This document shows, one piece after another, positions 1-64,000 of a stretch of DNA of 64,000 nucleotides. The position numbers were made by a program, and so were the translations under genes. This DNA is from Methanoregula formicica SMSP (GTDB lineage: Archaea > Halobacteriota > Methanomicrobia > Methanomicrobiales > Methanospirillaceae), in assembly GCF_000327485.1 (NCBI RefSeq), contig NC_019943.1, positions 682,001-746,000 on the forward strand, in the 5' to 3' direction. The first letter of the stretch is position 1. Every line of letters starts with the position of its first letter. The notes under the pieces are model-generated. The model was not told where the DNA came from, did not search any database, and saw only the letters and a program-made list of their open reading frames with translations.

Positions 1-362
1 TTTAGGGGAATTTACATCGCAAATTCCACAGGAAATTATGGTGTTTTTGCCTGCCTGAAACGGGGGGTCGGGCAGGGGCAATCTGGTTCCGGAGCCCGTA
101 CGAACACGGGATCGTTTCAGCAGGCACGGCCCTTTCCTGCATCAGGTTAAGACGGAAGATCCCGGCCGAGCCACGTTCTTCCGGCAAATGAAGAAAGCCA
201 GTTTGAAAAGCAGTATGTCCTTGTCCGACCCCCTCCTTCATAAAGGAAGTCGGGAATCATGATCGGTGTTGCATACCGTTGACCGGCCCGGAGGCGATGT
301 CCCCGTAATACCGCAGAAAAAGATGCGGGAGAAACACGGGCTGGGGCGGTTTTGTTCAGCGA
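1..362. other. intergenic region, no supported gene
   Basis: The only open frame here (minus strand, about 79 codons) has no recognisable domain, no convincing ribosome binding site and unremarkable composition, so I do not call it. No tRNA or strong hairpin was seen. Confidence 0.5.
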
Positions 363-887
363 TCACTGCTTCCGGCCAACGGCAGCCAGAAGAAATGCGG
401 CGCAGATGAGCCCCGCAACCGGCAGGGGCGGGTCGAGCGGAGTTTCCTCCACCGGGCGCATTGGGGGGAGGAACTCGATCTCCGCGGTCGCATATTCGGG
501 TTTGGTAAACCTGAGACGGTCCATCGGTCGGTCGGTGACGTAGACGGTATACTTCCCGGGTTCGAGCGTGCCGATAATGGCAGAAGTGTCCCAGGTGTAG
601 GTCCAGGACTTGTCCGCAAGCTGCACGGGTGCCGTGGTGAACATACCCCGTCCTGCAGGAATGTTCAGGTTATCGAGCGCAACGCCCCGCGTATCGAGGT
701 GGTCTCCGGTCAGGAAGAGGAATACGGCGATGGTTGCGGATCCGTTGATAGTCCCGTTCAGGACAATGGTGTCGCCGATATGGGCTGTCTTTGGGGATGC
801 ATCGATGGTGAGGGTGACTGCCGCGGCAGCCGGGACTGCCACGAGCATCACTGCCGTCAGGAACAGCAGCAGGCATACCCCTCTCAT
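363..887 (-). CDS. small exported protein with C-terminal membrane anchor
   Basis: This is a 174-residue protein with a clear signal peptide at residues 1-22 (hydrophobic run ending in PAAAA). A beta-rich extracellular segment follows, and a second hydrophobic stretch near the C-terminus (about residues 153-170, VAGLICAAFLLAAVG) is followed by RKQ. That layout fits a surface protein anchored by a C-terminal helix, like many short exported proteins of Methanomicrobiales. The central part, with phrases such as GDTIVLNGTING and PGKYTVYVTDRP, resembles an Ig-like fold that carries an extracellular domain; this is inference. I do not recognise a specific family. It lies downstream of, and on the same strand as, the BrxD-like gene but is separated from it by about 55 bp containing an A/T run, so it may have its own promoter. 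Confidence 0.75.
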   Translation of the reverse strand: MRGVCLLLFLTAVMLVAVPAAAAVTLTIDASPKTAHIGDTIVLNGTINGSATIAVFLFLTGDHLDTRGVALDNLNIPAGRGMFTTAPVQLADKSWTYTWDTSAIIGTLEPGKYTVYVTDRPMDRLRFTKPEYATAEIEFLPPMRPVEETPLDPPLPVAGLICAAFLLAAVGRKQ

Positions 888-942
888 GGAAAGATCGTGT
901 GCTGTTGGACCTTAAAAAAAAGGTTGATCTGCACCTGTGCGG

Positions 943-2244
943 TCAGAAGGTGACCACCATGACGGCCTCCTCCTCTTTTTTAAGTTCCCCTTTGAGGTGG
1001 CCGGCATCGAAATCATAGGCATCATGGGGATTATAGTCCTCGTACAGCTCGCACTTGTCCAGGATATCGACAAACTCTTTCAGGAAGATCCGCGGGATGA
1101 TGTCGACACGGCCCCCGAAACGGGTGGTAATCTTCCGGATCATCGCCCGGATGAACCGGTGGGAGATCCGTTCCCGGTCGGGTTCTGAATAGGCCTGTGC
1201 ATACACGTCCACGACCCGGAGCGCAACAAGTTCGAGCTTTGCGGTGTCGAACTTTGAGAGAAGGATCTGCGGCTGCCGGGGATTTTTAAAATCGTCACTC
1301 TGGGTAACACTGATACGGTCGTAGAGCGGGGGAAGGGAGCGGATCCCGCGTGACCCGTCAAACAATGCCGGCGTTCCGGTGAAGAGGAAGAAACAGCGGG
1401 GCATCTCCCCCTTGTCAACGGCATCGATGATCCGAACAAGGACCTGGTACGCTTTCTCGCGCTGATTCCGCTGGAGTCCCTGGGTGGTCTCCAGCTCGTC
1501 AATGGCAATCACAAGACCGCTGTACCCGGCGCCATGGATGATCGAGACGAGCGCCTGGAGAAAGATGAAGGCGACTGAATCATCGATGTCGCCCTTTACT
1601 CCGGCCTTTGCCTTCAGTTCGCGGCCAATGTTCGGCTCTGCGGAGATCCACCCGAGCGCAGCCTGGGCGAGCGTGAAGTCACCGGCATTTCCAGCCCGGT
1701 AATAGGTCCGCAGGGTGGCAGCAAGCGCGGAGTTCAGCGAGGAGATCCCTGCAAGGGCGGCCTCGATTTCCCGTTCCGTTGCGGCTTCGAGGGCAGCATC
1801 GTTTTCAGCCTCCCCGCTGACAGAGAGGATCCGCTCCTCGATGTTGAAGAGCCAGGTATCGATAATCGCCTTCAGGGCATGTTCTTCGCCAGTAGTCCGG
1901 AGGTTGGCGCACACCTGCTGGTATACTCCCCGGAGCTTGTGCAGGGGGATTCCCGGAGAGATCACGATGTGGGACGTGACAAATCCCTTGGAACGGGCGA
2001 TCTCGAGGGCCCGTGCGACAAGAAACGTCTTGCCGCTCCCGTACTCCCCGCGGATGAACTTGAGGTCGCCGCCGCCTCTGGCCACATAGTCCAGCTGCTT
2101 TCCGATAACTCCCTCTTCCACCTCAAGGCCGACAGCGATCCGCTCAAGGCCTCCCGCCGGAACGGTACCCCGCCGGAGCGCGTTGATGATGTTGATGCTT
2201 TCGAGCCGGTTTTTCTCCATCCGTTCAGGATCCGCAATACTCAT
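943..2244 (-). CDS. BrxD-like P-loop ATPase (DUF2791 family)
   Basis: The 433-residue product has a Walker A motif GEYGSGKT at about residues 66-73, a Walker B-like string VIAIDELE in the middle and a sensor-like FLFTGTPALF. The N-terminal ALRRGTVPAGGLERIAVGL and the sequence around the P-loop match the DUF2791 ATPases known as BrxD in type 2 BREX phage-defence loci. The start was set at ATG 2244: a GGAGAG lies just upstream, and the longer reading to 2280 adds an implausible Arg-rich leader. It overlaps the end of the TPR/winged-helix gene by 20 bp, so the two are probably co-translated. The usual BREX partners (BrxHI helicase, PglX, PglZ) are absent from the window. Its role could be defence or regulatory and is unknown here. 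Confidence 0.8.
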   Translation of the reverse strand: MSIADPERMEKNRLESINIINALRRGTVPAGGLERIAVGLEVEEGVIGKQLDYVARGGGDLKFIRGEYGSGKTFLVARALEIARSKGFVTSHIVISPGIPLHKLRGVYQQVCANLRTTGEEHALKAIIDTWLFNIEERILSVSGEAENDAALEAATEREIEAALAGISSLNSALAATLRTYYRAGNAGDFTLAQAALGWISAEPNIGRELKAKAGVKGDIDDSVAFIFLQALVSIIHGAGYSGLVIAIDELETTQGLQRNQREKAYQVLVRIIDAVDKGEMPRCFFLFTGTPALFDGSRGIRSLPPLYDRISVTQSDDFKNPRQPQILLSKFDTAKLELVALRVVDVYAQAYSEPDRERISHRFIRAMIRKITTRFGGRVDIIPRIFLKEFVDILDKCELYEDYNPHDAYDFDAGHLKGELKKEEEAVMVVTF

Positions 2245-4042
2245 AGATCTCTCCGTCCTCTCCCATCCCTTTCTTCGCAATCAGGCTGATGCCCTGCGAT
2301 GCCGCCTTCTGTACCAGCCGGTTCACCACCCCGGCAATCCTCCGCGTCCCAAGGAGGGTGCGGAGCTCCATCTCGCTTGCCTTCCGGTGGTGGCGGAGGA
2401 ACGAGACGATCTTCTGCTCCTGCTCGGAAAGGCCGAGTTGTTCCACAATCATGCTCCCGGCCGGTGCGGCTCCCTGCTTCTCCGCTGGCTGGTGCGCCGG
2501 CAGGACAGGACTATCGGCAAGGGCGTACTCCTTGCAGCGCACAAGAAGGGCAAGATAGTCTTCCATCGGTAATGTCTTCGGGTGGGCCGGCAGGGCATCG
2601 ATGCCCCGGAGGCAGAAGTACTTGCAGGCCGGGTAATCCGCAGCTTCCAGTGCATTCGTCGCTGAATGGAAGAACGCGTTAGCGAGGATCTCCCTGCCTT
2701 CGGTGGAGAGCGATCCTGTCCGACCCTCCAGCTTCCGGATCAACTGATCCATTAAGCGCTTCATGGTATGCATCCTGCCGCTCCCTTCGACAATGAGGGC
2801 AGCCACCCGCACAAGATCGGACCCTTTCCGGACATTGGAAAGGATATAGATCATCACCTTCTCGCACTCGCGCTCTTCCCCGTTTCCCGCAAGGAACAAC
2901 GCATAGTCCAGCCCCCCGGCAAGGAAGTCCGCCCGGTATGCCCGGTAATACCAGGACCGGGCCATGGCAGGGTTCCCGGTCTCCTCGTAGAATCGGGCGG
3001 TCTCAAGCAGGCTCACAACGTTCAGGTCACCAGATACCGTGTCAAGGAGGTGACGCTCTGCTTCGTCTGCGGACAGGGTTTTCGTCAGGAACCTCCGGTA
3101 CCCGCCAATGATTCGCCCGAGCTTGATCATGTCGGTTTTGGCAGCCAGCTCGTCCTGCACAAGGCGCTCGTACCGTTCCAGTGCCCGCGCCGTATCTCCG
3201 GTAGCACCGAGCAGGTCGCACTCGGCAAGGCGGTACTCCGGTTCGCCCGGGCTGAGGGCGAGGAGGTCGAGCACAGCCTTGAGCGCATCCCGGGGCCTTC
3301 CCGCGAAATGGAGGGCATGGACATAATCGAAGAACAGGGGACCATCCGGCTGATCCTTCAGAACGGAAGCATAGGCTTCAAGCGCCCGGCCGGTGTCATA
3401 CCGGGCAAGCGCATCAAGATAGATCCGAAGCATGGTCGGGTCACGTGTTGACTCCCATGCAGAATGTGCGTAACCTGCTGCGCCACGAAAGTCCTGTACC
3501 TGGAGGAGTGCTTCGACATATTCCGGTAAGAATGACCGGCTCCCCTCCTGCCCCTTGAGTATTACTAGCGCTTCCTCCCCCCTTCCGCAACCGATGAGCG
3601 CCCGCACCAGGTTACCGGTATCTTTCTCTGTTCCGGCCAGTTTCGTGAGATGGAGCAATAATGGCAGGGCTCCCCGGAAGTCGTTATGGGAGAGGAGATA
3701 CCCGGCATAACTCCTCAGGGCATCCTGGTTAGCCGGGTCCAGCCGGACCGCCGCAGCGTGTTCGGATGTCGCCTCATCATCCCCCCGGGCTTCCAGCACT
3801 TTTCCGAGGTAACTGTGGACATACGAAGAGTCCGGCATCCTGACGGCCAGGTCACGGAAGAAGACCTCGGCATCCTCGTACCGGCCGATATGGAAGAGAT
3901 TCGTTGCCGCAAGGACTTCGAGGGAAGGGTCCTTTGCCCCCTCCAGCAACCGGTTACAGACAGCAAGCGAATCCTGGTACCTGCCGTCTTCAAAGAGCCG
4001 GAACGCCTCCCTTGTCGTTTCTTTAGGATCCCGTGAGGTCAT
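2225..4042 (-). CDS. TPR-repeat protein with C-terminal winged helix
   Basis: The 605-residue protein is built mainly of helical tetratricopeptide-like repeats, seen as recurring phrases such as FRLFEDGRYQDSLAVCNRLL and YLGKVLEARGDDEATSEHAA. It ends in a MarR-like winged-helix domain (about residues 525-605: LGLSEQEQKIVSFLRHH ... GVVNRLVQKAASQG). The repeats suggest protein-protein contacts and the C-terminus suggests DNA binding. The ATG at 4042 was chosen because it overlaps the stop of the glycosyltransferase gene as ATGA; a longer frame to 4135 lies inside that gene. It sits directly before the BrxD-like ATPase and overlaps it, so the two probably act together. I do not know a named function. 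Confidence 0.8.
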   Translation of the reverse strand: MTSRDPKETTREAFRLFEDGRYQDSLAVCNRLLEGAKDPSLEVLAATNLFHIGRYEDAEVFFRDLAVRMPDSSYVHSYLGKVLEARGDDEATSEHAAAVRLDPANQDALRSYAGYLLSHNDFRGALPLLLHLTKLAGTEKDTGNLVRALIGCGRGEEALVILKGQEGSRSFLPEYVEALLQVQDFRGAAGYAHSAWESTRDPTMLRIYLDALARYDTGRALEAYASVLKDQPDGPLFFDYVHALHFAGRPRDALKAVLDLLALSPGEPEYRLAECDLLGATGDTARALERYERLVQDELAAKTDMIKLGRIIGGYRRFLTKTLSADEAERHLLDTVSGDLNVVSLLETARFYEETGNPAMARSWYYRAYRADFLAGGLDYALFLAGNGEERECEKVMIYILSNVRKGSDLVRVAALIVEGSGRMHTMKRLMDQLIRKLEGRTGSLSTEGREILANAFFHSATNALEAADYPACKYFCLRGIDALPAHPKTLPMEDYLALLVRCKEYALADSPVLPAHQPAEKQGAAPAGSMIVEQLGLSEQEQKIVSFLRHHRKASEMELRTLLGTRRIAGVVNRLVQKAASQGISLIAKKGMGEDGEIYEYCGS

Positions 4043-4746
4043 GCCCTGCCCCGGTGCAGGCGGACGCGGAGCAGGCCGGAGAGCATCCCGATCATGTCCC
4101 TTTTCTTCACCCGCGAGTCGCCCTTGTTCTGCCATTCAATGGGGACTTCAATGATTGTGTATCCTGCAGAACGAAGCCGCCAGAGAAGTTCGACATCGAA
4201 CTCGAATCCGTTGGAGACCATCGATGACAGGACGGCATCCACCGCGGTTTTCCTGAAGACCTTGGCACCACACTGGGTGTCGTGGTACGGGAGCCCGTAC
4301 AGGATTCTCATAATCAGGTTGAATCCCCGGCTCTCCATCCTCCGCATCCACCCCTGGCGGACCGTGAGGTTGGATCCGGGTACCCAACGGGAACCGATTG
4401 CACCGTCTGCAGAGTCCAGCGACGAGAAGAGACGGAGCATCTCGCCAAGGGTGGTCGAACCGTCCGCATCGAAATACCCGACCAGCGGTGCCCGTGCCAC
4501 AGCAAGACCGGCCCGGACCCCCCCTCCTTTTCCCAGCCGGTGATCAAATTCAAGGCAGCGGATGATAAGGTCTGTGCGGCGGGCAGAGATTGTTTTCACA
4601 ATCTCTGCGGTCCGGTCCGTTCCATCGCAGACAATGATGAGTTCTCCATCAAACTCCGTGATGCTCTCAAGGAGCGGGGTGATCCGGGCCTCTTCGTTAT
4701 AGGCAGGGATGACGAGACTATGGCGGGGTGCTGGTTCGGGAATCAT
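4039..4746 (-). CDS. family 2 glycosyltransferase (dolichyl-phosphate sugar synthase type)
   Basis: The 235-residue protein has the GT-A fold signature: LVIPAYNEEARI at the N-terminus, an acidic metal site in GYFDADGST at about residues 90-98, and a glycine-rich LGKGGGVRAGL segment typical of dolichyl-phosphate glucose/mannose synthases. It has no C-terminal membrane helices, so it is the short soluble or peripheral form. It probably moves a nucleotide sugar onto a polyprenyl phosphate for surface glycosylation; the sugar cannot be told from sequence. It is the first gene of a minus-strand group and overlaps the TPR/winged-helix gene by 4 bp (ATGA). Confidence 0.88.
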   Translation of the reverse strand: MIPEPAPRHSLVIPAYNEEARITPLLESITEFDGELIIVCDGTDRTAEIVKTISARRTDLIIRCLEFDHRLGKGGGVRAGLAVARAPLVGYFDADGSTTLGEMLRLFSSLDSADGAIGSRWVPGSNLTVRQGWMRRMESRGFNLIMRILYGLPYHDTQCGAKVFRKTAVDAVLSSMVSNGFEFDVELLWRLRSAGYTIIEVPIEWQNKGDSRVKKRDMIGMLSGLLRVRLHRGRA

Positions 4747-4848
4747 GGTTTTACAATCTGTCAGGCTGGGATCCGTATCCGGCTGCGTATTCTGCAGCCT
4801 GTATGGTGCTCACAGAAAGGATCGTGGCAGGATAACCTGCATAATGGT

Positions 4849-4865
4849 TGGGAAAGATTCCCAAT
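4849..4865. terminator. small perfect stem-loop
   Basis: A 7-bp perfect stem with a 3-nt loop (ttgggaa/ttcccaa) lies 34 bp past the stop of the small gene at 4899-5129. It may mark its 3' end, although there is no strong T-run on the minus strand. Confidence 0.3.
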
Positions 4866-4898
4866 AACGTTAGTGGTAATCCTGCCATGGTCACTGTT

Positions 4899-5129
4899 CT
4901 ATTGGTGCTTCGTGAGATGCTGGGAGAGCATCGTGCCCGGCCGGTATTTCTCTGCCATGGCAAGTGCTGTCTCACGAAGGGCGTTATGCTCGGTGAGACA
5001 GCTTGCCGGGGGAGCGGATTTCCGGAGGATTGCCGATGTATTCTCGGTGATCTGGATCAGTTCCGTTGCAATGACCGCATTCAGCCAGATGAGGTCTGCA
5101 AGCATCTCTTTGGTTTCTGTGTCCTGCAT
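4899..5129 (-). CDS. small hypothetical protein, 76 aa
   Basis: The short open frame has codon usage like the neighbouring genes and encodes an Ala/Leu/Thr-rich, apparently helical and soluble protein (MQDTETKEMLADLIWLNAVI...). No Shine-Dalgarno is seen. A TATA-like gttaataag on the minus strand centred near 5157 lies about 28 bp before the ATG, which suggests a leaderless transcript. I do not recognise the family. It is read away from the thioesterase gene at 5226. Confidence 0.6.
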   Translation of the reverse strand: MQDTETKEMLADLIWLNAVIATELIQITENTSAILRKSAPPASCLTEHNALRETALAMAEKYRPGTMLSQHLTKHQ

Positions 5130-5225
5130 AGAGGAGTGGTCGATCGTTGTGACTTATTAACCCGGCACCCTGCGCAGGGTGAACCTGCACAAAAAAGGGG
5201 AATCTTAATCCCCGCCCGGCAAAAG

Positions 5226-5663
5226 ATGCATAAGAAGACTATGAACTATCGCGAACGGATACAGCGAAACGGCCGGGCAGCGAATCCCTTTTTCTGCCTG
5301 ATGGGAATCGATGTCGTGAGTGCCGGTGACGGGAAGGCCGAGCTGGCGATGCAGGTACGGCCGGACATGCACAACGGTGTGGGCTGGCTCCAGGGCGGAA
5401 TGCTTGTTGCCCTTGCCGATGAGGCGATGGCGCTTGCCATCTACACACAACTGGCTGACGGCGAGGGGATCGCAACCATCTCGGAATCTACCAGTTTCCT
5501 CCGGGGCGTCCGCGAAGGATCGATCACGGCCGAAGGTCGGGTCATCCGGAAAGGGCGACGAGTGGCCTTCTGCGAGGCGGAGGTCTGGGCAGACAATGGT
5601 GGGGAGAGATCCCTGCTCTCGCGGACTTCTGCTGCGTTCACGGTGACCAAAGAAACAAAATAA
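5226..5663 (+). CDS. hotdog-fold thioesterase (PaaI/YdiI-like)
   Basis: The 145-residue protein shows the hotdog pattern of PaaI-like acyl-CoA thioesterases: NPFFCLMGIDVV, then MHNGVGWLQGGMLVALADEAM, where the helix after GG packs on the sheet, and a C-terminal AEGRVIRKGRR...FCEAEVW strand. The family hydrolyses acyl-CoA or aryl-CoA thioesters, often as homotetramers; the substrate is unknown here. Start ATG 5226 gives MHKKTMNYR; the second ATG at 5241 is an alternative, and neither has a strong ribosome site. It is divergently oriented to the small gene at 4899-5129. Confidence 0.85.
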   Translation: MHKKTMNYRERIQRNGRAANPFFCLMGIDVVSAGDGKAELAMQVRPDMHNGVGWLQGGMLVALADEAMALAIYTQLADGEGIATISESTSFLRGVREGSITAEGRVIRKGRRVAFCEAEVWADNGGERSLLSRTSAAFTVTKETK

Positions 5664-5707
5664 ACGGAAACGGAATCCTAAAAAAAATAACGGATGTATC
5701 AGAAAAA

Positions 5708-6403
5708 TTATTCTTTCTTTCCGCTCTTTTTGGAACCTGTATCCCTGGCGTCTGTGTTGCGGAACTTCACATACCACACGGCTGCCCCTGCAGCGACGAT
5801 GACAATGACGACAAGGATGATGAGCATTGAACCGGGTCCGGCTTCTTTATGGGCTGTTGCAAGTCCTTCTTTTGCCGAGCTGCTCTCCGGGTCCAGGCTG
5901 AGGGCCTTGTTGTAGGCTTCAATTGCTTCACCGGCCCTTCCGGCCTTTACCAGGGCGTCGCCCGTGTTGATCCAGCCTTTTTCGTATGCCGGGTCGATGG
6001 TCACGGCCTGGCTATAGGCATCAACGGCCTCGTTGTAGCGGCCCATCCTGAACAGGATGTAGCCCTTATTGTTCCACATGCCGGTACTGTTCTTGAACTG
6101 CACGAGTCCCGCATTTACTGTCGTGAGGGCATCGTCATATTTTCCCATGTCAGCAAGCGCGGCGGCCTTGTCCTTATAGAGGTACATGAGCGTATCGCCT
6201 TGGCTGATCAGGGTCGTGTTCTCGGCAAGTGCCTTGTCAAAGAGTTCGACAGCCCGGCTGTAGTCTCCATTGCCGATGGCAACCTGTGCCATATTGAAGT
6301 ATTCTGTTGCAGGGTCTGCTCCTGTGGCCGCGGCAACCGGGGGGATTGCGAGTGCTGCGACCAGGACCAAAGCAACAACGGTCAGGAAATACCTAGATTC
6401 CAT
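5708..6403 (-). CDS. exported TPR protein with C-terminal transmembrane anchor
   Basis: The 231-residue protein starts with a signal peptide (residues 1-24, ending VAAATGA). Four or so tetratricopeptide repeats follow (for example AVELFDKALAENTTL, YNEAVDAYSQAVTIDPAYEKGW, AIEAYNKALSLDPESSSA). A C-terminal transmembrane helix (MLIILVVIVIVAAGAAVWYV) comes before a Lys-rich tail. The repeats are therefore predicted outside the membrane as a scaffold. The start was moved to ATG 6403 because the upstream extension is low-quality and the signal peptide begins there. It is divergent from pyrG; partner proteins are unknown. Confidence 0.85.
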   Translation of the reverse strand: MESRYFLTVVALVLVAALAIPPVAAATGADPATEYFNMAQVAIGNGDYSRAVELFDKALAENTTLISQGDTLMYLYKDKAAALADMGKYDDALTTVNAGLVQFKNSTGMWNNKGYILFRMGRYNEAVDAYSQAVTIDPAYEKGWINTGDALVKAGRAGEAIEAYNKALSLDPESSSAKEGLATAHKEAGPGSMLIILVVIVIVAAGAAVWYVKFRNTDARDTGSKKSGKKE

Positions 6404-6546
6404 GCCTCTTATTTTTCGTTTGTGCCTAAATGAACTTTCTTCCTTGGAATTGGTGTCCGGAGGGGTGAAAAACGGTCTCCCCCCGCCGCAGTACGACAAC
6501 ACTAATACGGATTATGAGCAACCTATACAGCAATCGGGGAGATCAC

Positions 6547-8127
6547 GTGAAGTACATCATTGTTACCGGCGGTGTGATGAGCGGACTGGGCAAGGGGATC
6601 ACGGCGGCATCCGTGGGCCGGATCCTGAAAAACCGGGGCTACCGCGTCACCGCGGTCAAGATCGACCCGTACCTGAATATCGATGCCGGTACGATGAACC
6701 CGGCACAGCACGGCGAGGTCTTTGTCTTAAAGGACGGGAGCGAAGTAGACCTCGACCTTGGCAACTACGAGCGTTTCCTTGACATCGAGCTCACGGCTTC
6801 CCACAATATCACGACCGGCAAGGTCTACCGCACGGTGATCGAGAAGGAACGCCGTGGCGACTTCCTGGGCGAGACCGTGCAGATCATCCCCCACATCACC
6901 GACCAGATCAAGACCTGCATCCGCCAGGCAGCAGAGGAGGAGTTCCCGGACGGGACAAAAGCGGAGATCTGCCTTGTTGAGGTTGGCGGTACGGTCGGCG
7001 ATATCGAGAGCATGCCCTTCCTGGAAGCGATCCGCCAGATGCGGGGAGAGCTCCCCCAGCACGATTATGTCCTGATCCACGTGACCCTGATCCCGGAAGA
7101 TACGATGGGCGACATGAAGACCAAGCCCACGCAGCACTCGGTGAAGGCACTGCGGGAACTGGGCCTTCATGCAGACATCATTGTTGGCAGGAGCGAGCAC
7201 CCGATGAGCGCCAATACCAAGCGCAAGATCTCGGCGTTCTGCGACCTGCCCCAGAATGCGGTCATCTCGGCAGCAACCGCTCCGGACACCTACGCGGTCC
7301 CGATGGAGATGGAGAAGGAGGGCATTGCCGATGTCCTCTCCGCCCATCTCGGCCTCGACCGGAAGGACGCAGACACCTCGTGGTACCGGGTTGTCAACAA
7401 GGAGTACACGAGCCGGGTGACCGTAGCCATCGTCAGCAAGTACGGCATCGAGGACGTTTACATCAGCATCAAGGAAGCCCTCAAGCATGCCGGCCGTGCT
7501 CTCTCCACCGAGGTGAAGATCGCATGGCTGGATGCCGAGCGGTACGAGCGCTGTTCCTTAAAAGACTATGATGGCATCCTGATTCCCGGTGGTTTTGGCA
7601 AACGCGGGATCGAGGGCAAGATCGAGGCGATCCAGTTTGCCCGCGAAAACAAGGTGCCATTCCTTGGCCTCTGTCTCGGATTCCAGCTGGCAACCGCTGA
7701 ATATGCCCGGCACGTTGCCGGGATTGCCGATGCCACAAGCGAGGAGTTTGGCGAGGGCACCCACGTGATTGCCCTCCTGCCCGAGCAGGAAGGACTCCAT
7801 GAACTGGGCGGAACGATGCGTCTTGGCAATTACACGGCTGACATCCGCGACGGGACCCTTGCACGGAAACTCTATGGAGAGAAGCAGGTGATCGAGCGGC
7901 ACCGGCACCGGTACGAGGTAAACCCGGAGTATATCGCAACACTGGAGAAGGAAGGGCTTGTCTTCTCGGCTACGAATAAAAACCGGATGGAGTGCCTGGA
8001 ACTCCCCGGGCATCCGTTCTTCTTTGCCACCCAGTTCCACCCGGAGTTCAAATCGAGGCCGACAAAACCGTCGCCGCCCTACCTGGGCTTTGTCGAGGCT
8101 TGTAGGGCAAACAAGCGGACGAAATAG
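6547..8127 (+). CDS. pyrG: CTP synthase (glutamine hydrolysing)
   Basis: CTP synthase makes CTP from UTP, ATP and glutamine. The N-terminal synthetase domain begins [20 protein letters not shown], with the P-loop-like [10 protein letters not shown]. The C-terminal class I amidotransferase carries the nucleophile in [12 protein letters not shown] and the catalytic His/Glu in FATQFHPEF. Length is about 526 residues, as usual. The GTG at 6547 is preferred over the ATG at 6514 because GGGGA sits 5-6 nt before it and the family normally starts at this point. It lies just upstream of the GMP synthase subunit gene, so two purine/pyrimidine amidotransferase-type steps are adjacent. Confidence 0.97.
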
Positions 8128-8160
8128 GACGAAAAACCAAGAACAGGAGCAGAGAAAACC

Positions 8161-9078
8161 ATGGTTAATACGAAGAAATTCATCGCAAAGGCAATCGAGG
8201 AGATACAGACCTCTGCGGGATCGGAGAAAGTCGTCATGGCCCTCTCGGGAGGGGTGGACAGTTCGGTCTGTGCCGCCCTCGCTGCCCGGGCTATCGGAGA
8301 TAACCTCATCCCCATCTACATCGACACCGGCCTGATGCGGAAGGGCGAGACCGAGCGGATCCGGCAGGTATTCAGCAGCATCTCTCTCGATGTCGTGCAG
8401 GCAGAGGACGAGTTCCTTGGAGCACTGAAAGGGATCGTGGATCCCGAGGCGAAGCGCAAGGCGGTTGGCGAACGCTTCATCCGCGTCTTCGAGCGCGAAG
8501 CAAAGAAGAAGGGGGCCAAATGCCTCCTGCAGGGCACGATTTACCCTGACATCATCGAGAGCCAGGGCGGAATCAAGAGCCACCACAACGTGGGAGGGAT
8601 GCCGACAAAGATGGAGTTCACGAAAGTGATCGAGCCGATTCGCGACCTGTACAAGGACGAAGTCCGCGAGGTTGCCGGCGCCCTCTGCCTGCCAAAGGAG
8701 ATCCAGCACCGGATGCCCTTCCCCGGCCCCGGCCTCTCGGTGAGAGTGATCGGGGAGGCAACGAAAGAGAAGATTGCCGTTGTCCGCGAAGCCAACTGGA
8801 TTGTCGAGGATGAGCTGGTGGAGAAGTACCGCCCCTGGCAGTGTTTTGCAGCCCTGCTCGGCCTCGGGACCGGTGTCAAGGGCGACAACCGGATCCACGG
8901 GTGGATCGTGGCGGTGAGAGCGGTCCACTCACGGGATGCGATGACCGCTGAACCGGTCAACATCCCGTTCGACCATCTCATGAAGATCGGGTCGAGAATC
9001 ACTGCCGATATCCCGAGTGTTGCCCGGGTTGTCTACGATGTAACGGCAAAACCCCCGGCAACCATCGAATACGAATAA
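8161..9078 (+). CDS. guaAB: GMP synthase subunit B (ATP-pyrophosphatase)
   Basis: The 305-residue protein is the synthetase half of archaeal two-subunit GMP synthase. It adenylates XMP and uses ammonia delivered by the separate glutaminase subunit GuaAA. The PP-loop [13 protein letters not shown] is at about residues 23-35, and the C-terminal dimerisation domain ends in PPATIEYE as in GuaA. An AGGAG site precedes ATG 8161. The glutaminase subunit is not in this window. It follows pyrG by 33 bp on the same strand. Confidence 0.95.
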
Positions 9079-9109
9079 TCTGAGATACTCTGAGAAATAC
9101 AAAAACGTG

Positions 9110-10246
9110 ATGGGAATGGAAACAACACAACAGATGAAAGCGCTTGACGAGCGCTATTTCATGCCTGCGTTCTCCCGTGACATGGCAATTGTCAAAGGGG
9201 AAGGATCTAAAGTCTGGGATGGAGAAGGGAAGGAGTATATCGACTGCGTTGCAGGGATTGCGGTCTGCAGCACCGGCCACTGCCACCCGGAGGTCGTAAA
9301 GGCGATCTGCGACCAGGCTCACCAGTTAATCCACTGCTCTAATCTCTACTATGTCCCGCACCAGGGTGAGGTGGCAAAGAAAGTTGTCGAAATCACCGGG
9401 ATGCACAAGGCATTCTTCTCGAACTCGGGAGCTGAAGCCACGGATGGTGCCCTGAAACTCGCCCGCGTCAGGACCGGGAAGAAGAAGTTCGTTGCCTTTA
9501 CCCACGGGTTCCACGGGCGGACGATCGGCTCCCTTGCCGTCACCCACAAGCCCGCGATCCGCGAGCCTTTCGAACCGCTCGGTATGGAGAAGACCTTCGT
9601 TGAGTATGGCGATCTCGAGGGCCTGAAAAAGGCCGTTGATTCCGATACCGCCGGTGTCATTGTCGAGCCGATCCAGGGTGAAGCGGGTGTCATCATCCCT
9701 CCCGACACGTTCTTTGAGGGAATCCGCGAAGTCTGCGACAAGAGCGGGGCTCTCATGATCGTGGACGAGGTACAGACCGGTCTTGGCCGCACGGGGAAGT
9801 GGCTGGGCATTCAGCACACGAAGGTGAAACCGGATATCGTTACCCTGGCAAAAGGGATCGCGAGCGGGTTCCCCATGGGAGCTCTCGCTGCCCGGGAAGA
9901 TCTGGAGTTTAAGAAAAGCGAGCACGGGAGCACCTTTGCCGGTGGACCGCTTGCCTGCGCCGCCTCCCTTGCCACGCTCGGTGTGATCGAGAAGATCCTG
10001 CCGGAAGTGGCGGTCAAGGGCGAGCGTTTCCGGAACGGGCTTGCGAAATACAACCCCCGTGTCCGGGGGCTCATGATCGGGATTACGATTGGCGACAAGT
10101 GTCCCGAGATCCAGAAGAAGTGTGCGGAGCAGGGCGTGCTCGTCAACTGCGCAGCGGACGGCAACCTCCGTCTCGTGCCCCCGCTCACCATCAGCAATGC
10201 CGAGATCGACACGGTAGTGAAGGTCCTCAATGGAACGCTTGGTTAG
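9110..10246 (+). CDS. class III aminotransferase, acetylornithine/GABA type
   Basis: PLP-dependent class III aminotransferase of about 378 residues. Visible marks are SNSGAEATDGALKLAR (PLP phosphate site), IVDEVQTGLGRTGKW, and the Schiff-base lysine in TLAKGIASGFPMGA. Length and sequence fit acetylornithine aminotransferase (ArgD) of arginine synthesis, but GABA or LysJ-like roles cannot be excluded. A GTG at 9107 immediately precedes ATG 9110; neither has a strong ribosome site. Its 3' end overlaps hisC by 17 bp, so it heads a translationally coupled group of four genes. Confidence 0.88.
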   Translation: MGMETTQQMKALDERYFMPAFSRDMAIVKGEGSKVWDGEGKEYIDCVAGIAVCSTGHCHPEVVKAICDQAHQLIHCSNLYYVPHQGEVAKKVVEITGMHKAFFSNSGAEATDGALKLARVRTGKKKFVAFTHGFHGRTIGSLAVTHKPAIREPFEPLGMEKTFVEYGDLEGLKKAVDSDTAGVIVEPIQGEAGVIIPPDTFFEGIREVCDKSGALMIVDEVQTGLGRTGKWLGIQHTKVKPDIVTLAKGIASGFPMGALAAREDLEFKKSEHGSTFAGGPLACAASLATLGVIEKILPEVAVKGERFRNGLAKYNPRVRGLMIGITIGDKCPEIQKKCAEQGVLVNCAADGNLRLVPPLTISNAEIDTVVKVLNGTLG

Positions 10247-11288
10247 GTCCTGCTACAAGAAGAAGAGCGGGTATGTCTTTGCGAAAAAAGCGGAGGATAT
10301 CGCACGCGAGTACGGCATGACCCGCATCGCCCGGCTCGCGAGTAACGAGAACCCCGAACCGCTCTCCCCTGCAGCGCTTGCCGCTGCAACAGATGCCCTC
10401 GCGACCGTGAACCGGTATCCCGATGAGAAGGCCAGCGTCCTCATGAGCGCCCTCCGCGCCACCTATGCGCACGAACACTTCGTGACCGGGGTCGGGATGG
10501 ATGGTGTCATTGAGACGATCTTACGCACGCTGGTCGAACCCGGCGAGAAGGTCGTGATCTCGACCCCGACCTTCTCCTTTTACGCGCTCGCCGCCATGGG
10601 GCAGGGAGCCGAGACAGCAACGGTTCCCCGGGAAGCAGACTTCTCGGTCGATCCCAGGAAGCTGTTGAAAGAAGCGAAGGACGCGAAGGTAACGGTCCTC
10701 TGCTCCCCCAACAACCCGACCGGGAATGCGACCCCGGTTCCGGTTGTCGAGGAGATCCTCGAAGGGATCGAGGGCCTGCTCTTCCTCGACAATGCCTACG
10801 TGGAGTTCTCGGGAATCGATTACCTCCCACTGATGAGAAAGCACGAGAACCTTGTCCTTGGCCGGACCCTCTCGAAAGTGTATGCCCTTGCCGGGCTCCG
10901 GGTCGGCTATGCCTTCACGCCCCGCTGGCTTCCGCCGTGGTATAACCGGGCCGGGACCCCGTTTGCGGTCAATGCGGTCTCCATGGCTGCTGCCGCAGCG
11001 GCGCTTTCCGACAGGGAGCGTGCGGAACGCTATATCGCTCAGGTGAAACGCTGGCGGAAGCGTTTCATGGACGAAGTGAAATATCCTGTCATGCCCTCCG
11101 ATGCAAACTTCGTCATGATCGATGTCTCGCCCCACAAGAGCGATGAGATCGTGGAGGAGCTGGCAAGGAAAGGCGTGGTGGTCCGGTCCTGCCGGAGTTT
11201 CACCGGTCTTGAGGATCATTATATCCGGGCCAGTATCGGCGCGGACTGGGAGAACGAGCTCTTCCTTGAGGTGATCAACAGCCTATGA
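10230..11288 (+). CDS. hisC: histidinol-phosphate aminotransferase
   Basis: The 352-residue class I/II PLP aminotransferase converts imidazole-acetol phosphate to histidinol phosphate with glutamate in histidine synthesis. It has the HisC pattern: LASNENPEPLSP near the start, VLCSPNNPTGNATP, FLDNAYVEFSG, and the PLP lysine in LGRTLSKVYALAGLRVGY. The start lies inside the end of the preceding aminotransferase gene and the stop overlaps the next start (ATGA), so it is in a tight operon. A related aromatic or tyrosine specificity is possible, but HisC fits best. Confidence 0.9.
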   Translation: MERLVRSCYKKKSGYVFAKKAEDIAREYGMTRIARLASNENPEPLSPAALAAATDALATVNRYPDEKASVLMSALRATYAHEHFVTGVGMDGVIETILRTLVEPGEKVVISTPTFSFYALAAMGQGAETATVPREADFSVDPRKLLKEAKDAKVTVLCSPNNPTGNATPVPVVEEILEGIEGLLFLDNAYVEFSGIDYLPLMRKHENLVLGRTLSKVYALAGLRVGYAFTPRWLPPWYNRAGTPFAVNAVSMAAAAAALSDRERAERYIAQVKRWRKRFMDEVKYPVMPSDANFVMIDVSPHKSDEIVEELARKGVVVRSCRSFTGLEDHYIRASIGADWENELFLEVINSL

Positions 11289-11797
11289 TGTGTGGCATTA
11301 CCGGCACGCCCGGCACCGGCAAATCGATGATCGCAGACGAGCTGGCCCGCCGCGGGCATACGGTTGTCCACATCACCGAAACGGTCGGCCCCTATGTCAC
11401 CGGTGAAGACGAGAAGCGCGATGTGCAGATTATCGACGTGGACCGGTGGGTTGCGGAGTTCAAACCGGTTGACGGGTTTGTGGAGGGGCACTTCGCCCAC
11501 CTGCTCCCCTGTGATCGTGTGGTGGTCCTCCGCTGCCGCCCCGATGAACTCGCTGCCCGCTTAGAACAGCGCAAGTACCGTGAAGCTAAAATTCGGGAGA
11601 ACACCGAGGCGGAAGCCCTCGACTCCTGTCTTATAGAGACGATCGAGGAACACGACCCGTCCCACATTTTCGAGCTCGATACCACCGGCCGCGATGCTGC
11701 GTACTGTGCCGACCGGATCGAGGCGTTCGTCCGCGGGGAGATCCCGGCAGATTTCGGCCACATAGACTGGTCGTCCTATCTGGAGGCGCACCTGTGA
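11285..11797 (+). CDS. AK6/Fap7-type adenylate kinase
   Basis: The 170-residue P-loop kinase opens with CGITGTPGTGKSMIADELA, the Walker A typical of the AK6 family (human hCINAP, yeast Fap7). It also contains LRCRPDELAARLEQR and an ENTEAEALD segment seen in this family. Members phosphorylate AMP/dAMP and, in archaea and eukaryotes, help in small ribosomal subunit maturation with uS11; that role is known for the family and inferred here. It overlaps hisC by ATGA and the next gene by GTGA. Confidence 0.9.
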   Translation: MMCGITGTPGTGKSMIADELARRGHTVVHITETVGPYVTGEDEKRDVQIIDVDRWVAEFKPVDGFVEGHFAHLLPCDRVVVLRCRPDELAARLEQRKYREAKIRENTEAEALDSCLIETIEEHDPSHIFELDTTGRDAAYCADRIEAFVRGEIPADFGHIDWSSYLEAHL

Positions 11798-12390
11798 CCC
11801 TCGATCAGTACCGCTCCAGCGCCAAGGTCTTCTTCGATCCCCTGGTAGCGGTTGCCATCCGGTGCCGGCTGACCCCGAACTTCTTCACCATCGCGGCGCT
11901 CCTTGCCTCGATGGCAGCAGGGCTCCTCTTCTTCTTCAACATGCTGCTCTGGGCAGTGGTCGCAGTTGCGGCCAACGCCTTCTGCGATGCCATGGACGGA
12001 GCCGTTGCCCGGGAGATGAAGGCCCAGAGCAAACGGGGCGACTTCCTCGACCATGCCGTGGACCGGTACGCGGACATTTTCATCATCACCGGCATCTTTG
12101 CCGGGGGCCTTGTCCCGTGGCAGATCGGGGTCTTCGCCCTGACCGGTGTCCTGATGTCATCTTATCTCGGTACGCAAGCACAGGCCGTGGGTGTCGGGCG
12201 CTACTATGGCGGGGTTCTCGGGCGGGCAGACCGGCTGGTCATGATTCTTGTTGTAGGTGTCGCGAGCCTGCTCTACCCTTCGCCAATTGTCGGGCTCACG
12301 CTCCTTGGCTGGATGCTCGTCCTCTTCGGGTTGTTCGGCCACATCACGGCACTCCAGCGGTTCGCGTACATCTGGGCAAAAGTGGAGTAA
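11794..12390 (+). CDS. CDP-alcohol phosphatidyltransferase family membrane enzyme
   Basis: The 198-residue integral membrane protein carries the full CDP-alcohol phosphotransferase signature: DG-x2-AR-x8-G-x3-D-x3-D, seen as DAMDGAVAREMK...GDFLDHAVDRYAD at about residues 67-95. About six transmembrane helices are visible. In archaea this family makes archaetidyl-inositol phosphate, archaetidylserine or archaetidylglycerol phosphate. The size and single short N-terminus fit archaetidylinositol phosphate synthase best, but the alcohol is not certain. It starts with GTG overlapping the AK6 stop as GTGA. Confidence 0.88.
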   Translation: MTLDQYRSSAKVFFDPLVAVAIRCRLTPNFFTIAALLASMAAGLLFFFNMLLWAVVAVAANAFCDAMDGAVAREMKAQSKRGDFLDHAVDRYADIFIITGIFAGGLVPWQIGVFALTGVLMSSYLGTQAQAVGVGRYYGGVLGRADRLVMILVVGVASLLYPSPIVGLTLLGWMLVLFGLFGHITALQRFAYIWAKVE

Positions 12391-12403
12391 AACTATCCTT
12401 TTT

Positions 12404-13057
12404 TCAGGAACCTTTGGCGGCCAGGTCCCGGATGTATTCCAGTGCCTCGATCGCGTCCAGCCTCTTCCGGTCAACGGCATGGTCCATTACCCATGATAGA
12501 AACTGTTGTGCGGTAGAGGGATCGAGAGCGTTTCCTGCCGCTGATACGATCTTCGGATACGTGCGTTGCGGGTAAAACACGGATCTTGCAGCAGCGAGCA
12601 GGTCTGCATGCTCCTGCGAGGTTATGGTCCCCTCGGTTTCCGCCCGTTTCAGGGTAAAACGGATATTGACGAGAGGTTCAGACAGGGAGAGCCCGGTTTC
12701 CGGGTCGAAGACGAGCGCGACCTCGTCGTCGGAGATGAGCTCCCCGTTTTTGTACAACCGGTATACTTCACCGATCCCGGTCATGCCCAGCGTGTCCATC
12801 TCGGCGGCCCGGAGCGCCCCCATGCTGGATGCCCCTACTACCCTGATACCCTTCTTTACGGCGGCAAGGATCTCGCGGTGGGCAACAGCGGATTCCTGGT
12901 GGAAGACCCCGTCGATAAGACCGATGATCGTTGCACCTTCTTCTGCTGCCCGCAGGAGATCCCCGCGTTTTGCCGGTGGCCGGTACTCTGCGGGAAGGAT
13001 CTTCTCGGCAGCTTCCCGCTCAAGGCTTGGCCCGAGAAAGACGGTGATCCGCTGCAT
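12404..13057 (-). CDS. tfuA: TfuA-like protein, partner of YcaO in McrA thioamidation
   Basis: The 217-residue protein matches the TfuA family: ITVFLGPSL at the N-terminus, then DGVFHQESAVAHREILAA and GASSMGALRAAEMDTLGM. In methanogens TfuA works with YcaO to replace the amide of a glycine in McrA by a thioamide, probably by delivering sulfur; this is established genetically for Methanosarcina. It overlaps the upstream ycaO by 38 bp on the same strand, so the two are almost surely co-translated. Confidence 0.92.
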   Translation of the reverse strand: MQRITVFLGPSLEREAAEKILPAEYRPPAKRGDLLRAAEEGATIIGLIDGVFHQESAVAHREILAAVKKGIRVVGASSMGALRAAEMDTLGMTGIGEVYRLYKNGELISDDEVALVFDPETGLSLSEPLVNIRFTLKRAETEGTITSQEHADLLAAARSVFYPQRTYPKIVSAAGNALDPSTAQQFLSWVMDHAVDRKRLDAIEALEYIRDLAAKGS

Positions 13058-14231
13058 TCTTCACCCGCTCCCCTTTCCGCTCCGGATCCATGGCGAACAC
13101 TTCAAGGCCCGGCACGATGACGCGGACAACCGGGATCCCGATCTCTTCCCGGGTAAGGTCCACGACGATCACCCGGTCCAGGCCCTGCTTCTTTAAGGAC
13201 TCAACAACGAACTCGATATCCTTTTTGAAGTCATCGCTGTCGGATGATGTAACGTCCTTGTAGGGAATAGTCCCGTTGTCGCGGTACCAGTAGCCGTTGA
13301 TCCGCTTTGCCCGCTCGTACCCCATCCGCTTCCGCATCTCGGCAAGCGTCGTGTCTTCGCGTGCCCCGTGGATCTGCGTAAGGCGGCTCTGCGCAACCTC
13401 GGTCAGCGCCCGCATCACCGCGATCCGGGCGCTCGTGTGCGTTCCGATACCGATGGTAAGGAGCATCGGGTCTTTTGTCAGCACGTCGTCTGCAACCGCG
13501 GCCATGGTGGGGATGCCGATGTCGCTTGTTATATCGCGGACGGTCACCTCGACCCCGGCATCGGCAAACTTCTTCTGCATATCGCGGATGGTGGGATCGT
13601 CAATATCGATGACCGCCGGTCCCGTGTTGCGTGTCGTCTCCACAAGTGACCATGCGTCCCGCTCGACTACCTCGGAGAGCGCGTGGAAGATCGCCTCCTC
13701 CCGGGTATTCCCCGATGCAAGGCCGTTGGTATTCGTGCGCATGGGCCCCCGGTACTGGAACGGGACCGGGTGGAAGACCGCATAGGCCGGTACCCAGAGG
13801 TCCTCGCCGCGTGCGATATCGTACCCCCGGCACCAAGACATGAACCGGTCCGTCTGGGCGCCTTCCGGGAGGATGAGGTCGTGCGGGTCAAGGACGTTTC
13901 CCTCCATCTTCATCTCGTCATAGAGCGCGACCCGGATCTCGCGGTCATGGACTTCCGCGGAATACCGTTCTATCCCTTCCATTATGGCCGAGATCCGCGA
14001 CTCCTCGACCGTTGCCCCCTTCCCGTTGTAAACTGTGATTGCCCCTGCTTCTGCCGTGGGCCGGATGCAGGAGAAGACCGGGATCCCGATCCGGTCCAGG
14101 CTCGTGATGTCCGCGACGCGGGTGATGCCGGCAGCCGCGACTTTCGGCTCGATCCGGGCAAGGGTCTCTTCAAGGGGGACAGCACGCTGGGTCTCGTTGT
14201 TGTAGGTCTTTTTGCACGATTGGAGCTGCAT
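13020..14231 (-). CDS. ycaO: YcaO cyclodehydratase-type enzyme, McrA-glycine thioamidation
   Basis: The 403-residue protein is a YcaO-domain ATPase, with the N-terminal RVADITSLDRIGIPVF, then SAIMEGIERYSAEVHDR (ATP/Mg-binding Glu motif) and NGLASGNTREEAIFHALSEVVERDAW, all hallmarks of the family. Stand-alone YcaO next to TfuA in a methanogen is the arrangement for thioglycine formation in McrA, where YcaO phosphorylates the backbone amide for sulfur attack. Known for the family; inferred for this copy. The first residues (MQLQSCKK) may be an extension, but no better start is obvious. Confidence 0.93.
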   Translation of the reverse strand: MQLQSCKKTYNNETQRAVPLEETLARIEPKVAAAGITRVADITSLDRIGIPVFSCIRPTAEAGAITVYNGKGATVEESRISAIMEGIERYSAEVHDREIRVALYDEMKMEGNVLDPHDLILPEGAQTDRFMSWCRGYDIARGEDLWVPAYAVFHPVPFQYRGPMRTNTNGLASGNTREEAIFHALSEVVERDAWSLVETTRNTGPAVIDIDDPTIRDMQKKFADAGVEVTVRDITSDIGIPTMAAVADDVLTKDPMLLTIGIGTHTSARIAVMRALTEVAQSRLTQIHGAREDTTLAEMRKRMGYERAKRINGYWYRDNGTIPYKDVTSSDSDDFKKDIEFVVESLKKQGLDRVIVVDLTREEIGIPVVRVIVPGLEVFAMDPERKGERVKNAADHRLSRAKP

Positions 14232-14406
14232 CTGTGGATCACCGGGGTTTTGTCAGGAGGGTTTCTGTGTTGAGAGATTTCTCACTGCCGGGGTTTATAC
14301 ATGCTCATCCGGGATTCGGGAATGTCAATACTGCGAGAGAATTCGCAGCTAAATAAACCGATAAATAGTGCCCGGGATGAATAGTCAACCGGAGAACTGA
14401 TCTGCT

Positions 14407-14799
14407 ATGAAACACCCTGTAGTCCTTACCCTTGTCGTGGCTGTGCTGCTGACGGCTGTTGTGTTGTTTGCCGGCTGCATGTCTGCACCGCCGGACACAA
14501 AACCCATGCCTCCGGTCTCCCCGGTAACAACTGCCCCTGTGCCCTCCGGGTCATCCTGTGGCATAACCAGCTGCCACGGCCTTGACCTTGCCTGCGGTGC
14601 CAATCCGCCTGAAGTCTGTACCATGGAATACCGTCTCGGTGACAAGTGCCGACAGTACGCCCGCTGTGATTCGAGCGGCGGGAGCTGCACGCTCGTGACC
14701 GATTCGCAGTTTGCCACCTGCAAGGCCTGCGTGGAACAGTGCGTGGCACGGGAGACTGCGGACCCGGCTGCTGCCTTTGACTGCGAAGCGAAGTGCTGA
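14407..14799 (+). CDS. small Cys-rich lipoprotein
   Basis: The 130-residue protein starts with a signal peptide and lipobox (VVLFAGC, Cys at about residue 24). A Pro/Thr linker and a domain with about eleven further cysteines follow (CGITSCHGLDLACGANPP ... CKACVEQCVARE ... CEAKC), which could form disulfides outside the cell. Similar Cys-rich lipoproteins occur widely in Methanomicrobiales without known function. AT-rich sequence (ctaaataaaccgataaatag, about 14350-14370) upstream is a likely TATA region. Convergent with the MBL-fold gene. Confidence 0.75.
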   Translation: MKHPVVLTLVVAVLLTAVVLFAGCMSAPPDTKPMPPVSPVTTAPVPSGSSCGITSCHGLDLACGANPPEVCTMEYRLGDKCRQYARCDSSGGSCTLVTDSQFATCKACVEQCVARETADPAAAFDCEAKC

Positions 14800-14849
14800 A
14801 AAGCGGGGCCGGATGGCCCCTCTCTCACCTGAGAGAAAAACGGCCCCAG

Positions 14850-15785
14850 TCAGAACACGTATGTTGTCCCGAGCGTGTTTAAGATGCACTTCCCCGTCAT
14901 TGCTGTCATGAACCGGTTGATGGTGCTCCACCCGGTGCAGTGCATGGGGACAATGTACTGCGGGTTGATCTGCGTCATCGCTTCGATGGTCGGGGGGACG
15001 ACCTGTTCGTATACCTTGCCGGAAAGGTGGAACCCCCCCAGGACTGCATGGACGTGATCGGTCCCGGTGATCTTCTTTGCGTATTCCACGGTATTGATGA
15101 TCCCGGCATGGGCGCAGCCGCTCAGCACAACAAGCCCCTTGTCCTTCACGCTCATCACCAGTGCTTGGTCGTCGCGGAGGAGATCGGCGACCCATTTCCC
15201 GTCCCGCTCGATCTCAGCCCCCGTCACACCCTTCTCGAAGGATGTCTTCCGCTCCACTTCACCCGTGACGAGCAGGTGACCGGCTGCAAGGGTCGATGGT
15301 CCGCTGCGCATCCTGATGTCGGCCCCTGCTCTCTTCAGTGCCACAGCGTCCGGGAAGCGCTGGTTGAAGATGCCTTTTCCAGGGACATTCCGCCTGCGGG
15401 GGAGGAAGGCATCCGGGTGGGCGATGAGGGGGATCTGCCGCCCTGCTCCGGAAACAACGCAATCGAGTGCCCCGGTATGGTCATAGTGGCCGTGGCTTAA
15501 GACAACCGCTTCGATCCCGGCAAGGGAGATCCTCATCTGGCAGGCATTCCGGGGCAGGCACTCAGCGGAGAGCCCGGCATCCAGCAGAATGGCATGCTCC
15601 TTTTTCCTAGAGAATACCTTCACGAGGCAGGAGAGGCCGTGCTCGGCCAGGATATGCCGGTCAGGGTTGTACGGCAGCCGTCGGTCAACGGGCGTTGAAG
15701 AAGTGTTCATAAGAACGTCCGTATAGTTGTCAACCAGGACCGTGATCTCGACCCGGTCGGCGGGCTTCAGCTTGTGTTCGGTCAT
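14850..15785 (-). CDS. MBL-fold metallohydrolase
   Basis: The 311-residue protein has the metallo-beta-lactamase zinc motif LSHGHYDHTGAL at about residues 97-108, and further ligands in LSGCAHAGI and MHCTGW. It belongs to the subgroup that includes enzymes annotated as dihydropterin-ribofuranosyl-aminobenzene phosphate synthase in the tetrahydromethanopterin pathway, but that annotation is uncertain for this group. ATG 15785 was preferred over GTG 15791 because GAGG is well spaced from it. The DUF2284 gene lies just upstream on the same strand, so they may be co-expressed. Confidence 0.85.
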   Translation of the reverse strand: MTEHKLKPADRVEITVLVDNYTDVLMNTSSTPVDRRLPYNPDRHILAEHGLSCLVKVFSRKKEHAILLDAGLSAECLPRNACQMRISLAGIEAVVLSHGHYDHTGALDCVVSGAGRQIPLIAHPDAFLPRRRNVPGKGIFNQRFPDAVALKRAGADIRMRSGPSTLAAGHLLVTGEVERKTSFEKGVTGAEIERDGKWVADLLRDDQALVMSVKDKGLVVLSGCAHAGIINTVEYAKKITGTDHVHAVLGGFHLSGKVYEQVVPPTIEAMTQINPQYIVPMHCTGWSTINRFMTAMTGKCILNTLGTTYVF

Positions 15786-15813
15786 GGCCACATCCTCAGT
15801 GGTTCCATCGCGC

Positions 15814-16449
15814 TCAGTCTATAAGAAGGAGTGCCATGAGTTCAGGGTGTCCCTGTACCGGGAACCGGATCGGCATCCCCGCCTTCTCTGCAGTCTTCAC
15901 CATGTTGACGCCCACCGCATGCTCGGGAATCCGGGCCTGCGTGGGATGTACGCAGATTCCTGCTTTCACGTTGCAGGTCTCGCAGAGCCGGCACGAGCCG
16001 TTGACGAATGCGAGAGCGAACGGGTTGCCGGCATTGAACGCGGTCCGTTCCAGTTCAAGCATCATCGGTGCGAATGCACCGGTGCCGTTGAAGTGATCTT
16101 TCCAGAACTGCGTTGCCTGCTCCTTCCTGTCAGCTGGTGCTTCGGGATCAAGCCAGTACTTGTAGATCGAACAGATCACGACAGGATCGGCTTCTGCCGG
16201 TGAGATGAACTTCACGAGCAGGGCGTAGCGGTACTCCGAGAGGATCTTCCGGAACTCGTCCGGGGTTGGCACGTACGGCGGACAGATCAGTTTCTTCCCA
16301 TAGCTGATGCAGCCGGCCCGGCACTTGAGAGGGATGCGGTTCTCGACAACGATATCCGCTGCCGGGATCACTTTTACATCTTTCGCACCGAGTTCCCTGG
16401 CTTTTTCAACGAGAAATGCATACTGCGGGGAGACCGGATCCTTCTTCAT
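15814..16449 (-). CDS. DUF2284 putative metal-binding protein
   Basis: The 211-residue protein has the conserved cysteines of DUF2284: CRAGCISYGKKLICPPYVP at about residues 41-59, and CRLCETCNVKAGICVHP at about residues 155-171. These are likely ligands for an iron-sulfur cluster or zinc, and the family is common in anaerobic archaea and bacteria. No reaction is established. GAGG precedes ATG 16449. It sits 28 bp upstream of the MBL-fold gene on the same strand. Confidence 0.85.
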   Translation of the reverse strand: MKKDPVSPQYAFLVEKARELGAKDVKVIPAADIVVENRIPLKCRAGCISYGKKLICPPYVPTPDEFRKILSEYRYALLVKFISPAEADPVVICSIYKYWLDPEAPADRKEQATQFWKDHFNGTGAFAPMMLELERTAFNAGNPFALAFVNGSCRLCETCNVKAGICVHPTQARIPEHAVGVNMVKTAEKAGMPIRFPVQGHPELMALLLID

Positions 16450-16533
16450 GATGATTCCTCGGCCGCCGGTTCAGGGCCGGCCGGCTGTCTGATGAAGATA
16501 GGCGGCAGGAAAAGAGAAACCTTGTGGATGCGT

Positions 16534-17535
16534 TCAGAACCAGCTCTCGAGCGTCTTCTGCCCGGCCTTCACCGAGAACCCTTCGAGTGCCTTGTCCACC
16601 CGCTCTTCCGAGAAGTCGTAACCATCGCAGAGCATCTTTTTGATCCCTTCAGCATCAGGATGGCCTGCGGCAACCGAGTATTCCGTTGTGACCGGTGGCT
16701 TTAAGAACATCTCCATCACCGGTGCCGGGTCGAAGTCCGGCTGTTTTTCTTTGAGTTTTGCCGCGAATTCCCCCTTCTGCACGATCTTCAGGCCGGTCTT
16801 TGCACCAACGCCTTCAACGCCCGGGTTGAAGTCCGTCCCCACGAGGATTCCGATCTCGATCAACTGTTCGCGGGTGAGCTTCAGCCCTGCAAGCGTTTCA
16901 GCAAGTACGATGCGTTCCGGATTCACCGTGATCTGCCGGCCCCGGATCTTCCGCTTGCCCGATACCGTCAGGTTGCGGACAAGAGTCGGGGCGCCGAAGA
17001 GGAGCGTGTCGTAGTCCTGCGAGATGACGTACAGGCAATCGCCCCTCGCCACCATGAACGCGGCCTGCGCCTCTCCCTCGCCCGGTGCCTGCACCACCGG
17101 GATTCCCATGAGCCCGAGGAGTTCCCTGGATGTTCTGATGATCGTGTCGTCGACCCGTGTCGATGACCGCGCCTGCTTGTATGCCTCGGCTTCGTCCCCG
17201 CGTTCAACTGCTTCCCGCCACTTCTCCCCGGCTGTATCGCGGAGCTTACGGCGCTCTTCGATCGTTGCCTGCTTCAGCTGCGTGGGCTTCCCGTCGAAGA
17301 CAAAGACCGGCTTGATCCCCTTTGCCATGAAGTTCGAGATCCGGAAGAGGATACCGGAGAGGTGGGAGGTGACCCTTCCTTGGCGGTCCATCAGGGGCGT
17401 GCCGTCCGGCTGCCGGATGATGGTGAGGAACTGGTACAGGGTGTTGTTGGCGTCCACTGCCGCTATGCCCGGCAGGGCCTCCCAGCTGACCGGTGTCTTA
17501 TAGTCCGCGATGATATCCCGTAGTGCAACGCCCAT
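16534..17535 (-). CDS. fen: flap endonuclease 1
   Basis: The 333-residue structure-specific nuclease removes 5' flaps in Okazaki-fragment processing and repair. Visible: the N-terminal domain with [11 protein letters not shown] (catalytic Asp), the internal domain [12 protein letters not shown] and [12 protein letters not shown] (metal-binding acidic residues), the helix-hairpin-helix [22 protein letters not shown], and a C-terminal PCNA-interacting box QKTLESWF. All key residues are present. It appears as a single-gene unit on the minus strand. Confidence 0.97.
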
Positions 17536-17559
17536 TCGTTCTCAGCCCCGGGGGTCCAA

Positions 17560-17874
17560 TTACCGGTATGCCCGACGCGAGAGCTCGGCTACGTGCTCGT
17601 CGAGGTGGGTGATGGCCATGTCGTACTTCTCCACCATGCGGGTGGAGATCTCCTCGAGGTTCGTCCGCAGCATCCGCTCACGGGTGATCACGCTCTCTTC
17701 GAGCCTGCGCATCTTGACTTCGAGCGAGAGGAAGAGCCCCCCGATCGAGAGCATCATCAGGGCTGCCGCGACCGCGATGATCAGGTCCTGCCAGAACCGG
17801 AGAATGAGGACGAGGGTCGATACGACCATCACGACCGTGAGCAGGATATCGGGTAAGTACTCGCGTATCTCCAT
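17560..17874 (-). CDS. small membrane protein with coiled-coil tail
   Basis: The 104-residue protein has two close hydrophobic helices (YLPDILLTVVMVVSTLVLIL and IIAVAAALMMLSIGGLFLSL). A charged, likely coiled-coil segment follows (EVKMRRLEESVITRERMLR...DMAITHLDEHVAEL). The start was set at ATG 17874 since the upstream MRSHHVKS adds nothing recognisable. It is located just upstream of fen on the same strand and divergent from the presenilin gene. Function unknown. Confidence 0.7.
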   Translation of the reverse strand: MEIREYLPDILLTVVMVVSTLVLILRFWQDLIIAVAAALMMLSIGGLFLSLEVKMRRLEESVITRERMLRTNLEEISTRMVEKYDMAITHLDEHVAELSRRAYR

Positions 17875-17947
17875 GCTTTTAACATGATGAGAGCGCACTA
17901 ATTAATCTAACTAAACCGGTGCCGTCATCCGGCACGGAGATTGTTCA

Positions 17948-18841
17948 ATGGAGACAAAGAACCTCGCCCCCCTGATCGCAATGCCGCTCCTGCTCCTTGC
18001 CGTGGAGATCGGAGCCGTCCTCCTCTCGCTCCCCGTCCAGGCCTCGGGCATCGTGGCCTTCGAGAACCCGGAAGACCTGGCAAACCCGGTCTGGTTCATC
18101 GGCATCCTGCTTGTCTTCACGGCATTCCTTCTTGTCCTGATCAAGTATGATATGAAGCGGGTCATCGCGGCGGTTATCGGGATCTCCATCTTCCTGACGT
18201 TCTGCTACATCTTTGCGGCGGTCACGTTCGCGGCGATGGGTGAGACCGACCCGGCAATGGTCATTGCGTTCATCCTTGCCATCCTGGCCACGATCCTGTT
18301 ATACAAATTCCCGGAATGGTACGTCATCGATGGCCTTGGTGTCCTTATCGGGGCCGGGGTGGCAGCGATCTTCGGGGCCTCGCTGGAGATCCTCCCGGTC
18401 CTCATCCTTCTCGTCCTGCTCGCAGCCTACGACGCGATCTCCGTGTACAAAACCAAGCATATGATCACGCTGGCCGAAGGTGTCATCGACCAGAAAACGC
18501 CCATTCTCTTTGTCATCCCCAAGCGGAAAGACTACTCGTTCATCAAAGAAGGGATTGGCAAGCTTGCCGATGGTGGCGAGCGGGCAGCGTTCATCATTGG
18601 CATGGGCGACATGATCATGCCCGCGATCCTCGTGGTCTCGGCCAATGTTTTCCTGAAAGGCTCACGGCTGGGCGGGCTTATCAATCTCCCGGCGCTTGGG
18701 GCAATTCTTGGTTCGGTCGCGGGTCTTGTCGTGCTCCTGTACTTTGTCATGTCCGGGAAGCCGCAGGCCGGGCTGCCGCCGATTTGTGGTGGGACGATCA
18801 TCGGATTTTTGATTGGGTGGTCGGCGGTAGGGTTTGCGTAA
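17948..18841 (+). CDS. presenilin-like aspartyl intramembrane protease (A22)
   Basis: The 297-residue protein has about nine predicted transmembrane helices and the three presenilin/signal-peptide-peptidase signatures in order: the first catalytic aspartate in LAAYDAISVYKT (YD), the second in IIGMGDMIMPAIL (GxGD), and the PAL motif in LPALGAILGS. It is the archaeal PSH type, predicted to cut transmembrane helices, including membrane-bound remnant signal peptides. ATG 17948 follows a short AT-rich stretch. The hydrophilic loop between the two Asp helices is short, as in archaeal members. Confidence 0.93.
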   Translation: METKNLAPLIAMPLLLLAVEIGAVLLSLPVQASGIVAFENPEDLANPVWFIGILLVFTAFLLVLIKYDMKRVIAAVIGISIFLTFCYIFAAVTFAAMGETDPAMVIAFILAILATILLYKFPEWYVIDGLGVLIGAGVAAIFGASLEILPVLILLVLLAAYDAISVYKTKHMITLAEGVIDQKTPILFVIPKRKDYSFIKEGIGKLADGGERAAFIIGMGDMIMPAILVVSANVFLKGSRLGGLINLPALGAILGSVAGLVVLLYFVMSGKPQAGLPPICGGTIIGFLIGWSAVGFA

Positions 18842-19256
18842 AGGAGAATCAGGTGAATCTTGGGATCTCTGTAATCCACATGAGACCGCTTGATTAGTCC
18901 GGACATCTCGTGATTTGGAAATTTGTAGAGATTTGACGCTCTTGGGGCTCCGCCCTGCCGCGTGGGCACCCCCCTGAGGCGATGATGCCGTATTACCTGT
19001 CCCCTCGTATCAGCGGGATATCCCGTACAGGTAATACCGAGGCATCCTCAGCGCCCCCGAGTCGAAGATGGTGAAACCCTCTTCTCCTGCTTCAGGTCTG
19101 ACGACCTTCAGCACCCCCATGGGGACAGGGCTGGCGCAAGGGGGGGCCATTATTTTATGTAAATGAGCATTTCCCATTCCAGAACCGGTTCCGTTGACCC
19201 CTCTTCTCCCGTCCCCGTCACAAAGGGTTTTTACTCATCCTTCCCAGTATGATCCC
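18842..19256. other. intergenic region with long imperfect palindrome
   Basis: No gene is seen in these about 415 bp. They contain the inverted repeat listed at 18975-19050 and GC-rich flanks (ggggctccgccctgccgcg and a C/G-run near 19140). Confidence 0.5.
18975..19050. repeat. nested inverted repeat, possible structured RNA or element
   Basis: Arms of about 24-26 nt at 18975-19000 and 19027-19050 pair with a few mismatches; the inner 11 nt (tattacctgt and its complement) pair exactly. A second perfect 12-bp palindrome (cgggatatcccg) sits in the loop at 19014-19025. No T-run follows directly, so it is not a simple terminator. Confidence 0.6.
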
Positions 19257-20471
19257 ATGGAGAGCCTGTTTACCTCACCTGAATTCCAGATGAGCCTGCT
19301 CCTCTTCGTTGCGCTCGGCGGATATCTCATCGCATCGCGGATCAACCAGTCGGCCGTCATCGGCCTCATCCTGGTCGGCCTCCTCGTGGGCCCGAGCGTT
19401 CTTGGGTGGATCACCTATACGGACTTTGTCCGCAGCCTCGCCCATCTCGGGGCTGTGATCCTGCTCTTTGTCATCGGCTTCGAGTTCAACATGAAGGACA
19501 TCCTCCACCCGCGGAACTTTGCCATTGCCGCTGTCGGTGTCATCGTGCCGTGGATTGGCGGCTGGTGGCTTGCCGTCCTCTTCGGGTTTGACTCGGCCAG
19601 CGCCATCTTCGTCGGGACTGCGTGCACGGCAACGAGCATTGCGATCACCGCGAATGTCTTGAAGGAACTGGGCAAGCTCCAGACGGAAGCCGCCAAAGCG
19701 ATCATCGGGGCTGCAGTCATTGATGATGTTCTTGCCCTGCTGGTACTTGCGATCAGCACGGACGTGGTTGGTGGATCGTTCTCTTATCTCGGCATCGCGG
19801 TCGTCACGGTCAAGGCGGTAGCGTTTATCGTTCTCGCGGGAGCATTCGGCCTGCTCGTGATCAGCAAATTCCTCGTGCGGCTCGATGCGACACCGTTTGT
19901 CCGGAAATACCCTGAGTTTATCTTCATCTTTGCGATGATGCTCGCGTTCCTGTATGCCATGTTTGCCGAACTGGTCGGGCTCTCGGCCATTGTCGGGGCG
20001 TTCATTGCCGGCGTCTCGTTCAAGGACGTGGAACTCCACCAGAGCCACAGCCTCAAGGAAGGGGCGGAGTACCTCCAGATCATCTTTGCCTCGATCTTCT
20101 TTGTCTCGCTCGGCATCATCGCCGACCTTCACCAGGTCACACCGGAGATCGTCATCTTCCTCGCAGCCCTGACCCTTGTTGCGATCCTGACCAAGGTGAT
20201 CGGCTGCGGGATCCCGGCAAAGCTCGGCGGGCTCTGCGGCAAGGACTCGCTCATCGTGGGATTTGGTATGGCTCCCCGGGGGGAGGTGGCGATGATCGTT
20301 GCGCTCATCGGACTCGAAGCCGGGATCATCGGGCAGGGCGTTTACGTGGCACTTGTTTTGATGAGCCTGCTCACGACCATCATCACGCCCATCGTGTACC
20401 GCAACTGGTTCTACAAGGGAGAGTACTGCACGTATGATGACAAGGGGGCAGGCATTGGTGAGGGGAGATAG
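19257..20471 (+). CDS. Kef-type cation:proton antiporter (CPA2 family)
   Basis: The 404-residue protein has about twelve or thirteen transmembrane helices in the CPA2 sodium/proton or potassium/proton exchanger fold. Typical phrases are SAVIGLILVGLLVGPSVLGW, AHLGAVILLFVIGFEFN, and AAKAIIGAAVIDDVLALLVL (the acidic pair in IDD is the ion site). It has no C-terminal TrkA domain. The frame extends upstream to 19194, but ATG 19257 starts the hydrophobic N-terminus. The ion is not certain. Confidence 0.88.
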   Translation: MESLFTSPEFQMSLLLFVALGGYLIASRINQSAVIGLILVGLLVGPSVLGWITYTDFVRSLAHLGAVILLFVIGFEFNMKDILHPRNFAIAAVGVIVPWIGGWWLAVLFGFDSASAIFVGTACTATSIAITANVLKELGKLQTEAAKAIIGAAVIDDVLALLVLAISTDVVGGSFSYLGIAVVTVKAVAFIVLAGAFGLLVISKFLVRLDATPFVRKYPEFIFIFAMMLAFLYAMFAELVGLSAIVGAFIAGVSFKDVELHQSHSLKEGAEYLQIIFASIFFVSLGIIADLHQVTPEIVIFLAALTLVAILTKVIGCGIPAKLGGLCGKDSLIVGFGMAPRGEVAMIVALIGLEAGIIGQGVYVALVLMSLLTTIITPIVYRNWFYKGEYCTYDDKGAGIGEGR

Positions 20472-20644
20472 CGGGCAACCGATATCGTCTCCTTTTAACA
20501 ACGGTACGGAAACGGAATGATGCACTTATTCCCGTTCGCCAACACGGAATCTGCCGGCGGAGAGGTAGCTGAAGTGTCATCATCCTGCCATCTGACATTG
20601 CCTTAAATAACGGGACAACCATCTAACAATCAGGAGCAGGAAAC

Positions 20645-21520
20645 ATGTTTGAGAACGTTCTGCTGCCAACGGATTTTTCCCCGGACTCGCAGAAGGTGCT
20701 TGAGTACGTCAGGGACATTCCGGGGGTAAAAAAGGTCATCCTCCTTCACGTGGTCGATGCCACTCGGGCGTCGCTACGGGGATGGGAGCATGACCCGAAG
20801 ATCGAGAACGCGAAGATCCTGATCAAAGAGAACCAGAGGATGCTGGAACAGGCCGGGCTCGTGGCGGACATAAAAATCGAGACCCTCGTGAACACGATTA
20901 CCCGGGGGAACATCCCGCTCACCATTCTTGAGAAGGCAGAGCGGGAGAAGACAGACCTCATCGTCATGGGTGCACGCGGCAGGAACACGATAGAGAGTAT
21001 CCTCCTTGGCAGCGTGTCGGCAAACGTCACCCGTCATGCAAAGATGCCGGTCCTCCTCATGCGCTTTCCGCCGGAGTCCTGTTCCATGGGCAGCCGTCCG
21101 AGCCTGTTCTCCCGCATTCTTGTGCCGCTCGACTTCTCGGAACCGTCACGCGATGCACTCGCCTGCCTTGCCCGTATCCCGGCACAAAGGAAGGTCACGC
21201 TTCTCCACGTGGTAGACAAGGGCGAATCCAGAGAAGAGATCCAGGCAGCGGTCGGGGCTGCAAAGGAGAACCTGGCAGGAATTGCACACGAGCTTGCGGG
21301 CAGGGGACGTGAAGCGGAGCCGGTGGTCCACATCGGCTATCCCCCCGACGAGATTACGGCAACTGCCGACCGGCTTTCTGCAACGCTCATCCTGATGAGC
21401 CCGAAGGGCGAGGGCTGGATGCGGGAACTCCGTGCGCTCATCATCGGCAGCACAACGAGCGCGGTCGTGCGGCGGGCGCATCGGCCGGTCCTGATCACGG
21501 CAGGGTGCAGCGGAGAATGA
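20645..21520 (+). CDS. tandem universal stress protein
   Basis: The 291-residue protein has two Usp domains in a row (about residues 1-142 and 155-290). The first keeps an ATP-binding style motif GARGRNTIESILLGSVSANV; the second has a shortened, altered version (MSPKGEGWMRE...IIGSTTSAVV), so only one nucleotide site may be intact. Such proteins respond to stress or energy state. It follows the antiporter gene on the same strand, with its own TATA-like cttaaataac near 20602 and the ribosome site GGAGCAGG. Confidence 0.92.
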   Translation: MFENVLLPTDFSPDSQKVLEYVRDIPGVKKVILLHVVDATRASLRGWEHDPKIENAKILIKENQRMLEQAGLVADIKIETLVNTITRGNIPLTILEKAEREKTDLIVMGARGRNTIESILLGSVSANVTRHAKMPVLLMRFPPESCSMGSRPSLFSRILVPLDFSEPSRDALACLARIPAQRKVTLLHVVDKGESREEIQAAVGAAKENLAGIAHELAGRGREAEPVVHIGYPPDEITATADRLSATLILMSPKGEGWMRELRALIIGSTTSAVVRRAHRPVLITAGCSGE

Positions 21521-21803
21521 CGCCCTATCCCCCCAGTATCCAGCCATGTGTTTGCGCAGCAAATATTCCGCAGGAAAGATCACCGGGTAGGACCTCGTGC
21601 GGGGATAAACCCGGCTTCTCTCCCCTTCTCTCTCTTTTGGGAATTGCAAAAAGGGTTTAAAGGATAGGGTCCATAAAAAAACGTTTACTGAGTAGTGCAA
21701 TCAGGTACGTTTCATTCCTGTTCATCATCGTTTAGATATTTCTGCACTGCTCGCCCCTGTCCTCAAACGGACAGAGAAAACCTCCGGAACCGAGGTGATA
21801 CTA

Positions 21804-22928
21804 GTGAATCCCAGATACATTACTACTGTAGACGAGCTCGACAACCGTGTCGGGCTTGCCCCCAAGGAGAGAGAGACGATGGAGACCGTGACGGACACGT
21901 TCCCGTTCCGCACGAACGATTACTACCTCTCCTTAATCGACTGGAAGAACCGTCACGACCCCCTCAGGAGGATTGTGATCCCCGATGCATCCGAACTTAC
22001 CGGCTGCGGGTCAAGCGACCCCTCGTGCGAACGGGACTTTACCCGGAAACCCGGTCTCCAGCACAAGTATGACCAGACCGGCCTTCTTCTCCTCACCGAT
22101 GTGTGTGGCGGTATCTGCCGCTTCTGTTTCCGGAAACGCCTCTTCATGTCCTGCGAGCGCGAAACGGTAAAGGACATCTCCGGCTCCCTCGACTATATCC
22201 GCGAGCATAAGGAGATCACCAACATCCTCTTAAGCGGGGGCGACCCCCTCATGCTGGAGACGAAGAGGCTTGAAGGTGTCCTCCGCGAGCTCCGCGAGAT
22301 CCCCCACGTCAATATCATCCGGATCGGGAGCAAGCTGCTCGCGTACAACCCGTACCGGATCCTCAATGACCCGGCACTCCTGTCGGTCCTCTCGCGTTAC
22401 AGCACGGCGGAGAAGCGGATCTACGTAATGGCGCACTTCAACCACCCCCGCGAGCTCACCGAAGTCTCGATGCAGGCAGCCGATGCGTTAAGGAAGGCCG
22501 GTGTTGCCGTTGTCAACCAGACCCCCATCCTTCACGGGATCAACAACGACCCGGATACACTCACCGCACTCTTCCGCAAGGTCTCCTTTGCCGGCATCTC
22601 CCCGTATTACGTCTTCCAGTGCCGGCCCTCCCTCGGGAACCAGATCTTCCAGGTGCCGGTCGAGCAGTCCTACGAGATCCTCCAGAAGTCCTGGCAGGCC
22701 TGCTCGGGGCTTGCAAAGCGGGCCCGGTTCGTCATGTCGCACGCAACCGGCAAGATTGAATTTGTCGGGAAGACCGCCGGGCATGTCTTCATGCGGTACC
22801 ACCAGGCCGCCGACCCGGCAAACATCGGGAAATTCATGGTCTTTAAGGCAAACCCCGTGGCACGGTGGTTTGACGATTACCGGCATGCACTGACCGATTA
22901 TACACCACGGAAGATGTGGCTCTTCTGA
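21804..22928 (+). CDS. KamA-family radical SAM protein (lysine 2,3-aminomutase-like)
   Basis: The protein has about 374 residues. The cluster motif CGGICRFCFRKR (C-x3-C-x2-C) binds the 4Fe-4S/SAM centre, and SGGDPLML, IRIGSKLLAYNPYRI and the later ILHGINNDPDTL match KamA-type aminomutases with PLP. The lysine aminomutase AblA feeds N-epsilon-acetyl-beta-lysine osmolyte synthesis in methanogens, but the partner acetyltransferase gene ablB is not adjacent, so the substrate is open. The start was placed at GTG 21804 because a near-perfect GAGGTGAT lies 4 nt upstream; GTG 21795 would begin inside that site. Confidence 0.87.
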   Translation: MNPRYITTVDELDNRVGLAPKERETMETVTDTFPFRTNDYYLSLIDWKNRHDPLRRIVIPDASELTGCGSSDPSCERDFTRKPGLQHKYDQTGLLLLTDVCGGICRFCFRKRLFMSCERETVKDISGSLDYIREHKEITNILLSGGDPLMLETKRLEGVLRELREIPHVNIIRIGSKLLAYNPYRILNDPALLSVLSRYSTAEKRIYVMAHFNHPRELTEVSMQAADALRKAGVAVVNQTPILHGINNDPDTLTALFRKVSFAGISPYYVFQCRPSLGNQIFQVPVEQSYEILQKSWQACSGLAKRARFVMSHATGKIEFVGKTAGHVFMRYHQAADPANIGKFMVFKANPVARWFDDYRHALTDYTPRKMWLF

Positions 22929-23143
22929 CAGGGTGACGCAGGACCGTACGAAATGCCGGAACGAATGATCCGGCCCGGCCCGTTGGCGTTCCCACCCGTA
23001 CCGGTATACCATAAGGGCCGGGCAGGAGACCATATGCATTTAAACCGGCCAAAAGAGAGTATGATCGAAAGGACGCGGAAAGGAACGGGGAAGAGTCGTG
23101 AAGAGAAACTTAGTATTCTTTAAAAAATGGGAGACCTCCTGAG

Positions 23144-24181
23144 ATGCTTGAAAATATCATCTTCGCTGCTATCACGATTGTTGTCGGGTTCGTCATCGCG
23201 GGCATTGCCTGGGGCATCATCTGGTGGCTGAAGAAGAAAGCCGAACAGACAACCACCCACCTGGACGATATCATCCTGAATGCGGTGGGCACCCCCCTTG
23301 TCATCTGGATCGTCCTCATCTCGATCTATATTGCGCTGACCCAGTACGACATTGTCCCGTCAACCCTGGGCAGGTTCAGCACCGGCCAGATCATCAACGC
23401 GGTCTTCATCCTCCTTGCTGCTTGGGCAGTCTCGGTCTTCCTCTCCAACCTTATCAGGACGTACGGCACCCTGCTTGCGGAACGGACGGAAGCCGACCTT
23501 GACCGGATCATCCAGATCCTCCTCATCATCGTAAAATATGTCATCTGGTTTGTCGTTTTCCTCATCCTGTTGCACACCTTCGAGATCGATATCACCGCGC
23601 TGCTTGCCGCTGCCGGGATTGCCGGGATAGCCGTTGCTCTTGCCGCACAGGACATCATCGGCAACTTCTTTGCCGGCATTGTCATTGCCTTCGACAAGCC
23701 CTTCCGGCTGGGTGACCGGGTCCGGATCGACACGTTCTTTGGCGATGTCGTGCGCCTTGGCGCCCGGAGCACCCGGATCCGGACTATGGACAGCCAGATC
23801 GTGACCATCCCCAACACCACGGTCACCTCGAATGTCGTGACCAACTATTCCATGCCCGATACCACCCTGAAAGTCCGGATCCCGTTCTCCGTTGCTTACG
23901 GGACGGATATGGACAAGGTCACGGAGATACTCCTCTCCATTGCGAGGGACGCTGTGGAGAAGACCCCGTGGGTCCTTTCCGAGCCGGCTCCCGCGGTCTT
24001 TCTCCGCGAATTCGGGGAATCCGCACTCAACGGGCAGCTTACTCTCTGGATCAACGACTTCAGCCTCCAGTGGGAGACCGAAGACTGGATCAACCGGGAG
24101 ATCCTCAGCCGGTTCCAGAGAGAAGGCATCGAGATGCCGTTCCGGCAGATCGATATCCGGGTGCGGGAGACAAAAGAATAG
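23144..24181 (+). CDS. small-conductance mechanosensitive channel (MscS)
   Basis: The 345-residue protein has N-terminal transmembrane helices and then the conserved MscS pore helix and beta domain: ALLAAAGIAGIAVALAAQDIIGNFFAG (pore) and FDKPFRLGDRVRI. A C-terminal alpha/beta domain follows. It releases solutes on membrane stretch. It is the first of three transport genes in a row (this, the CPA1 antiporter, the NSS symporter). GGAG precedes the ATG. Confidence 0.93.
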   Translation: MLENIIFAAITIVVGFVIAGIAWGIIWWLKKKAEQTTTHLDDIILNAVGTPLVIWIVLISIYIALTQYDIVPSTLGRFSTGQIINAVFILLAAWAVSVFLSNLIRTYGTLLAERTEADLDRIIQILLIIVKYVIWFVVFLILLHTFEIDITALLAAAGIAGIAVALAAQDIIGNFFAGIVIAFDKPFRLGDRVRIDTFFGDVVRLGARSTRIRTMDSQIVTIPNTTVTSNVVTNYSMPDTTLKVRIPFSVAYGTDMDKVTEILLSIARDAVEKTPWVLSEPAPAVFLREFGESALNGQLTLWINDFSLQWETEDWINREILSRFQREGIEMPFRQIDIRVRETKE

Positions 24182-24273
24182 GGGGATACAACGCGAATGA
24201 CCGGAAACAACGGGTCCGGCGGGATGGGGAGGCAGTCCCCGCCAGGTACGGCCGGGTAGGGCGAACGAAGACT

Positions 24274-25839
24274 ATGATAGCGATCGAATACGTCCTTGCC
24301 GGTGCCGCAGTCCTTATCCTGTTCAGCATCATCGCGAACAAGGTCTCGGGGAGGCTCGGCCTTCCCGCCCTCCTGATCTTCATTTTTGTCGGCATGCTTG
24401 CCGGTTCCGAAGGCCCCGGCGGGATCTACTTCGACGACCCGTTTATAGCACAGAGCATCGGCGTTGTCGGTCTTGCCCTCATCCTCTTCTCGGGAGGTCT
24501 CGATACGCGGTGGACGGAAGTACGACCCGTCCTGTACAAGGGCCTCATGCTCTCGACAGTCGGCGTTGCCCTCACGGCCCTGGTTGTCTGCGCTGCAGCG
24601 ATCTTCCTGCTGGGTTTCTCCCCGCTCGAAGGGTTCCTGCTGGGTGCGATCGTCTCGTCAACCGATGCAGCAGCGGTCTTCTCCATCCTGCGTTCGCGCC
24701 GGGCAAGTCTCAAGGGCGACCTGCGCCCGCTCCTCGAGTTCGAATCGGGCAGCAACGATCCCATGGCAATCCTCCTGACCATCGGGGCCATCACGCTCCT
24801 GATGCAGCCTGGTACCTCGTTCTTCTCGCTGGTGCCTCTCTTCGTGCAGCAGATGGCGGTCGGGGGCCTCCTCGGGTACGGCATGGGGAAGGGTGCAGCC
24901 TGGCTGATCAATGCCGTAAAGGTGGAGTACGAAGGACTCTACGCGGTCCTGACCCTCGCCTCGGCTCTGCTCATCTATGGCCTGACAACAATTGTAGGTG
25001 GCAACGGGTTCCTTGCCGCATACATTGCCGGGCTCGTCATCGGCAACAGTGCCATTGTCCACCGGAAAAGCCTGATCCGGTTCCACGAGGGTATCGGATG
25101 GCTGATGCAGATCACCCTCTTCCTCACGCTCGGGCTCTTTGTCTTCCCCTCCGAGCTCCTGCCCGTGCTCGTTCCCGGTATCATCATTTCCATCGTCCTG
25201 ATCTTCGTGGCCCGGCCGATTGCGGTATACCTTTCGCTCCTCCCGTGGAAGATGAAGAAGAACGAGAAACTGATGATCTCGTGGGTGGGGCTCCGCGGCG
25301 CAGCTCCCATCGTGCTTGCCACGTTCCCGCTCATTGCCGGCGTGCCGCAGGCCCAGGTCTTCTTCAACCTGGTCTTCTTCATGGTGATCGCATCCGCGCT
25401 CCTCCACGGGACATCGATCCCGTTCGTGGCAAAGCACCTGGGGCTCGCCGCTCCCCTCCCCGGGAGGTCGCGGTTCGGGCTGGAACTGGATTCCCCGGAG
25501 GATTCCCGGAACGAACTCTTCGAGCTCGTTGTCCCCCATGGTTCCCCGGCCTCCGGAAAGCAGATCGTGAACCTCGGTCTGCCGGCCGGTACCCTGATCA
25601 TCCTGATCGCAAAGGGCAGCGAGCAGTTCTCGCCCCGCGGGGCAACGGTGCTCGAAGACGGGGACACCCTCCTCATCCTCACGACACCGGATGCAGCGCA
25701 GGCGGTCCGCCGCATCATCACGGGGGAGACGGAGATGGAACCGGATGAGCCCGAACCGCCGGAAGGGGGATGGCCCTGGGGCTCCGGGTTCACGTGGGGG
25801 ACGACAAAACCTCCGGAAAATGAACGGGGGAGACTATGA
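24274..25839 (+). CDS. CPA1 cation/proton antiporter with TrkA_C domain
   Basis: The 521-residue protein has about twelve transmembrane helices of the NhaP/CvrA type (SSTDAAAVFSILR, FESGSNDPMAILL and MISWVGLRGAAPIVLATFP are family landmarks). A cytoplasmic TrkA_C ligand domain follows at about residues 405-485 (ELVVPHGSPASGKQIV ... VLEDGDTLLIL). The TrkA_C domain suggests nucleotide-gated potassium/proton exchange. The tail is acidic and proline-rich. The frame is open further upstream, but ATG 24274 begins the first helix. The stop overlaps the next start as ATGA. Confidence 0.92.
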   Translation: MIAIEYVLAGAAVLILFSIIANKVSGRLGLPALLIFIFVGMLAGSEGPGGIYFDDPFIAQSIGVVGLALILFSGGLDTRWTEVRPVLYKGLMLSTVGVALTALVVCAAAIFLLGFSPLEGFLLGAIVSSTDAAAVFSILRSRRASLKGDLRPLLEFESGSNDPMAILLTIGAITLLMQPGTSFFSLVPLFVQQMAVGGLLGYGMGKGAAWLINAVKVEYEGLYAVLTLASALLIYGLTTIVGGNGFLAAYIAGLVIGNSAIVHRKSLIRFHEGIGWLMQITLFLTLGLFVFPSELLPVLVPGIIISIVLIFVARPIAVYLSLLPWKMKKNEKLMISWVGLRGAAPIVLATFPLIAGVPQAQVFFNLVFFMVIASALLHGTSIPFVAKHLGLAAPLPGRSRFGLELDSPEDSRNELFELVVPHGSPASGKQIVNLGLPAGTLIILIAKGSEQFSPRGATVLEDGDTLLILTTPDAAQAVRRIITGETEMEPDEPEPPEGGWPWGSGFTWGTTKPPENERGRL

Positions 25840-27266
25840 GCGCACAGACAAAGGAACGCTGGTCGTCGCACGCAGTCTTCATCCTTGCCGCCATTGGTGC
25901 CGCCGTGGGGATCGGCAACATCTGGCGGTTCCCGGCCATGCTGGGGGAAAACGGCGGGGGAGCCTACCTTGTCCCCTACCTCATCGCAGTCTTTGTCTTC
26001 GGCCTGCCGCTGATGATCCTCGAGATCACGATGGGCCGGCATTTCCGGGGAACGGTTGTGAGTGCATTCAGGGGAGTCCGGCCCGAATTCCGCATCATCG
26101 GGTGGCTCGTCTGCGCAATCATCTTCCTGATCCTGAGTTACTACCTTGTCATCACCGGCTGGACGATCGCGTATACCCTGTTCTCTGCAACAGGGAGTGC
26201 AGGGACGTTTGCCACGTTCACCGGATCGTACCTGCCCGTCATCTTTGCGGTCATTGCGGTCCTCCTGACCGGGCTCGTGGTTGCCGCCGGGGTGAAGAAC
26301 GGGATCGAGCGCGTCTCGGTGACCATGGTCCCCCTGATTGTCATCATCCTTGGAGTCATGGTCCTCTACTGCACCACACTCTCCGGGTTCGGGGAGGGCA
26401 TCGGGTTCCTCTTCACCCCGGACTTCTCCGTCCTTCTTCATGCCGATGTCTGGGTCGCTGCTTTCGGGCAGGCATTCTTTTCCCTCTCGGTAGGCGAGGG
26501 CATCCTCCTGACCTACGGTGCGTACCTGGCAAAGGAGGAGGATATCCCCCGTTCGTCCCTCGTCATCACCTGCACCGATGTCTCGGTCTCGCTCCTTGCG
26601 GCACTGGTCATCTTCCCGATCGTCTTCTCGTTCGGTCTCTCCCCCTCCGCGGGCACGGAACTTGCCTTCACGACCCTCCCCCTTGCATTCTCCCTGATGC
26701 CGGCAGGGCAGGTGGTCGCCGTGGCCTTCTTTGTCGTCCTCTTCTTTGCCGCATTCACCTCGGCAGTCTCCATGCTGGAGGTCTCCGTTGCGTCGGTACA
26801 GGAAGCAACCGCATGGACGCGCAGGAGAACCACGGCTGTACTGACCGGCGTCCTTCTCGTGGTGAGCATCATACCGGCACTGAGTTTCAGCACAGTACAG
26901 CTCTCTCTTGGCGGTATCCCCGTGCTCGACCTCATGGACGAGACAATCGGCACGATCGGGCTCCACCTTTCTGCTGCCATCATGGCGATAGCCTTCACCT
27001 GGTTTTTGCCGCGGGAAATCTTCGTGTCCGAAACAAAACAATCGTTCCTGATGAGCCGGGTTGTCTTCCCGCTCTGCAAGTACGTCATCCCGGCTGCGCT
27101 TCTCGTCACCATTGGCGTGCACCTTGTTTCGGGGTTCGAGTTCCCGGATGCAACCTATATTGCCGGGGCCCATTACCTGAATGCATGGATCCAGACGGGT
27201 GGGCTTGCAACGTTCATTGCCGGGTCACTTGTTATCATCCTGATCATCGACAAGATCCGCAGGTGA
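25836..27266 (+). CDS. sodium-dependent transporter, NSS family
   Basis: The 476-residue protein has 11-12 helices of the LeuT-type neurotransmitter:sodium symporter family. The first helix carries the unwound sodium/substrate site GAAVGIGNIWRFPAMLGENG, and ITGWTIAYTLF and SLSVGEGILLTYGAYL are other conserved parts. It imports a small molecule, probably an amino acid, with sodium; the substrate is unknown. It is translationally coupled to the antiporter (ATGA overlap), which could supply or use the same ion gradient. Confidence 0.93.
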   Translation: MSAQTKERWSSHAVFILAAIGAAVGIGNIWRFPAMLGENGGGAYLVPYLIAVFVFGLPLMILEITMGRHFRGTVVSAFRGVRPEFRIIGWLVCAIIFLILSYYLVITGWTIAYTLFSATGSAGTFATFTGSYLPVIFAVIAVLLTGLVVAAGVKNGIERVSVTMVPLIVIILGVMVLYCTTLSGFGEGIGFLFTPDFSVLLHADVWVAAFGQAFFSLSVGEGILLTYGAYLAKEEDIPRSSLVITCTDVSVSLLAALVIFPIVFSFGLSPSAGTELAFTTLPLAFSLMPAGQVVAVAFFVVLFFAAFTSAVSMLEVSVASVQEATAWTRRRTTAVLTGVLLVVSIIPALSFSTVQLSLGGIPVLDLMDETIGTIGLHLSAAIMAIAFTWFLPREIFVSETKQSFLMSRVVFPLCKYVIPAALLVTIGVHLVSGFEFPDATYIAGAHYLNAWIQTGGLATFIAGSLVIILIIDKIRR

Positions 27267-27350
27267 TCGCGGGTATGAGGGGCTGAATGACACTGCGGAG
27301 GGGTGCCGGGACTGGCTGGCTGGAGAGGAATGGTGGTCCCGGAATCGGGG

Positions 27351-27545
27351 TCAGATGATGTTCAGGACCGTGTGGAGGACAAGCCAGGCCAGGATGATGA
27401 GTGCAACCCCTCCGGTGATCAGCTGGAGGAGACGGACGGCATCAATCCCTCCGGGAGTGTCGCTGGTCTCCCCGCCGGCACCATGCCCGCCATGGACCTG
27501 GTCTTCAGGCTCGTCATGCCCGGCTTTTTTTCTGCCGTGTTTCAT
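27351..27545 (-). CDS. small single-span membrane protein
   Basis: The 64-residue protein has a His/Asp/Glu-rich N-terminal half (KHGRKKAGHDEPEDQVHGGH) and one C-terminal helix (LLQLITGGVALIILAWLVLHTVL). It is convergent with the NSS transporter. The His-rich part could bind metal, but this is speculation. ATG 27545 was chosen; the frame extends five codons further. Confidence 0.55.
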   Translation of the reverse strand: MKHGRKKAGHDEPEDQVHGGHGAGGETSDTPGGIDAVRLLQLITGGVALIILAWLVLHTVLNII

Positions 27546-27560
27546 GACAGATGATACCAT

Positions 27561-27855
27561 TGAAGCATTTATCTCCTTTCTCTAGTGGACGGACCGGGAT
27601 GCCTGGCCGGGCCGGGAAGGACCGGCCGGCCATGGCGATCGTACCCTTGCGGGAACGTGCCCTGCCGTCCCGAAAAAAGGGATACACATAAACCCGATGG
27701 CGGCCCATCATTTTTATCATCTGGTGATGAGGTCCACCATCAATCGCCCGGATCCGGGCTGATGACTTCTTGTTTTGATGGAGATGATGTCCGCACAGCG
27801 GTGGTAACAGACCGTCGGAACACCCGCGGAAAATCGAAGTATAGCGAGGTATATC
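27561..27855. promoter_or_regulatory. upstream region of thermosome gene
   Basis: No gene is seen. A TATA-like tttttatca near 27711-27719 is followed by a short inverted repeat (tcatc-tggt-gatga), and GAGGT sits at about 27846-27850 before the ATG at 27856. This is where heat-shock control of the chaperonin would act; no known operator was identified. Confidence 0.4.
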
Positions 27856-29508
27856 ATGGCGCAACAACTCGGGGGACAACCCATTATTATCGTAAAAGAA
27901 GGAACTACCCGGAACCGGGGAGAGGAAGCCCAGAACAGCAACTTTGCAGCGGCAAAGGCCGTTGCAGCAGCAGTCCGCTCAACGCTCGGCCCCAAAGGGA
28001 TGGACAAGATGCTCATCGATGGCATCGGGGACATCACGATCACGAACGACGGGGTGACGATCTTAAAAGAGATGGACATCGAGCACCCGGCAGCAAAGAT
28101 GATCGTGGAAGTGGCCAAGACCCAGGACGACGAAGTCGGTGATGGGACAACGTCCTCGGTTGTCATTGCCGGCGAACTGCTGAAAAGCGCCGAAGGGCTG
28201 GTTGTCCAGGGCGTCCACCCGACCGTGATCACGGAAGGGTACCAGATGGCCGCGGAGAAGGCGCTTTCAATCCTCGATGGCATCGCCGTCACCGTGAAGC
28301 CGACCGACACAGCGATGCTGAAGAAGATCTCCATTACTGCCCTGAGTGGCAAGAACGCGGAAGTACGGAAGGACCTGCTCAGCGATATCATCGTGAAGGC
28401 GGTAACGTCCGTCACCGACGCCGATGGAAAAGCCGACCTTGCCCACATCAATGTCACGAAAAAGGTCGGTGGCTCAGCTGATGACACAACCCTCATCGAA
28501 GGGATGGCCATCGACAAGGAACGGGTCCACCCGGCCATGCCCAAGTCAGTGACCGATGCAAAGATCCTGATCCTCAACGCGGCGCTGGAGTTCAAGAAGA
28601 CCGAGGTGAACGCGAAGATCAACATCTCCACCCCCGGGCAGGCCGCAGCATTCCTCGATGAGGAGGAGCACATGGTGCGTGCCATGGTGGACAAGGTGGT
28701 CAAGAGTGGCGCAACTGTCCTCTTCTGCCAGAAAGGGATTGACGATCTTGCCCAGCACTACCTGGCAAAGGCCGGCATCTTTGCCGTCCGCCGTGTCAAG
28801 AAGAGTGACAGCGAGAACCTGGCCCGGGCAACCGGGGCAAACCTCGTGACGAGCCTTGATGCCATCACCAAAAATGACCTCGGGTCAGCCGGCCTCGTTG
28901 AGGAGAAGAAGGTCTCGGGCGACGACATGATCTATGTCTCGAAGTGCAAGAACCCGAAAGCGGTCTCGATCGTTGTCCGGGGCGGCACGGTGCATGTTGT
29001 CGATGAACTCGAGCGGGCCATTCACGATGCCCTGATGGTGGTCTCGGTTGTTGTCGAAGGGAAGAAGGTCGTTGCCGGTGGTGGAGCCCCCGAGGTCGAG
29101 CTCTCGCTCCGGCTCCGCGAGCATGCCGCAACGGTCGGTGGCCGGGCCCAGCTCGCCATCGAAGCGTTTGCCGCATCGGTGGAGATCATCCCGCGGACCC
29201 TTGCCGAGAATGCCGGTGTTGACGCAATCAACATCCTTGTTGCGCTGCGCTCGGCTCACCAGGCCGGGAAGAAAACGGTGGGGCTTGATGCCGATGCCAA
29301 GAAACCGGCTGACATGCTGAAGGCGGGCGTTGTCGAGCCGCTCCGCGTGAAGACGCAGGCCATCTCCAGTGCGACGGAGGCAGCCGTCATGATCCTCCGC
29401 ATCGACGATATCATCGCAGCCCAGAAATCCGCCGGGCCGGCCGGAGGGATGCCTCCCGGTGGCATGGGCGGTATGGGTGGCATGCCCCCGGGTATGGGCG
29501 GGTACTAA
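27856..29508 (+). CDS. thsA: thermosome subunit (group II chaperonin)
   Basis: The 550-residue protein is a full-length group II chaperonin subunit that folds proteins inside a double-ring cage using ATP. Landmarks: [48 protein letters not shown] (ATP-binding GDGTT), a C-terminal [15 protein letters not shown], and the typical flexible Gly/Met tail ([14 protein letters not shown]). It appears as a single transcription unit with a T-rich stretch just after the stop. Confidence 0.97.
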
Positions 29509-29530
29509 CCAGCCAATCTTTTTTTCTTTG
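29509..29530 (+). terminator. T-rich terminator after thermosome gene
   Basis: A T-rich stretch (about 29516-29528) with no hairpin follows the stop codon at once, as is usual for archaeal transcription termination. Confidence 0.5.
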
Positions 29531-29576
29531 AAAGCGGGTGTTACCCGGGTACCTCTTCTCAGTCTCTCTCTGCCTG

Positions 29577-29762
29577 AAAACTACCTCTTTGATTTGGGCT
29601 TATTTTTCGGATCGGAGCCCATTTTGAAAAACAGGTTTTTGGGAAATCGCGTTTTTTGGCGAATTACAGGGTGCGGATTTGGAACGGATGGTGAATTGGT
29701 GTTATTTTCTACAGTTGGGGGTCATTTCAGGCTCCAAAAATTGCTTAATCGGTGCCTTTTGG
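29577..29762 (+). repeat. dispersed intergenic element, copy A
   Basis: About 185 bp that recur at 56988-57172. By eye, the first block (29588-29669) matches copy B at about 71 of 82 positions without gaps. A second block (29731-29762) matches at about 25 of 32. The 60-61 nt between them differ. No open frame is conserved. It could be a small non-coding RNA, a repeat or the end of a mobile element. Confidence 0.75.
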
Positions 29763-29770
29763 ATGAGCGA

Positions 29771-29791
29771 TTACTGCCCCAAGGGCAGTAA
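29771..29791. repeat. perfect 9-bp stem-loop
   Basis: ttactgccc and gggcagtaa pair exactly around a 3-nt loop, directly after element copy A. There is no T-run after it. Confidence 0.55.
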
Positions 29792-29851
29792 GCGCTGGAG
29801 AATGTTGAAGATCATCAGAATTGAGATAGGAGAAAAACGAAGTTTTCGATG

Positions 29852-29869
29852 GAGCACCGTGAGGTGCTC
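29852..29869. repeat. perfect 7-bp hairpin with 4-nt loop
   Basis: gagcacc-gtga-ggtgctc followed by ttcgac. The design (stem, 4-nt loop, TTC/TCG edges) resembles the hairpins at 43478-43580 and 60611-60726. Confidence 0.5.
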
Positions 29870-29925
29870 TTCGACCCGCGCGAGGGAATCATGCCGGGCT
29901 TCCAGTAAACTGTGCCCGGTCAGAA

Positions 29926-29933
29926 TATAAAAC
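29926..29933 (+). promoter_or_regulatory. TATA box of exported-protein gene
   Basis: tataaaac lies in an AT-rich stretch. A start site about 25 nt on would give a leader of roughly 45 nt that contains the hairpin at 29974-29993. Confidence 0.5.
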
Positions 29934-29973
29934 ATTTTTACCTAACAAAATACAAAAGTAAACTAATAAATAA

Positions 29974-29993
29974 TAACTATTGAGAAATAGTTA
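29974..29993 (+). promoter_or_regulatory. hairpin in leader, four bases before ATG
   Basis: taactat and atagtta pair perfectly (7 bp, 6-nt loop) and end four bases before ATG 29998. No Shine-Dalgarno is seen between. It could be an operator or a translation-control stem. Confidence 0.5.
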
Positions 29994-29997
29994 TCCC

Positions 29998-30777
29998 ATG
30001 GATAAGAAAATTTCCGACCGCCTTCCGGTGATCTTGTTGCTGCTTATCGGGATTATCCTGATCGCGGATATCATCAATGTATTTGCCCTTGGCAGCCCGT
30101 CGTTGTTCACTCTTCTCGTCAAGCCGGCCGGAGCCGGCTCTGATGTGAAAAGCTCCCCATCATCAGCATTCACCGGCACCGCCGCCCCGGGTAACGTATC
30201 GGCCAGCGGGGGCGGGGCTGCGGGTTCCGCAATCTTCGTCCCAACGACTGCGACCCCGGTACCGGTTGTGAGTTATGTTTCTTCGGTCACACCCGTCATC
30301 AATGGCGAAGACCGGCTGGTATACCGGACCCTGGCTGCACCTTCCCAGACATCAGATGAGAGTTCGTATGCGTATATCTATTCGGGAGATCTTTCCTATT
30401 ATCTCGGCGAGGCCCCGACTGCCATGAACGTGAATGTCAGGGAACCGCCACTCGTGATCGAGTACGAGGTCACCCCGCTGATTGTTCACGACAGTAAGAT
30501 CGGGGGCAACAAAACAACGTCCGCAAAAAAAGCGGGAATAACCGATGATCTTCTCAATATCACCTATATCTGCCCCCAGTCGGAATTCACCGTCACGATC
30601 TATGATCCCCGCTCCCATCAGGAGATCATGCAGGATGGGTTCGGTCTCGAATACGGTCATATCACGAAAAAGACGTTTACCATCCGGAATGCCGGGGAGT
30701 ATATCGTCCAGTTCGACGGCAACCAGGTGGACGCCCATGTCGACATGAAGATCAAGCGCGAAGGAAATATTATCTGA
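29998..30777 (+). CDS. exported or membrane-anchored hypothetical protein
   Basis: The 259-residue protein has an N-terminal hydrophobic helix (PVILLLLIGIILIADIINVF) after a short charged start, as in pilin-like or signal-anchor proteins. A Ser/Thr/Ala/Gly-rich linker follows, then a C-terminal beta domain (about residues 135-255) with VNVREPPLVIEYEVTP and TFTIRNAGEYIVQFDG. I do not recognise the family; it probably faces outward. Upstream DNA is very AT-rich and holds a TATA box and hairpin. No operon partner is evident. Confidence 0.8.
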   Translation: MDKKISDRLPVILLLLIGIILIADIINVFALGSPSLFTLLVKPAGAGSDVKSSPSSAFTGTAAPGNVSASGGGAAGSAIFVPTTATPVPVVSYVSSVTPVINGEDRLVYRTLAAPSQTSDESSYAYIYSGDLSYYLGEAPTAMNVNVREPPLVIEYEVTPLIVHDSKIGGNKTTSAKKAGITDDLLNITYICPQSEFTVTIYDPRSHQEIMQDGFGLEYGHITKKTFTIRNAGEYIVQFDGNQVDAHVDMKIKREGNII

Positions 30778-30824
30778 TCCCTCCTTTTTTACTCCCGGGC
30801 ATTTTTCCGATAATTATGTTTCCT

Positions 30825-31229
30825 CTATCGCGAATAGATCTCCCCGTCATTCAGGAGATATATGTCAATGTCTTTTTTGATGAGTCGTCCGTGGATCCGT
30901 TCCGTGTTCTCGGAGCGGAGCCGGTTGATCAGCTCCATGGGATCTTCGGGTAGCGGGATACCCCGTTTGGCCATCTCTGCATAAAATGCCGCAGTCACGT
31001 CCATCAGATCCGATCCCTGTCTGAATGTACAGATAGGAGTCACATCGAGAAACCGGAGTGCGTTCAGGGTTATCATTGCCTTCATGATTTTCTGCCGCGC
31101 CCGCTTCTCGGTTACGCAGATGTCTGCCCGGCTTGTGCCATAGATCTCTGCGATCTGCCCAAGCGTCATCCCCTGTTTGCGGTACCGCAGGACTTCCATC
31201 ATTTTTTTGGAGAGTATCGTGTGTTTCAC
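30825..31229 (-). CDS. Tfx-family DNA-binding regulator
   Basis: The 134-residue form has an N-terminal helix-turn-helix (LSKKMMEVLRYRKQGMTLGQ, IAEIYGTSRADICVTEKRAR) and a C-terminal domain as in Tfx, the protein that binds downstream of the fmdECB promoter in Methanothermobacter. The start was taken as GTG 31229, where the family normally begins. A longer frame from ATG 31340 overlaps the ECF T-component stop as ATGA and would add about 37 very basic residues, so that start is possible too. It is linked to the ECF transporter genes and may regulate them or respond to their cargo. Confidence 0.82.
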   Translation of the reverse strand: MKHTILSKKMMEVLRYRKQGMTLGQIAEIYGTSRADICVTEKRARQKIMKAMITLNALRFLDVTPICTFRQGSDLMDVTAAFYAEMAKRGIPLPEDPMELINRLRSENTERIHGRLIKKDIDIYLLNDGEIYSR

Positions 31230-31336
31230 GTCCCTGTCCTTTTTTGCCCGGCGGGCTCTCTTCTTATGAGAACGACGGAGACTGTTCCGGCCCGGGCGGC
31301 GAGCGAATCGTTTCTTTGGGGAAGGCTGCAGCGGCA

Positions 31337-32149
31337 TCATCCCCCTCCCGGGATCCCCGTAACGAGAATGAGCACGAGCACAAGGACTGCCAGTCCTGCC
31401 ACCATCCCTGCATCCGCCCGGCTGAACTCCTGCGACCGGCAGCAGGCCGGGTTCTCCGACTGGCGGAAGCCCCGGGCCTGCATGGCATCGGCCGTGTATT
31501 TCGACCGCTTGAGGAGGGAGACGGTGACCGGGGCAAAGAGCGCCACGAGCCGGTTGCTGTTCCCAACAAGGCTCCCTTTGTCCAGCTCGAATCCCCGCGA
31601 CCGCTGGGCGTCGATGATCTGCCGGGTGTCATCGGCAAGTGCGGTTGTTGACCGGAGGGCATACCCGAGCGAGAATGTGAGGATCGGCGGGGCCCGCATG
31701 CCCCGGAGGCTCCTCACCAGGTCATCGGGAGAGGTGGTCATGACAAAGAGGAACGATATCCCGGCGAGCGTGAGGAGCCGGAGGCCCATCGAGAGGGCGA
31801 AGAGGATTCCCCCTGTCGTGACTTCCGGGTGGAGGATGCCGATTTCCGCGGAGAACCAGACTGTGCCGGACGGTGCCTTTGAGAAGAAACTGTCGAGCAC
31901 GATCACGAGGAGGAGGAGCGGGAGGATGAGTGTAAGCGCTTTTCCTAGAGCCGTCCCCATCCGCGAGGTGATGGCAAGGACCAGCAGGAAAAGAAATACC
32001 AGGGCCAGTGCAGAGAGCGAGCTGAACAGGAGCGCCGCGATGCTCACGACAAGGACCATGAGAAGTTTCGTACGGGGGTCGAGGCGATGAAGGAAGGAGG
32101 TGCCCGGCCGGAAGCGGAGGAGGGCGAGCCTCCTGGCCTTCTTTGTCAT
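31337..32149 (-). CDS. ECF transporter T component (EcfT/CbiQ)
   Basis: The roughly 270-residue membrane protein has several helices and the two coupling motifs of EcfT with the Arg-Gly pairs: AQRSRGFELD and AMQARGFRQ in the cytoplasmic region, which press on the ATPases. LHRLDPRTKLLMVLVV near the start is typical for the family. The start was set at ATG 32149; GTG 32191 would overlap the ATPase gene. It is the third gene of an S-A-T set and is followed by the Tfx gene. Confidence 0.9.
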   Translation of the reverse strand: MTKKARRLALLRFRPGTSFLHRLDPRTKLLMVLVVSIAALLFSSLSALALVFLFLLVLAITSRMGTALGKALTLILPLLLLVIVLDSFFSKAPSGTVWFSAEIGILHPEVTTGGILFALSMGLRLLTLAGISFLFVMTTSPDDLVRSLRGMRAPPILTFSLGYALRSTTALADDTRQIIDAQRSRGFELDKGSLVGNSNRLVALFAPVTVSLLKRSKYTADAMQARGFRQSENPACCRSQEFSRADAGMVAGLAVLVLVLILVTGIPGGG

Positions 32150-32168
32150 TCCCGTCCCGGCCGGCGGG

Positions 32169-33713
32169 TCATGGCACTCCAGGATCGCCACCCCCGGCAG
32201 GGATCACCCATTCTCCCGGGGAATGGGAGTTGTCATGCGTTTCCGTCACTCTCCGGTAATCTCCTGCAATGCGCCCGCCGGCAATCCGGATGAAACGGTC
32301 GCCGCACGATTCCGCGAACTCCTCGTCATGGGTTGCGAGGATGACGCACTTTTTCCCGGCGCATAACGTCCGGAGCAGCGAGGACAGCGAGTGTTTCAGC
32401 CCGGGGTCGAGGCCGAAGGTCGGTTCGTCGAGGACGACAACCGGTGTCTCCATCGAGAGGATACCGGCGAGTGCGACCCGCTGCTTCTCGCCACCGGAGA
32501 GCCCGAGCGGGGGCGTTGCCGGGTCGATGTGACTGAGGGAGCACATGTGTATGGCTGTCTGCACCGCCTCGTCGAGTATGCTGCCGATCTTCCCGAGGTT
32601 TCGGGGGCCGAACGACACTTCGCCGGCGATAGTGTCCTCGAAGAGCTGGTGATCCGCGTGCTGGCCAAGGAGCCCGACCGTCCGGGCCGCTTCCGCAACG
32701 GTCTTTCCCGCGAGCGGACTGGTGCCGAGGAGGACGACCCCCCCGTCGGGAACTAGGAGGCCGTTGCAGTGTTTTAAGAGCGTTGTCTTCCCCGAGCCGT
32801 TCGGGCCGGTGATGACCGCAAGTTCCCCGGGATAGAAGTCGAGGCTCACCTTCGAAAGGGCCGGTCCTTTCTGTCCCGGGTAGGTGTACGTCACGTTCCG
32901 GAGCGAGAGCACCGGAGCCGGATGAATGGCCGGGATCTCCCGGCGGCCCAGCTGGAACCGGGTGGCAGCCGGCCCCGGTTTACCGAAGGCATCCCCCCCG
33001 GCGGCCGGCCTGGTATCGGAGACGACCGTCCCGTCCTGCATGGCGATCCAGCGGTCGGCAATCGCATGGAGCCAGGTTGTGCGGTGCTCGAAGATGACAA
33101 TCGTGATCCCGGTCTCCTTTTTGAGGTCGTGCAGGAGGCCTGCCAGTTCTGCCGCAGCAGGGGGATCGATCCCGGAGAAGGGTTCGTCCATGACAAGGAC
33201 TTTCGGGCGGGCAGCGAGGACGGATGCGATAGCGACCCGCTGCCGTTCCCCCCACGACAGGTCGGCTGTTGTCCTTCCCAGCAGGTGCCCGATCCGGAGG
33301 AGCGAGACAGTCGTTTCGATCCTCGTCTGGATCTCTTCTTCCGGGAGGTTCTGGGCTTCAAGCGCAAAGGCGATCTCGCTCTCGACATCACTGGTCACGA
33401 TCTGGTATGCGGGGTCCTGGAAGACGAGGCCGACCGTCCGGGCAAAGTCGGGGACATCGTGCTCCCGCGTGTCCAGCCCGGCTGCGACAACACGGCCGTC
33501 CATGGTCCCCCGGGTGGCATGGGGGATGAGCCCGTTCAGGCACCGGGCAAGGGTGGACTTACCGGAGCCGCTGTGCCCGGTGACGACCACAAATTCCCCG
33601 GGATCAATGGAAAGGCTGATGGTGCGGAGGGCAAAGCCGGCCCTTCCTGAAATGGATGGCGGGTACCGGAACGAGAGCCCGCGGATCGTAATAACGGGAT
33701 CATGCCCCGTCAC
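32169..33713 (-). CDS. ECF transporter ATPase, two fused nucleotide-binding domains
   Basis: The 514-residue protein contains two ABC ATPase domains. The first has VVTGHSGSGKSTLARCLNG, signature LSWGERQRVAIAS and Walker B VLVMDEPFSGID. The second has VITGPNGSGKTTLLKHCNG, LSGGEKQRVALAG and VVVLDEPTFGLDPG. Both have H-loop histidines. This fused form matches YkoD/EcfA1-A2 of energy-coupling-factor importers. GTG 33713, with GGGGGTGG before it, overlaps the S-component gene by 14 bp; the much longer open frame is a shadow over that gene. Confidence 0.93.
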   Translation of the reverse strand: MTGHDPVITIRGLSFRYPPSISGRAGFALRTISLSIDPGEFVVVTGHSGSGKSTLARCLNGLIPHATRGTMDGRVVAAGLDTREHDVPDFARTVGLVFQDPAYQIVTSDVESEIAFALEAQNLPEEEIQTRIETTVSLLRIGHLLGRTTADLSWGERQRVAIASVLAARPKVLVMDEPFSGIDPPAAAELAGLLHDLKKETGITIVIFEHRTTWLHAIADRWIAMQDGTVVSDTRPAAGGDAFGKPGPAATRFQLGRREIPAIHPAPVLSLRNVTYTYPGQKGPALSKVSLDFYPGELAVITGPNGSGKTTLLKHCNGLLVPDGGVVLLGTSPLAGKTVAEAARTVGLLGQHADHQLFEDTIAGEVSFGPRNLGKIGSILDEAVQTAIHMCSLSHIDPATPPLGLSGGEKQRVALAGILSMETPVVVLDEPTFGLDPGLKHSLSSLLRTLCAGKKCVILATHDEEFAESCGDRFIRIAGGRIAGDYRRVTETHDNSHSPGEWVIPAGGGDPGVP

Positions 33714-34245
33714 GCGATACCACCCCCGCCCTGATGAGCCGGGCAAGGACCAGCGCTGCGACAATGCCCCCGAGCCCGCCGAAGATGAAGTGCGTGATGG
33801 ACGCAGTCCCGATCCCGATGACGATGAAGGCTGCCGGGATCCCGAGGAACGTCTGGAGGGCGTAGTTGACTGCCATCTTGGCGAGGTTCCCGCAGGCCCC
33901 GGCAATGAACCCGGCGGCCGGGTGGTCGAGACGGTAGAAGAAGAGGAACCCGAGGAGGTCAATTGTCCCGCCCAGCGCAACGTAGATGAAGATATTGAAG
34001 ATGTGGAGGGTGTTGAGCCCAAAGAGGGTCGCGAGGATCCCGGAGATGAGCCCGATGAAGGTCCCTGCCCCCGGCTTCTTCACGATGCCGACGCCGATGA
34101 TGACCGGGACCACCCAGTAGATTCCGGTGTGGCCGGGGATCTTCAGCGGGATGGTGAACGCCGTGTTCAGGACCACGATGAGGGTGGCGCAGAGCGAGAG
34201 CAGGGCGACCTCGTGCAGGGAGAAGTAGGGTCTCTTTACCGGCAT
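33700..34245 (-). CDS. ECF transporter S component (YkoE-like)
   Basis: The 181-residue protein has five or six transmembrane helices and begins YFSLHEVALLSLCATLIVVL. It has the membrane layout of substrate-binding S subunits and the family phrase LGGTIDLLGF. The gene order S, fused ATPase, T is the same as in ykoEDC, which imports a thiamine precursor in Bacillus; the cargo here is not shown by sequence. It overlaps the ATPase gene by 14 bp and begins just past the permuted surface-protein gene. Confidence 0.88.
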   Translation of the reverse strand: MPVKRPYFSLHEVALLSLCATLIVVLNTAFTIPLKIPGHTGIYWVVPVIIGVGIVKKPGAGTFIGLISGILATLFGLNTLHIFNIFIYVALGGTIDLLGFLFFYRLDHPAAGFIAGACGNLAKMAVNYALQTFLGIPAAFIVIGIGTASITHFIFGGLGGIVAALVLARLIRAGVVSRDGA

Positions 34246-34246
34246 T

Positions 34247-35062
34247 TTAACTCGTCCTCACGAATTCTGTCCTGATCCTGAGGGCGAAATCGTCCGGCTG
34301 GGGGTGATCGGTTGCGACGAGGAGAAGCGTATCGTACCCTGCATCTCCACCGGTAGCGGTGATATAGAACGTCCCGTTCAGGTTTGTCGTGTCCGTGATC
34401 CCACCCATAGGCTTCGTAAGATTTGCCGCAATATGCAGTGCCCCCTGGCCACTCAAGGGCCCGCTGAACCACATCTGGCGGGTTGTGGCGGTCATGCTCC
34501 GGAGATCTGCGACCTGGTTATTGGAGACGGCGACAGTATACCCGTGTGTGCCGGACACTCGAAGAGGGGAAGCTGCGGGCATGGAAGAACCCGCTGGTGC
34601 ATCTCCCGTCACGACATAAGCGCACTGCCGGATCCCCGTCTGGCGGTTCGTCCGTGTTGGCACCCCGGTTCTGTTCGTCAGGCCATAGACATGGAAGACG
34701 GCCCTGCCCGAGAGGCTGGTAAAATTATATGTTACCCTTACTATCCCAAGCCTCTTGACCATGGGATTGCCGCTGACCGGTGTTGTATTGGCATCAATGA
34801 ACATCAGGAACCAGCTCTCGTTATCAAGGACGTCCTGCCCCGGGTCGATGCCCAGAGGGTTGTAACTGGGACGCCATGGTTGTGGACCGTACAGGAATCC
34901 TGCTTTGGTGAAGACCTGATCGGTGAATACACCCGGCACCAGTTCTGTTTGCCCCAGGGAAGTCGGGAACAGGGTGTCCCCGACCATGTCGAGTATGACC
35001 ATCCCCCCGAGAAAGCAGCCGATAAGGACGAATACCAGTCCGACCCGGGCACGGAACTCCAT
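34247..35062 (-). CDS. membrane-anchored surface protein with permuted repeat domain
   Basis: The 271-residue protein has an N-terminal signal anchor (VGLVFVLIGCFLGGMVILDM). The rest is one copy of the beta-rich domain that recurs in the proteins at 37601, 46471 and 47731. The halves are in reversed order: the YGPQ-x-W / GQD / LMFID / VRVTYNFTSLSGRAVFHVYG half comes first (about residues 50-130). The ALHIAANLT / GTFYITATGGDAGYDTLLL / PDDFALRI half comes last (about residues 205-265). This suggests circular permutation. It starts 2 bp after the TiaS-like gene on the same strand. Function is unknown, probably cell surface. Confidence 0.82.
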   Translation of the reverse strand: MEFRARVGLVFVLIGCFLGGMVILDMVGDTLFPTSLGQTELVPGVFTDQVFTKAGFLYGPQPWRPSYNPLGIDPGQDVLDNESWFLMFIDANTTPVSGNPMVKRLGIVRVTYNFTSLSGRAVFHVYGLTNRTGVPTRTNRQTGIRQCAYVVTGDAPAGSSMPAASPLRVSGTHGYTVAVSNNQVADLRSMTATTRQMWFSGPLSGQGALHIAANLTKPMGGITDTTNLNGTFYITATGGDAGYDTLLLVATDHPQPDDFALRIRTEFVRTS

Positions 35063-35063
35063 A

Positions 35064-35768
35064 TTAATCCCTTTTATCGTCTACCAGGCGGTCTTTTTCC
35101 TGTTTCACGAAAACGACCGTCCTGCCGCACACCGGGCAGAAGCGGGGGGACTTGCCCGGACGGAAGTACACGGTTCCGGTGGTATACTGCGTGCCGTCAA
35201 GGGAACAGACTTCATCGACTCCTGCCTCAAAAAGCCGTTCCACGGTGCAGGAGTCCAGAATGCTGCGGACTATCCCTTTCTGGAGGTATCGCCCGTCGCA
35301 TTTCAGGTAGGCGAGCCCAAGTCCGGCCATGGCGCCGATGACCCCGTCCTCAGTGCCCCCGAGGCCCTTGAGCCGGATATGCAGGTTCTTTGCAAGCGTC
35401 CTGGCCCGCTCCTGGGTGAGAACGGAGCATTTTGCGTCCTGCCCGTACACGATCAGGGAAGGCGTAATCTGCCTCTCGGATGCCACGGCCAGGCCGGGAT
35501 CGCTGCCTTCCAGGAAATCGTCGAGCATGACCTGTTCGGCGATCTCGAAGAGGTGATCCATGGCATCGTCCGCGTCTGTCTCCACGTGGATGACGGCATC
35601 GCTGTTGTGCGAGGTGTACGGGATGTCGGGGTGGACGTAAAGCTGGTGGCGAGTGACGCCGAAAACCGGGTAGTCGCGGGCGATGGTGTCGGCGATGGCA
35701 CGCGCCAGTTTCCCGGTCCCCCTGGGCCCGGTCAGCGTGTCCGTATCGTCAATGCAGATGTAGATCGT
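35064..35768 (-). CDS. TiaS-like protein with C-terminal zinc-ribbon half; non-ATG start
   Basis: Translation upstream of the first conventional start (GTG 35585) gives 61 more conserved residues beginning IYICIDDTDTLTGPRGTGKLA, the ATP/metal motif of TiaS-like proteins. The frame is closed by TAG just beyond, with no ATG, GTG or TTG between. The best start is ACG at 35768, which has AAAGGAG about 9 nt upstream. The product is then about 234 residues, ending in FCPVCGRTVVFVKQ, a zinc-ribbon-like half. TiaS makes agmatidine in tRNA-Ile; this shorter protein is a relative with unknown target. It lies just ahead of the permuted surface-protein gene. Confidence 0.78.
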   Translation of the reverse strand, partial: TIYICIDDTDTLTGPRGTGKLARAIADTIARDYPVFGVTRHQLYVHPDIPYTSHNSDAVIHVETDADDAMDHLFEIAEQVMLDDFLEGSDPGLAVASERQITPSLIVYGQDAKCSVLTQERARTLAKNLHIRLKGLGGTEDGVIGAMAGLGLAYLKCDGRYLQKGIVRSILDSCTVERLFEAGVDEVCSLDGTQYTTGTVYFRPGKSPRFCPVCGRTVVFVKQEKDRLVDDKRD

Positions 35769-35881
35769 ACGGGTTTGCTCCTTTGGCAGGTGAGAGATAT
35801 GCTACTGTTTTGTTTAACCTTTTGCAAATGTTAACAGGAAAGCCTGAACGGGATTTGCAGTGAGTTCCTTAGCTGACCGGA

Positions 35882-37393
35882 CTATCCCGCCACCAGCTCC
35901 TCTTTCAGGAGCACCCGGATATCCTTTATCATTTTCCGGAGTTCCGCGGGGTTCGGCGTTCCCCGGGCAAATCCTACGATCCTGCACCGTTCAAGGATAT
36001 ATCCGATACCAGCGGAATCCGCTGAGGGTCGTACAAAGCGTTCTACCTCGGTGCTGGTCGTTTCCCTGCCATCCCCCCTCTCGTGCGATACGAAGACCCG
36101 TACCGCCCGCCCGGTCTTCCGGTACGCTTCCGGCCAGGATCCCCCTGCGGCTTCCCGCTCAGCCTCGTCAAGGAGCCGGCTGGCAATCTTCCTGTACGAC
36201 TCCTGCGGTTCCGGCCCGGGCGGTAAAGGTGCCGGTAACGGGACCCCTCCATTGTGCGTCCTGGCCAGGTACCAGATCCCTGCGGAGATGAGGAGGATTG
36301 CCCCAAAGGAAATGACGGGAAGGATGGGGGCTAGCGGGTCTTCCGGGCTCTCCCCCTCCGCAGCAACAACGGTCCCTCCTTCAACCTGCGCATTGAAGCG
36401 GACGATACGGCCCCCCTGGTTTGTATAGGACAGGTTGATCGTATCCCATCCCGGCGTGACGTTGATCCGGGTCCGGCTGACAGTGAACCCGGCCTCTGCC
36501 ATGCTGTTGCCATACTGACGGAACGTTGTATTGTCTTCAAGGGGTTGTGGCAGGGGAACTGCACTATTTGAGATCTCCTCGGCAAAACCAACCCGGGTAT
36601 CCTGTACCGGGCCGGAGACCTGAACGGTTTTTGTTCCGGATTTATAGGTGAGGGTAAAGGAACCGGAACTGGCTGATACCGGTCTGAAGTCGGCGTTTTC
36701 CAGAGAGAATCCCGCACCGGCCAGGGTCTGGTTTATCGACAGGACAATCGGATCCGAAAGGACATACGCCCTGAGGGAATCGGTATCACTGCCTGAAACA
36801 TTCCTTTCCTGCCCGAGGGTGTTTTTCAGCAGGGCTATATCCTGCGGCATCTGGTTATTTTGGAGTCTGGCCTGCAGATCCTGGTCTGGTGATTTTGTTG
36901 CGGGAGCAGGACTCCCTGAAGGTGCCCCGGCAGATGTAATTCCGTTATCGGTGCTGACCAGAGTGTCCTGGTTGTTGCCAGTATTCCCTGCGTCCATGAC
37001 AAAATGGACCGCTATCCCCCCCAGGCTGGAACGCCGGTCTCCTCCTTCCTGGTAATCAAACGATATCGTGAGGAGGTACTCGGCCGGGACGTCCGATGTT
37101 CCAACGGGAAGGGAAACGGTGCGCATTTCCGTGAACGCGGAGAAGGCCTGGGAATGGACGCCCGCTGTCTGCGCTCCGCCATTTTCGGGCCCCATCAGGA
37201 TCTCCGTCCTCGTCAGGGTCCCGGTGATATCGTGGTCGTAAGTACTTACAATGGTAAAGGGGATGACGGCTTCCCTGCCGGTCGGAAAATAATATTCACT
37301 CTGGGGTGTTGTGAGGGCAACTTCCGAGGCACCGGCTATCGGTACGCAAAGGAATATGATGAAAATACCTGCTATGGTGACGAAAGGTCTCAT
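35882..37393 (-). CDS. exported protein with transmembrane helix and cytoplasmic helical domain
   Basis: The 503-residue protein has a signal peptide (about residues 1-22, ending PIAGAS) and a long extracytoplasmic region of Ig-like or NEW3-like beta domains. A transmembrane helix follows (ILPVISFGAILLISAGIWYL, about residues 370-392). The last domain is cytoplasmic and helical (SYRKIASRLLDEAEREAAGG ... ERFVRPSADSAGIGYILERC), like the DUF4129-type tails found near MoxR/DUF58 genes. ATG 37393 was chosen since it begins the signal peptide. Function unknown; it is divergent from the PKD surface protein at 37601. Confidence 0.82.
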   Translation of the reverse strand: MRPFVTIAGIFIIFLCVPIAGASEVALTTPQSEYYFPTGREAVIPFTIVSTYDHDITGTLTRTEILMGPENGGAQTAGVHSQAFSAFTEMRTVSLPVGTSDVPAEYLLTISFDYQEGGDRRSSLGGIAVHFVMDAGNTGNNQDTLVSTDNGITSAGAPSGSPAPATKSPDQDLQARLQNNQMPQDIALLKNTLGQERNVSGSDTDSLRAYVLSDPIVLSINQTLAGAGFSLENADFRPVSASSGSFTLTYKSGTKTVQVSGPVQDTRVGFAEEISNSAVPLPQPLEDNTTFRQYGNSMAEAGFTVSRTRINVTPGWDTINLSYTNQGGRIVRFNAQVEGGTVVAAEGESPEDPLAPILPVISFGAILLISAGIWYLARTHNGGVPLPAPLPPGPEPQESYRKIASRLLDEAEREAAGGSWPEAYRKTGRAVRVFVSHERGDGRETTSTEVERFVRPSADSAGIGYILERCRIVGFARGTPNPAELRKMIKDIRVLLKEELVAG

Positions 37394-37539
37394 GAATGCC
37401 GCCGCTTTGCGTTCCTTCTTTGTGACATTATCTCTTATGCTTGTATTTTCCCGCAACAGTGCTGGTTGTTCCGGATAGTGCCGGTGAGGAAACACCGTCG
37501 GGTGACATACTGGTTTCCCGGGATATCAAATAAAAATGA

Positions 37540-37600
37540 TTATCTAACTTTGAAATTAAAGATATATTATTAACTTCTTGAAGGGCCCCGGAGCACACGA
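37540..37600 (+). promoter_or_regulatory. AT-rich promoter of PKD surface-protein gene
   Basis: The stretch has a TATA-like gatatatta at about 37561-37569, about 35 bp before ATG 37601. A GGGCC...GGAG segment lies close to the ATG. Confidence 0.45.
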
Positions 37601-40081
37601 ATGAATGAAAAAATACAAGATTTCCCTATCAGTATCAGGAAATTATGGATACTATCCCTTCTCGTACTCTTCCTTGCTGCAGCGGTCACTATCCCGCCTG
37701 CAAGAGCGGATGATTCTTCCACTGCGCTCGGTATCTTCCCGGCAAAACACAATGTCGACAACCTTGCCGTAGCTAATCCCCCGGCGCCGACCGGCATGGA
37801 TTATTATTTCAAGTTCAACCAGTCCGGGGGGGGCGGTATCAACGCAATCCATATCTCGTCGACATCGGCGCTCGATTCAACGGGTCGCAACTTCGGGGAT
37901 GTTTCAACGACGACTTCCCAGTCCGGGACGTTCTATATCACGCAGACCGGCGGTCGTGGGTATGATGACAACTTCATCCTCCTGGTTGCTGTGAAAGGTG
38001 ATATCCCCAGCAATTTTGCCATCCATATAAAATCGAGCGGGTATATCTGGGTGCCGAACGGCGTACTGAGTTACCAGCCAACACTCTCTGAGATAACGTA
38101 CCGTTCCGGTGCCGTTGACCAGACGTTTACCCGATCCAACTTTGTATACGGACCGCAGACCTGGAAACCCTGCGGGAACAACCAGCCGGCAGACTACCCC
38201 CTTTATTATGGGCAGGATATGTCCGATACCACGAACCTCTGGAAGCTGATGTTCGTGGATCTCAAGAGCGGGAATCTCGGCCCAAACGGGGATCTTGATC
38301 ATACCTCCCTGAAAGACAACGGGGCGATCAGGGTCGATTACACGATAGAGAACTTGGATACAGTCGTTACGTTCAACGTGTACGCCTGGGCCGATAATGC
38401 ACCAGCGGGGCACGGCATCTCCTGGACTAACGGCGTTACATCCCCGTCTCAGAACAGCAACCCGTCCATGATCAGCGGATATACGGTGCTCGGGCCCCAA
38501 TACGCCAGCCGGGCATCGGAATTCCCGACCTATAGCGGCAGTACCCCATCCTACCGCGGGCCCGAGACCAACTTCACCGCGGCTCCCGTGAGCGGTCCGG
38601 CTCCTCTTACGGTGCATTTTAACGACACCACTGTCCAGACAATTTCCCTCTCGGCATGGGATTTTGGGGACGGGTTTTCTTCGACCGAAAGGAACCCGGT
38701 GCATGTCTACACCAAGGAAGGGACTTATACGGTTGCCCTCACGGATGCCAATAACCAGGGTATTACGACAACAAAAACCCAGACAAACCTTATCATAGTC
38801 ACGGCACCGACGGGTGGATCCGCGGCAAACAGTGGCGGAGCAACCGGCACCGGGAACCAGAACGGCAGCTACACGAACCCTCTCACCGGTGTTTCGTATC
38901 CTGTCAATTTCACTGCCAGCGTTACCTCCGGCGTAGCCCCGCTCTCCGTCCAGTTCTCCGATGTCTCGGGCATTCCCGGGACGATTGCCTGGGCATGGGA
39001 CTTTACCGGTGACGGCAAGCCTGAGAGTACTGTGAAAGATCCCGCCTATGTATTCAAAAGTCCCGGCACGTATTCCGTGAATTTAGTAGTCACTACCAGC
39101 GATGGAGGGAGGTTCTCAGTGAACCGCACCGGTTACATCCACGTCGTCGACAAGGTGTCCCTTGACAGCGATATTGGCTGGATATCGTCGGATAAGGCTG
39201 AGGCCGGGCAGGGCAATCCGGGTACCGGGAAAAGAGAAGCAGCAGCAGTCTCCACCAGCTCGTTTGCCTTCAGCGGTGTCCGGGCCGGGACGAACGGAGG
39301 GAAGCAGGACGTGACGATCGATACCCGGCAGGCGCCCGCCGAAACGTCCGGAAGCGTTGTCAGGCTGAACAGTGCCGGCGGGAGCTGGGAGAATGTTGCC
39401 ATCACATTTGCCGCCCCGCCGGTAAACGATGGGACGACTCTTTCCGGTACGATAAAAAGCGTCCAGGCAGAGACAAAGCCGGTTACGGTCCCGTCAGTAT
39501 CGCTCGGGAACCCCTCGGTCACGATGTCCCTGGGCCTTGCAGGGCTTCCCGATTCGGCGGCATCCATCACGAGCACTGCTGTCTCCGGGTGCGGGCCTGC
39601 CGGGGAGACCGCCTTCCGGGATGCCGTGAAGGCGAACGGCAATGACCTTTCGGCAGTCGCGTACACAGTGGCATACAGCAAGGACGGTATCGCAAATGAG
39701 GAGAACGGCGGGATCATCCGGGATGCCACCATCTCGATGGCGGTCAGCCCAGCCTGGGTCGCTTCACAAGGCGGAACCGGGCAGGTCGTGATCATCCACC
39801 GTGCTGACGATGGCAGGACAACGGTGCTCCCGACGCGGTACCTGGGGACGGACGAACGCGGCAACGAGCTCTTCACGGCCGATTCGCCAACCGGCCTCTC
39901 GACATTTGCCCTTGCGGCCGTTACGTCGGGTACCCCGGCGCCGACACCGGCGGTAAACCAGAGCCCGGGTGCAGCCGGGGGAACCTCGCCGCTGGGGGAG
40001 AAGATCGCCGGGCTCCTCTTCGATGCCATTATCGTGGTCGCCGTTATCGGGGCGGGTCTTGTCATCTGGAGGAAGATGTGA
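37601..40081 (+). CDS. large surface protein with repeat domain, two PKD domains and pre-PGF-like module
   Basis: The 826-residue protein has these parts in order. Signal peptide (residues about 1-36). The recurring beta domain in standard order (about 50-290: GINAIHIS, GTFYITQTGGRGYDD, FVYGPQTWKP, YPLYYGQDM, KLMFVDL). PKD 1 (about 325-400, AWDFGDGFSSTERNPVHVYT) and PKD 2 (about 430-510, AWAWDFTGDGKPE). A C-terminal PGF-pre-PGF-like module (about 545-775, SLGNPSVTMSLG ... AYTVAYSKDGIANEENGG). A C-terminal transmembrane helix with a short basic end. It is predicted to be S-layer associated or anchored, with a function in adhesion or envelope structure. It is a shorter relative of the 2149-residue protein at 47731. 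Confidence 0.9.
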   Translation: MNEKIQDFPISIRKLWILSLLVLFLAAAVTIPPARADDSSTALGIFPAKHNVDNLAVANPPAPTGMDYYFKFNQSGGGGINAIHISSTSALDSTGRNFGDVSTTTSQSGTFYITQTGGRGYDDNFILLVAVKGDIPSNFAIHIKSSGYIWVPNGVLSYQPTLSEITYRSGAVDQTFTRSNFVYGPQTWKPCGNNQPADYPLYYGQDMSDTTNLWKLMFVDLKSGNLGPNGDLDHTSLKDNGAIRVDYTIENLDTVVTFNVYAWADNAPAGHGISWTNGVTSPSQNSNPSMISGYTVLGPQYASRASEFPTYSGSTPSYRGPETNFTAAPVSGPAPLTVHFNDTTVQTISLSAWDFGDGFSSTERNPVHVYTKEGTYTVALTDANNQGITTTKTQTNLIIVTAPTGGSAANSGGATGTGNQNGSYTNPLTGVSYPVNFTASVTSGVAPLSVQFSDVSGIPGTIAWAWDFTGDGKPESTVKDPAYVFKSPGTYSVNLVVTTSDGGRFSVNRTGYIHVVDKVSLDSDIGWISSDKAEAGQGNPGTGKREAAAVSTSSFAFSGVRAGTNGGKQDVTIDTRQAPAETSGSVVRLNSAGGSWENVAITFAAPPVNDGTTLSGTIKSVQAETKPVTVPSVSLGNPSVTMSLGLAGLPDSAASITSTAVSGCGPAGETAFRDAVKANGNDLSAVAYTVAYSKDGIANEENGGIIRDATISMAVSPAWVASQGGTGQVVIIHRADDGRTTVLPTRYLGTDERGNELFTADSPTGLSTFALAAVTSGTPAPTPAVNQSPGAAGGTSPLGEKIAGLLFDAIIVVAVIGAGLVIWRKM

Positions 40082-40188
40082 ATGACAAAGAGAGCTCCCC
40101 ATGAAACGGGACAGCTACCGTGTCGGAGAGTATCATCCCGTGACTGCCCGGAGATCCCGGTCCGGAACCTGAGGAGGAGTATCCGTAC

Positions 40189-40977
40189 ATGCCTGATGAG
40201 TCCAGCGAGATCCAGACGATAACGGTCCTGCCCGGCAAATCAAAGGACGGGAACCGGGAGTCATTTACCGAGATTACGATCCGGGCAGGCGATCTGGTCT
40301 CGATCGTCGGGCCGACCGGCTCCGGTAAGACCGCGTTCATCAACGACATCGAGGTCTTTGCGAGCGGAGATACCGTGACCGGGAGGACCGTGCTCGTCAA
40401 CGGCGAGGTGCCCCCCGACGAGATGGTGCGGGACCCGGCAAAAAAACCGATCGCGCTCATCACCCAGAACACCAAGTGTCTCGCGGATCTCACGGTCGGC
40501 GAGTTCCTGGAGATGCACGTGAAGGCCCGGAAGATCGCCGATACCACCCGCACGGAAGAGACCATCACGCTTGCCAATCGCTTCACCGGAGAGAAGATCG
40601 ACAGCACGATGCGCATGACCGCGCTCTCGGGGGGGCAGACCCGCTCGCTCCTGATTGCGGATGCCATTGCCGTGAGCAGCGCCCCGATCATCCTGCTTGA
40701 CGAAGTGGAGAGCGGGGGGATCTTCAAGGAGAACGTGATCGATTCCCTCCGGAAAAACAACAAGGCTGTCATCTTCGTCACCCACGACCCCCTCCTCGCG
40801 CTCCTCTCGGACCGGCGTATCGTGATGCGGAACGGTTCGGTGGAGAAGCTCCTCGAACCGGGCGACCGCGAGCAGGCGGTCCTCACCCGGATGACCTGGA
40901 TCGATGGCGCCTTCTCCCGGGTACGGGAGAAGATCCGGGCCGGGGAGATCCTAACCGAGGAGGCTGATACGAATTGA
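40189..40977 (+). CDS. stand-alone soluble ABC-type ATPase
   Basis: The 262-residue protein has every ABC ATPase motif: Walker A VGPTGSGKTAF at about residues 40-50, Q-loop ALITQNT, signature MTALSGGQTRSLLIAD, Walker B PIILLDEVESGG, and the H-loop VIFVTHDP. No membrane segment or permease gene is nearby, so it is not a transporter by context. It is the first gene of a three-gene operon with a HypB-like GTPase and a 4Fe-4S/His-rich protein, whose start overlaps this stop (TTGA). A role in metal-cofactor assembly or enzyme activation is inferred. GAGGAG precedes the ATG. Confidence 0.88.
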   Translation: MPDESSEIQTITVLPGKSKDGNRESFTEITIRAGDLVSIVGPTGSGKTAFINDIEVFASGDTVTGRTVLVNGEVPPDEMVRDPAKKPIALITQNTKCLADLTVGEFLEMHVKARKIADTTRTEETITLANRFTGEKIDSTMRMTALSGGQTRSLLIADAIAVSSAPIILLDEVESGGIFKENVIDSLRKNNKAVIFVTHDPLLALLSDRRIVMRNGSVEKLLEPGDREQAVLTRMTWIDGAFSRVREKIRAGEILTEEADTN

Positions 40978-41681
40978 AGCTCATCATCCTTGCCGGGCCG
41001 CCAAGCGCCGGTAAGACTGCGGTTGTCCGGCAGATCATCCGGCAGCTTGCGGGAGAGCACCTGATCGCATTCTTAAAGATCGATGTTGTCCGTGCTTTCG
41101 AAGACGAGGAGCTGAAAGCGGAATTTAAGATCCCGACGAAGAAGGTCTATTCCGGCGATGTCTGTCCCGACCATACCGGGATCCTCGTGCTCCGCGATGC
41201 GATCTCGTGGGCAGAGGACCTGGGTGCCGGCATCCTCATTGTCGAGAGTGCCGGTCTCTGCCTCCGCTGCACGCCGTACACTACCCAGTCGCTCGGGATC
41301 GCGGTGCTCTCTGCAGTCGGGGGAACGAACAGCCCCCTCAAGATGGCGCCCATGATCGCCCTTGCCGATATCGCGGTCGTGACGAAAGTGGATTTGATCT
41401 CGCAGGCGGAGAAGGAAGTATTTCGGGAGCGGGTGCGGGAGGTTGCCCCCCGTGCCGACATCATCGAGACGAACGCGGTGCACGGGACCGGGCTACGGTT
41501 CCTGATGAAGGCGATCCGGGCGATGCCGGAGATCCTCGACCCGGATGCAATCGTGCTCCGGGGCATGCCCCCCCTTGCCGTGTGCACGATCTGTGCCGGG
41601 AAGAAGGAGATCGGGTGGCAGCAGCACTTCGGGATCTTAAAGACCCTCGATGGCGCCGACGACCTGTACCGGGGAGAGTGA
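40974..41681 (+). CDS. HypB/UreG-like GTPase with Cys metal motifs
   Basis: The 235-residue protein is a G3E/SIMIBI-type P-loop NTPase: GPPSAGKTAVVRQII at about residues 8-22, an ESAGLCLRCTPYT segment equivalent to the ENVGNLVCP metal/switch region of HypB, and a base-recognition VVTKVDLI. The C-x2-C in LCLRC and the C-terminal CTICAGKK offer metal or cluster ligands. HypB and UreG insert nickel into hydrogenase and urease; this one is a divergent relative. The TTG start at 40974 overlaps the upstream stop. It probably drives metal insertion for an unknown target. Confidence 0.85.
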   Translation: MKLIILAGPPSAGKTAVVRQIIRQLAGEHLIAFLKIDVVRAFEDEELKAEFKIPTKKVYSGDVCPDHTGILVLRDAISWAEDLGAGILIVESAGLCLRCTPYTTQSLGIAVLSAVGGTNSPLKMAPMIALADIAVVTKVDLISQAEKEVFRERVREVAPRADIIETNAVHGTGLRFLMKAIRAMPEILDPDAIVLRGMPPLAVCTICAGKKEIGWQQHFGILKTLDGADDLYRGE

Positions 41682-41687
41682 AACGGG

Positions 41688-42548
41688 ATGGCATGGGAAC
41701 CTCCCGGCCGGAACTGCGGGGCCTGCGGGGCCGCAAACTGCAGCGATTTCCTGCTCCTGGCCCGGCAGGGGAAAAAAGATCTTCCGGACTGCCCGTATTA
41801 CGAGCGGCCGGAGAAGCGGGACTCACTGCCGGCTGCCCGACCGGGATCCGGCCGGGACCTGCTGGGATTCGATTACGATTTTGCGATCCACCCGTTCCCG
41901 AACGAGCCTTCGGCCCGCCGGCATATCCAGCTGCTCCGGCCGGACCTTGCCGAGCGGTGGGATCTTCTTCCCGGGGACATCCTGCGGGGACGGCCGGTGG
42001 AGCCAAGTTGTCCCATCCAGCACGTGCTCAGAGTATTCTCGGTCGATCCCGTGACCGGCATCCTCTCCTGCCATACGGTCGGGCCGATGGCAGCCCGTAC
42101 GGATACGAAGGTGTTTGACATACGGGCCTACCACGAGATCGGGTTCGAAGGTATTGCGAGGACCGTCCGGCACGAACCCGTGGTCGGGTTCCGGATGCGG
42201 TTCCTCCCGGCACACTGCATGCGGCAGCTGGTCCACTCGGGCGTTGTGCAGATGGTGCTGAACAAGTCCTGTGGTACCCACGTGCTGGTCGAGGACCTCC
42301 AGATGCACGGCAAGCGGGAGAAGTTAAAAGACATCACGATCCGGCCCGGCGATTCCGTCTCCATCCAGGATGCCTCGGGAGAGTGCAAGACGGTTCTCAT
42401 CGATGGAATCCGTGTCCACACTTCGGAAGGCGGGGTACTGGAGCGATCGTGGCAGGATGAGGACCATGGTCCCGGCGGGCACGTGCCGGGGTCCGGCCGG
42501 GGCCGGTGCCACGGCCATGCTAGGCACGGGCACGATGACGACGACTGA
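41688..42548 (+). CDS. 4Fe-4S protein with His-rich C-terminal tail
   Basis: The 286-residue protein begins with a Fe-S motif NCGACGAANCSDFLLLARQG...DCPYY (C-x2-C-x4-C-x16-C), as in RnfB and the CODH/ACS corrinoid protein. A middle domain follows with SCPIQHVLRVF, LSCHTVGPMAAR and LNKSCGTHVLVED. The last 30 residues are rich in His, Gly and Asp (GRGRCHGHARHGHDDDD), a likely nickel or zinc binding tail. It is the last gene of the operon, 6 bp after the GTPase with a good ribosome site. I do not recognise a named family; a scaffold or metallochaperone is inferred. Confidence 0.85.
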   Translation: MAWEPPGRNCGACGAANCSDFLLLARQGKKDLPDCPYYERPEKRDSLPAARPGSGRDLLGFDYDFAIHPFPNEPSARRHIQLLRPDLAERWDLLPGDILRGRPVEPSCPIQHVLRVFSVDPVTGILSCHTVGPMAARTDTKVFDIRAYHEIGFEGIARTVRHEPVVGFRMRFLPAHCMRQLVHSGVVQMVLNKSCGTHVLVEDLQMHGKREKLKDITIRPGDSVSIQDASGECKTVLIDGIRVHTSEGGVLERSWQDEDHGPGGHVPGSGRGRCHGHARHGHDDDD

Positions 42549-42592
42549 CCGGTTCCGCAACATGCCATCCAACGACCTCGGGAATACCGGCT

Positions 42593-42622
42593 ATCAACTA
42601 AAAATTGTTGATTTTCTTTTTA
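42593..42622 (+). terminator. terminator of the three-gene metal-assembly operon
   Basis: An atcaac/gttgat stem (6 bp, 8-nt loop) at 42593-42612 is followed by a T-rich tttctttttaatt. Confidence 0.55.
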
Positions 42623-42671
42623 ATTAAAGTGAAATAATTAACTATTTATACGGCTCCGGCCTATCAGATGG

Positions 42672-43046
42672 ATGATAACGCATTTCCAAAAAAGATCCAT
42701 CGAGCCATACGGCAATCACACACCAGGTGCCCAAGAGATTGAGATGCGTTGTCAACCGAACGGACAAATGAACAGGATAAGCTCACAACAAAGAGTCTCA
42801 TCAACGATCAGGATACGTCTGGAAGCGAGCCGGTCCGTGGTCAGGACCGGTTCCCGACAGGAACCGGTAATCCCTGCATGCGTTCTCGTTCTTATGACAA
42901 ACCATCGCCTTCGACAGATTCCTCCAGACGGGCGAAAACTCCGCTGCAGGGCCTGCAACCGGGAGTACCCGGCAGGAAAAAAGCCCGACACCTTTTGTAT
43001 ATGCCCGGCCTGTTGCCCCATCGTGTATATCGACGATGACGATTAG
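42672..43046 (+). CDS. possible small zinc-ribbon protein
   Basis: The C-terminal part of this frame reads KLRCRACNREYPAGKKPDTF and then CICPACCPIVYIDDDD, a credible zinc-ribbon with five or six cysteines. The N-terminal 70 residues look non-coding. The true start could be ATG 42894 (MTNHRLRQIPPDG), giving about 50 residues, though with no ribosome site. A second open frame shifted by one base covers 42749-43039 and looks more protein-like in its first half, so a frameshift is possible. Confidence 0.4.
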   Translation: MITHFQKRSIEPYGNHTPGAQEIEMRCQPNGQMNRISSQQRVSSTIRIRLEASRSVVRTGSRQEPVIPACVLVLMTNHRLRQIPPDGRKLRCRACNREYPAGKKPDTFCICPACCPIVYIDDDD

Positions 43047-43166
43047 GACGGACCCCGCCCCTCCCGGCGAAACCGATGCTGTCCTTCCCCGGCTAGCGGG
43101 CACCGGTATCTTCGGAAACGTCCGCTGGCATTAAGTCCCGGGAACCATTACCTATGGTTGAAGCAG

Positions 43167-43451
43167 ATGACCTCACCGTTCACCGACCCGGTTCCCCCGT
43201 TCCCCGGATGGACGCGCCGGATGTACCGGCTCTCCCGCCCGGTTACGGACGAGGACATCGAGGCGTTCCTACAGGACCAGGAACTGTATATCCGCGAGAC
43301 GCCGTCCGGCACACGGGCCATCATCCACAAGTTCGGGCTCGTGGAGATCAACCTGATCGTGGGCGAACGGGAGGCAGAGGTCTGGTTCGCGCCGGAGCAG
43401 GGGGCGTATCCTTCGGAATACGTGGATGCGCTGTTCGGGACGCGGTTTTAA
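43167..43451 (+). CDS. conserved-looking small hypothetical protein
   Basis: The roughly 94-residue soluble protein (MTSPFTDPVPPFPGWTRRMY ... YVDALFGTRF) has an acidic helix and a predicted beta portion GLVEINLIVGEREAEVWF. Codon usage matches the neighbours. ATG 43167 was chosen; a TTG at 43158 lies upstream. No family is recognised. The tandem hairpin repeat starts 27 bp after the stop. Confidence 0.65.
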   Translation: MTSPFTDPVPPFPGWTRRMYRLSRPVTDEDIEAFLQDQELYIRETPSGTRAIIHKFGLVEINLIVGEREAEVWFAPEQGAYPSEYVDALFGTRF

Positions 43452-43477
43452 CCGGGATCTGATGATGCACGAACACA

Positions 43478-43580
43478 TCGAAGAGCCTTACGGTTCTTCT
43501 CGTGTTTCAGGTCTGAAGACCCTCGAATAATTCGAAGAACCTTACGGTTCTTCTCGTGTTTCAGGTCTGAAGACCCTCAA
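43478..43580 (+). repeat. tandem hairpin repeat, two units with a 54-bp period
   Basis: Units 43478-43531 and 43532-43580 are nearly identical. Each has a hairpin gaagaRcc-ttac-ggttcttc (8 bp, 4-nt loop; one G-T mismatch-type change in unit 1), then tcgtgtttcaggtctgaag and accctc. They lie between convergent genes, so they may end transcripts from both sides; an A-run follows. Confidence 0.8.
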
Positions 43581-43593
43581 CAAAAAAAAGAGA

Positions 43594-43803
43594 TTAGTCT
43601 ACTGCCACCATCACTTCGGAGGCCTTGACAACTGCGTAGACCTTGGAGCCCTCTTTCAGCTTCAGGGACTCTGCCGAGTGGGTGGTGATCGAGGAGACCA
43701 TCTCGTGGCCGCCGCCAATATTGATGACGACTTCCGTACTTACCGGGCCCTTCTTGATGGACTTGACGGTGCCCGCAATCTGGTTTCGTGCACTGATCTT
43801 CAT
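43594..43803 (-). CDS. molbindin (Mop domain protein)
   Basis: The 69-residue protein is a single TOBE/Mop domain (MKISARNQIAGTVKSIKKGP ... KVYAVVKASEVMVAVD), which binds molybdate or tungstate in oligomers and acts as an oxyanion store. Methanogens need Mo or W for formylmethanofuran dehydrogenase. ATG 43803 was chosen: GGTGA lies about 5 nt upstream, inside the alternative start codon region at 43815. Confidence 0.92.
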   Translation of the reverse strand: MKISARNQIAGTVKSIKKGPVSTEVVINIGGGHEMVSSITTHSAESLKLKEGSKVYAVVKASEVMVAVD

Positions 43804-43939
43804 GGTTTTCACCATGACACAATCTACCGTGTTGGTATAAAAGGATAGCTTTGGTTTTCCTTTTACCATGTAGAGTATCTCGGGGGAGGTGCAGGTAAAC
43901 AGTTACATTGAGTGCATTTCCTGTCCGGCACAACAGGTA

Positions 43940-44215
43940 TCACAACTCATTTTTACCTGAATGCGAACAGTACGCGATCCCTGCTGCAGTGATCCGGTAT
44001 GTGTTCCCCAGCCGCTCGCGGCCCGGGCGTGCGTTTTCGATCAAGCCGAGATCGAGCAGGACGGAGAGGTGCCGGACGAGGACACTGACGTCCATGTCCG
44101 TGAAGGAATGGTGGATTGCGCCGATGGTGACCGGGACGGTGGGGTTGCCGGTACTGAGACGGAAGATAGTGGAGAGGACCCTTTCCTGCTCGTTGTTCAG
44201 TGTTATCAACACCAT
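43940..44215 (-). CDS. winged-helix transcription regulator
   Basis: The 91-residue protein has an ArsR/MarR-like winged helix (NEQERVLSTIFRLSTGNPTV, DVSVLVRHLSVLLDLGLIEN, wing RLGNTYRITAAGIAY). It is probably a DNA-binding regulator; the ligand is unknown. A TATA-like aaataaac on the minus strand lies about 20 bp before the ATG and no ribosome site is seen, so the mRNA may be leaderless. A broken paralogue is at 45094-45243. Confidence 0.8.
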   Translation of the reverse strand: MVLITLNNEQERVLSTIFRLSTGNPTVPVTIGAIHHSFTDMDVSVLVRHLSVLLDLGLIENARPGRERLGNTYRITAAGIAYCSHSGKNEL

Positions 44216-44339
44216 ATCTGTGATGGGTTTATTTACCCTGATGTCCGGAATCTATCTCCTCCATCGATGAACCGGTATCCGGTGTCGTGTCTAGTACGCG
44301 ACTATACTCCGGTATAGCAATTTTTCCTAGACTATCAGG

Positions 44340-44468
44340 TTTTCCTGTTTTCAATGATCTATGTAGTACTTATTTAAACAATGCATGTTTAATTATATAT
44401 ATTGACATTGCCATTGAATTTAGTAACATTATTTACCTTATACTGCTGTACCTCATCAGCAGAATCCG
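44340..44468 (+). promoter_or_regulatory. very AT-rich promoter region
   Basis: The stretch contains taattatatatattgac at about 44388-44405 and is far more AT-rich than the rest of the window. It leads into the TPR gene at 44469. Confidence 0.4.
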
Positions 44469-44966
44469 GTGTTTATTTTGATAGATGACAGTGATTGGAC
44501 CTTGATCGGGCTGGAGTTTTTCCAGAATTGCCGATATAACCGGGCAATCACTGCTTGCAGAAAAGCGCTATTACAAGATCCGTTAAATGCTGTTGCCTGG
44601 CTCATTATTGGAGATTCACTCTATAAACTCAGCCGGTACACGGAGGCGATAAACGCCTACGACAATGTACTGCAAATCACCCCGAAAAATGAGAACGCCT
44701 GGTTCCATATTGCGAATGCATATTACCAGTTGGGGCAGCACAAAGTCGCCCTTGAGAATGTGAACAAAGCATTATCGATAAATCTCTTTTTTTCCCAGGC
44801 ATGGCTGACGAAAGGGAGGATTCTCCGGGATCTCGAATACTATGAGGAAGCAATCTGGTGCTATGACAGGGCTCTTGAAATCGACCCGACTATTAAAGGG
44901 GTCAAGAAACTTGATTGTATCCTCAGGCTGGGTTCTTATAAAAAAATCCAGATCTCCTCGAAGTAA
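44469..44966 (+). CDS. small TPR protein
   Basis: The 165-residue protein has about four tetratricopeptide repeats (RYNRAITACRKALLQDPLNA, YTEAINAYDNVLQITPKNEN, HKVALENVNKALSINLFF, YEEAIWCYDRALEIDPTIKG). No signal or membrane segment is seen, so it is probably a cytoplasmic adaptor. The start is GTG 44469 or TTG 44478; neither has a strong ribosome site. Base composition is lower in GC than the neighbours, which fits recent transfer or relaxed selection in this zone. Confidence 0.75.
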   Translation: MFILIDDSDWTLIGLEFFQNCRYNRAITACRKALLQDPLNAVAWLIIGDSLYKLSRYTEAINAYDNVLQITPKNENAWFHIANAYYQLGQHKVALENVNKALSINLFFSQAWLTKGRILRDLEYYEEAIWCYDRALEIDPTIKGVKKLDCILRLGSYKKIQISSK

Positions 44967-45093
44967 TCGTCCCGACCCGGTATAATATCCCCCACGGGTT
45001 CTTTCCTGATTATCCGGCCCGGCTTCAGGCATGAATGCGGCTGATGTTATTCCAGCGATTCCGGATGGGGGATTTCCCCGGGATGTCACATAA

Positions 45094-45243
45094 TCAGATA
45101 TGCTGTGCCGGAACTTCCTCCATCCGTTCCCGGCTTGGCCGGACGTTTTCTATCAGGCCCCGTTCGAGCAGGACGGAGGGGTTGCCGGTACTCATCCGGA
45201 AGATGGTTTTCAGTACCAGTTTCTGCTCACCGGTCAGTGTCAT
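45094..45243 (-). pseudogene. broken paralogue of winged-helix regulator
   Basis: The minus-strand frame reads MTLTGEQKLVLKTIFRMSTG, then NPSVLLERGLIENVRPSRER. This matches the gene at 43940-44215 but lacks about 25 residues in the middle. After RPSRER the frame is shifted: another frame continues SGTAYLIM where the intact gene has AGIAYCSH. An internal in-frame deletion plus a frameshift is the simplest reading. Confidence 0.7.
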
Positions 45244-45337
45244 CAACAACACTTATTTCCGGAGTATATTTGTGTTGGTACATATGATATTTCGGGATCT
45301 TCGGAATGATTACTAACGATTATCCTCGCATGGTCCG

Positions 45338-45472
45338 GTGAAAAACAGCGATCTGATGCGATCGTATGGCATTTACCAGCAGGCTGCCGGGAAAGAACTG
45401 ATCCGGATTGTTGAGAACAACGTCATCAGGATCGATGGAAAGGGACGTGCGACGCGGTACGTGATGGCCTAG
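45338..45472 (+). pseudogene. remnant of an ATP-binding/winged-helix protein C-terminus
   Basis: GTG 45338 opens a 44-codon frame ending RIVENNVIRIDGKGRATRYV-MA. This looks like the last winged-helix strands of large AlbA-type regulators (phrases like GKGRATRY). No upstream part is found, so it is probably a fragment. Confidence 0.4.
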
Positions 45473-45664
45473 GCAGGTTGTCGATTCCGGCGCACCACTC
45501 CGGCCGGTAATCCGGCTCGCTGGTGTGCACGGGTTCCTGGCGCAGCGGAATTCCCGGCAGACCCTTTTCCGAGAGTGCTGTTCCTGATATTCTCATTCTC
45601 CGCTTAACGGGATCGCGTTTCGTCATGACAGAGAACAGGTATTGCCTGCACGACCAAGGAATGA

Positions 45665-45745
45665 TCATGCAATATACGGTAGTGCTCGAACCGCAGGAAG
45701 AAGGCGGGTGAGTTTGTCGCCATCGGCATTCCTCGGCAGTTTCAT
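45665..45745 (-). pseudogene. truncated hicA toxin gene
   Basis: ATG 45745 overlaps the end of the shifted hicB frame as ATGA. The first 16 residues (MKLPRNADGDKLTRLL) match HicA toxins, but the frame ends after 26 codons and no frame continues the double-stranded RNA-binding fold. The RNase should be inactive. Confidence 0.65.
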
Positions 45746-45964
45746 ACTGCTATCAGTTCCTCTTTTACCATGTGGAGCCGGATCAAAGCGGGCCCGGTCC
45801 TTACCGGTGAAATGGCAGGAGACCGCATCGTGAACCATCTCTTTGAGTTCGTCAAAGGTATCTGTTTCCGTGAAGATGGAATGGTTCAACGACCGGGCTT
45901 CGTATCCGCCTTCCGGAGATTCTTCGACAATAAAAATAATCTCGGTGTTCTTATATTCCGCCAT
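45742..45964 (-). pseudogene. frameshifted hicB antitoxin gene
   Basis: ATG 45964 starts MAEYKNTEIIFIVEESPEGG and FTETDTFDELKEMVHDAVSC, the RNase-H-like HicB N-domain. After CHF the frame must shift to read IRLHMVKEELIAV and a stop at 45742. The length of 223 nt is not a multiple of three, which agrees with one inserted base or two deleted. Unshifted, it would give a 99-residue hybrid with a wrong tail. Confidence 0.7.
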
Positions 45965-45989
45965 GTCAATCACTCAGCAGATATAGTAT

Positions 45990-46360
45990 TGTCGTGGTCA
46001 TCAACTTTGTGAGGAAAATCCCCCGCCGACCCCCGCCAGGTCTCTCCCTTTCTCCTGCATCTTTCTCCACCGCCCGGTCCGCTTTCCCGGTTCGCCTGTG
46101 TCCCGTCTCCAGTTCCCGTGCGGCTGGCCTGCGCCAGGATTTGTGCTGCCGCCCGGCCGGATCTATGGAAAGGCGGGGCCCGGATCAGGCCGGTCCCGGT
46201 CAGGTGTCTGATATCTGGATCGATCCCAACCCTATGAAAAACATTTCCCTGCCGGCCATCCCCGGTGCAGTGTGGCGCGCCACCTTTGTCGGAAAGAAAT
46301 CCGGGTTTGATTATTCTCAAATTTCCAAAAAGGAATTATATTTACAATTTTTATGCAATC
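45990..46360. other. no supported gene between hicB remnant and surface-protein promoter
   Basis: Open frames on both strands here lack domains and look like random GC-rich frames. No tRNA or repeat family member was seen. Confidence 0.5.
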
Positions 46361-46368
46361 GAAAGATA

Positions 46369-46430
46369 TATCAGTTTATACGCGATCAATTAAAATTAGT
46401 TGATAATTTGCAAGAGTTTAATGCAAATTA
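46369..46430 (+). promoter_or_regulatory. promoter with TATA box and 9-bp inverted repeat
   Basis: A TATA-like gtttatac lies at about 46373-46380. An exact 9-bp inverted repeat (taatttgca at 46404-46412 and its complement at 46422-46430, 9 nt apart) lies near the expected transcription start, a good place for a repressor or activator site. Confidence 0.5.
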
Positions 46431-46436
46431 TTGACG

Positions 46437-46459
46437 CATGCAGGGCGGAGCCCTGCATG
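46437..46459 (+). promoter_or_regulatory. perfect 10-bp leader stem-loop next to ribosome site
   Basis: catgcagggc pairs exactly with gccctgcatg around a 3-nt loop. The stem ends at the GGAGG ribosome site (46459-46463) of the gene starting at 46471. Confidence 0.6.
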
Positions 46460-46470
46460 GAGGTTTTCGT

Positions 46471-47379
46471 ATGAGAAAAGAACAAACACACATGAACAGG
46501 ATGTGGTGGATGGCCTCGGCGGTCGTCCTCCTCTTTGTCGCGCTGGCGGTGGTGCCGGTGGCGGCGAGCAACGCGTGGTCGTCGAACAACGATACCTTCA
46601 TTATTCCCGCAAACGGGATTAGGACCCACGGGGATAATGATGGCAATGACCACGATTTCAGTTACAATGGTAACGGAAGCTATTATTTCTGGATGGTGAA
46701 CGGGACGCAGGGGATGAACGCGATCCACATTACCAACAGCTTCTCCAGTCCCTACGGCCAGCTCACGAATTCGACGGAAAAATCCCACTACTTCTACGTA
46801 TCGAGCACCGGTGGGCATACCGGCGATGATGCCGCCCTTCTCCTGATAGCGGTCAACAGCACCAACCAGACGGACCTGGCCCAGTTCGCGATCCAGATCG
46901 ATGCGAAAGGATACAACTGGGACCCTCTGGCGGGAGCAGTCGCACCGGACTGGTTTGATCCAGGTTATGATGATTTGTATTACAACTATTCAACAGTGAG
47001 CCGCTCGTTCAATGTTGACAATTACCTGGAGAACACCAATGGTGACGTTACCCAGAGATGGAAATTCGCACCTCTGGACAACTACCCGATCTATGGCGGC
47101 CAGGACATGGCAGCCGACAAGGACTTCAAATTGATTCTGGTTGATCTCAATGCGGGACTGGTATCGAACCGTTGGGCAAATTACCAGAACCTGAAGGACT
47201 ATGGTACGATCAATGTCTCGTACTCGATCACAAGCACCCCCAAGGATCCCATGAATGTGACCTTCAACACTTACGTATACAATTGGGACGCCCCGCAGGC
47301 AAAGGGCACTATCCACTGGCTCAATGCATTGAGCGGGACAGCACAGAGCGGATACCAGGTAATCCTCCCCGGGTCCTGA
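46471..47379 (+). CDS. exported single-domain surface protein
   Basis: The 302-residue protein has a signal peptide (about residues 8-33, MASAVVLLFVALAVVPVAAS) and one copy of the recurring beta domain in standard order: GMNAIHIT, HYFYVSSTGGHTGDDAALL, DNYPIYGGQDM, FKLILVDLNAG and a C-terminal HWLNALSG. It has no PKD domain and no C-terminal anchor, so it may be secreted or held by other surface proteins. ATG 46471 has GGAGG 7 nt upstream. It lies directly before the giant surface protein. Confidence 0.87.
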   Translation: MRKEQTHMNRMWWMASAVVLLFVALAVVPVAASNAWSSNNDTFIIPANGIRTHGDNDGNDHDFSYNGNGSYYFWMVNGTQGMNAIHITNSFSSPYGQLTNSTEKSHYFYVSSTGGHTGDDAALLLIAVNSTNQTDLAQFAIQIDAKGYNWDPLAGAVAPDWFDPGYDDLYYNYSTVSRSFNVDNYLENTNGDVTQRWKFAPLDNYPIYGGQDMAADKDFKLILVDLNAGLVSNRWANYQNLKDYGTINVSYSITSTPKDPMNVTFNTYVYNWDAPQAKGTIHWLNALSGTAQSGYQVILPGS

Positions 47380-47408
47380 TCTGGCAACCTGGAACAAATC
47401 CCGGAACA

Positions 47409-47442
47409 ATGCCGGTTCACCGGCATGCAATCTCCTTTTTTT
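47409..47442 (+). terminator. hairpin and T-run after surface-protein gene
   Basis: A 7-bp stem atgccgg-ttca-ccggcat (47409-47426) is followed by an uninterrupted T-run near 47434-47442. Confidence 0.6.
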
Positions 47443-47489
47443 CGCGAACCCGTTCCTATGGGATTTACCCTGCCAGGCCCGGATCAAGC

Positions 47490-47730
47490 GGAGATTATTA
47501 ACTGAAAAATTCCTATTAACATAATTCATTTAATAATTATAAAAAATAAAGTGAAAACATTTTACATGTGGTGAGGCCAATATATGCCTGATGTACTTCA
47601 GGACCCCACCCCCGGCACAGTTCCTCGTCCGGCATATGTCGGGGCCGATTTTCCCGATGCAATCCCCGGTTGTCCTTGGAAACCGGCCGCGTTGCGATGA
47701 ACCGTCTGGCAATCCGCTTGGAGGAGTTTC
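47490..47730 (+). promoter_or_regulatory. AT-rich promoter and leader of giant surface-protein gene
   Basis: A very AT-rich block (about 47500-47565, with several TATA-like words) and GGAGG at about 47720-47724, 6 nt before ATG 47731, frame a leader of roughly 130-180 nt. No gene is seen in it. Confidence 0.45.
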
Positions 47731-50700
47731 ATGATCCCGCGGCTCTTCCGGGTAGCGGCGCTCCTGCTCTGTCTTGTATTCATGATGGTTCCTGCCATGG
47801 CGGATGGCGGGCTTGCCAACAGCCCGTGGCCGAAGTACGGATACGATCTCAACAACACCGGCCGGTCCCCGTTCATCGGTTCGCAGGACGCTACGGTAAA
47901 ATGGATCTATCCAGCACCCGGTAACTTCACGTATAGTAGCCCGGTCATTGGGCCGGATGGTACTATCTATATCCCGAATTATGGCGACAAGAATCTCTAT
48001 GCCATCAACCCTGACGGGTCCGTCAAGTGGACATACTATAGCGGAGGGAATCTTTATTATTCACCTGCAATAGGGTCCGATGGCACGATATACTTCGGGG
48101 ACTACACGAACTATAATTTAACCGCGCTGAACCCAGACGGGACACGGAAATGGAACTTCACAACTGGGGGATCAGTCCAGGCCTCACCGGCAATTGGCCC
48201 CGACGGTACAATTTATGTGCCAGGTTATAGCAGCAACAAGCTCTATGCGCTAAACCCGGACGGGACCGAGAAATGGAACTTCACAACCGGGGGAGGTATG
48301 CGGGGAGGTTCACCGGCAATCGGCCCTGACGGTACGATTTATATCGGAACCTATGCTGACAAGAAACTCTGGGCGGTGAACCCAGACGGGACCGAGAAAT
48401 GGACCTTCACAACCGGGGGATCTGTTTATAACCAGCCAGCAATCGGTGCTGATGGCACGATTTATGTAACGTCATATACGGACAAGAAGCTCTGGGCGGT
48501 GAACCCGGATGGGACCGAGAAATGGAATTTCACGACCGGATATTCGATAGCTGCCGGACCCGCCGTCGGCTCGGATGGGACGATCTATATCGGATCACGT
48601 TATGCGAATGGGAAGTTTTTTGCGCTGAACTCTGATGGAACCCAGAAATGGAACTTTACTACATCTGCAATGATACCGGAAGCCCCCGCAATCGGCGCTG
48701 ATGGCACGATTTATTTCGGGACCTATTCGACAGCTTCAGGTAAAACGAGGAATTTTTATGCGCTGAACCCTGACGCGACCCAGAAATGGATCTTCACACT
48801 TGGGACAGGATTAGCTCAAGATATACAAGGTTCCCCCGCGATCGGGTCGGACGGAACCGTGTACGTCGCAACGAAGGAGGGGAAACTATACGCCTTCAAC
48901 GGCGTGGTCGATTACACCGCAGACCAGACCGCCGGAAAAGAGACGCTTGCCGTCCAGTTCACCGGCACCTCGACCGTGAGCCCCTCGTCCTGGTCCTGGG
49001 ACTTCGGGGACGGCGGCACCTCAACGCTCCAGAGCCCGTCCCACACTTACACATCCCCCGGGTCCTACACGGTCAACCTTTCCATCGTCAACCAGACGTA
49101 CGGGACGACAAACTACCTCCGCAGGACGGGTTATATCAAGGTCTATTCGGCGCCGACAGCCGCCTTTACCACAAACGTCACCGGGGGGTTCTATAACCTG
49201 CCGGTCAGCTTCACCGACCAGTCTACCAATATCCCGACTGCGTGGAACTGGTCCTTTGGCGACGGCAGCTACGCTTCAAGCCAGAATGCAACCCATACGT
49301 ATACGGCACCGGGAAACTTCACGGTCAACCTCACGGTGACCAATCCCGCGGGCAGCAACACCACCAGCAAAAAGGCATATATCGCGGTCTCTGCTCCAAC
49401 CATCCCCGTGGCATCCTTCACCGCCAACCAGACCGGCGGCATCCCCGGCCTGGCCGTCCAGTTCACCGACTCGTCCACGCTGAACCCGACCGCGTGGAAC
49501 TGGTCCTTTGGCGACGCGACGTACAGCGAGCTCCGGAACCCGGTCCACACGTATTCGTCAGCCGGGTCCTACGATGTGAGCCTGAACGCGTCCAACTCAT
49601 ACGGATCCAATATCCTCACGAAGACCGGCTATATCACGATCGATGCCCCGGCCGCGCCCGTGGCAAACCTCACGGTCTCCCACCGCGTCGGCCTTGCGCC
49701 CCTGGCCGTCCAGTTCAACGATACCTCGGCGCACTACCCGACATCGTGGAGCTGGAACTTCGGGGACAGCAGCAGTACGTCGGCGCTGAAGAACCCGTCG
49801 CATACCTACACTTCGGCAGGGAACTACACGGTCACGCTCACGGCAACCAACGCCCAGGGGACCAGCACCAACACCAGCACGTATCCCGTCACGGTCCTTG
49901 CGGCGGAGGCCCCGCTCTCCAACTTCCACTTCATCAACATCTACACAGCCAACGACGAGGGTGTCAGGTTCGATGTACCGAACGGCGTGTTTAACTCCGG
50001 CGGCGCCTATACCTACGTCCCGAACACCTACTGGGTCATGTTCCGGAACGCCGGCGGCGGGACGAACCCGATGCGCATCTCCGCGCTGAGTTCGAGCTGG
50101 AACGCTGCCGATCGCACCACCACGTCCAGCCAGTCCGGCCACTTCTGGATCTCGCAGAGCGGCGGGCAGCAGACCATGCACAACGGCATCCTGATGATCG
50201 CCGTCAACGGCACCATCCCGGACGATTTTAAGGTCCATATCAAATCGACCGGCGAGATATTTGACGTCGGTTCACCGGACATAACGAACATCTGGCAGTT
50301 CGCCGCCCCGGGCGAGACCCAGCGCGTTACCGGGGTTGACCAGACCTTTGACAAGAACGACTTCATCTACGGCACGCAGAGCTGGAAGCCTGACAGCACC
50401 GCGGACCGGCCGATCTTTTACGGTGAGGACCAGACCGACCCGATCAACCAGTTCCATATCATGTTCGTCGACCTCCGGGCCGGCACGTGCCAGAACACGA
50501 GCCTGCCTGACAACGGCCAGCTCCGGGTAGACTACAGCTTCACCAACCTCTCCGGCCGGGCGGTGTTCAATGCCTATGGCTGGTACATGCGGTCCAACCA
50601 CGGCACCGGCGTCATCATGACGAGCAACAATGATGCCTGCGGGTATACCGTGGACCCGGTCACCAGCCCCCCGGCCGCGGATTTTGCGGCAAATTCAACA

Positions 50701-53700
50701 TCTGCACCGGTCGGTTCCGCAGTCCAGTTCACCGACAAGTCGACGAATGCCCCGACAAGCTGGTCCTGGGACTTCGGTGACGGCGGGGTATCCTCTCTCC
50801 AGAATCCCGCGCACACTTACACGACAGCTGGCACCTATACAGTAAAACTCACGGCAACAAACGGTGTAGGGCCGGATACTGTGTCGAAATTGTCCTATAT
50901 TGCGATAACCCAGCCGCTCCCGACCTACAACGACATCTATGTCGCTGTTGCAAATACTGCAGGACCGAAGTACAATTCCTTCAGCAACAACACCTACCAC
51001 ATCCTATTCCAGGGTGCAGGCCAGGGACTGAACGCCCTGCACATCTCCACAGACCCGACAGCGAATTACGGGCAGGTGACCATATCCGAGAACCAGAGCG
51101 GGACGTTCTATGCCACAGATTCCGGCGGAAAGGGATATGAGGACGAGATCATCCTGATGGTCGCGGTCAACGGAACCCTTCCGGACGATTTCCGGATGAC
51201 GATCAATTCCGACGGGTATACTTGGACCCCGAATACCGCAAGCAACACCGCTCCCACCGCCGACAGCATTGTCTACCAGTCCTCGGCACTCAGCCAGACG
51301 TTCTCGGGCAGCGACTTCCGGTACGGCCCCCAGATCTGGAAACCCACGGCGGACGGCCTGAATTATCCCATCTATTCGGGACAGGACATGAGCAACACCG
51401 CAAATACCTTCCAGCTGATGTTCGTTGACCTGAACTCCGGGGTGCTCCATCCGGATTCGAGTCTCATGAATAACGGTGCGGTAAGGATCAACTACTCATT
51501 CCAGAACCTGACCTCCTTTGCGGCATTCAGCGTCTATGGGTACTGCAAGAACTCTAATGCCGGTGCTGATATGATCGGCTGGACCAACGCACTCACTTCC
51601 GATAAGACAATGAGCGGGTACTCGGTTGTCGGGACCGGAGGATCAGTCGGACCGGTAGCAGGTTTCACGGCGAACACAACCGTCGCGGCCATCCTTGCAC
51701 CAATCCAATTCACGGACACGTCGACCGGCGTCCCGACCTCGTGGTCCTGGGACTTTGGCGACAGCAGCACATCAGCTGAACAGAACCCGGTCCATGCCTA
51801 CAGCAGCGCCGGTACCTACACGGTCAAACTGACCGCAACCAACGACAAGGGATCCAACACCGTTACCCGGTCGAATTACATCACAGTGTCGGAATCCGCC
51901 GGAACATCGGTCGCCTCGTTCACCGCATCGGTTGTCAACGGTGTCGCCCCGCTGACCGTGACTTTCACAGACACATCGACCAACACTCCGACCGGCTGGA
52001 CGTGGGACTTCGGCGATGGCGGGGCATCGTCCTACCAGAACCCGACGCACACCTATGGTACAGCCGGGACTTACACAGTGAAACTCTCCGCAACCAACAG
52101 CAAGGGGAGCACTACGCACTCGGCGTCAAGCCTCATCTACGTGGCCAACGAGACCGGAGCCCTGCCCGACTACCACAATGTCTATATCCGGACAGCAAAC
52201 CACGATGGCATACAGTGGGATACTACGAATAACGGGACCTATTACGTACCTTCAGCCTCGAAAGGCAGCGGCCTCGCGTCTCTCCATATCTCAACGGATG
52301 CCTCTGACAACACCGGGAAGATAACAGAAACGGTCAGCCAGGACGGGACGTTCTATGCCATAAGTTCCGATTACCAAGACGACGTCATCCTGCTGGTTGC
52401 CGTTAATGGCACGGTCCCGGATAATTTTGCGGTCAGGATCAGGACGAGCGGATACACGTGGACACCCGTTTCCGGCTCTGCGCCGGTATCCGGCACGTAC
52501 CAGTCCGCGGCTCTCGACCAGACATTTACCAAGAAGGACCTCTTCTACGGCCCGCAGAACTGGAAACCCACGCAGGGCGATGTCGACTACCCGCTCATCC
52601 ATGGTGAGGACATGAACAGTACGGCATACATGTACCAGCTCATGTTCATCGATACCCGGGTCGGGGCCGTCAAGAACACCAGCTTCGTCAATAACGGTGC
52701 GGTGAAGATCCAGTACACCTTCACAAACCTTCCTGACACAGCAAGTTTCGGCGTCTATGGCTGGAAGACCGCCAAGGGCATGGGCTTCACCAATGAGATC
52801 AACAGCAGCGGATATATCGTGGTCTCCCCGTCTATCGGCCTCCCCGCGGTCGCGGACTTCGCCGCCAACCAGACCGAAGGCATCGCGCCATTCAACCCGA
52901 GGTTCAAGGACACCTCGCTCAACACGCCGACCGGCTGGGCATGGGACTTTGACAATGACGGAGTCATCGACAATACCAAACAGATCCCGGACTACACCTA
53001 CACGGCAGCCGGCACCTATTCGGTCAAGCTCACCGCAACCAACAGCAAGGGCTCCGATACAAAGACCCGGTCCGGCTACATCATCGTTACGGCCCCGAAA
53101 GAGACGACGAATGCCTTCACCCTCACCGGCGTCAACGCTACAACAACCGGCTCCGCCCAGACCATCGCGGTCAACGCCAGCAACTCGACCACCAGCAGCA
53201 ATATCATAACCGTGACCAATGTCAGCAGCACCTGGGACCACCTCAATGTCGCTCTTGCTGCCGCTCCGGCAGATGACGGACTGGGCAACCTGACCGGCAC
53301 CGTGCAGAGCGTCGAGGCCGTTGCCGCGAATGTCACCGTCCCGATCGAGTCGCTCGGCAACCCGAACGTCACGCTCTCCCTGACGATGTCACAGGTCCCC
53401 AACAGCACGGCCGCCATCACCAGCACCATCTCGTCCGATCCCGACGCATCGGTCTGGAGCTCGTTCACGCTGGCGGCCTCCTCGCAGAATAAGGAGATCG
53501 TGGCAACCGCGTACACGGTCAACTTCACCAAGACCGATATCGCCAATTCCGGCACCGGCGGCATCATCCAGAGTGCCAACATCACGATGGCGGTCAACCA
53601 CACCTGGGTCGAGGACAACGGCGGCAAATCCCGCATCGTGGTCATGCACCGGTCGGATGCCGGGAAAGTCACGTTCCTGACAACCGAATGGACCGGCCTC

Positions 53701-54180
53701 TGCGCTGCGGACGGCAACGACTACTTTGTTGCGGTCTCACCCGAGGGGCTCTCGACATTCGTCCTGACCGCATACGCACCGGTGACGACAACGACCAGCA
53801 GCTCCTCGTCGTCCTGGTCGTATTATGGCGGGAGCGACAGTTATACTTATTACCCGCCCACCACAGCAATTCCCGCCGTCACGGCAACGGGGACCGCGAC
53901 CGCCACGCCGACCGCAACCCCGGTCCAAACCGAACCCACGAAACCGAAGGTGAGGATAACCCCGTGGCCGACCGGAGAGGTGCAGCCCGCACCGCAGGAG
54001 GAATCCATCATGCCAGCCGTCAGCAACGCAACCGGGCCGGGAATGAAAACACTCTGGAAGAACCCGCTCTTCCTTGCCGCAGAGATCATCGCCGCAATTG
54101 CCATCCTTACCGTGGCAACCGCCGGCTATCTGAAGAAGAGGCGGCGTGACCGCGACCCGCTCCGGTGGGATGAAAAATGA
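47731..54180 (+). CDS. giant modular surface protein: PQQ propeller, PKD and repeat domains
   Basis: The 2149-residue protein has these parts in order. Signal peptide (1-25). Beta-propeller of about eight PQQ/BamB-like repeats (about 30-390, pattern SPAIGPDGTIY...LYALNPDGTEKW). Four PKD domains (about 392-725). Recurring domain copy 1 (about 730-978). PKD 5. Copy 2 (about 1066-1304). PKD 6 and 7 (about 1306-1475). Copy 3 (about 1480-1703). PKD 8 (about 1705-1790). PGF-pre-PGF-like module (about 1792-2013). Ser/Thr linker, a transmembrane helix (about 2110-2130), and a basic tail KKRRRDRDPLRWDEK. It is probably anchored and reaches across the S-layer; adhesion or envelope function is inferred. 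It overlaps the next gene by ATGA. Confidence 0.93.
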   Translation: MIPRLFRVAALLLCLVFMMVPAMADGGLANSPWPKYGYDLNNTGRSPFIGSQDATVKWIYPAPGNFTYSSPVIGPDGTIYIPNYGDKNLYAINPDGSVKWTYYSGGNLYYSPAIGSDGTIYFGDYTNYNLTALNPDGTRKWNFTTGGSVQASPAIGPDGTIYVPGYSSNKLYALNPDGTEKWNFTTGGGMRGGSPAIGPDGTIYIGTYADKKLWAVNPDGTEKWTFTTGGSVYNQPAIGADGTIYVTSYTDKKLWAVNPDGTEKWNFTTGYSIAAGPAVGSDGTIYIGSRYANGKFFALNSDGTQKWNFTTSAMIPEAPAIGADGTIYFGTYSTASGKTRNFYALNPDATQKWIFTLGTGLAQDIQGSPAIGSDGTVYVATKEGKLYAFNGVVDYTADQTAGKETLAVQFTGTSTVSPSSWSWDFGDGGTSTLQSPSHTYTSPGSYTVNLSIVNQTYGTTNYLRRTGYIKVYSAPTAAFTTNVTGGFYNLPVSFTDQSTNIPTAWNWSFGDGSYASSQNATHTYTAPGNFTVNLTVTNPAGSNTTSKKAYIAVSAPTIPVASFTANQTGGIPGLAVQFTDSSTLNPTAWNWSFGDATYSELRNPVHTYSSAGSYDVSLNASNSYGSNILTKTGYITIDAPAAPVANLTVSHRVGLAPLAVQFNDTSAHYPTSWSWNFGDSSSTSALKNPSHTYTSAGNYTVTLTATNAQGTSTNTSTYPVTVLAAEAPLSNFHFINIYTANDEGVRFDVPNGVFNSGGAYTYVPNTYWVMFRNAGGGTNPMRISALSSSWNAADRTTTSSQSGHFWISQSGGQQTMHNGILMIAVNGTIPDDFKVHIKSTGEIFDVGSPDITNIWQFAAPGETQRVTGVDQTFDKNDFIYGTQSWKPDSTADRPIFYGEDQTDPINQFHIMFVDLRAGTCQNTSLPDNGQLRVDYSFTNLSGRAVFNAYGWYMRSNHGTGVIMTSNNDACGYTVDPVTSPPAADFAANSTSAPVGSAVQFTDKSTNAPTSWSWDFGDGGVSSLQNPAHTYTTAGTYTVKLTATNGVGPDTVSKLSYIAITQPLPTYNDIYVAVANTAGPKYNSFSNNTYHILFQGAGQGLNALHISTDPTANYGQVTISENQSGTFYATDSGGKGYEDEIILMVAVNGTLPDDFRMTINSDGYTWTPNTASNTAPTADSIVYQSSALSQTFSGSDFRYGPQIWKPTADGLNYPIYSGQDMSNTANTFQLMFVDLNSGVLHPDSSLMNNGAVRINYSFQNLTSFAAFSVYGYCKNSNAGADMIGWTNALTSDKTMSGYSVVGTGGSVGPVAGFTANTTVAAILAPIQFTDTSTGVPTSWSWDFGDSSTSAEQNPVHAYSSAGTYTVKLTATNDKGSNTVTRSNYITVSESAGTSVASFTASVVNGVAPLTVTFTDTSTNTPTGWTWDFGDGGASSYQNPTHTYGTAGTYTVKLSATNSKGSTTHSASSLIYVANETGALPDYHNVYIRTANHDGIQWDTTNNGTYYVPSASKGSGLASLHISTDASDNTGKITETVSQDGTFYAISSDYQDDVILLVAVNGTVPDNFAVRIRTSGYTWTPVSGSAPVSGTYQSAALDQTFTKKDLFYGPQNWKPTQGDVDYPLIHGEDMNSTAYMYQLMFIDTRVGAVKNTSFVNNGAVKIQYTFTNLPDTASFGVYGWKTAKGMGFTNEINSSGYIVVSPSIGLPAVADFAANQTEGIAPFNPRFKDTSLNTPTGWAWDFDNDGVIDNTKQIPDYTYTAAGTYSVKLTATNSKGSDTKTRSGYIIVTAPKETTNAFTLTGVNATTTGSAQTIAVNASNSTTSSNIITVTNVSSTWDHLNVALAAAPADDGLGNLTGTVQSVEAVAANVTVPIESLGNPNVTLSLTMSQVPNSTAAITSTISSDPDASVWSSFTLAASSQNKEIVATAYTVNFTKTDIANSGTGGIIQSANITMAVNHTWVEDNGGKSRIVVMHRSDAGKVTFLTTEWTGLCAADGNDYFVAVSPEGLSTFVLTAYAPVTTTTSSSSSSWSYYGGSDSYTYYPPTTAIPAVTATGTATATPTATPVQTEPTKPKVRITPWPTGEVQPAPQEESIMPAVSNATGPGMKTLWKNPLFLAAEIIAAIAILTVATAGYLKKRRRDRDPLRWDEK

Positions 54181-55808
54181 CAGCCGGACCGTGGATCCCC
54201 CGGGCCATCGCCGCCATCCTCCTGCTCGCCCTCGCATGCGGGGCGTCAGCGGATACCGCAGCGCAGAACATCCCCCCGCAGCCGGACTTCGCGTACAATG
54301 TCACCTCCGGAACGGCCCCGCTCTGGGTGCAGTTCACCGACACCTCTGCCGGGGCCCCGACATCGTGGGCGTGGGACTTCGACAACAATGGGATCATCGA
54401 CAGCCGGGAGAAGGACCCGGTCTGCGTGTACCGGCTGCCGGGAACCTACTCCGTGACACTCTGGGCGACGAACAGCTTCCGGACGGAGACCGTCACCATG
54501 ACGGATATCATCACCGTGGCAAACCCCGGCCCCGTCCCGGTGGTCGTGGCGAACGCGACCTCAGGCCTCCCGCCCCTTGCCGTGCAGTTTGCCGACAATG
54601 CAACAGCACAGGGTGTGACCGCGTGGGCGTGGGACTTCGACAACAACGGTGTCATCGACAGCACCGGAAAGAACCCGGTCTGCGTGTACAACCTCACGGG
54701 GAACTACACGGTCAGCCTCCTAGCAACCAACAGTTCGGGAACGAACACGACCATCCTGGAAAAATTCATCACCGTAGAAGACCCCCTTCCCATTGCCCGG
54801 TTCACCGCCAACACCACCTTCGGGGGCCTCCCGCTCACCGTCCGGCTGTACGACAACTCGACCGGGGCAAATATCACCGCCAGGGCATGGGACTTCAACA
54901 ACGATGGCACCGTTGACAGCACGGAAAAAGACCCGGTCTGCGTCTATACTACCGCAGGGGATTATACCGTCCGGCTCACGGTCACAAACGCATACGGCAC
55001 CAACACGACATCGGTCCCCGCGTTCGTCACCGTGACAAACGGCGCAGCGGTCGATTTCACCGCAAACGTCACGTCAGGCCTTGCCCCGCTCTGGGTGCAG
55101 TTTGCCGACAACACGACAGCAAAGGACATCACCGGGTGGGCCTGGGACTTCGACAACGATACCGTCATCGACAGTACCGAACGGAACCCGGCCTGCGTGT
55201 ACAAAAAACCCGGGAACTACACGGTCAACCTCTGGATCACCAACCCGTATGGGGTGGAGGCGATCTCCGCCATCGATTTCATCACCGCGAGAAGCAGTGC
55301 CACCCCGGACTTCTCGGCAAACGAGACCGCTGGGATCACGCCGTTTGCCGTCCGTTTCACGGACAACTCCACCGGGGAGAATATTGCCAGCCGGGCCTGG
55401 GACTTCGACAACGATGGTACAATCGACAGTACCGAAAAGGACCCGGTCTGCGTGTACACCGCTTCGGGAGATTATGCGGTAAACCTCACGGTCACGGACG
55501 CACGCGGCACGGCAACAAAGCTCATGCCGGCGTTCATCGCTGTGACGGACGGAAGGCCACGGGCGCGGTTTGCCGTGAACACCACTTGGGGCTATGCCCC
55601 GCTCACCATCCAGTTCCGCGATACCTCCGTCGGGACGAACATCTCCGCATGGGCCTGGGACTTCAACGGCGACAGCACGGTTGACAGCACAGAGAAGACC
55701 CCGTTCTGCACCTATACCCGTCCCGGTCTCTACACGGTCAGTCTCGCGACTACGAACGAGTACGGGACCAACACAACGGTAAAGACCGGATTCATTACAG
55801 TGGATTAG
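54177..55808 (+). CDS. exported protein of six PKD-type domains
   Basis: The 543-residue protein has a signal peptide (about residues 1-26, AAILLLALACGASA) and six consecutive PKD-like domains, each with a WAWDFDNNG-x-IDS-x-EKDPVCVY core (a variant with D-x-D/N calcium-like positions). It has no C-terminal anchor or S-layer motif, so it may attach to the preceding protein, to which it is translationally coupled (ATGA). Neighbouring repeats are very similar at the DNA level. A surface adhesive or spacer role is inferred. Confidence 0.9.
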   Translation: MTAGPWIPRAIAAILLLALACGASADTAAQNIPPQPDFAYNVTSGTAPLWVQFTDTSAGAPTSWAWDFDNNGIIDSREKDPVCVYRLPGTYSVTLWATNSFRTETVTMTDIITVANPGPVPVVVANATSGLPPLAVQFADNATAQGVTAWAWDFDNNGVIDSTGKNPVCVYNLTGNYTVSLLATNSSGTNTTILEKFITVEDPLPIARFTANTTFGGLPLTVRLYDNSTGANITARAWDFNNDGTVDSTEKDPVCVYTTAGDYTVRLTVTNAYGTNTTSVPAFVTVTNGAAVDFTANVTSGLAPLWVQFADNTTAKDITGWAWDFDNDTVIDSTERNPACVYKKPGNYTVNLWITNPYGVEAISAIDFITARSSATPDFSANETAGITPFAVRFTDNSTGENIASRAWDFDNDGTIDSTEKDPVCVYTASGDYAVNLTVTDARGTATKLMPAFIAVTDGRPRARFAVNTTWGYAPLTIQFRDTSVGTNISAWAWDFNGDSTVDSTEKTPFCTYTRPGLYTVSLATTNEYGTNTTVKTGFITVD

Positions 55809-55861
55809 CCGGAAGGCTGTACGATGACAGGGGCCAGAAATGGATGGGGAACGGTGTGTGC

Positions 55862-56848
55862 ATGGACAAAGAGATTGAAAACCTGACAAACCGGGCACTG
55901 GAGTACGCAAACGAGCTCGAGCGGCTCCGGGCCGGAATAAAGACCGTTGTCGTGGGACAGGACGACGCGATCGACCGGCTCATCCTCGCGCTCTGCGCCG
56001 GCGGCCACGTGCTCCTCGAAGGAGTGCCGGGGATCGCAAAGACCCTCACGATCCGGACGCTCTCGCAATGCCTGGACTGCAGGTTCGTCCGGATCCAGTT
56101 CACCCCCGATCTCCTCCCCGCCGACATAACGGGAACGAGGATCTACAACCAGAAGGATGGAACGTTCTCCACGGTGAAGGGCCCGGTCTTCGCACATTTC
56201 GTTCTTGCCGACGAGATCAACCGGGCGCCTCCCAAGGTCCAGTCAGCGCTTCTCGAAGCCATGCAGGAACGGCAGGTCACGATCCAGGGCGAGACCCATA
56301 CGCTTGCCCGGCCGTTCTTCGTGCTTGCCACCCAGAACCCCATCGAGTCCGAGGGCACGTACCCGCTCCCCGAGGCCCAGCTGGACCGGTTCATGTTCAA
56401 GATCCTGATGACCTACCCCTCCCGGGAAGACGAGGTGAGGATCCTCGACCGGTTCACGGAAGGGATCGCGGCCGTCCCGGAGAAGGTAATCCCGGCAAAG
56501 AAAATCCTGGAACTCCAGGCATTCGTGCAGACCGTATATGCCGATCCCGCCATCAAGAAGTACGTCAGCGGGATCGTGAACGCCACACGGAAGCCTGCGG
56601 AGCACGGCCTCGCCGACACGAAGTACATTGCGCTCGGCGCTTCCCCGCGAGCCTCGATCTTCCTCGTCCTCGGCGGCAAAGCCCATGCCCTGATGGCCGG
56701 GCGGGGATATGTCATCCCCGAGGACATACGGGCCGTTGCCCACGATGTCCTGCGGCACCGGATCCTTCTCACCTACGAGGGAGAGGCGGACAATGTCACG
56801 ACCGATTCGATCATCGATCGCATCCTTGCAACGGTGAAGGTACCATGA
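55862..56848 (+). CDS. MoxR-family AAA ATPase
   Basis: The 328-residue protein has Walker A EGVPGIAKTLT at about residues 47-57, Walker B with VLADEINRAPPKVQSALLEA and the MoxR insert QERQVTIQG. Sensor TQNPIESEGTYPLPEAQLDR follows. MoxR ATPases act as chaperones for complexes often encoded with DUF58 and VWA proteins. Here the downstream DUF58 gene is truncated. The ATG at 55844 is an alternative start. It lies 53 bp after the PKD gene. Confidence 0.93.
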   Translation: MDKEIENLTNRALEYANELERLRAGIKTVVVGQDDAIDRLILALCAGGHVLLEGVPGIAKTLTIRTLSQCLDCRFVRIQFTPDLLPADITGTRIYNQKDGTFSTVKGPVFAHFVLADEINRAPPKVQSALLEAMQERQVTIQGETHTLARPFFVLATQNPIESEGTYPLPEAQLDRFMFKILMTYPSREDEVRILDRFTEGIAAVPEKVIPAKKILELQAFVQTVYADPAIKKYVSGIVNATRKPAEHGLADTKYIALGASPRASIFLVLGGKAHALMAGRGYVIPEDIRAVAHDVLRHRILLTYEGEADNVTTDSIIDRILATVKVP

Positions 56849-56906
56849 AGGATGCCCCGGGTCGAGGGCATTCCTCTCCCCGATTACGGTAGGGAGGCGA
56901 CGGCAC

Positions 56907-57038
56907 ATGGAAGACCGCGACCGGTTGATCCGGCGGATCAAAAAACTCCGGCTCGCAACCGGCATCCCGGCCGGGGGGCTCTCTCATAAAACTATCCCTT
57001 TGATTTGGGCTTATTTTTCAGATCGGAGGCCATTTTGA
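56907..57038 (+). pseudogene. truncated DUF58 gene, cut off by dispersed element
   Basis: ATG 56907, with GGGAGG upstream, opens MEDRDRLIRRIKKLRLATGI and PAGGL, the usual N-terminus of DUF58 proteins coded after MoxR. After codon 25 the sequence turns into the dispersed element (copy B), giving a short unrelated tail and TGA at 57038. The rest of a normal DUF58 protein (about 270 more residues) is missing in all frames. Confidence 0.7.
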
Positions 57039-57172
57039 GAAACGGGTTTCCCGATAGTCGCGTTTTTTGGCGAATTCCAGCGATTGATTTCAGAAATATT
57101 GAAGTATAGGGGAAATTTCGAGAATCTGGGAATAATACGGGCGCCAAAATCGGATTAATTGTTGCCTTTTGG
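56988..57172 (+). repeat. dispersed intergenic element, copy B
   Basis: This is the partner of the element at 29577-29762, in the same orientation. It starts at about codon 28 of the DUF58 remnant and ends about 70 bp before the stop of the NOG1 gene. No target-site duplication is obvious at its edges. Confidence 0.75.
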
Positions 57173-57242
57173 TTCGATGAAATGGGGATAATCCGGACAT
57201 GAGCCCGGCCGGAGTGTCCGGGAGGGGATGGATCCGGCCCCC

Positions 57243-58328
57243 TTATTCATTCCCCGTTTTCGTCCTCGGCTTCCGCGGCCTGCGCACCCGCTTCCGCTGT
57301 GGTTTATCTGCCCCGAGCATTCCCTCGTCCGTATACGACTCCGCCTCCTCCGGCTCCTGCGGGAGGGCAGACCGGATATCCTCCGACCTCCTCCTTGCTT
57401 CCGGCTCCGGCTTGTGCACGAGGAGTTCTGCAAGCACCGCATCGATACCCGTCCCGTCCGCGGTTGACATTGTGATATACCCGTCGGCAACCGAGATGTC
57501 CGACTTGTTCGCGACAACGATGACGGGAACGCTGACCATGCCCTTCACTTCTTCAAGCAGGCTCAGCTGCACGCACATCGGGTACCCGCAGTGCTCGGAA
57601 GGGTCGGTGATGAAGAGGATGACATCCGCAACGTTCATGATCGCGGAGAGCGCCTGCTTCTCGATCGCGTTCCGCTCCTCTACCGGGCGGTCAAGGATAC
57701 CGGGGGTGTCCACGAACTGGATCCGTTCGCGTCCCATCTCGCGGTGGCCCACGATGATCCCCTTCGTGGTGAACGGGTATGAGGCCACTTCCGGATCAGC
57801 GGAAGAGACGCGCCGGATGAACGAGGACTTCCCCACGTTCGGGTAACCGGCAATGACAATCGTAAACCCCTCCTCAATATTGGGAAGGGTCCGCAGCACA
57901 TTCCTGACCTCGTTTAAGAAATGCAGGTCCTTGTCGATCTGGTGGACCATGGAGGCGAGCCGGGCCACTGCCCGCTTGCGGACAACCAGCGTGTCCTCGG
58001 CTTTCCGGGACTGGAACGCCAGCTGGTTTCCCACCATCTTGGTGTGCTTTGCCGCCCAGCCTACTGCCCCGAGGGACTGCTTGATCCTGTCGATCCCGTA
58101 CAGGATCTCCGCAAGGTCCCGGTAAAACGGGTGGATCTTCTCGAACTCGGGAAACCCCCGGATGATGTACACGAGCCGGTCATGGATTGCTGCACCCACG
58201 GCCCGGACGAACTCCTGGTTCGCCCGCTCCTTGTTGGTCTTCTCCTTCATCTTCTTTGCCGCACGGCGGAAACTCCGGTCAAGGATCTCATCCGCAGTGG
58301 GCACCGTTGGCATCTTCTCGAATTCCAC
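57243..58328 (-). CDS. NOG1-family GTPase
   Basis: The 361-residue protein has an N-terminal helical bundle (FRRAAKKMKEKTNKERANQ ... IDRIKQSLGAVG) and an OBG-type GTPase domain: G1 AGYPNVGKSSFI at about residues 164-175, G3 FVDTPGILDRP, G4 VVANKSDI. A basic tail follows (KRVRRPRKPRTKTG). NOG1 acts in large ribosomal subunit maturation in eukaryotes, and archaeal copies are thought to do likewise. Divergent from the CBS-HTH gene. Confidence 0.92.
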   Translation of the reverse strand: MEFEKMPTVPTADEILDRSFRRAAKKMKEKTNKERANQEFVRAVGAAIHDRLVYIIRGFPEFEKIHPFYRDLAEILYGIDRIKQSLGAVGWAAKHTKMVGNQLAFQSRKAEDTLVVRKRAVARLASMVHQIDKDLHFLNEVRNVLRTLPNIEEGFTIVIAGYPNVGKSSFIRRVSSADPEVASYPFTTKGIIVGHREMGRERIQFVDTPGILDRPVEERNAIEKQALSAIMNVADVILFITDPSEHCGYPMCVQLSLLEEVKGMVSVPVIVVANKSDISVADGYITMSTADGTGIDAVLAELLVHKPEPEARRRSEDIRSALPQEPEEAESYTDEGMLGADKPQRKRVRRPRKPRTKTGNE

Positions 58329-58381
58329 AGCCGGCCTGCCTACCTATCTATTTATTATGGAACGTCAAACGGATTATCGTT

Positions 58382-59260
58382 ATGGACCTGTCCCTCATCC
58401 AGAAGGATATCCTCATCACCTTGATCACCCTCTACCACCAGCACTCGCACTCGATCAAGGGCGAGGAGATCGCCGAGATGATCCAGAGGAATCCCGGGAC
58501 GGTGAGAAACCAGATGCAGGCCTTAAAGGCAATCGGGCTTGTCGATGGCGTTCCCGGGCCGAAAGGGGGCTACATCCCCACGGAGACCGCGTACCGGGAG
58601 CTCAACATGAGCACTGCCGAAGGGGACTACGATGTCCCGATCAGCCGGAACGGCGAGGAGATACGAGGGGCTCACGTCCAGGAAGTGGACTTCACCACCC
58701 TCTGCCACCCGGATATCTGCCACGCGGTCATCAAGTTGGTCGGCAGCGCCAAGCTCTTCGAGATCGGCGATCAGGTCACCATCGGGCCGACCCCGGTCAA
58801 CAAGCTCCTCATCCGCGGCGAGGTCTTTGGCAAGGACGAGGCAAAACAGTCCCTCCTCATCTCAACGAACGAGATCATCTCGCTCCCGAAGCGGTCGATC
58901 AAGCATTACATGTCGTCGCCCCTGATCACCCTGAAAAGCACCGATTCCTTAATGGACGTCCTCTCGCTCTTCAACCGCCACCGCATCCACGGCGCACCGG
59001 TTGTCGACAACGGGAAACTTGCCGGCATCATCACGATGAGCGACATTGCAAAAGCGGTTGAGAAGGAACTCCCGCTCTCGACAAAGGCCGCGGCCTGCAT
59101 GACCATGAACGTTGTCGAAGCACCGTCCGATATCAAGTTGTTCGAGGTCATCCGGCAGTTCAAGGAACGCGAGATCGGCCGGCTGATCGTCATCGAGGAT
59201 GGCAAGCCCGTGGGCATCATTACGCAGTCGGACATCATCCGGGTCTTCCCGTCGCTTTAA
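58382..59260 (+). CDS. winged-helix regulator with two CBS domains
   Basis: The 292-residue protein has an N-terminal winged helix (IQKDILITLITLYHQHSHSI, MIQRNPGTVRNQMQALKAIG), a linker domain and two C-terminal CBS domains (about residues 180-290: KHYMSSPLITLKSTDSLMDV, VVDNGKLAGIITMSDIAKAV, REIGRLIVIEDGKPVGIITQ). CBS pairs bind adenosine nucleotides, so it probably senses energy state and controls transcription. The target is unknown. Confidence 0.9.
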   Translation: MDLSLIQKDILITLITLYHQHSHSIKGEEIAEMIQRNPGTVRNQMQALKAIGLVDGVPGPKGGYIPTETAYRELNMSTAEGDYDVPISRNGEEIRGAHVQEVDFTTLCHPDICHAVIKLVGSAKLFEIGDQVTIGPTPVNKLLIRGEVFGKDEAKQSLLISTNEIISLPKRSIKHYMSSPLITLKSTDSLMDVLSLFNRHRIHGAPVVDNGKLAGIITMSDIAKAVEKELPLSTKAAACMTMNVVEAPSDIKLFEVIRQFKEREIGRLIVIEDGKPVGIITQSDIIRVFPSL

Positions 59261-59264
59261 ATCA

Positions 59265-59308
59265 CAATATCTTTACATATTCCCCGCTATTTTTTATGGG
59301 AGGATCAG
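59265..59308 (+). promoter_or_regulatory. histone promoter and ribosome site
   Basis: A TATA-like tttacatatt lies at about 59271-59280, and GGGAGGA follows at about 59299-59305 before ATG 59315. Confidence 0.45.
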
Positions 59309-59314
59309 TGTATC

Positions 59315-59524
59315 ATGACAGAGATATCCCAAGCAGCAGTAGAACGGATCATCAAAAAAGCCGGTGCTGACCGGGTCAGCGCGGATGCCACCGAGACCCT
59401 TGCCGGCCTGATGGAGGAGTACGGGGCGCTTCTTGCAAAGGAAGCCAAGAAGATGGCGGACCATGCCGGCCGGAAGACCCTCCGGGGTACCGATGTCAGG
59501 ATGGCCGCAGAAATGTTCAAATAA
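59315..59524 (+). CDS. archaeal histone (HMf family)
   Basis: The 69-residue protein is one complete histone fold: AAVERIIKKAGADRVSADA, a long central helix (LMEEYGALLAKEAKKMADHA), and GRKTLRGTDVRMAAEMFK. It wraps DNA as dimers and larger multimers. The length is that of typical archaeal histones, without tails. Confidence 0.97.
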   Translation: MTEISQAAVERIIKKAGADRVSADATETLAGLMEEYGALLAKEAKKMADHAGRKTLRGTDVRMAAEMFK

Positions 59525-59576
59525 CGATTTTTTCTGCTCTTTCATCAAAAACTCATTTTTGCCGCCAATTCAGAAC

Positions 59577-59608
59577 AATTTAAATATTTATACATCGTCA
59601 ATTTTTTT
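59577..59608 (+). promoter_or_regulatory. promoter of probable leaderless PRC-barrel mRNA
   Basis: tttaaatatttata is centred near 59585, about 24 bp before ATG 59609, and only T-rich sequence lies between, with no ribosome site. Transcription should start at or next to the ATG. Confidence 0.65.
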
Positions 59609-59863
59609 ATGACGCGTGTATTCGCCCGCAGCCTCTCGAGAAAAAAGGTAATGAGCAATGACGGGAAGGTCATCGGCACCTTAAAGAACCTCCGGGTTGA
59701 CTTCGACTCCGGCCAGGTTGTCGAGATGCTCGTCCACCCGGACGCCAGTTTCGATACCTCGAACTATGATATGGAAGACGACAAGATCTTAAAGGTCTCT
59801 TTTGAGGCTGTCAAGGATATCAAGGACTATATCGTTGTCGACCGCTACCTTGCCCGGAAATAA
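59609..59863 (+). CDS. PRC-barrel domain protein
   Basis: The 84-residue protein (RSLSRKKVMSNDGKVIGTLK ... KVSFEAVKDIKDYIVVDRYL) is a single PRC-barrel domain, as found in archaeal proteins linked to RNA processing and CdvA-like cell division. It is short and has no partner domain. It overlaps the converging phosphatase gene by 19 bp at the 3' end. Confidence 0.92.
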   Translation: MTRVFARSLSRKKVMSNDGKVIGTLKNLRVDFDSGQVVEMLVHPDASFDTSNYDMEDDKILKVSFEAVKDIKDYIVVDRYLARK

Positions 59864-60543
59864 GAAGAATACTTTTTTACGCCTTCGACAAACCCATTGC
59901 CGTACGGCTCTTTTGTGACATAATCTGCAGCTGCTTTTGTGTCGGGATGGGCATTTGCAACCGCAATGCCGATACCGGCGACCTGGATCATCCGGGTGTC
60001 GTTCACGGAGTCCCCGATTGCAAGGAAGTCCTCCGGTTTCAGGCCCAACGCCTCTGCAAGCATGACAAGGGTTGTCCCCTTGCTGATTCCCGGGGTCTGG
60101 AGGTGGATGGCAAACCCGGTATCGATCACCTGCACCGGATGATCCCGTATGACCTCCCGGACCTCTTCAACCGCTACGGTCCGGGCAAACGCGAGGTCGG
60201 CAAACCGGTACGTGGGACTGTACAGGTTCAGCTCAACACCCTTCCGGGAAAAATGGGCCTGGATGGCATCAAGGGCAATTCTTACGGCTTTCTGGCCCCC
60301 GATGATCCGTGGCGTGCCGGTAAAGCCGATCCGGTATACGCCCCCGTTCTCGGCAATAAACGTTCCTTTTGTCCCGATCATCTTGCAGAGGGCGTCCATG
60401 AGGCAGGAGGCGTTCCCGCTTGCGAGCACTACCTCAACCCCATCGTCCACGAGCGAGCGGATCGTCTCGATTGCCCCGGTATGGATCCTGCGGTCGGGGC
60501 CGGTGATGGTGCCGTCGATATCAGTGATGAGTGCTTTTAACAC
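59845..60543 (-). CDS. phosphoglycolate phosphatase, archaeal HAD type
   Basis: The 232-residue HAD hydrolase of the TA0175/Cof-like subfamily has motif I ITDIDGTITGPDRRIH (nucleophile DxD), LASGNASCLMDALC, and motif IV AIGDSVNDTRMIQVAG, with a cap domain between. It dephosphorylates 2-phosphoglycolate; this is the usual assignment for archaeal members, though sugar-phosphate activity is possible. Convergent with the PRC-barrel gene. Confidence 0.9.
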   Translation of the reverse strand: MLKALITDIDGTITGPDRRIHTGAIETIRSLVDDGVEVVLASGNASCLMDALCKMIGTKGTFIAENGGVYRIGFTGTPRIIGGQKAVRIALDAIQAHFSRKGVELNLYSPTYRFADLAFARTVAVEEVREVIRDHPVQVIDTGFAIHLQTPGISKGTTLVMLAEALGLKPEDFLAIGDSVNDTRMIQVAGIGIAVANAHPDTKAAADYVTKEPYGNGFVEGVKKYSSYFRAR

Positions 60544-60761
60544 GATGTACTCTCTGACGGCTCGGGATTAAATCCTCGCGATCCGACAGGTCATCAGACC
60601 TGGAGGACGAGAAGAACGCATCAGCGTTCTTCGAAGAATCCTGATGGATTCTTCTCATTTCTCGGATTTGATAATCCTCGAAACTTCGAGTTTCGACAGG
60701 TTCGAAGAAATCCTTCGGATTTCTTCTCGTCCTCTACCTTCTGATGAAGGTCTCGGATATA
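60544..60761. other. intergenic hairpin-array region
   Basis: No gene is seen in about 218 bp. The centre is the hairpin array listed separately. Confidence 0.5.
60611..60726. repeat. cluster of four hairpins of one design
   Basis: Perfect stems lie at 60611-60632 (9 bp, 4-nt loop), 60633-60654 (9 bp, 4-nt loop), 60677-60690 (6 bp) and 60704-60726 (10 bp, 3-nt loop). Three begin gaagaa and end ttcttc, with differing inner stems, as in the repeats at 43478-43580. They sit between phosphatase and radA on the same strand side. Confidence 0.8.
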
Positions 60762-61739
60762 TCAGCACGACTTGAGGCCTGCCTCTTCGACCATGAACGG
60801 CGCTTCGCCCTCGGGGAGGTTGGGGCTGTCCACGAGACGTGCAATGCGTTTCCCGCCCTTGCTCTTTCTCAGGTAGAGACGGAACGTTGCCGTGTGCCCG
60901 ACGATGTTGCCGCCGATCGGCTTTGTCGGGTCGCCGAAGAAGACCGCCGGGTTGGACATGACCTGGTTCGTCACGAGGCCCACGGCATTGTGCTCGTCAA
61001 TGAGCTTGAAGAGCTCGTGCATGTGCCGGTTCAGTTTCTGCTGCCGGGCTGCAAGCGTGCCGCGGCCGGCATACTCTGCCCGGAAGTGGGCCGTGAGCGA
61101 GTCAATGATGAAGAGCTTGACCGGCTTCCCGTTCTCTTTGAGCTCGGTTGCCAGCTCGCGGGAGTTGTCGATCAAGAGCATCTGGTGGTCGGAGGTGTGG
61201 GCACGGGCGATATGGATATTGTCGAGGAACTCCTGGGTATCCGGGATATTGTCGAGGCCAAGACCATTGACCATCTGCTCGATACGCTCGGGGCGGAACG
61301 TATTCTCGGTATCGATATAGATGACGCTGCCGTTAAGCCCGCCCTCCTCTTCCGGGAGCTGGACATTGACCGCCATCTGGTGGACGATCTGACTCTTACC
61401 GGAACCGAACTCACCGTACATCTCCGTGATGGCCTGCGTCTCAAGCCCCCCGCCCAGCAGGGTATCCAGTTCCGGGACACGGAACGAGAGTTTCCGGACA
61501 TCCTTTCTCTGCTCGAAGATGTCCTTGCCGGTCTTGAATCCCCCGACATCGGCAGCCTCGCGGGCAGCCTTGATGATCTTCTTTGCCGTGGACTCCGAGA
61601 TCTCCGAGACCTCGGAGAGCTCTGCCGGCGATGCCGTGGCAATGCTCTCGACCGAGAGGTAACCGGCTTCCCGGAGTTTATCCGCAGTGCTCGGGCCGAC
61701 GCCCGGTAAATCTTCAATCTCGAGTGGTCCTTCAGCCAT
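60762..61739 (-). CDS. radA: DNA repair and recombination protein RadA
   Basis: The 325-residue archaeal RecA/Rad51 homologue has an N-terminal helix-hairpin-helix domain ([20 protein letters not shown]), Walker [15 protein letters not shown] at about residues 111-124, Walker [13 protein letters not shown] and L2-loop [13 protein letters not shown]. It forms filaments on single-stranded DNA for strand exchange. It is followed in the minus-strand direction by the hairpin array and preceded by RPA, a natural partner. Confidence 0.98.
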
Positions 61740-61821
61740 TTCTTATAACACTCCTATGGCACAACAAGATGTAAAAGATTAGCACATAAACCCCCCAGCG
61801 TGCGCAGGGTGAAAGTGCCGT

Positions 61822-63114
61822 TCATTCGTCCAGGGCTTTCTTTAAGGACGCTATGTGCGCTGTAACCGTCTCGGGCGTGATCGCCACCGGCACGATCTCT
61901 TCCGGGAGGATACGGCTGCCGCGAACGGTGCCGGTGACCTGCAGCTCCGTCCCGGTCGGGAAGTCCGCATCGATAAGGTACCGCTCGCTGCCATTGTCGA
62001 TGAAGGTGCACCCCGGGCCCGGGATGATGGTCCCGGAAAAGACAATGGGCCAGGCCCGTTCGTCCGGGATCCTCACCACGCTCCCGCGTCCTGCCGCAAG
62101 CTCGATGTTCCCGAACCGGCCGGGTTTCGCGGTGGCATGGAAGACCTCGATTTTGTCCCCGGCGGCCAGCGGGACGAGCGCATGGTCGCCCCAGAGCACA
62201 ACATTCAGGTCATCGCTCCCGTCTGTAATTACGATATTTTTCACCCACGACGGGGTCCCGTTCCGCGCGGTAAACGACCGGGGCTGCTGCACCTGCTTCA
62301 CTTCGCCCGTAACGGAATAGATCCCCTGGTCGCCCACCGAGCCCGGCGGTGTGAACGGGACAGATACCGCAAGGTCTGTGGGCACGACCGTGCTCTTCTC
62401 GTCCAGGCTGTAACTCCGCCCCTCGTCGCGCTGATTCGGTTTTGCGCCCGTGATATGGAGGCAGGAGCCCGGCGACACGGAACGGAGGAGGTCCGGTGCC
62501 CATGCAACAAGCCGTGCGGTCCCCGTAGCATCTGCGACAAGGGCTTCCACCATCTCCCCGGTCGATCCGTCGCGACGGGTATAGGTGCGGGGCTCCCCGC
62601 GGAAAACCAAAAGAACGTCCAGCTCGACCGGCTCGTTCGAGAGGCTGGCGTTCCCGTTTTTCAGCACCGGGCCTGCGATCTCGATGCTGACTTTCCGTAA
62701 CGCCAGTGCATAGATCTCCCGGGTATTCTTTCCCGGGTGGCGGCCGATGACCTCCAGGGCCTCCCCTGCCGTCACGTCCAGCGCGGCCCCTGCCTTCTCG
62801 TCCCAGAGAACGACACGGGTAGTCCCGGTCTCGTCGCCAAGGAGGAGTGTTGCGACCCAGCCCTTCTCGCCATCGGCCCGGTCGAACTCCTTAGGTTCCG
62901 TCTTGTCAACAACTTTCCCGAAAAAAGAGAAGAGGCTGGACTTTGCACAAAGCCCCTTGATCTTGACATGCTCCCGGCCCAGCTCTCCGACCACCATCAT
63001 CGCGGCGGTCGGCTCGTCCACGAGGTCCCCGCACTCGTCGATCTTCTTCTCAACGCGCTGTTCGAACTCCTCTTTTGTTATGAGGTCGTCGACCAGCGCA
63101 TAGTGGAAGAGCAC
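61822..63114 (-). CDS. replication protein A-like single-stranded DNA-binding protein
   Basis: The 430-residue protein has three OB folds (about residues 70-160, 175-265, 280-370; for example WVATLLLGDETGTTRVVLWD, VEALVADATGTARLVAWAPD, VKNIVITDGSDDLNVVLWGD), with an N-terminal helical part. It protects single-stranded DNA in replication and repair. No zinc finger is seen, unlike some archaeal RPAs. The GTG at 63114 has GGAGGA upstream. It is located 82 bp upstream of radA on the same strand. Confidence 0.93.
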   Translation of the reverse strand: MLFHYALVDDLITKEEFEQRVEKKIDECGDLVDEPTAAMMVVGELGREHVKIKGLCAKSSLFSFFGKVVDKTEPKEFDRADGEKGWVATLLLGDETGTTRVVLWDEKAGAALDVTAGEALEVIGRHPGKNTREIYALALRKVSIEIAGPVLKNGNASLSNEPVELDVLLVFRGEPRTYTRRDGSTGEMVEALVADATGTARLVAWAPDLLRSVSPGSCLHITGAKPNQRDEGRSYSLDEKSTVVPTDLAVSVPFTPPGSVGDQGIYSVTGEVKQVQQPRSFTARNGTPSWVKNIVITDGSDDLNVVLWGDHALVPLAAGDKIEVFHATAKPGRFGNIELAAGRGSVVRIPDERAWPIVFSGTIIPGPGCTFIDNGSERYLIDADFPTGTELQVTGTVRGSRILPEEIVPVAITPETVTAHIASLKKALDE

Positions 63115-63179
63115 AGGGCAGGTCCTCCGCTACTCGTGAATGGGATGGCCGCTCGTGATCGTGAGGAAGCGGTGGAGGT

Positions 63180-64000
63180 TCACAGCTGCATCTTCCGCAT
63201 GCGTTCGATAGCTTCCCGGATCCGTGCAACCGGGCGGGTGATGGCAAACCTGACATAGCCGTCCCCGCTTGCACCGAAACCGACGCCCGGCGTTGCAACG
63301 ATGCCTGCCTCGGTCAGGAGCCGGCCGGAGAATTCCATGCAGTCCTTTACCGGCACCCAGACATAGAAGGTCGCCTTCGGGACCGGCACATCGAAGCCGA
63401 GGTCTTGTAATCCCTCGCAGAGCACGTTCCGGCGCTCCTGGTAGATGGTACAGGCCTCCTTTACGCAGTCCTGCGGGCCGGAGAGTGCGGTGATGGCGGC
63501 GTGCTGCACGGCATCGAAGACGCCGGAGTCCACGTTCGTCTTGACCCTCCCGAGGCCCGCGATGACGTCGGCATTGCCGACCGCCATGCCGATCCGCCAG
63601 CCGGTCATGTTGTAGGTTTTCGAGAGCGAGTGCATCTCGATACCGATCTCCATGGCACCGGGAGTTTCAAGGAATGAGGGAGCCTTGTAGCCGTCAAAGG
63701 AGACCTCGGAGTACGCATTGTCCGAGACCACAACAATATCATTGTCGCGGGCAAAGTCCACGACTTCCTTGTAGAACCCGGCCGGGGCAATGGCACCGGT
63801 GGGATTGTTCGGGTAGTTGATGTACAGGATCTTTGCGGCTTTTGCCACGTTTTTCGGGATGTCGGAGAGGACGGGAAGGAAATTATTCTCCCGCAGGAGC
63901 GGCATCTCGTGCACCTTCCCCTCGGCAAAGAGGGTGCCGGTCCGGTACACCGGGTAGCCGGGGCTCGGGGCGAGGACATAGTCGCCGGGGTTGACGAACG
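63180..64000 (-). CDS. class I aminotransferase, LL-diaminopimelate type (partial)
   Basis: The visible 273 residues are the C-terminal two thirds of a PLP aminotransferase; the N-terminus lies beyond the window. YINYPNNPTGAIAP, VVVSDNAYSEVSFDGYKAPS and the Schiff-base lysine in MHSLSKTYNMTGWRIGMAVG match the DapL/AspB-like group used for lysine synthesis. Diaminopimelate activity is the usual annotation, but another amino acid cannot be excluded. It lies upstream of, and on the same strand as, RPA. Confidence 0.85.
   Translation of the reverse strand, partial: FVNPGDYVLAPSPGYPVYRTGTLFAEGKVHEMPLLRENNFLPVLSDIPKNVAKAAKILYINYPNNPTGAIAPAGFYKEVVDFARDNDIVVVSDNAYSEVSFDGYKAPSFLETPGAMEIGIEMHSLSKTYNMTGWRIGMAVGNADVIAGLGRVKTNVDSGVFDAVQHAAITALSGPQDCVKEACTIYQERRNVLCEGLQDLGFDVPVPKATFYVWVPVKDCMEFSGRLLTEAGIVATPGVGFGASGDGYVRFAITRPVARIREAIERMRKMQL

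Follow-up and report, generated by a model that had tools for sequence, protein, structure and literature searches.

An apparently circularly permuted beta-sandwich protein encoded with an ECF importer in Methanoregula formicica and its relatives

Genes at the locus

The stretch of DNA analysed here (the window) covers 64,000 nucleotides of the genome of Methanoregula formicica SMSP (NCBI RefSeq contig NC_019943.1, positions 682,001 to 746,000 of the forward strand). On its reverse strand lies an operon of five genes in the order TiaS-like ORF, B-A protein, S component, double ATPase and T component. The second of these genes encodes a protein in which the two halves, A and B, of an unnamed domain of ~230 residues occur in the order B-A, whereas its five other copies within the window have A before B (A-B), as stated in the initial annotation. 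These five copies are distributed over three surface proteins: one in 37601-40081, one in 46438-47379 and three in 47731-54180. The features are the following:

35064..35585, (-): TiaS / methanogenesis-marker-11-like ORF, first gene of the operon (conserved beside the B-A gene)
34247..35062, (-): B-A (permuted) protein of 271 aa, composed of a membrane helix, the B half and the A half (reading frame, profiles, model)
34970..35056, (-): N-terminal membrane helix of the B-A protein, residues 3-31, positive side inward (AlphaFold helix H3-31, hydrophobic segment)
34604..34924, (-): B half, residues 47-153, equivalent to the second half of the canonical domain (profile alignment)
34547..34603, (-): B-to-A joint, residues 154-172, closing the old termini (relatives' joints)
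34250..34546, (-): A half, residues 173-271, equivalent to the first half of the canonical domain (profile alignment)
33700..34245, (-): ECF S component, PF09819 ABC_cobalt (31.9 bits, cut-off 25.2)
32169..33722, (-): ECF ATPase of 517 aa with two fused ABC domains (two ABC_tran stretches)
31337..32191, (-): ECF T component, CbiQ family (PF02361, E 2.7e-31)
37727..38479, (+): A-B domain in the PKD surface protein 37601-40081 (profiles)
46645..47364, (+): A-B domain in the surface protein 46438-47379 (profiles)
49954..50676, (+): A-B domain 1 of the surface protein 47731-54180 (profiles)
50920..51651, (+): A-B domain 2 of the same protein, the copy modelled by AlphaFold (profiles, model)
52165..52845, (+): A-B domain 3 of the same protein (profiles)

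In the B-A protein a linker sits between the helix and the B half, and the chain terminates directly after the A half. The B half carries the motifs YGPQ-W...GQD...LMFID...VRVTYNF...VYG, and the A half ALHI...GTFY...GG...PDDF. An N-terminal hydrophobic segment is present in all 38 B-A relatives, with the N side more positive in 35, and a median of 13 residues separates the model-extended halves of these 38 proteins.

The surroundings of the operon hold further features. The gene of a Tfx-family DNA-binding protein (30825-31340, (-)), a candidate regulator, overlaps the end of the T-component gene, whereas its relative in two other genomes (G021 and G195) is found immediately upstream of the operon. 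Three genes at 40189-42548 (+) encode an ABC-type ATPase, a HypB-like GTPase and a protein with a Cys-rich start; relatives of this set, possibly a metal-handling module, cluster near the operon in G021, G195 and G093. In most genomes the vicinity of the B-A operon and of the A-B surface genes includes a MoxR-type ATPase gene (loci L051, L054-L064, L071-L076 and others), which suggests a wider conserved surface-protein locus. Farther away, a fluoride riboswitch (RF01734, 40.5 bits, 27714-27778, (+)) immediately precedes a gene for a thermosome (group II chaperonin) subunit (27856-29508), an unusual partner for this riboswitch. Finally, the homology of the TiaS-like ORF extends beyond its first ATG/GTG/TTG start (GTG at 35585) by ~60 codons in the upstream direction, over 35586-35800 (-). 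The conserved N-terminus of this ORF (...TIYICIDDTDTL...) starts around 35770, and no common start codon is in frame with it, so that a rare start codon may be used or the gene may be damaged.

Order of the halves and unity of the fold

The order of the halves was examined with profiles built from A-B copies only, used both as A-B and rotated to B-A. Against the A-B profile the window protein scored 63.9 bits with the B half alone aligned, and against the rotated profile 135.5 bits (E 1e-38), with residues 47-265 in a single alignment, which confirms the swap of halves first noticed in the initial annotation. The B-A relatives reached a mean of 57 bits with the A-B profile, one half at a time, and of 117 bits end to end with the rotated one, which fitted the whole protein in 37 of 37; shuffled sequences scored at most 4 bits against the profiles.

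Within the order, 39 of 232 genomes encode full-length relatives with the same arrangement of halves, roughly 30-67% identical, as does a single genome from a different order. The count of 39 leaves out a fortieth listed genome (G123), which matches only inside a 1630-aa A-B protein, and it includes a few genomes whose B-A matches are cut by contig ends or frameshifts. The genome of the other order (G257) carries an outlying B-A operon (L098) and no A-B copies, and in its B-A protein A-B-like residues (GQN, ISWTN, VNGTIPD) are retained in greater number than in the rest of the B-A family.

As several copies of the domain sit within one genome region, the gene could be imagined as an assembly or annotation artefact, a chance fusion of pieces from two neighbouring copies. 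An artefact of assembly or frame was rejected on the evidence of the full-length relatives of the same order in other genomes. The same full-length gene is found with the same neighbours in genomes from several families, and the window gene recurs at 99% identity in a separate Methanoregula MAG, the sole near-copy in the scan of named-genome contigs, leaving the artefact a negligible probability.

The same swap could be produced by ordinary domain shuffling if A and B were two separate domains, with no circular permutation of one fold. Each half has ~100 residues, which is big enough for a small sandwich, and the A-B and B-A folds were compared by strand order, not by superposed structures. 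However, among the 227 complete copies in all fetched loci (189 A-B and 38 B-A), no complete half stands alone. Nine single halves were left, and by position these are edge-cut (contig or locus), frameshifted, interrupted by a stop (in incomplete genomes) or partial; halves occurring by themselves, named in the initial annotation as the mark of separate domains, are thus accounted for by damage, edges or partial copies. Other lone halves had been suspected with profiles derived from B-A proteins and were discarded when profiles derived from A-B copies found the partner halves.

Structure prediction also speaks against two domains. AlphaFold modelled the A-B domain as one compact, confident unit (pLDDT 94.4, pTM 0.93) and the B-A protein with values lowered by its 46-residue helix and linker (pLDDT 85.8, pTM 0.79). 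Compared by strand order, both models contain the same strands, with the order rotated in the B-A protein, and the distant PDB matches of both (Ig and jelly-roll, single matches of ~100 residues) span the two halves; in strand order the predicted folds agree, where a difference of fold had been put forward as evidence against a permutation. VIA-align matches were middling (best Z 6.8 and 6.3) and may reflect merely a common sandwich arrangement. A likeness to the copper-binding protein CorA (4bz4) was weak (Z 4.6) and was set aside.

Strong couplings run between the halves of the A-B copies (97-123, 81-169, 84-162 and 82-164, from 117 effective sequences and 238 columns). The pair 97-123 corresponds to strands a7-b1, and 84-162 and 82-164 have a constant index sum, as for an antiparallel pair a6/b3. 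Given 117 effective sequences, we consider the inter-half couplings as supporting evidence only; within the B-A family the covariation of inter-half pairs was not significant (P 0.10-0.29, Neff 20). Shuffling of two separate domains seems very improbable to us, and a single beta-sandwich formed by A and B together is strongly supported. Based on the match to the rotated profile, the absence of lone halves, the compact A-B model and the swapped order of predicted strands, the initial reading of the B-A protein as a circular permutation of one beta-sandwich is well supported.

Origin of the permuted form

Judging from the alignments, the permuted unit is the domain cut at the canonical A-B linker, with the old ends joined by a short linker. 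The initial annotation had presented the permutation as an occurrence within one locus. The swap itself stands, but not its reading as a recent local event, since the B-A protein is an old, separate family of orthologues with an operon of its own.

Permutation by duplication predicts a tandem form (PMC3320104). A tandem A-B-A-B protein is indeed encoded in another locus (L062), where only 4 residues separate the first B from the second A. The B-A profile recognises the inner B-A unit of this protein (E 5.6e-28), so that the old ends can evidently be joined directly. This situation resembles that of saposins and swaposins, where the halves are swapped and a tandem repeat form contains the permuted unit (PMC3320104), but here the two orders coexist within single genomes and loci, and the permuted protein is anchored in the membrane and fixed in one operon.

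In the unrooted tree of the B half, all B-A proteins fall on one side of a branch with a support of 99. In that of the A half, also unrooted, the protein of G257 alone groups with A-B copies when the tree is left free, and a single B-A group is not rejected (p-AU 0.905). A single origin of the B-A form is the simplest reading. The form may have arisen once by duplication, when an A-B-A-B tandem was trimmed to B-A, or the change may have run the other way. Neither tree has a root, and G257 combines a B-A protein with the lack of any A-B copy, so that the data are compatible with either polarity.

Under the reverse polarity, the B-A form of the ECF operon would be ancestral, and the A-B surface domain would derive from a B-A tandem and would then have spread with PKD repeats. 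The one genome outside the order that carries B-A only is consistent with this, as is the one-to-one tie of B-A to the operon, whereas A-B copies multiplied per genome. Nevertheless, tandem repeats are seen for A-B only, the trees are unrooted, and G257 may have gained the operon by transfer (it is present in one of the four genomes of its order). We regard an ancestral B-A form as possible, although on the doubtful side.

The ECF operon and a proposed role for the B-A protein

Wherever the contig sequence read was long enough to judge, the B-A gene lies in the same operon; at a few loci the T component either escaped detection or fell outside the sequence read. Judged from the genes alone, dedicated S, A and T components are encoded in one operon, as in group I ECF transporters. 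Of the S-component relatives, 12 of 12 scanned match PF09819, and the S component has no sequence match in the PDB, hence no solved S component by sequence. In L098, the relative of the double ATPase matches both ECF_ATPase_1 and ECF_ATPase_2, and the relative of the TiaS-like ORF shows similarity to TiaS_TCKD and TIGR03280. A riboswitch search at the operon was negative in the window and seven relatives, with no THI box.

The S component is present in 39 of the 232 genomes of the order, exactly the 39 with the B-A protein, and in none of the 193 others (Fisher p 3e-45). Outside the order the two occur together in G257, and G093 has two copies of each. A-B domains are found in 45 genomes, 38 of them shared with the B-A protein (Fisher p 3e-35), leaving seven genomes with A-B and no B-A protein; conversely, 38 of the 39 B-A genomes have A-B. 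The tie to the S component is therefore complete (39/39), and that to A-B strong but incomplete. A-B genes adjoin the B-A operon in most loci, and A-B proteins are near but not obligatory companions of the operon. This strict link with an ECF transporter, absent from the initial annotation, is more telling than the swap.

Being always encoded with that importer suggests that the B-A protein is a dedicated part of it, the co-occurrence with the S component being one of linkage, not of physical contact. We think it probable that this circularly permuted beta-sandwich protein is a membrane-anchored extracellular accessory subunit of a dedicated (group I) ECF importer, and the operon structure and perfect co-occurrence point to a single-span, extracytoplasmic one. 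Alternatively, the B-A protein may be a structural membrane anchor for the surface A-B proteins, co-transcribed with the transporter and not working in transport. The fold shared by the two, the A-B genes beside the operon in most loci and the A-B copies in nearly all B-A genomes would fit such an anchor, but whereas the B-A protein co-occurs perfectly with the S component, its co-occurrence with A-B has gaps, as illustrated by the G257 operon without A-B and the seven genomes with A-B and no B-A protein, which makes this explanation unlikely.

As an accessory subunit of the importer, the B-A protein would most likely hold or gate a ligand just above the S component, and the shared fold suggests that the A-B paralogues on surface proteins may bind this ligand, or one like it, at a greater distance from the membrane. 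With the permutation, the membrane anchor would sit at the a7/b1 edge instead of the a1/b8 edge, and we propose that another face of the sandwich is thereby turned toward the membrane, which would plausibly explain the rearrangement. More speculatively, one ligand-binding beta-sandwich may be used in two topologies, A-B for catch at the cell surface and the permuted, ECF-fixed form for receipt, with the permutation setting the orientation of the hand-over.

Among known systems, the group I ECF transporter YkoEDC (PMC5037267) also has a dedicated operon with an S component, a fused double ATPase and a T component. The operon described here differs in that no THI box was found, in the constant presence of an extra single-span extracytoplasmic protein and of the TiaS-like ORF, and in an S component that matches PF09819 but no solved S component by sequence. 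Extra components encoded with S, T and A components are represented by CbiN, NikN, NikK and NikL, and for archaea the survey of Ni/Co ECF importers reports NikMN types only (PMC2667541). By analogy, the B-A protein may be comparable to CbiN or NikK/NikL in role, not in sequence; it has no sequence match to their families, and its fold is shared with surface proteins.

Surface proteins of the same order include the S-layer and sheath proteins of Methanomicrobiales (PMC11641113, PMC11576556), the S-layer protein being a chain of Ig-like sandwiches. That of Methanospirillum is of the DUF3821 type (PMC11641113), and a Pfam scan gave no DUF3821 match for the B-A or A-B proteins. For the domain, including the B-A protein, Pfam and NCBIfam contain no family above cut-off, a PDB sequence search returned nothing convincing, and a Foldseek search of PDB and BFVD yielded no hit with E below 0.001. 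In our literature searches, neither the domain, nor the operon, nor the permutation was found described. Circular permutation and ECF importers are known kinds of phenomena; their combination is new.

The B-A and A-B proteins offer a clean natural experiment, in which two topologies of one fold occur side by side within single genomes, accompanied by a tandem form that is possibly an intermediate. They also suggest that Methanomicrobiales possess an ECF importer, apparently unannotated so far, of which an extracellular subunit is an obligatory part. For a large group of surface proteins without any functional lead in the family libraries searched, ligand capture for import would be the first one.

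What the first reader, a model, noticed from the sequence alone, without database searches (positions are those of the whole stretch)
40189..42548. Three-gene soluble ABC ATPase, HypB-like GTPase and 4Fe-4S/His-tail operon
All three genes overlap or abut and end in a good terminator, so they act together. The ABC ATPase has all motifs but no permease. The GTPase carries C-x2-C metal motifs next to a HypB-like switch. The third protein has a C-x2-C-x4-C-x16-C cluster motif and a His/Asp-rich tail. Known maturation systems for hydrogenase, urease or CODH do not combine these parts. I infer a metallocentre-assembly or enzyme-activation machine, possibly for a methanogenesis enzyme.
Basis: partly seen in the sequence, partly recalled or inferred. 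Interest (0 to 1): 0.8.

Follow-up and report, generated by a model that had tools for sequence, protein, structure and literature searches.

The report
Sulfur-metabolism ATPase–GTPase–iron-sulfur gene trio
These three neighbouring genes are an odd, still intact copy of an uncharacterised protein trio that other methanogens keep beside their coenzyme M genes and many anaerobic bacteria keep beside sulfur amino-acid genes, which points to a role in handling sulfur for thiol and sulfonate synthesis.

Summary
The three genes are real, abut or overlap, and carry the stated motifs. They are an ancient module: all three sat together in 77 of 80 GTPase hits from across archaea and bacteria. In Methanomicrobiales the usual form precedes MMP16, cysteate synthase and ComDE. 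In 60 genomes its presence matches cysteate synthase and ComDE exactly (34 of 34), but not MMP16 (9 lack it). A distant form lies between cysteate synthase and ComD. Bacterial forms add a cysteine desulfurase and an Rrf2 regulator, sometimes methionine genes. The CoM link is already published with role unknown (PMC12068725). New here: the bacterial and sulfonate (ComA) links, a C/H/C/H quartet conserved in every row where the region aligned, and a confidently predicted second domain with no PDB fold match. The window copy is a variant: altered GRPxGxGCP motif, plus a C-terminal piece derived from the ABC partner and a His/Asp tail. It is under purifying selection although its genome lacks cysteate synthase, ComDE and MMP16. 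Best reading: ABC and GTPase mature the Fe-S/β protein, which handles inorganic sulfur for organosulfur synthesis; the substrate is unproven and the window copy may be repurposed.

The parts
40189..40977 (+). Soluble ABC-type ATPase, 262 aa; Walker A GPTGSGKT at 40309-40332; no transmembrane partner in the operon
   Evidence: Pfam ABC_tran 6.2e-14; nearest solved relative is a molybdate/sulfate ABC ATPase, 3d31, 52.8 bits
40974..41681 (+). HypB/UreG-like G3E GTPase, 235 aa, TTG start; Walker A GPPSAGKT 40995-41018; CPDH 41163-41174; C96-x2-C99 41259-41270; C204-x2-C207 41583-41594
   Evidence: PF02492 7.5e-13; hypB model 60.4 bits, cut-off 121.2; Cys/His motifs invariant in 16 rows including distant paralogues
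41688..42548 (+). Fe-S protein of the COG2000 type, 286 aa
   Evidence: (PF04060 7.1e-8), structure models
41715..41792 (+). 4Fe-4S motif C10-x2-C13-x4-C18-x16-C35, like the N-terminal cluster of the corrinoid iron-sulfur protein large subunit
   Evidence: Invariant in 105 aligned proteins; Foldseek 2ycl 0.7 A over 35 columns
41853..42308 (+). All-beta second domain with conserved GRPxGxGC108PxxH112 and C177...H183; in the window clade the motif reads GRPVEPSCP
   Evidence: quartet conserved wherever aligned; pLDDT 95.5, pTM 0.88 for the Heliobacterium homologue; no PDB match at E<=0.001
42309..42449 (+). Window-clade extension, residues 208-254, aligning without gaps to residues 21-67 of the ABC ATPase next door (40249-40389); P-loop degenerate (DASGECKT for GPTGSGKT)
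   Evidence: score 83 against a maximum of 45 in 1000 shuffles, above all shuffles in each of the five genomes; dN/dS 0.04-0.17
42450..42545 (+). Gly/His/Asp-rich tail ending HDDDD or EDDD, window clade only
   Evidence: disordered in the model
42593..42627 (+). A+T-rich hairpin ATCAAC-loop-GTTGAT followed by T's, a possible terminator
   Evidence: Sequence; not reported by the consensus scan

Best explanation
The trio is a dedicated metalloprotein and its two maturation motors, serving inorganic sulfur supply for organosulfur synthesis. The third protein is the working part: a low-potential-type 4Fe-4S domain joined to a beta domain that probably binds a second metal or sulfur species through C108, H112, C177 and H183. 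The HypB/UreG-like GTPase loads or gates that metal. The permease-less ABC ATPase drives a conformational or reductive step, as the A2 component does for MCR. In methanogens the product feeds the CoM branch at or near the sulfite-dependent cysteate synthase step; in other bacteria the sulfur comes from a cysteine desulfurase and serves methionine/cysteine synthesis. The window copy is an old paralogue that outlived the loss of CoM synthesis in its genome and has probably changed substrate. Shown: gene unit, conservation, co-distribution, motifs, predicted fold, purifying selection. Inferred: maturation roles, second metal site, sulfur chemistry.
For: Gene unit in 77/80 loci over many phyla. 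Canonical form equals the cysteate synthase and ComDE set, 34/34, and none of the 23 genomes without any trio has them. In 9 of 11 loci read of a subfamily only about 42% identical, cysteate synthase lies beside the ABC gene, with intact operons reading CS-ABC-GTPase-FeS-ComD-ComE. ComA in 10 of 12 clostridial trio genomes, and in 7 of 7 trio genomes against 2 of 76 others in one class; ComA or ComA-ComB directly upstream in L125 and L124. Cysteine desulfurase in 19 and Rrf2 in 16 of 45 bacterial loci; MetX, MetW, MetY, NlpA lipoprotein, NifU, ThiF and TauE nearby in single cases. The ABC-GTPase pair also occurs with other third proteins (DUF364/DUF4213, or an SBP_bac_6/DUF1858-like protein), which makes it look like a reusable motor with exchangeable clients. 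Fe-S and C/H/C/H residues invariant. Soluble ABC ATPase precedent: PMC12176620.
Against: No biochemical evidence. The window genome (one contig, 99.97% complete) has the trio but no cysteate synthase, ComDE or MMP16 above cut-off, as do G030 and G031, so here it cannot serve that pathway. Genomes within a clade are not independent. Bacterial forms sit with a sulfane-sulfur source, not a sulfite user, so one chemistry for all contexts is a guess. The metal of the C/H/C/H site is unknown and I could not measure distances in the model.
Confidence: 0.5

Rival explanations
1. The trio matures or supplies sulfur to MMP16 (ComF), the Fe-S coenzyme M synthase that makes the final thiol.
For: MMP16 is the next gene downstream in many Methanomicrobiales operons and carries a ferredoxin domain. 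Canonical trio and MMP16 are associated (25 of 34 against 1 of 26).
Against: Nine genomes keep trio, cysteate synthase and ComDE without MMP16. None of 21 bacterial trio genomes has MMP16 above cut-off. In several Methanosarcinaceae-like loci MMP16 is on the other strand while the trio lies between cysteate synthase and ComD.
Confidence: 0.17
2. The trio provides sulfite itself, or an activated form, for cysteate synthase and ComA: an answer to the open question of the sulfite source in CoM synthesis.
For: It tracks cysteate synthase in methanogens and ComA in Clostridia; both enzymes consume sulfite. It tracks these better than MMP16. TauE/SafE-family genes lie just upstream in L133 and L148. 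The sulfite source is described as unclear in PMC6286981.
Against: Making sulfite from sulfide is a six-electron oxidation with no obvious need for ATP and GTP. Bacterial copies sit with cysteine desulfurase and sulfide-using enzymes. No known sulfite-forming cofactor was recognised.
Confidence: 0.15
3. It is a metallocentre maturation system for a hydrogenase, MCR, CODH or other energy enzyme.
For: GTPase is of the HypB/UreG group; Fe-S domain is like that of the corrinoid iron-sulfur protein; HypA lies near one bacterial copy, L150.
Against: Absent from many methanogens, including 21 of 60 relatives for which no ABC gene was found at E<=1e-20. No such enzyme recurs beside it; sulfur genes do.
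Confidence: 0.08
4. The window copy is a decaying relic of a lost CoM operon.
For: CoM genes are gone from G000, G030 and G031; G039 shows such decay with broken trio and ComDE fragments.
Against: All reading frames open, motifs intact, dN/dS 0.06-0.22. The form is a separate old clade (99% support) with shared added domain and tail, and coexists with the canonical form in G021 and G024.
Confidence: 0.04

Closest known systems
CoM-operon ATPase, Ni-binding GTPase and COG2000 Fe-S protein noted by Chadwick et al. 2025 (PMC12068725, Fig. 2 legend)
   Same: Same three protein types; canonical homologues sit with cysteate synthase, ComDE and MMP16.
   Different: Role stated as unknown there. The window copy stands alone in a genome without those genes and has an altered motif, an added ABC-like piece and a His/Asp tail.
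HypB / UreG nickel GTPases
   Same: Same G3E nucleotide-binding domain; Cys/His motifs in comparable places.
   Different: Below half of the HypB model cut-off; extra C96-x2-C99 and C-terminal C204-x2-C207 pairs; partners are not HypA or urease/hydrogenase subunits.
SUF / ISC / NIF iron-sulfur assembly
   Same: Soluble ABC ATPase, cysteine desulfurase and Rrf2-type regulator in the bacterial operons.
   Different: No SufB/SufD-like protein; a G3E GTPase and a COG2000 protein instead; the ABC ATPase is nearest to a molybdate/sulfate transporter ATPase in the PDB.
MCR activation component A2
   Same: ABC ATPase without permease acting on an Fe-S assisted system (PMC12176620).
   Different: A2 has two ABC domains in one chain and different partners.
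Corrinoid iron-sulfur protein large subunit
   Same: The N-terminal 4Fe-4S domain matches in sequence and fold.
   Different: Only the N-terminal domain matches; the remainder matches no PDB fold.

Membership tests
CoM-linked ATPase/GTPase/COG2000 trio | Three genes side by side in the order ABC, GTPase, Fe-S | tested here: met
CoM-linked ATPase/GTPase/COG2000 trio | Colocated with CoM biosynthesis genes | tested here: not met
   For the window copy: none beside it and no cysteate synthase, ComDE or MMP16 above cut-off in the genome. Met for the canonical homologues.
CoM-linked ATPase/GTPase/COG2000 trio | Third protein belongs to COG2000 | not testable with these tools
   COG models are not available; inferred from PMC12068725 and gene context
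HypB (TIGR00073) | Score over the curated cut-off | tested here: not met
   60.4 bits against 121.2
UreG (TIGR00101) | Score over the curated cut-off | tested here: not met
   27 bits against 204.2
HypB / UreG | Binds nickel | not testable with these tools
   Only conserved Cys/His residues were seen
SUF system | SufB/SufD partner | tested here: not met
   Protein 3 has only PF04060 at E<=1; no such gene was recognised among the recurrent neighbours
ABC transporter | Permease encoded with the ATPase | tested here: not met
   No recurrent permease gene in the conserved neighbourhoods
Corrinoid iron-sulfur protein | N-terminal 4Fe-4S domain | tested here: met
Corrinoid iron-sulfur protein | Corrinoid-binding domain | tested here: not met
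   Only residues 1-60 match by sequence; rest has no fold match

The most novel reading that the evidence does not exclude
The COG2000 protein is a new class of metalloenzyme or carrier with a new fold, matured by its own ABC ATPase and GTPase, that makes or channels the inorganic sulfur species (perhaps sulfite) consumed in coenzyme M and sulfonate synthesis and, with a cysteine desulfurase, in bacterial sulfur amino-acid synthesis. The window clade is a repurposed form in which the Fe-S protein captured part of its ABC partner.
Probability: 0.25. Interest if true: 0.85.

Novelty: new variant of a known kind. Interest (0 to 1): 0.62.

Why it matters
The sulfite source for coenzyme M is described as unclear, and a trio that accompanies the sulfite-using steps is a directly testable candidate. 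The same trio is spread through anaerobic bacteria beside cysteine desulfurase and methionine genes, so solving it would annotate a widespread unknown piece of anaerobic sulfur metabolism. The second domain appears to be an undescribed fold with a strictly conserved Cys/His quartet. The window form offers a natural case of the module uncoupled from coenzyme M synthesis.

Tried and rejected
Hydrogenase, urease or CODH maturation: no such enzyme recurs beside the trio, and it is missing from many methanogens. L-ASST (COG1900a) as client: a sub-threshold MMP16 match of that kind occurs in nearly all 60 relatives, with or without the trio. Assimilatory sulfate reduction as the role of the window form: CysD is over cut-off only in G000 and G022, so it does not follow window-type copies. 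A permease elsewhere in the neighbourhood: none recurs. Plasmid spread: no plasmid match. Fold identification: no PDB match at E<=0.001 for the whole protein or the isolated domain. Paper searches gave no experimental work on the trio, and none of the titles and abstracts listed for Methanoregula formicica with coenzyme M addressed a CoM requirement. ComA was not searched in G000.

Full report
WHAT IS THERE. The window is G000:C1:682001-746000 of a single-contig genome of 2,820,858 bases. It is probably Methanoregula formicica (inference: a CysD-bearing Methanoregula; PMC6286981 names that species as one of three methanogens with CysDN). Three ORFs lie at 40189-40977, 40974-41681 and 41688-42548. 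Pfam gives ABC_tran, CobW/HypB/UreG and FeS PF04060. The stated motifs are present. The terminator is doubtful. The His/Asp tail belongs to a small clade only.

A CONSERVED UNIT. In 60 related genomes (Methanoregula and other genera of its order) the three genes are found at adjoining coordinates in nearly all genomes that have them and whose contigs allow. A scan of 84,980 species genomes with the GTPase alignment, keeping the best 80 loci, found all three in 77. Hosts include Methanosarcina, Methanomassiliicoccales, Clostridia, Omnitrophota, Chloroflexota, Bacteroidota, Acidobacteriota, Pseudomonadota and others. No permease gene recurs. Some phylum labels come from metagenome bins; L112 ('Bacilli') and L108 ('Nanohalarchaeota') carry methanogen-like operons and may be misbinned (inference).

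WHAT IT TRACKS. [quoted passage not shown] This is the coenzyme M pathway. The association is published, with role unknown (PMC12068725). Tabulating the 60 genomes gives an exact match between the canonical trio, cysteate synthase and ComDE (34 genomes each, same set; ComDE counted at E<=1e-60, some just under the curated cut-off), while 9 of these lack MMP16. A phylum-wide search with the Fe-S alignment found it in 137 of 392 genomes and revealed a distant subfamily. In 9 of the 11 loci of that subfamily that I read, cysteate synthase lies directly beside the ABC gene, and the intact operons read CS-ABC-GTPase-FeS-ComD-ComE; two contigs lacked a recognised CS neighbour. In Clostridia, ComA is in 10 of 12 trio genomes. 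In the class of Heliobacterium, 7 genomes have the trio and 9 have ComA, with all 7 shared (Fisher 9e-9), but these genomes are probably close relatives, so this is not independent evidence. In 45 bacterial loci, 19 have a cysteine desulfurase gene inserted and 16 an Rrf2 regulator upstream. MetX-like, MetW, Cys/Met PLP enzyme, NlpA lipoprotein, NifU, Mrp, ThiF and TauE genes occur nearby in one or a few cases each. MMP16 above cut-off was in the four archaeal genomes of 25 tested and in no bacterial one.

THE THIRD PROTEIN. Across 105 archaeal and bacterial rows, C10, C13, C18, C35, C108, H112, C177 and H183 are invariant. They persist in the distant subfamily: the quartet in all 17 added rows, the cluster cysteines in the 16 that reach that region. 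AlphaFold2 gives pLDDT 81.8 for the whole window protein and 95.5 (pTM 0.88) for the isolated second domain of the Heliobacterium homologue. Foldseek finds only the 4Fe-4S part in the PDB (corrinoid iron-sulfur protein, 0.7 A over 35 columns) and nothing at E<=0.001 for the beta domain. I could not read coordinates, so closeness of the four residues is not shown.

THE WINDOW VARIANT. Five genomes (G000, G031, G030, G021, G024) hold a form that is a single clade in the GTPase tree with 99% SH-aLRT support, apart from the canonical Methanoregula copies; G021 and G024 have both. Its Fe-S protein reads GRPVEPSCP or a close variant where others read GRPxGxGCP. It ends in about 47 residues that align without gaps to the start of the neighbouring ABC ATPase (above all of 1000 shuffles in each of five genomes), then a Gly/His/Asp tail. 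The P-loop lysine is not kept in all five. G000, G030 and G031 have no cysteate synthase, ComDE or MMP16 above cut-off, yet dN/dS is 0.06-0.22 over the ABC, GTPase and Fe-S core and 0.04-0.17 over the extension. So the copy is in use for something other than the known CoM route.

MECHANISM. My reading is that the ABC and GTPase proteins are motors that mature the Fe-S/beta protein, because the ABC-GTPase pair also occurs with other third proteins, DUF364/DUF4213 (heavy-metal chelation family) or an SBP_bac_6 protein with a weak DUF1858 match. A permease-less ABC ATPase in such a role has a precedent in component A2 of MCR activation (PMC12176620). The shared context is inorganic sulfur entering organic molecules. 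Cysteate synthase and ComA both use sulfite (established knowledge; PMC12713407 for cysteate synthase), and the sulfite source is called unclear in PMC6286981. This makes a sulfite-linked role attractive but unproven, and the bacterial cysteine desulfurase context does not obviously fit it.

LIMITS. The 80 loci were the best-scoring hits, not a random sample. Genomes within a family are not independent. Gene calls in the neighbourhood scripts were simple ORF picks, so counts of neighbours are minimum values. ComA was not searched in G000. All functional statements are inference.

Noticed in passing
window 43594-43869 (-): Stand-alone TOBE-domain (molybdate-binding type) protein near the trio; homologues lie near the window-type trio in L050 (90%) and L047 (77%) but were not found in L049 or in four canonical loci.
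   Followed up: partly
window 42672-43046 (+): Small ORF just downstream with C-x2-C-like pairs and a terminal IDDDD, recalling the DDDD end of the Fe-S protein; partly matched in L075 and L047.
   Followed up: no
L077, L078, L079, L080, L081: Distant ABC-GTPase pairs (about 40% identical) without the Fe-S protein, beside DUF364/DUF4213 or SBP_bac_6/DUF1858-like proteins.
   Followed up: partly
L082 (G039:C1:613878-615228): Decayed trio fragments beside a ComDE fragment, with no cysteate synthase or MMP16 in that genome above cut-off: a CoM operon being lost.
   Followed up: partly
L112, L108: Contigs labelled Bacilli and Nanohalarchaeota carry methanogen-like CoM operons; probably misbinned.
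   Followed up: no
G000:C1:419139-420014: CysD of sulfate activation, over cut-off in only two of 60 relatives.
   Followed up: no
L126:2446-5052: Mrp-like, NifU-like, DUF364 and hexapeptide-like genes directly upstream of the trio in a Bacillota bin.
   Followed up: no
window 37601-40081 and 47731-54180: Large PKD-type or similar surface proteins flank the trio; relatives of the first flank it in L047, L049, L050 and L075 too.
   Followed up: partly
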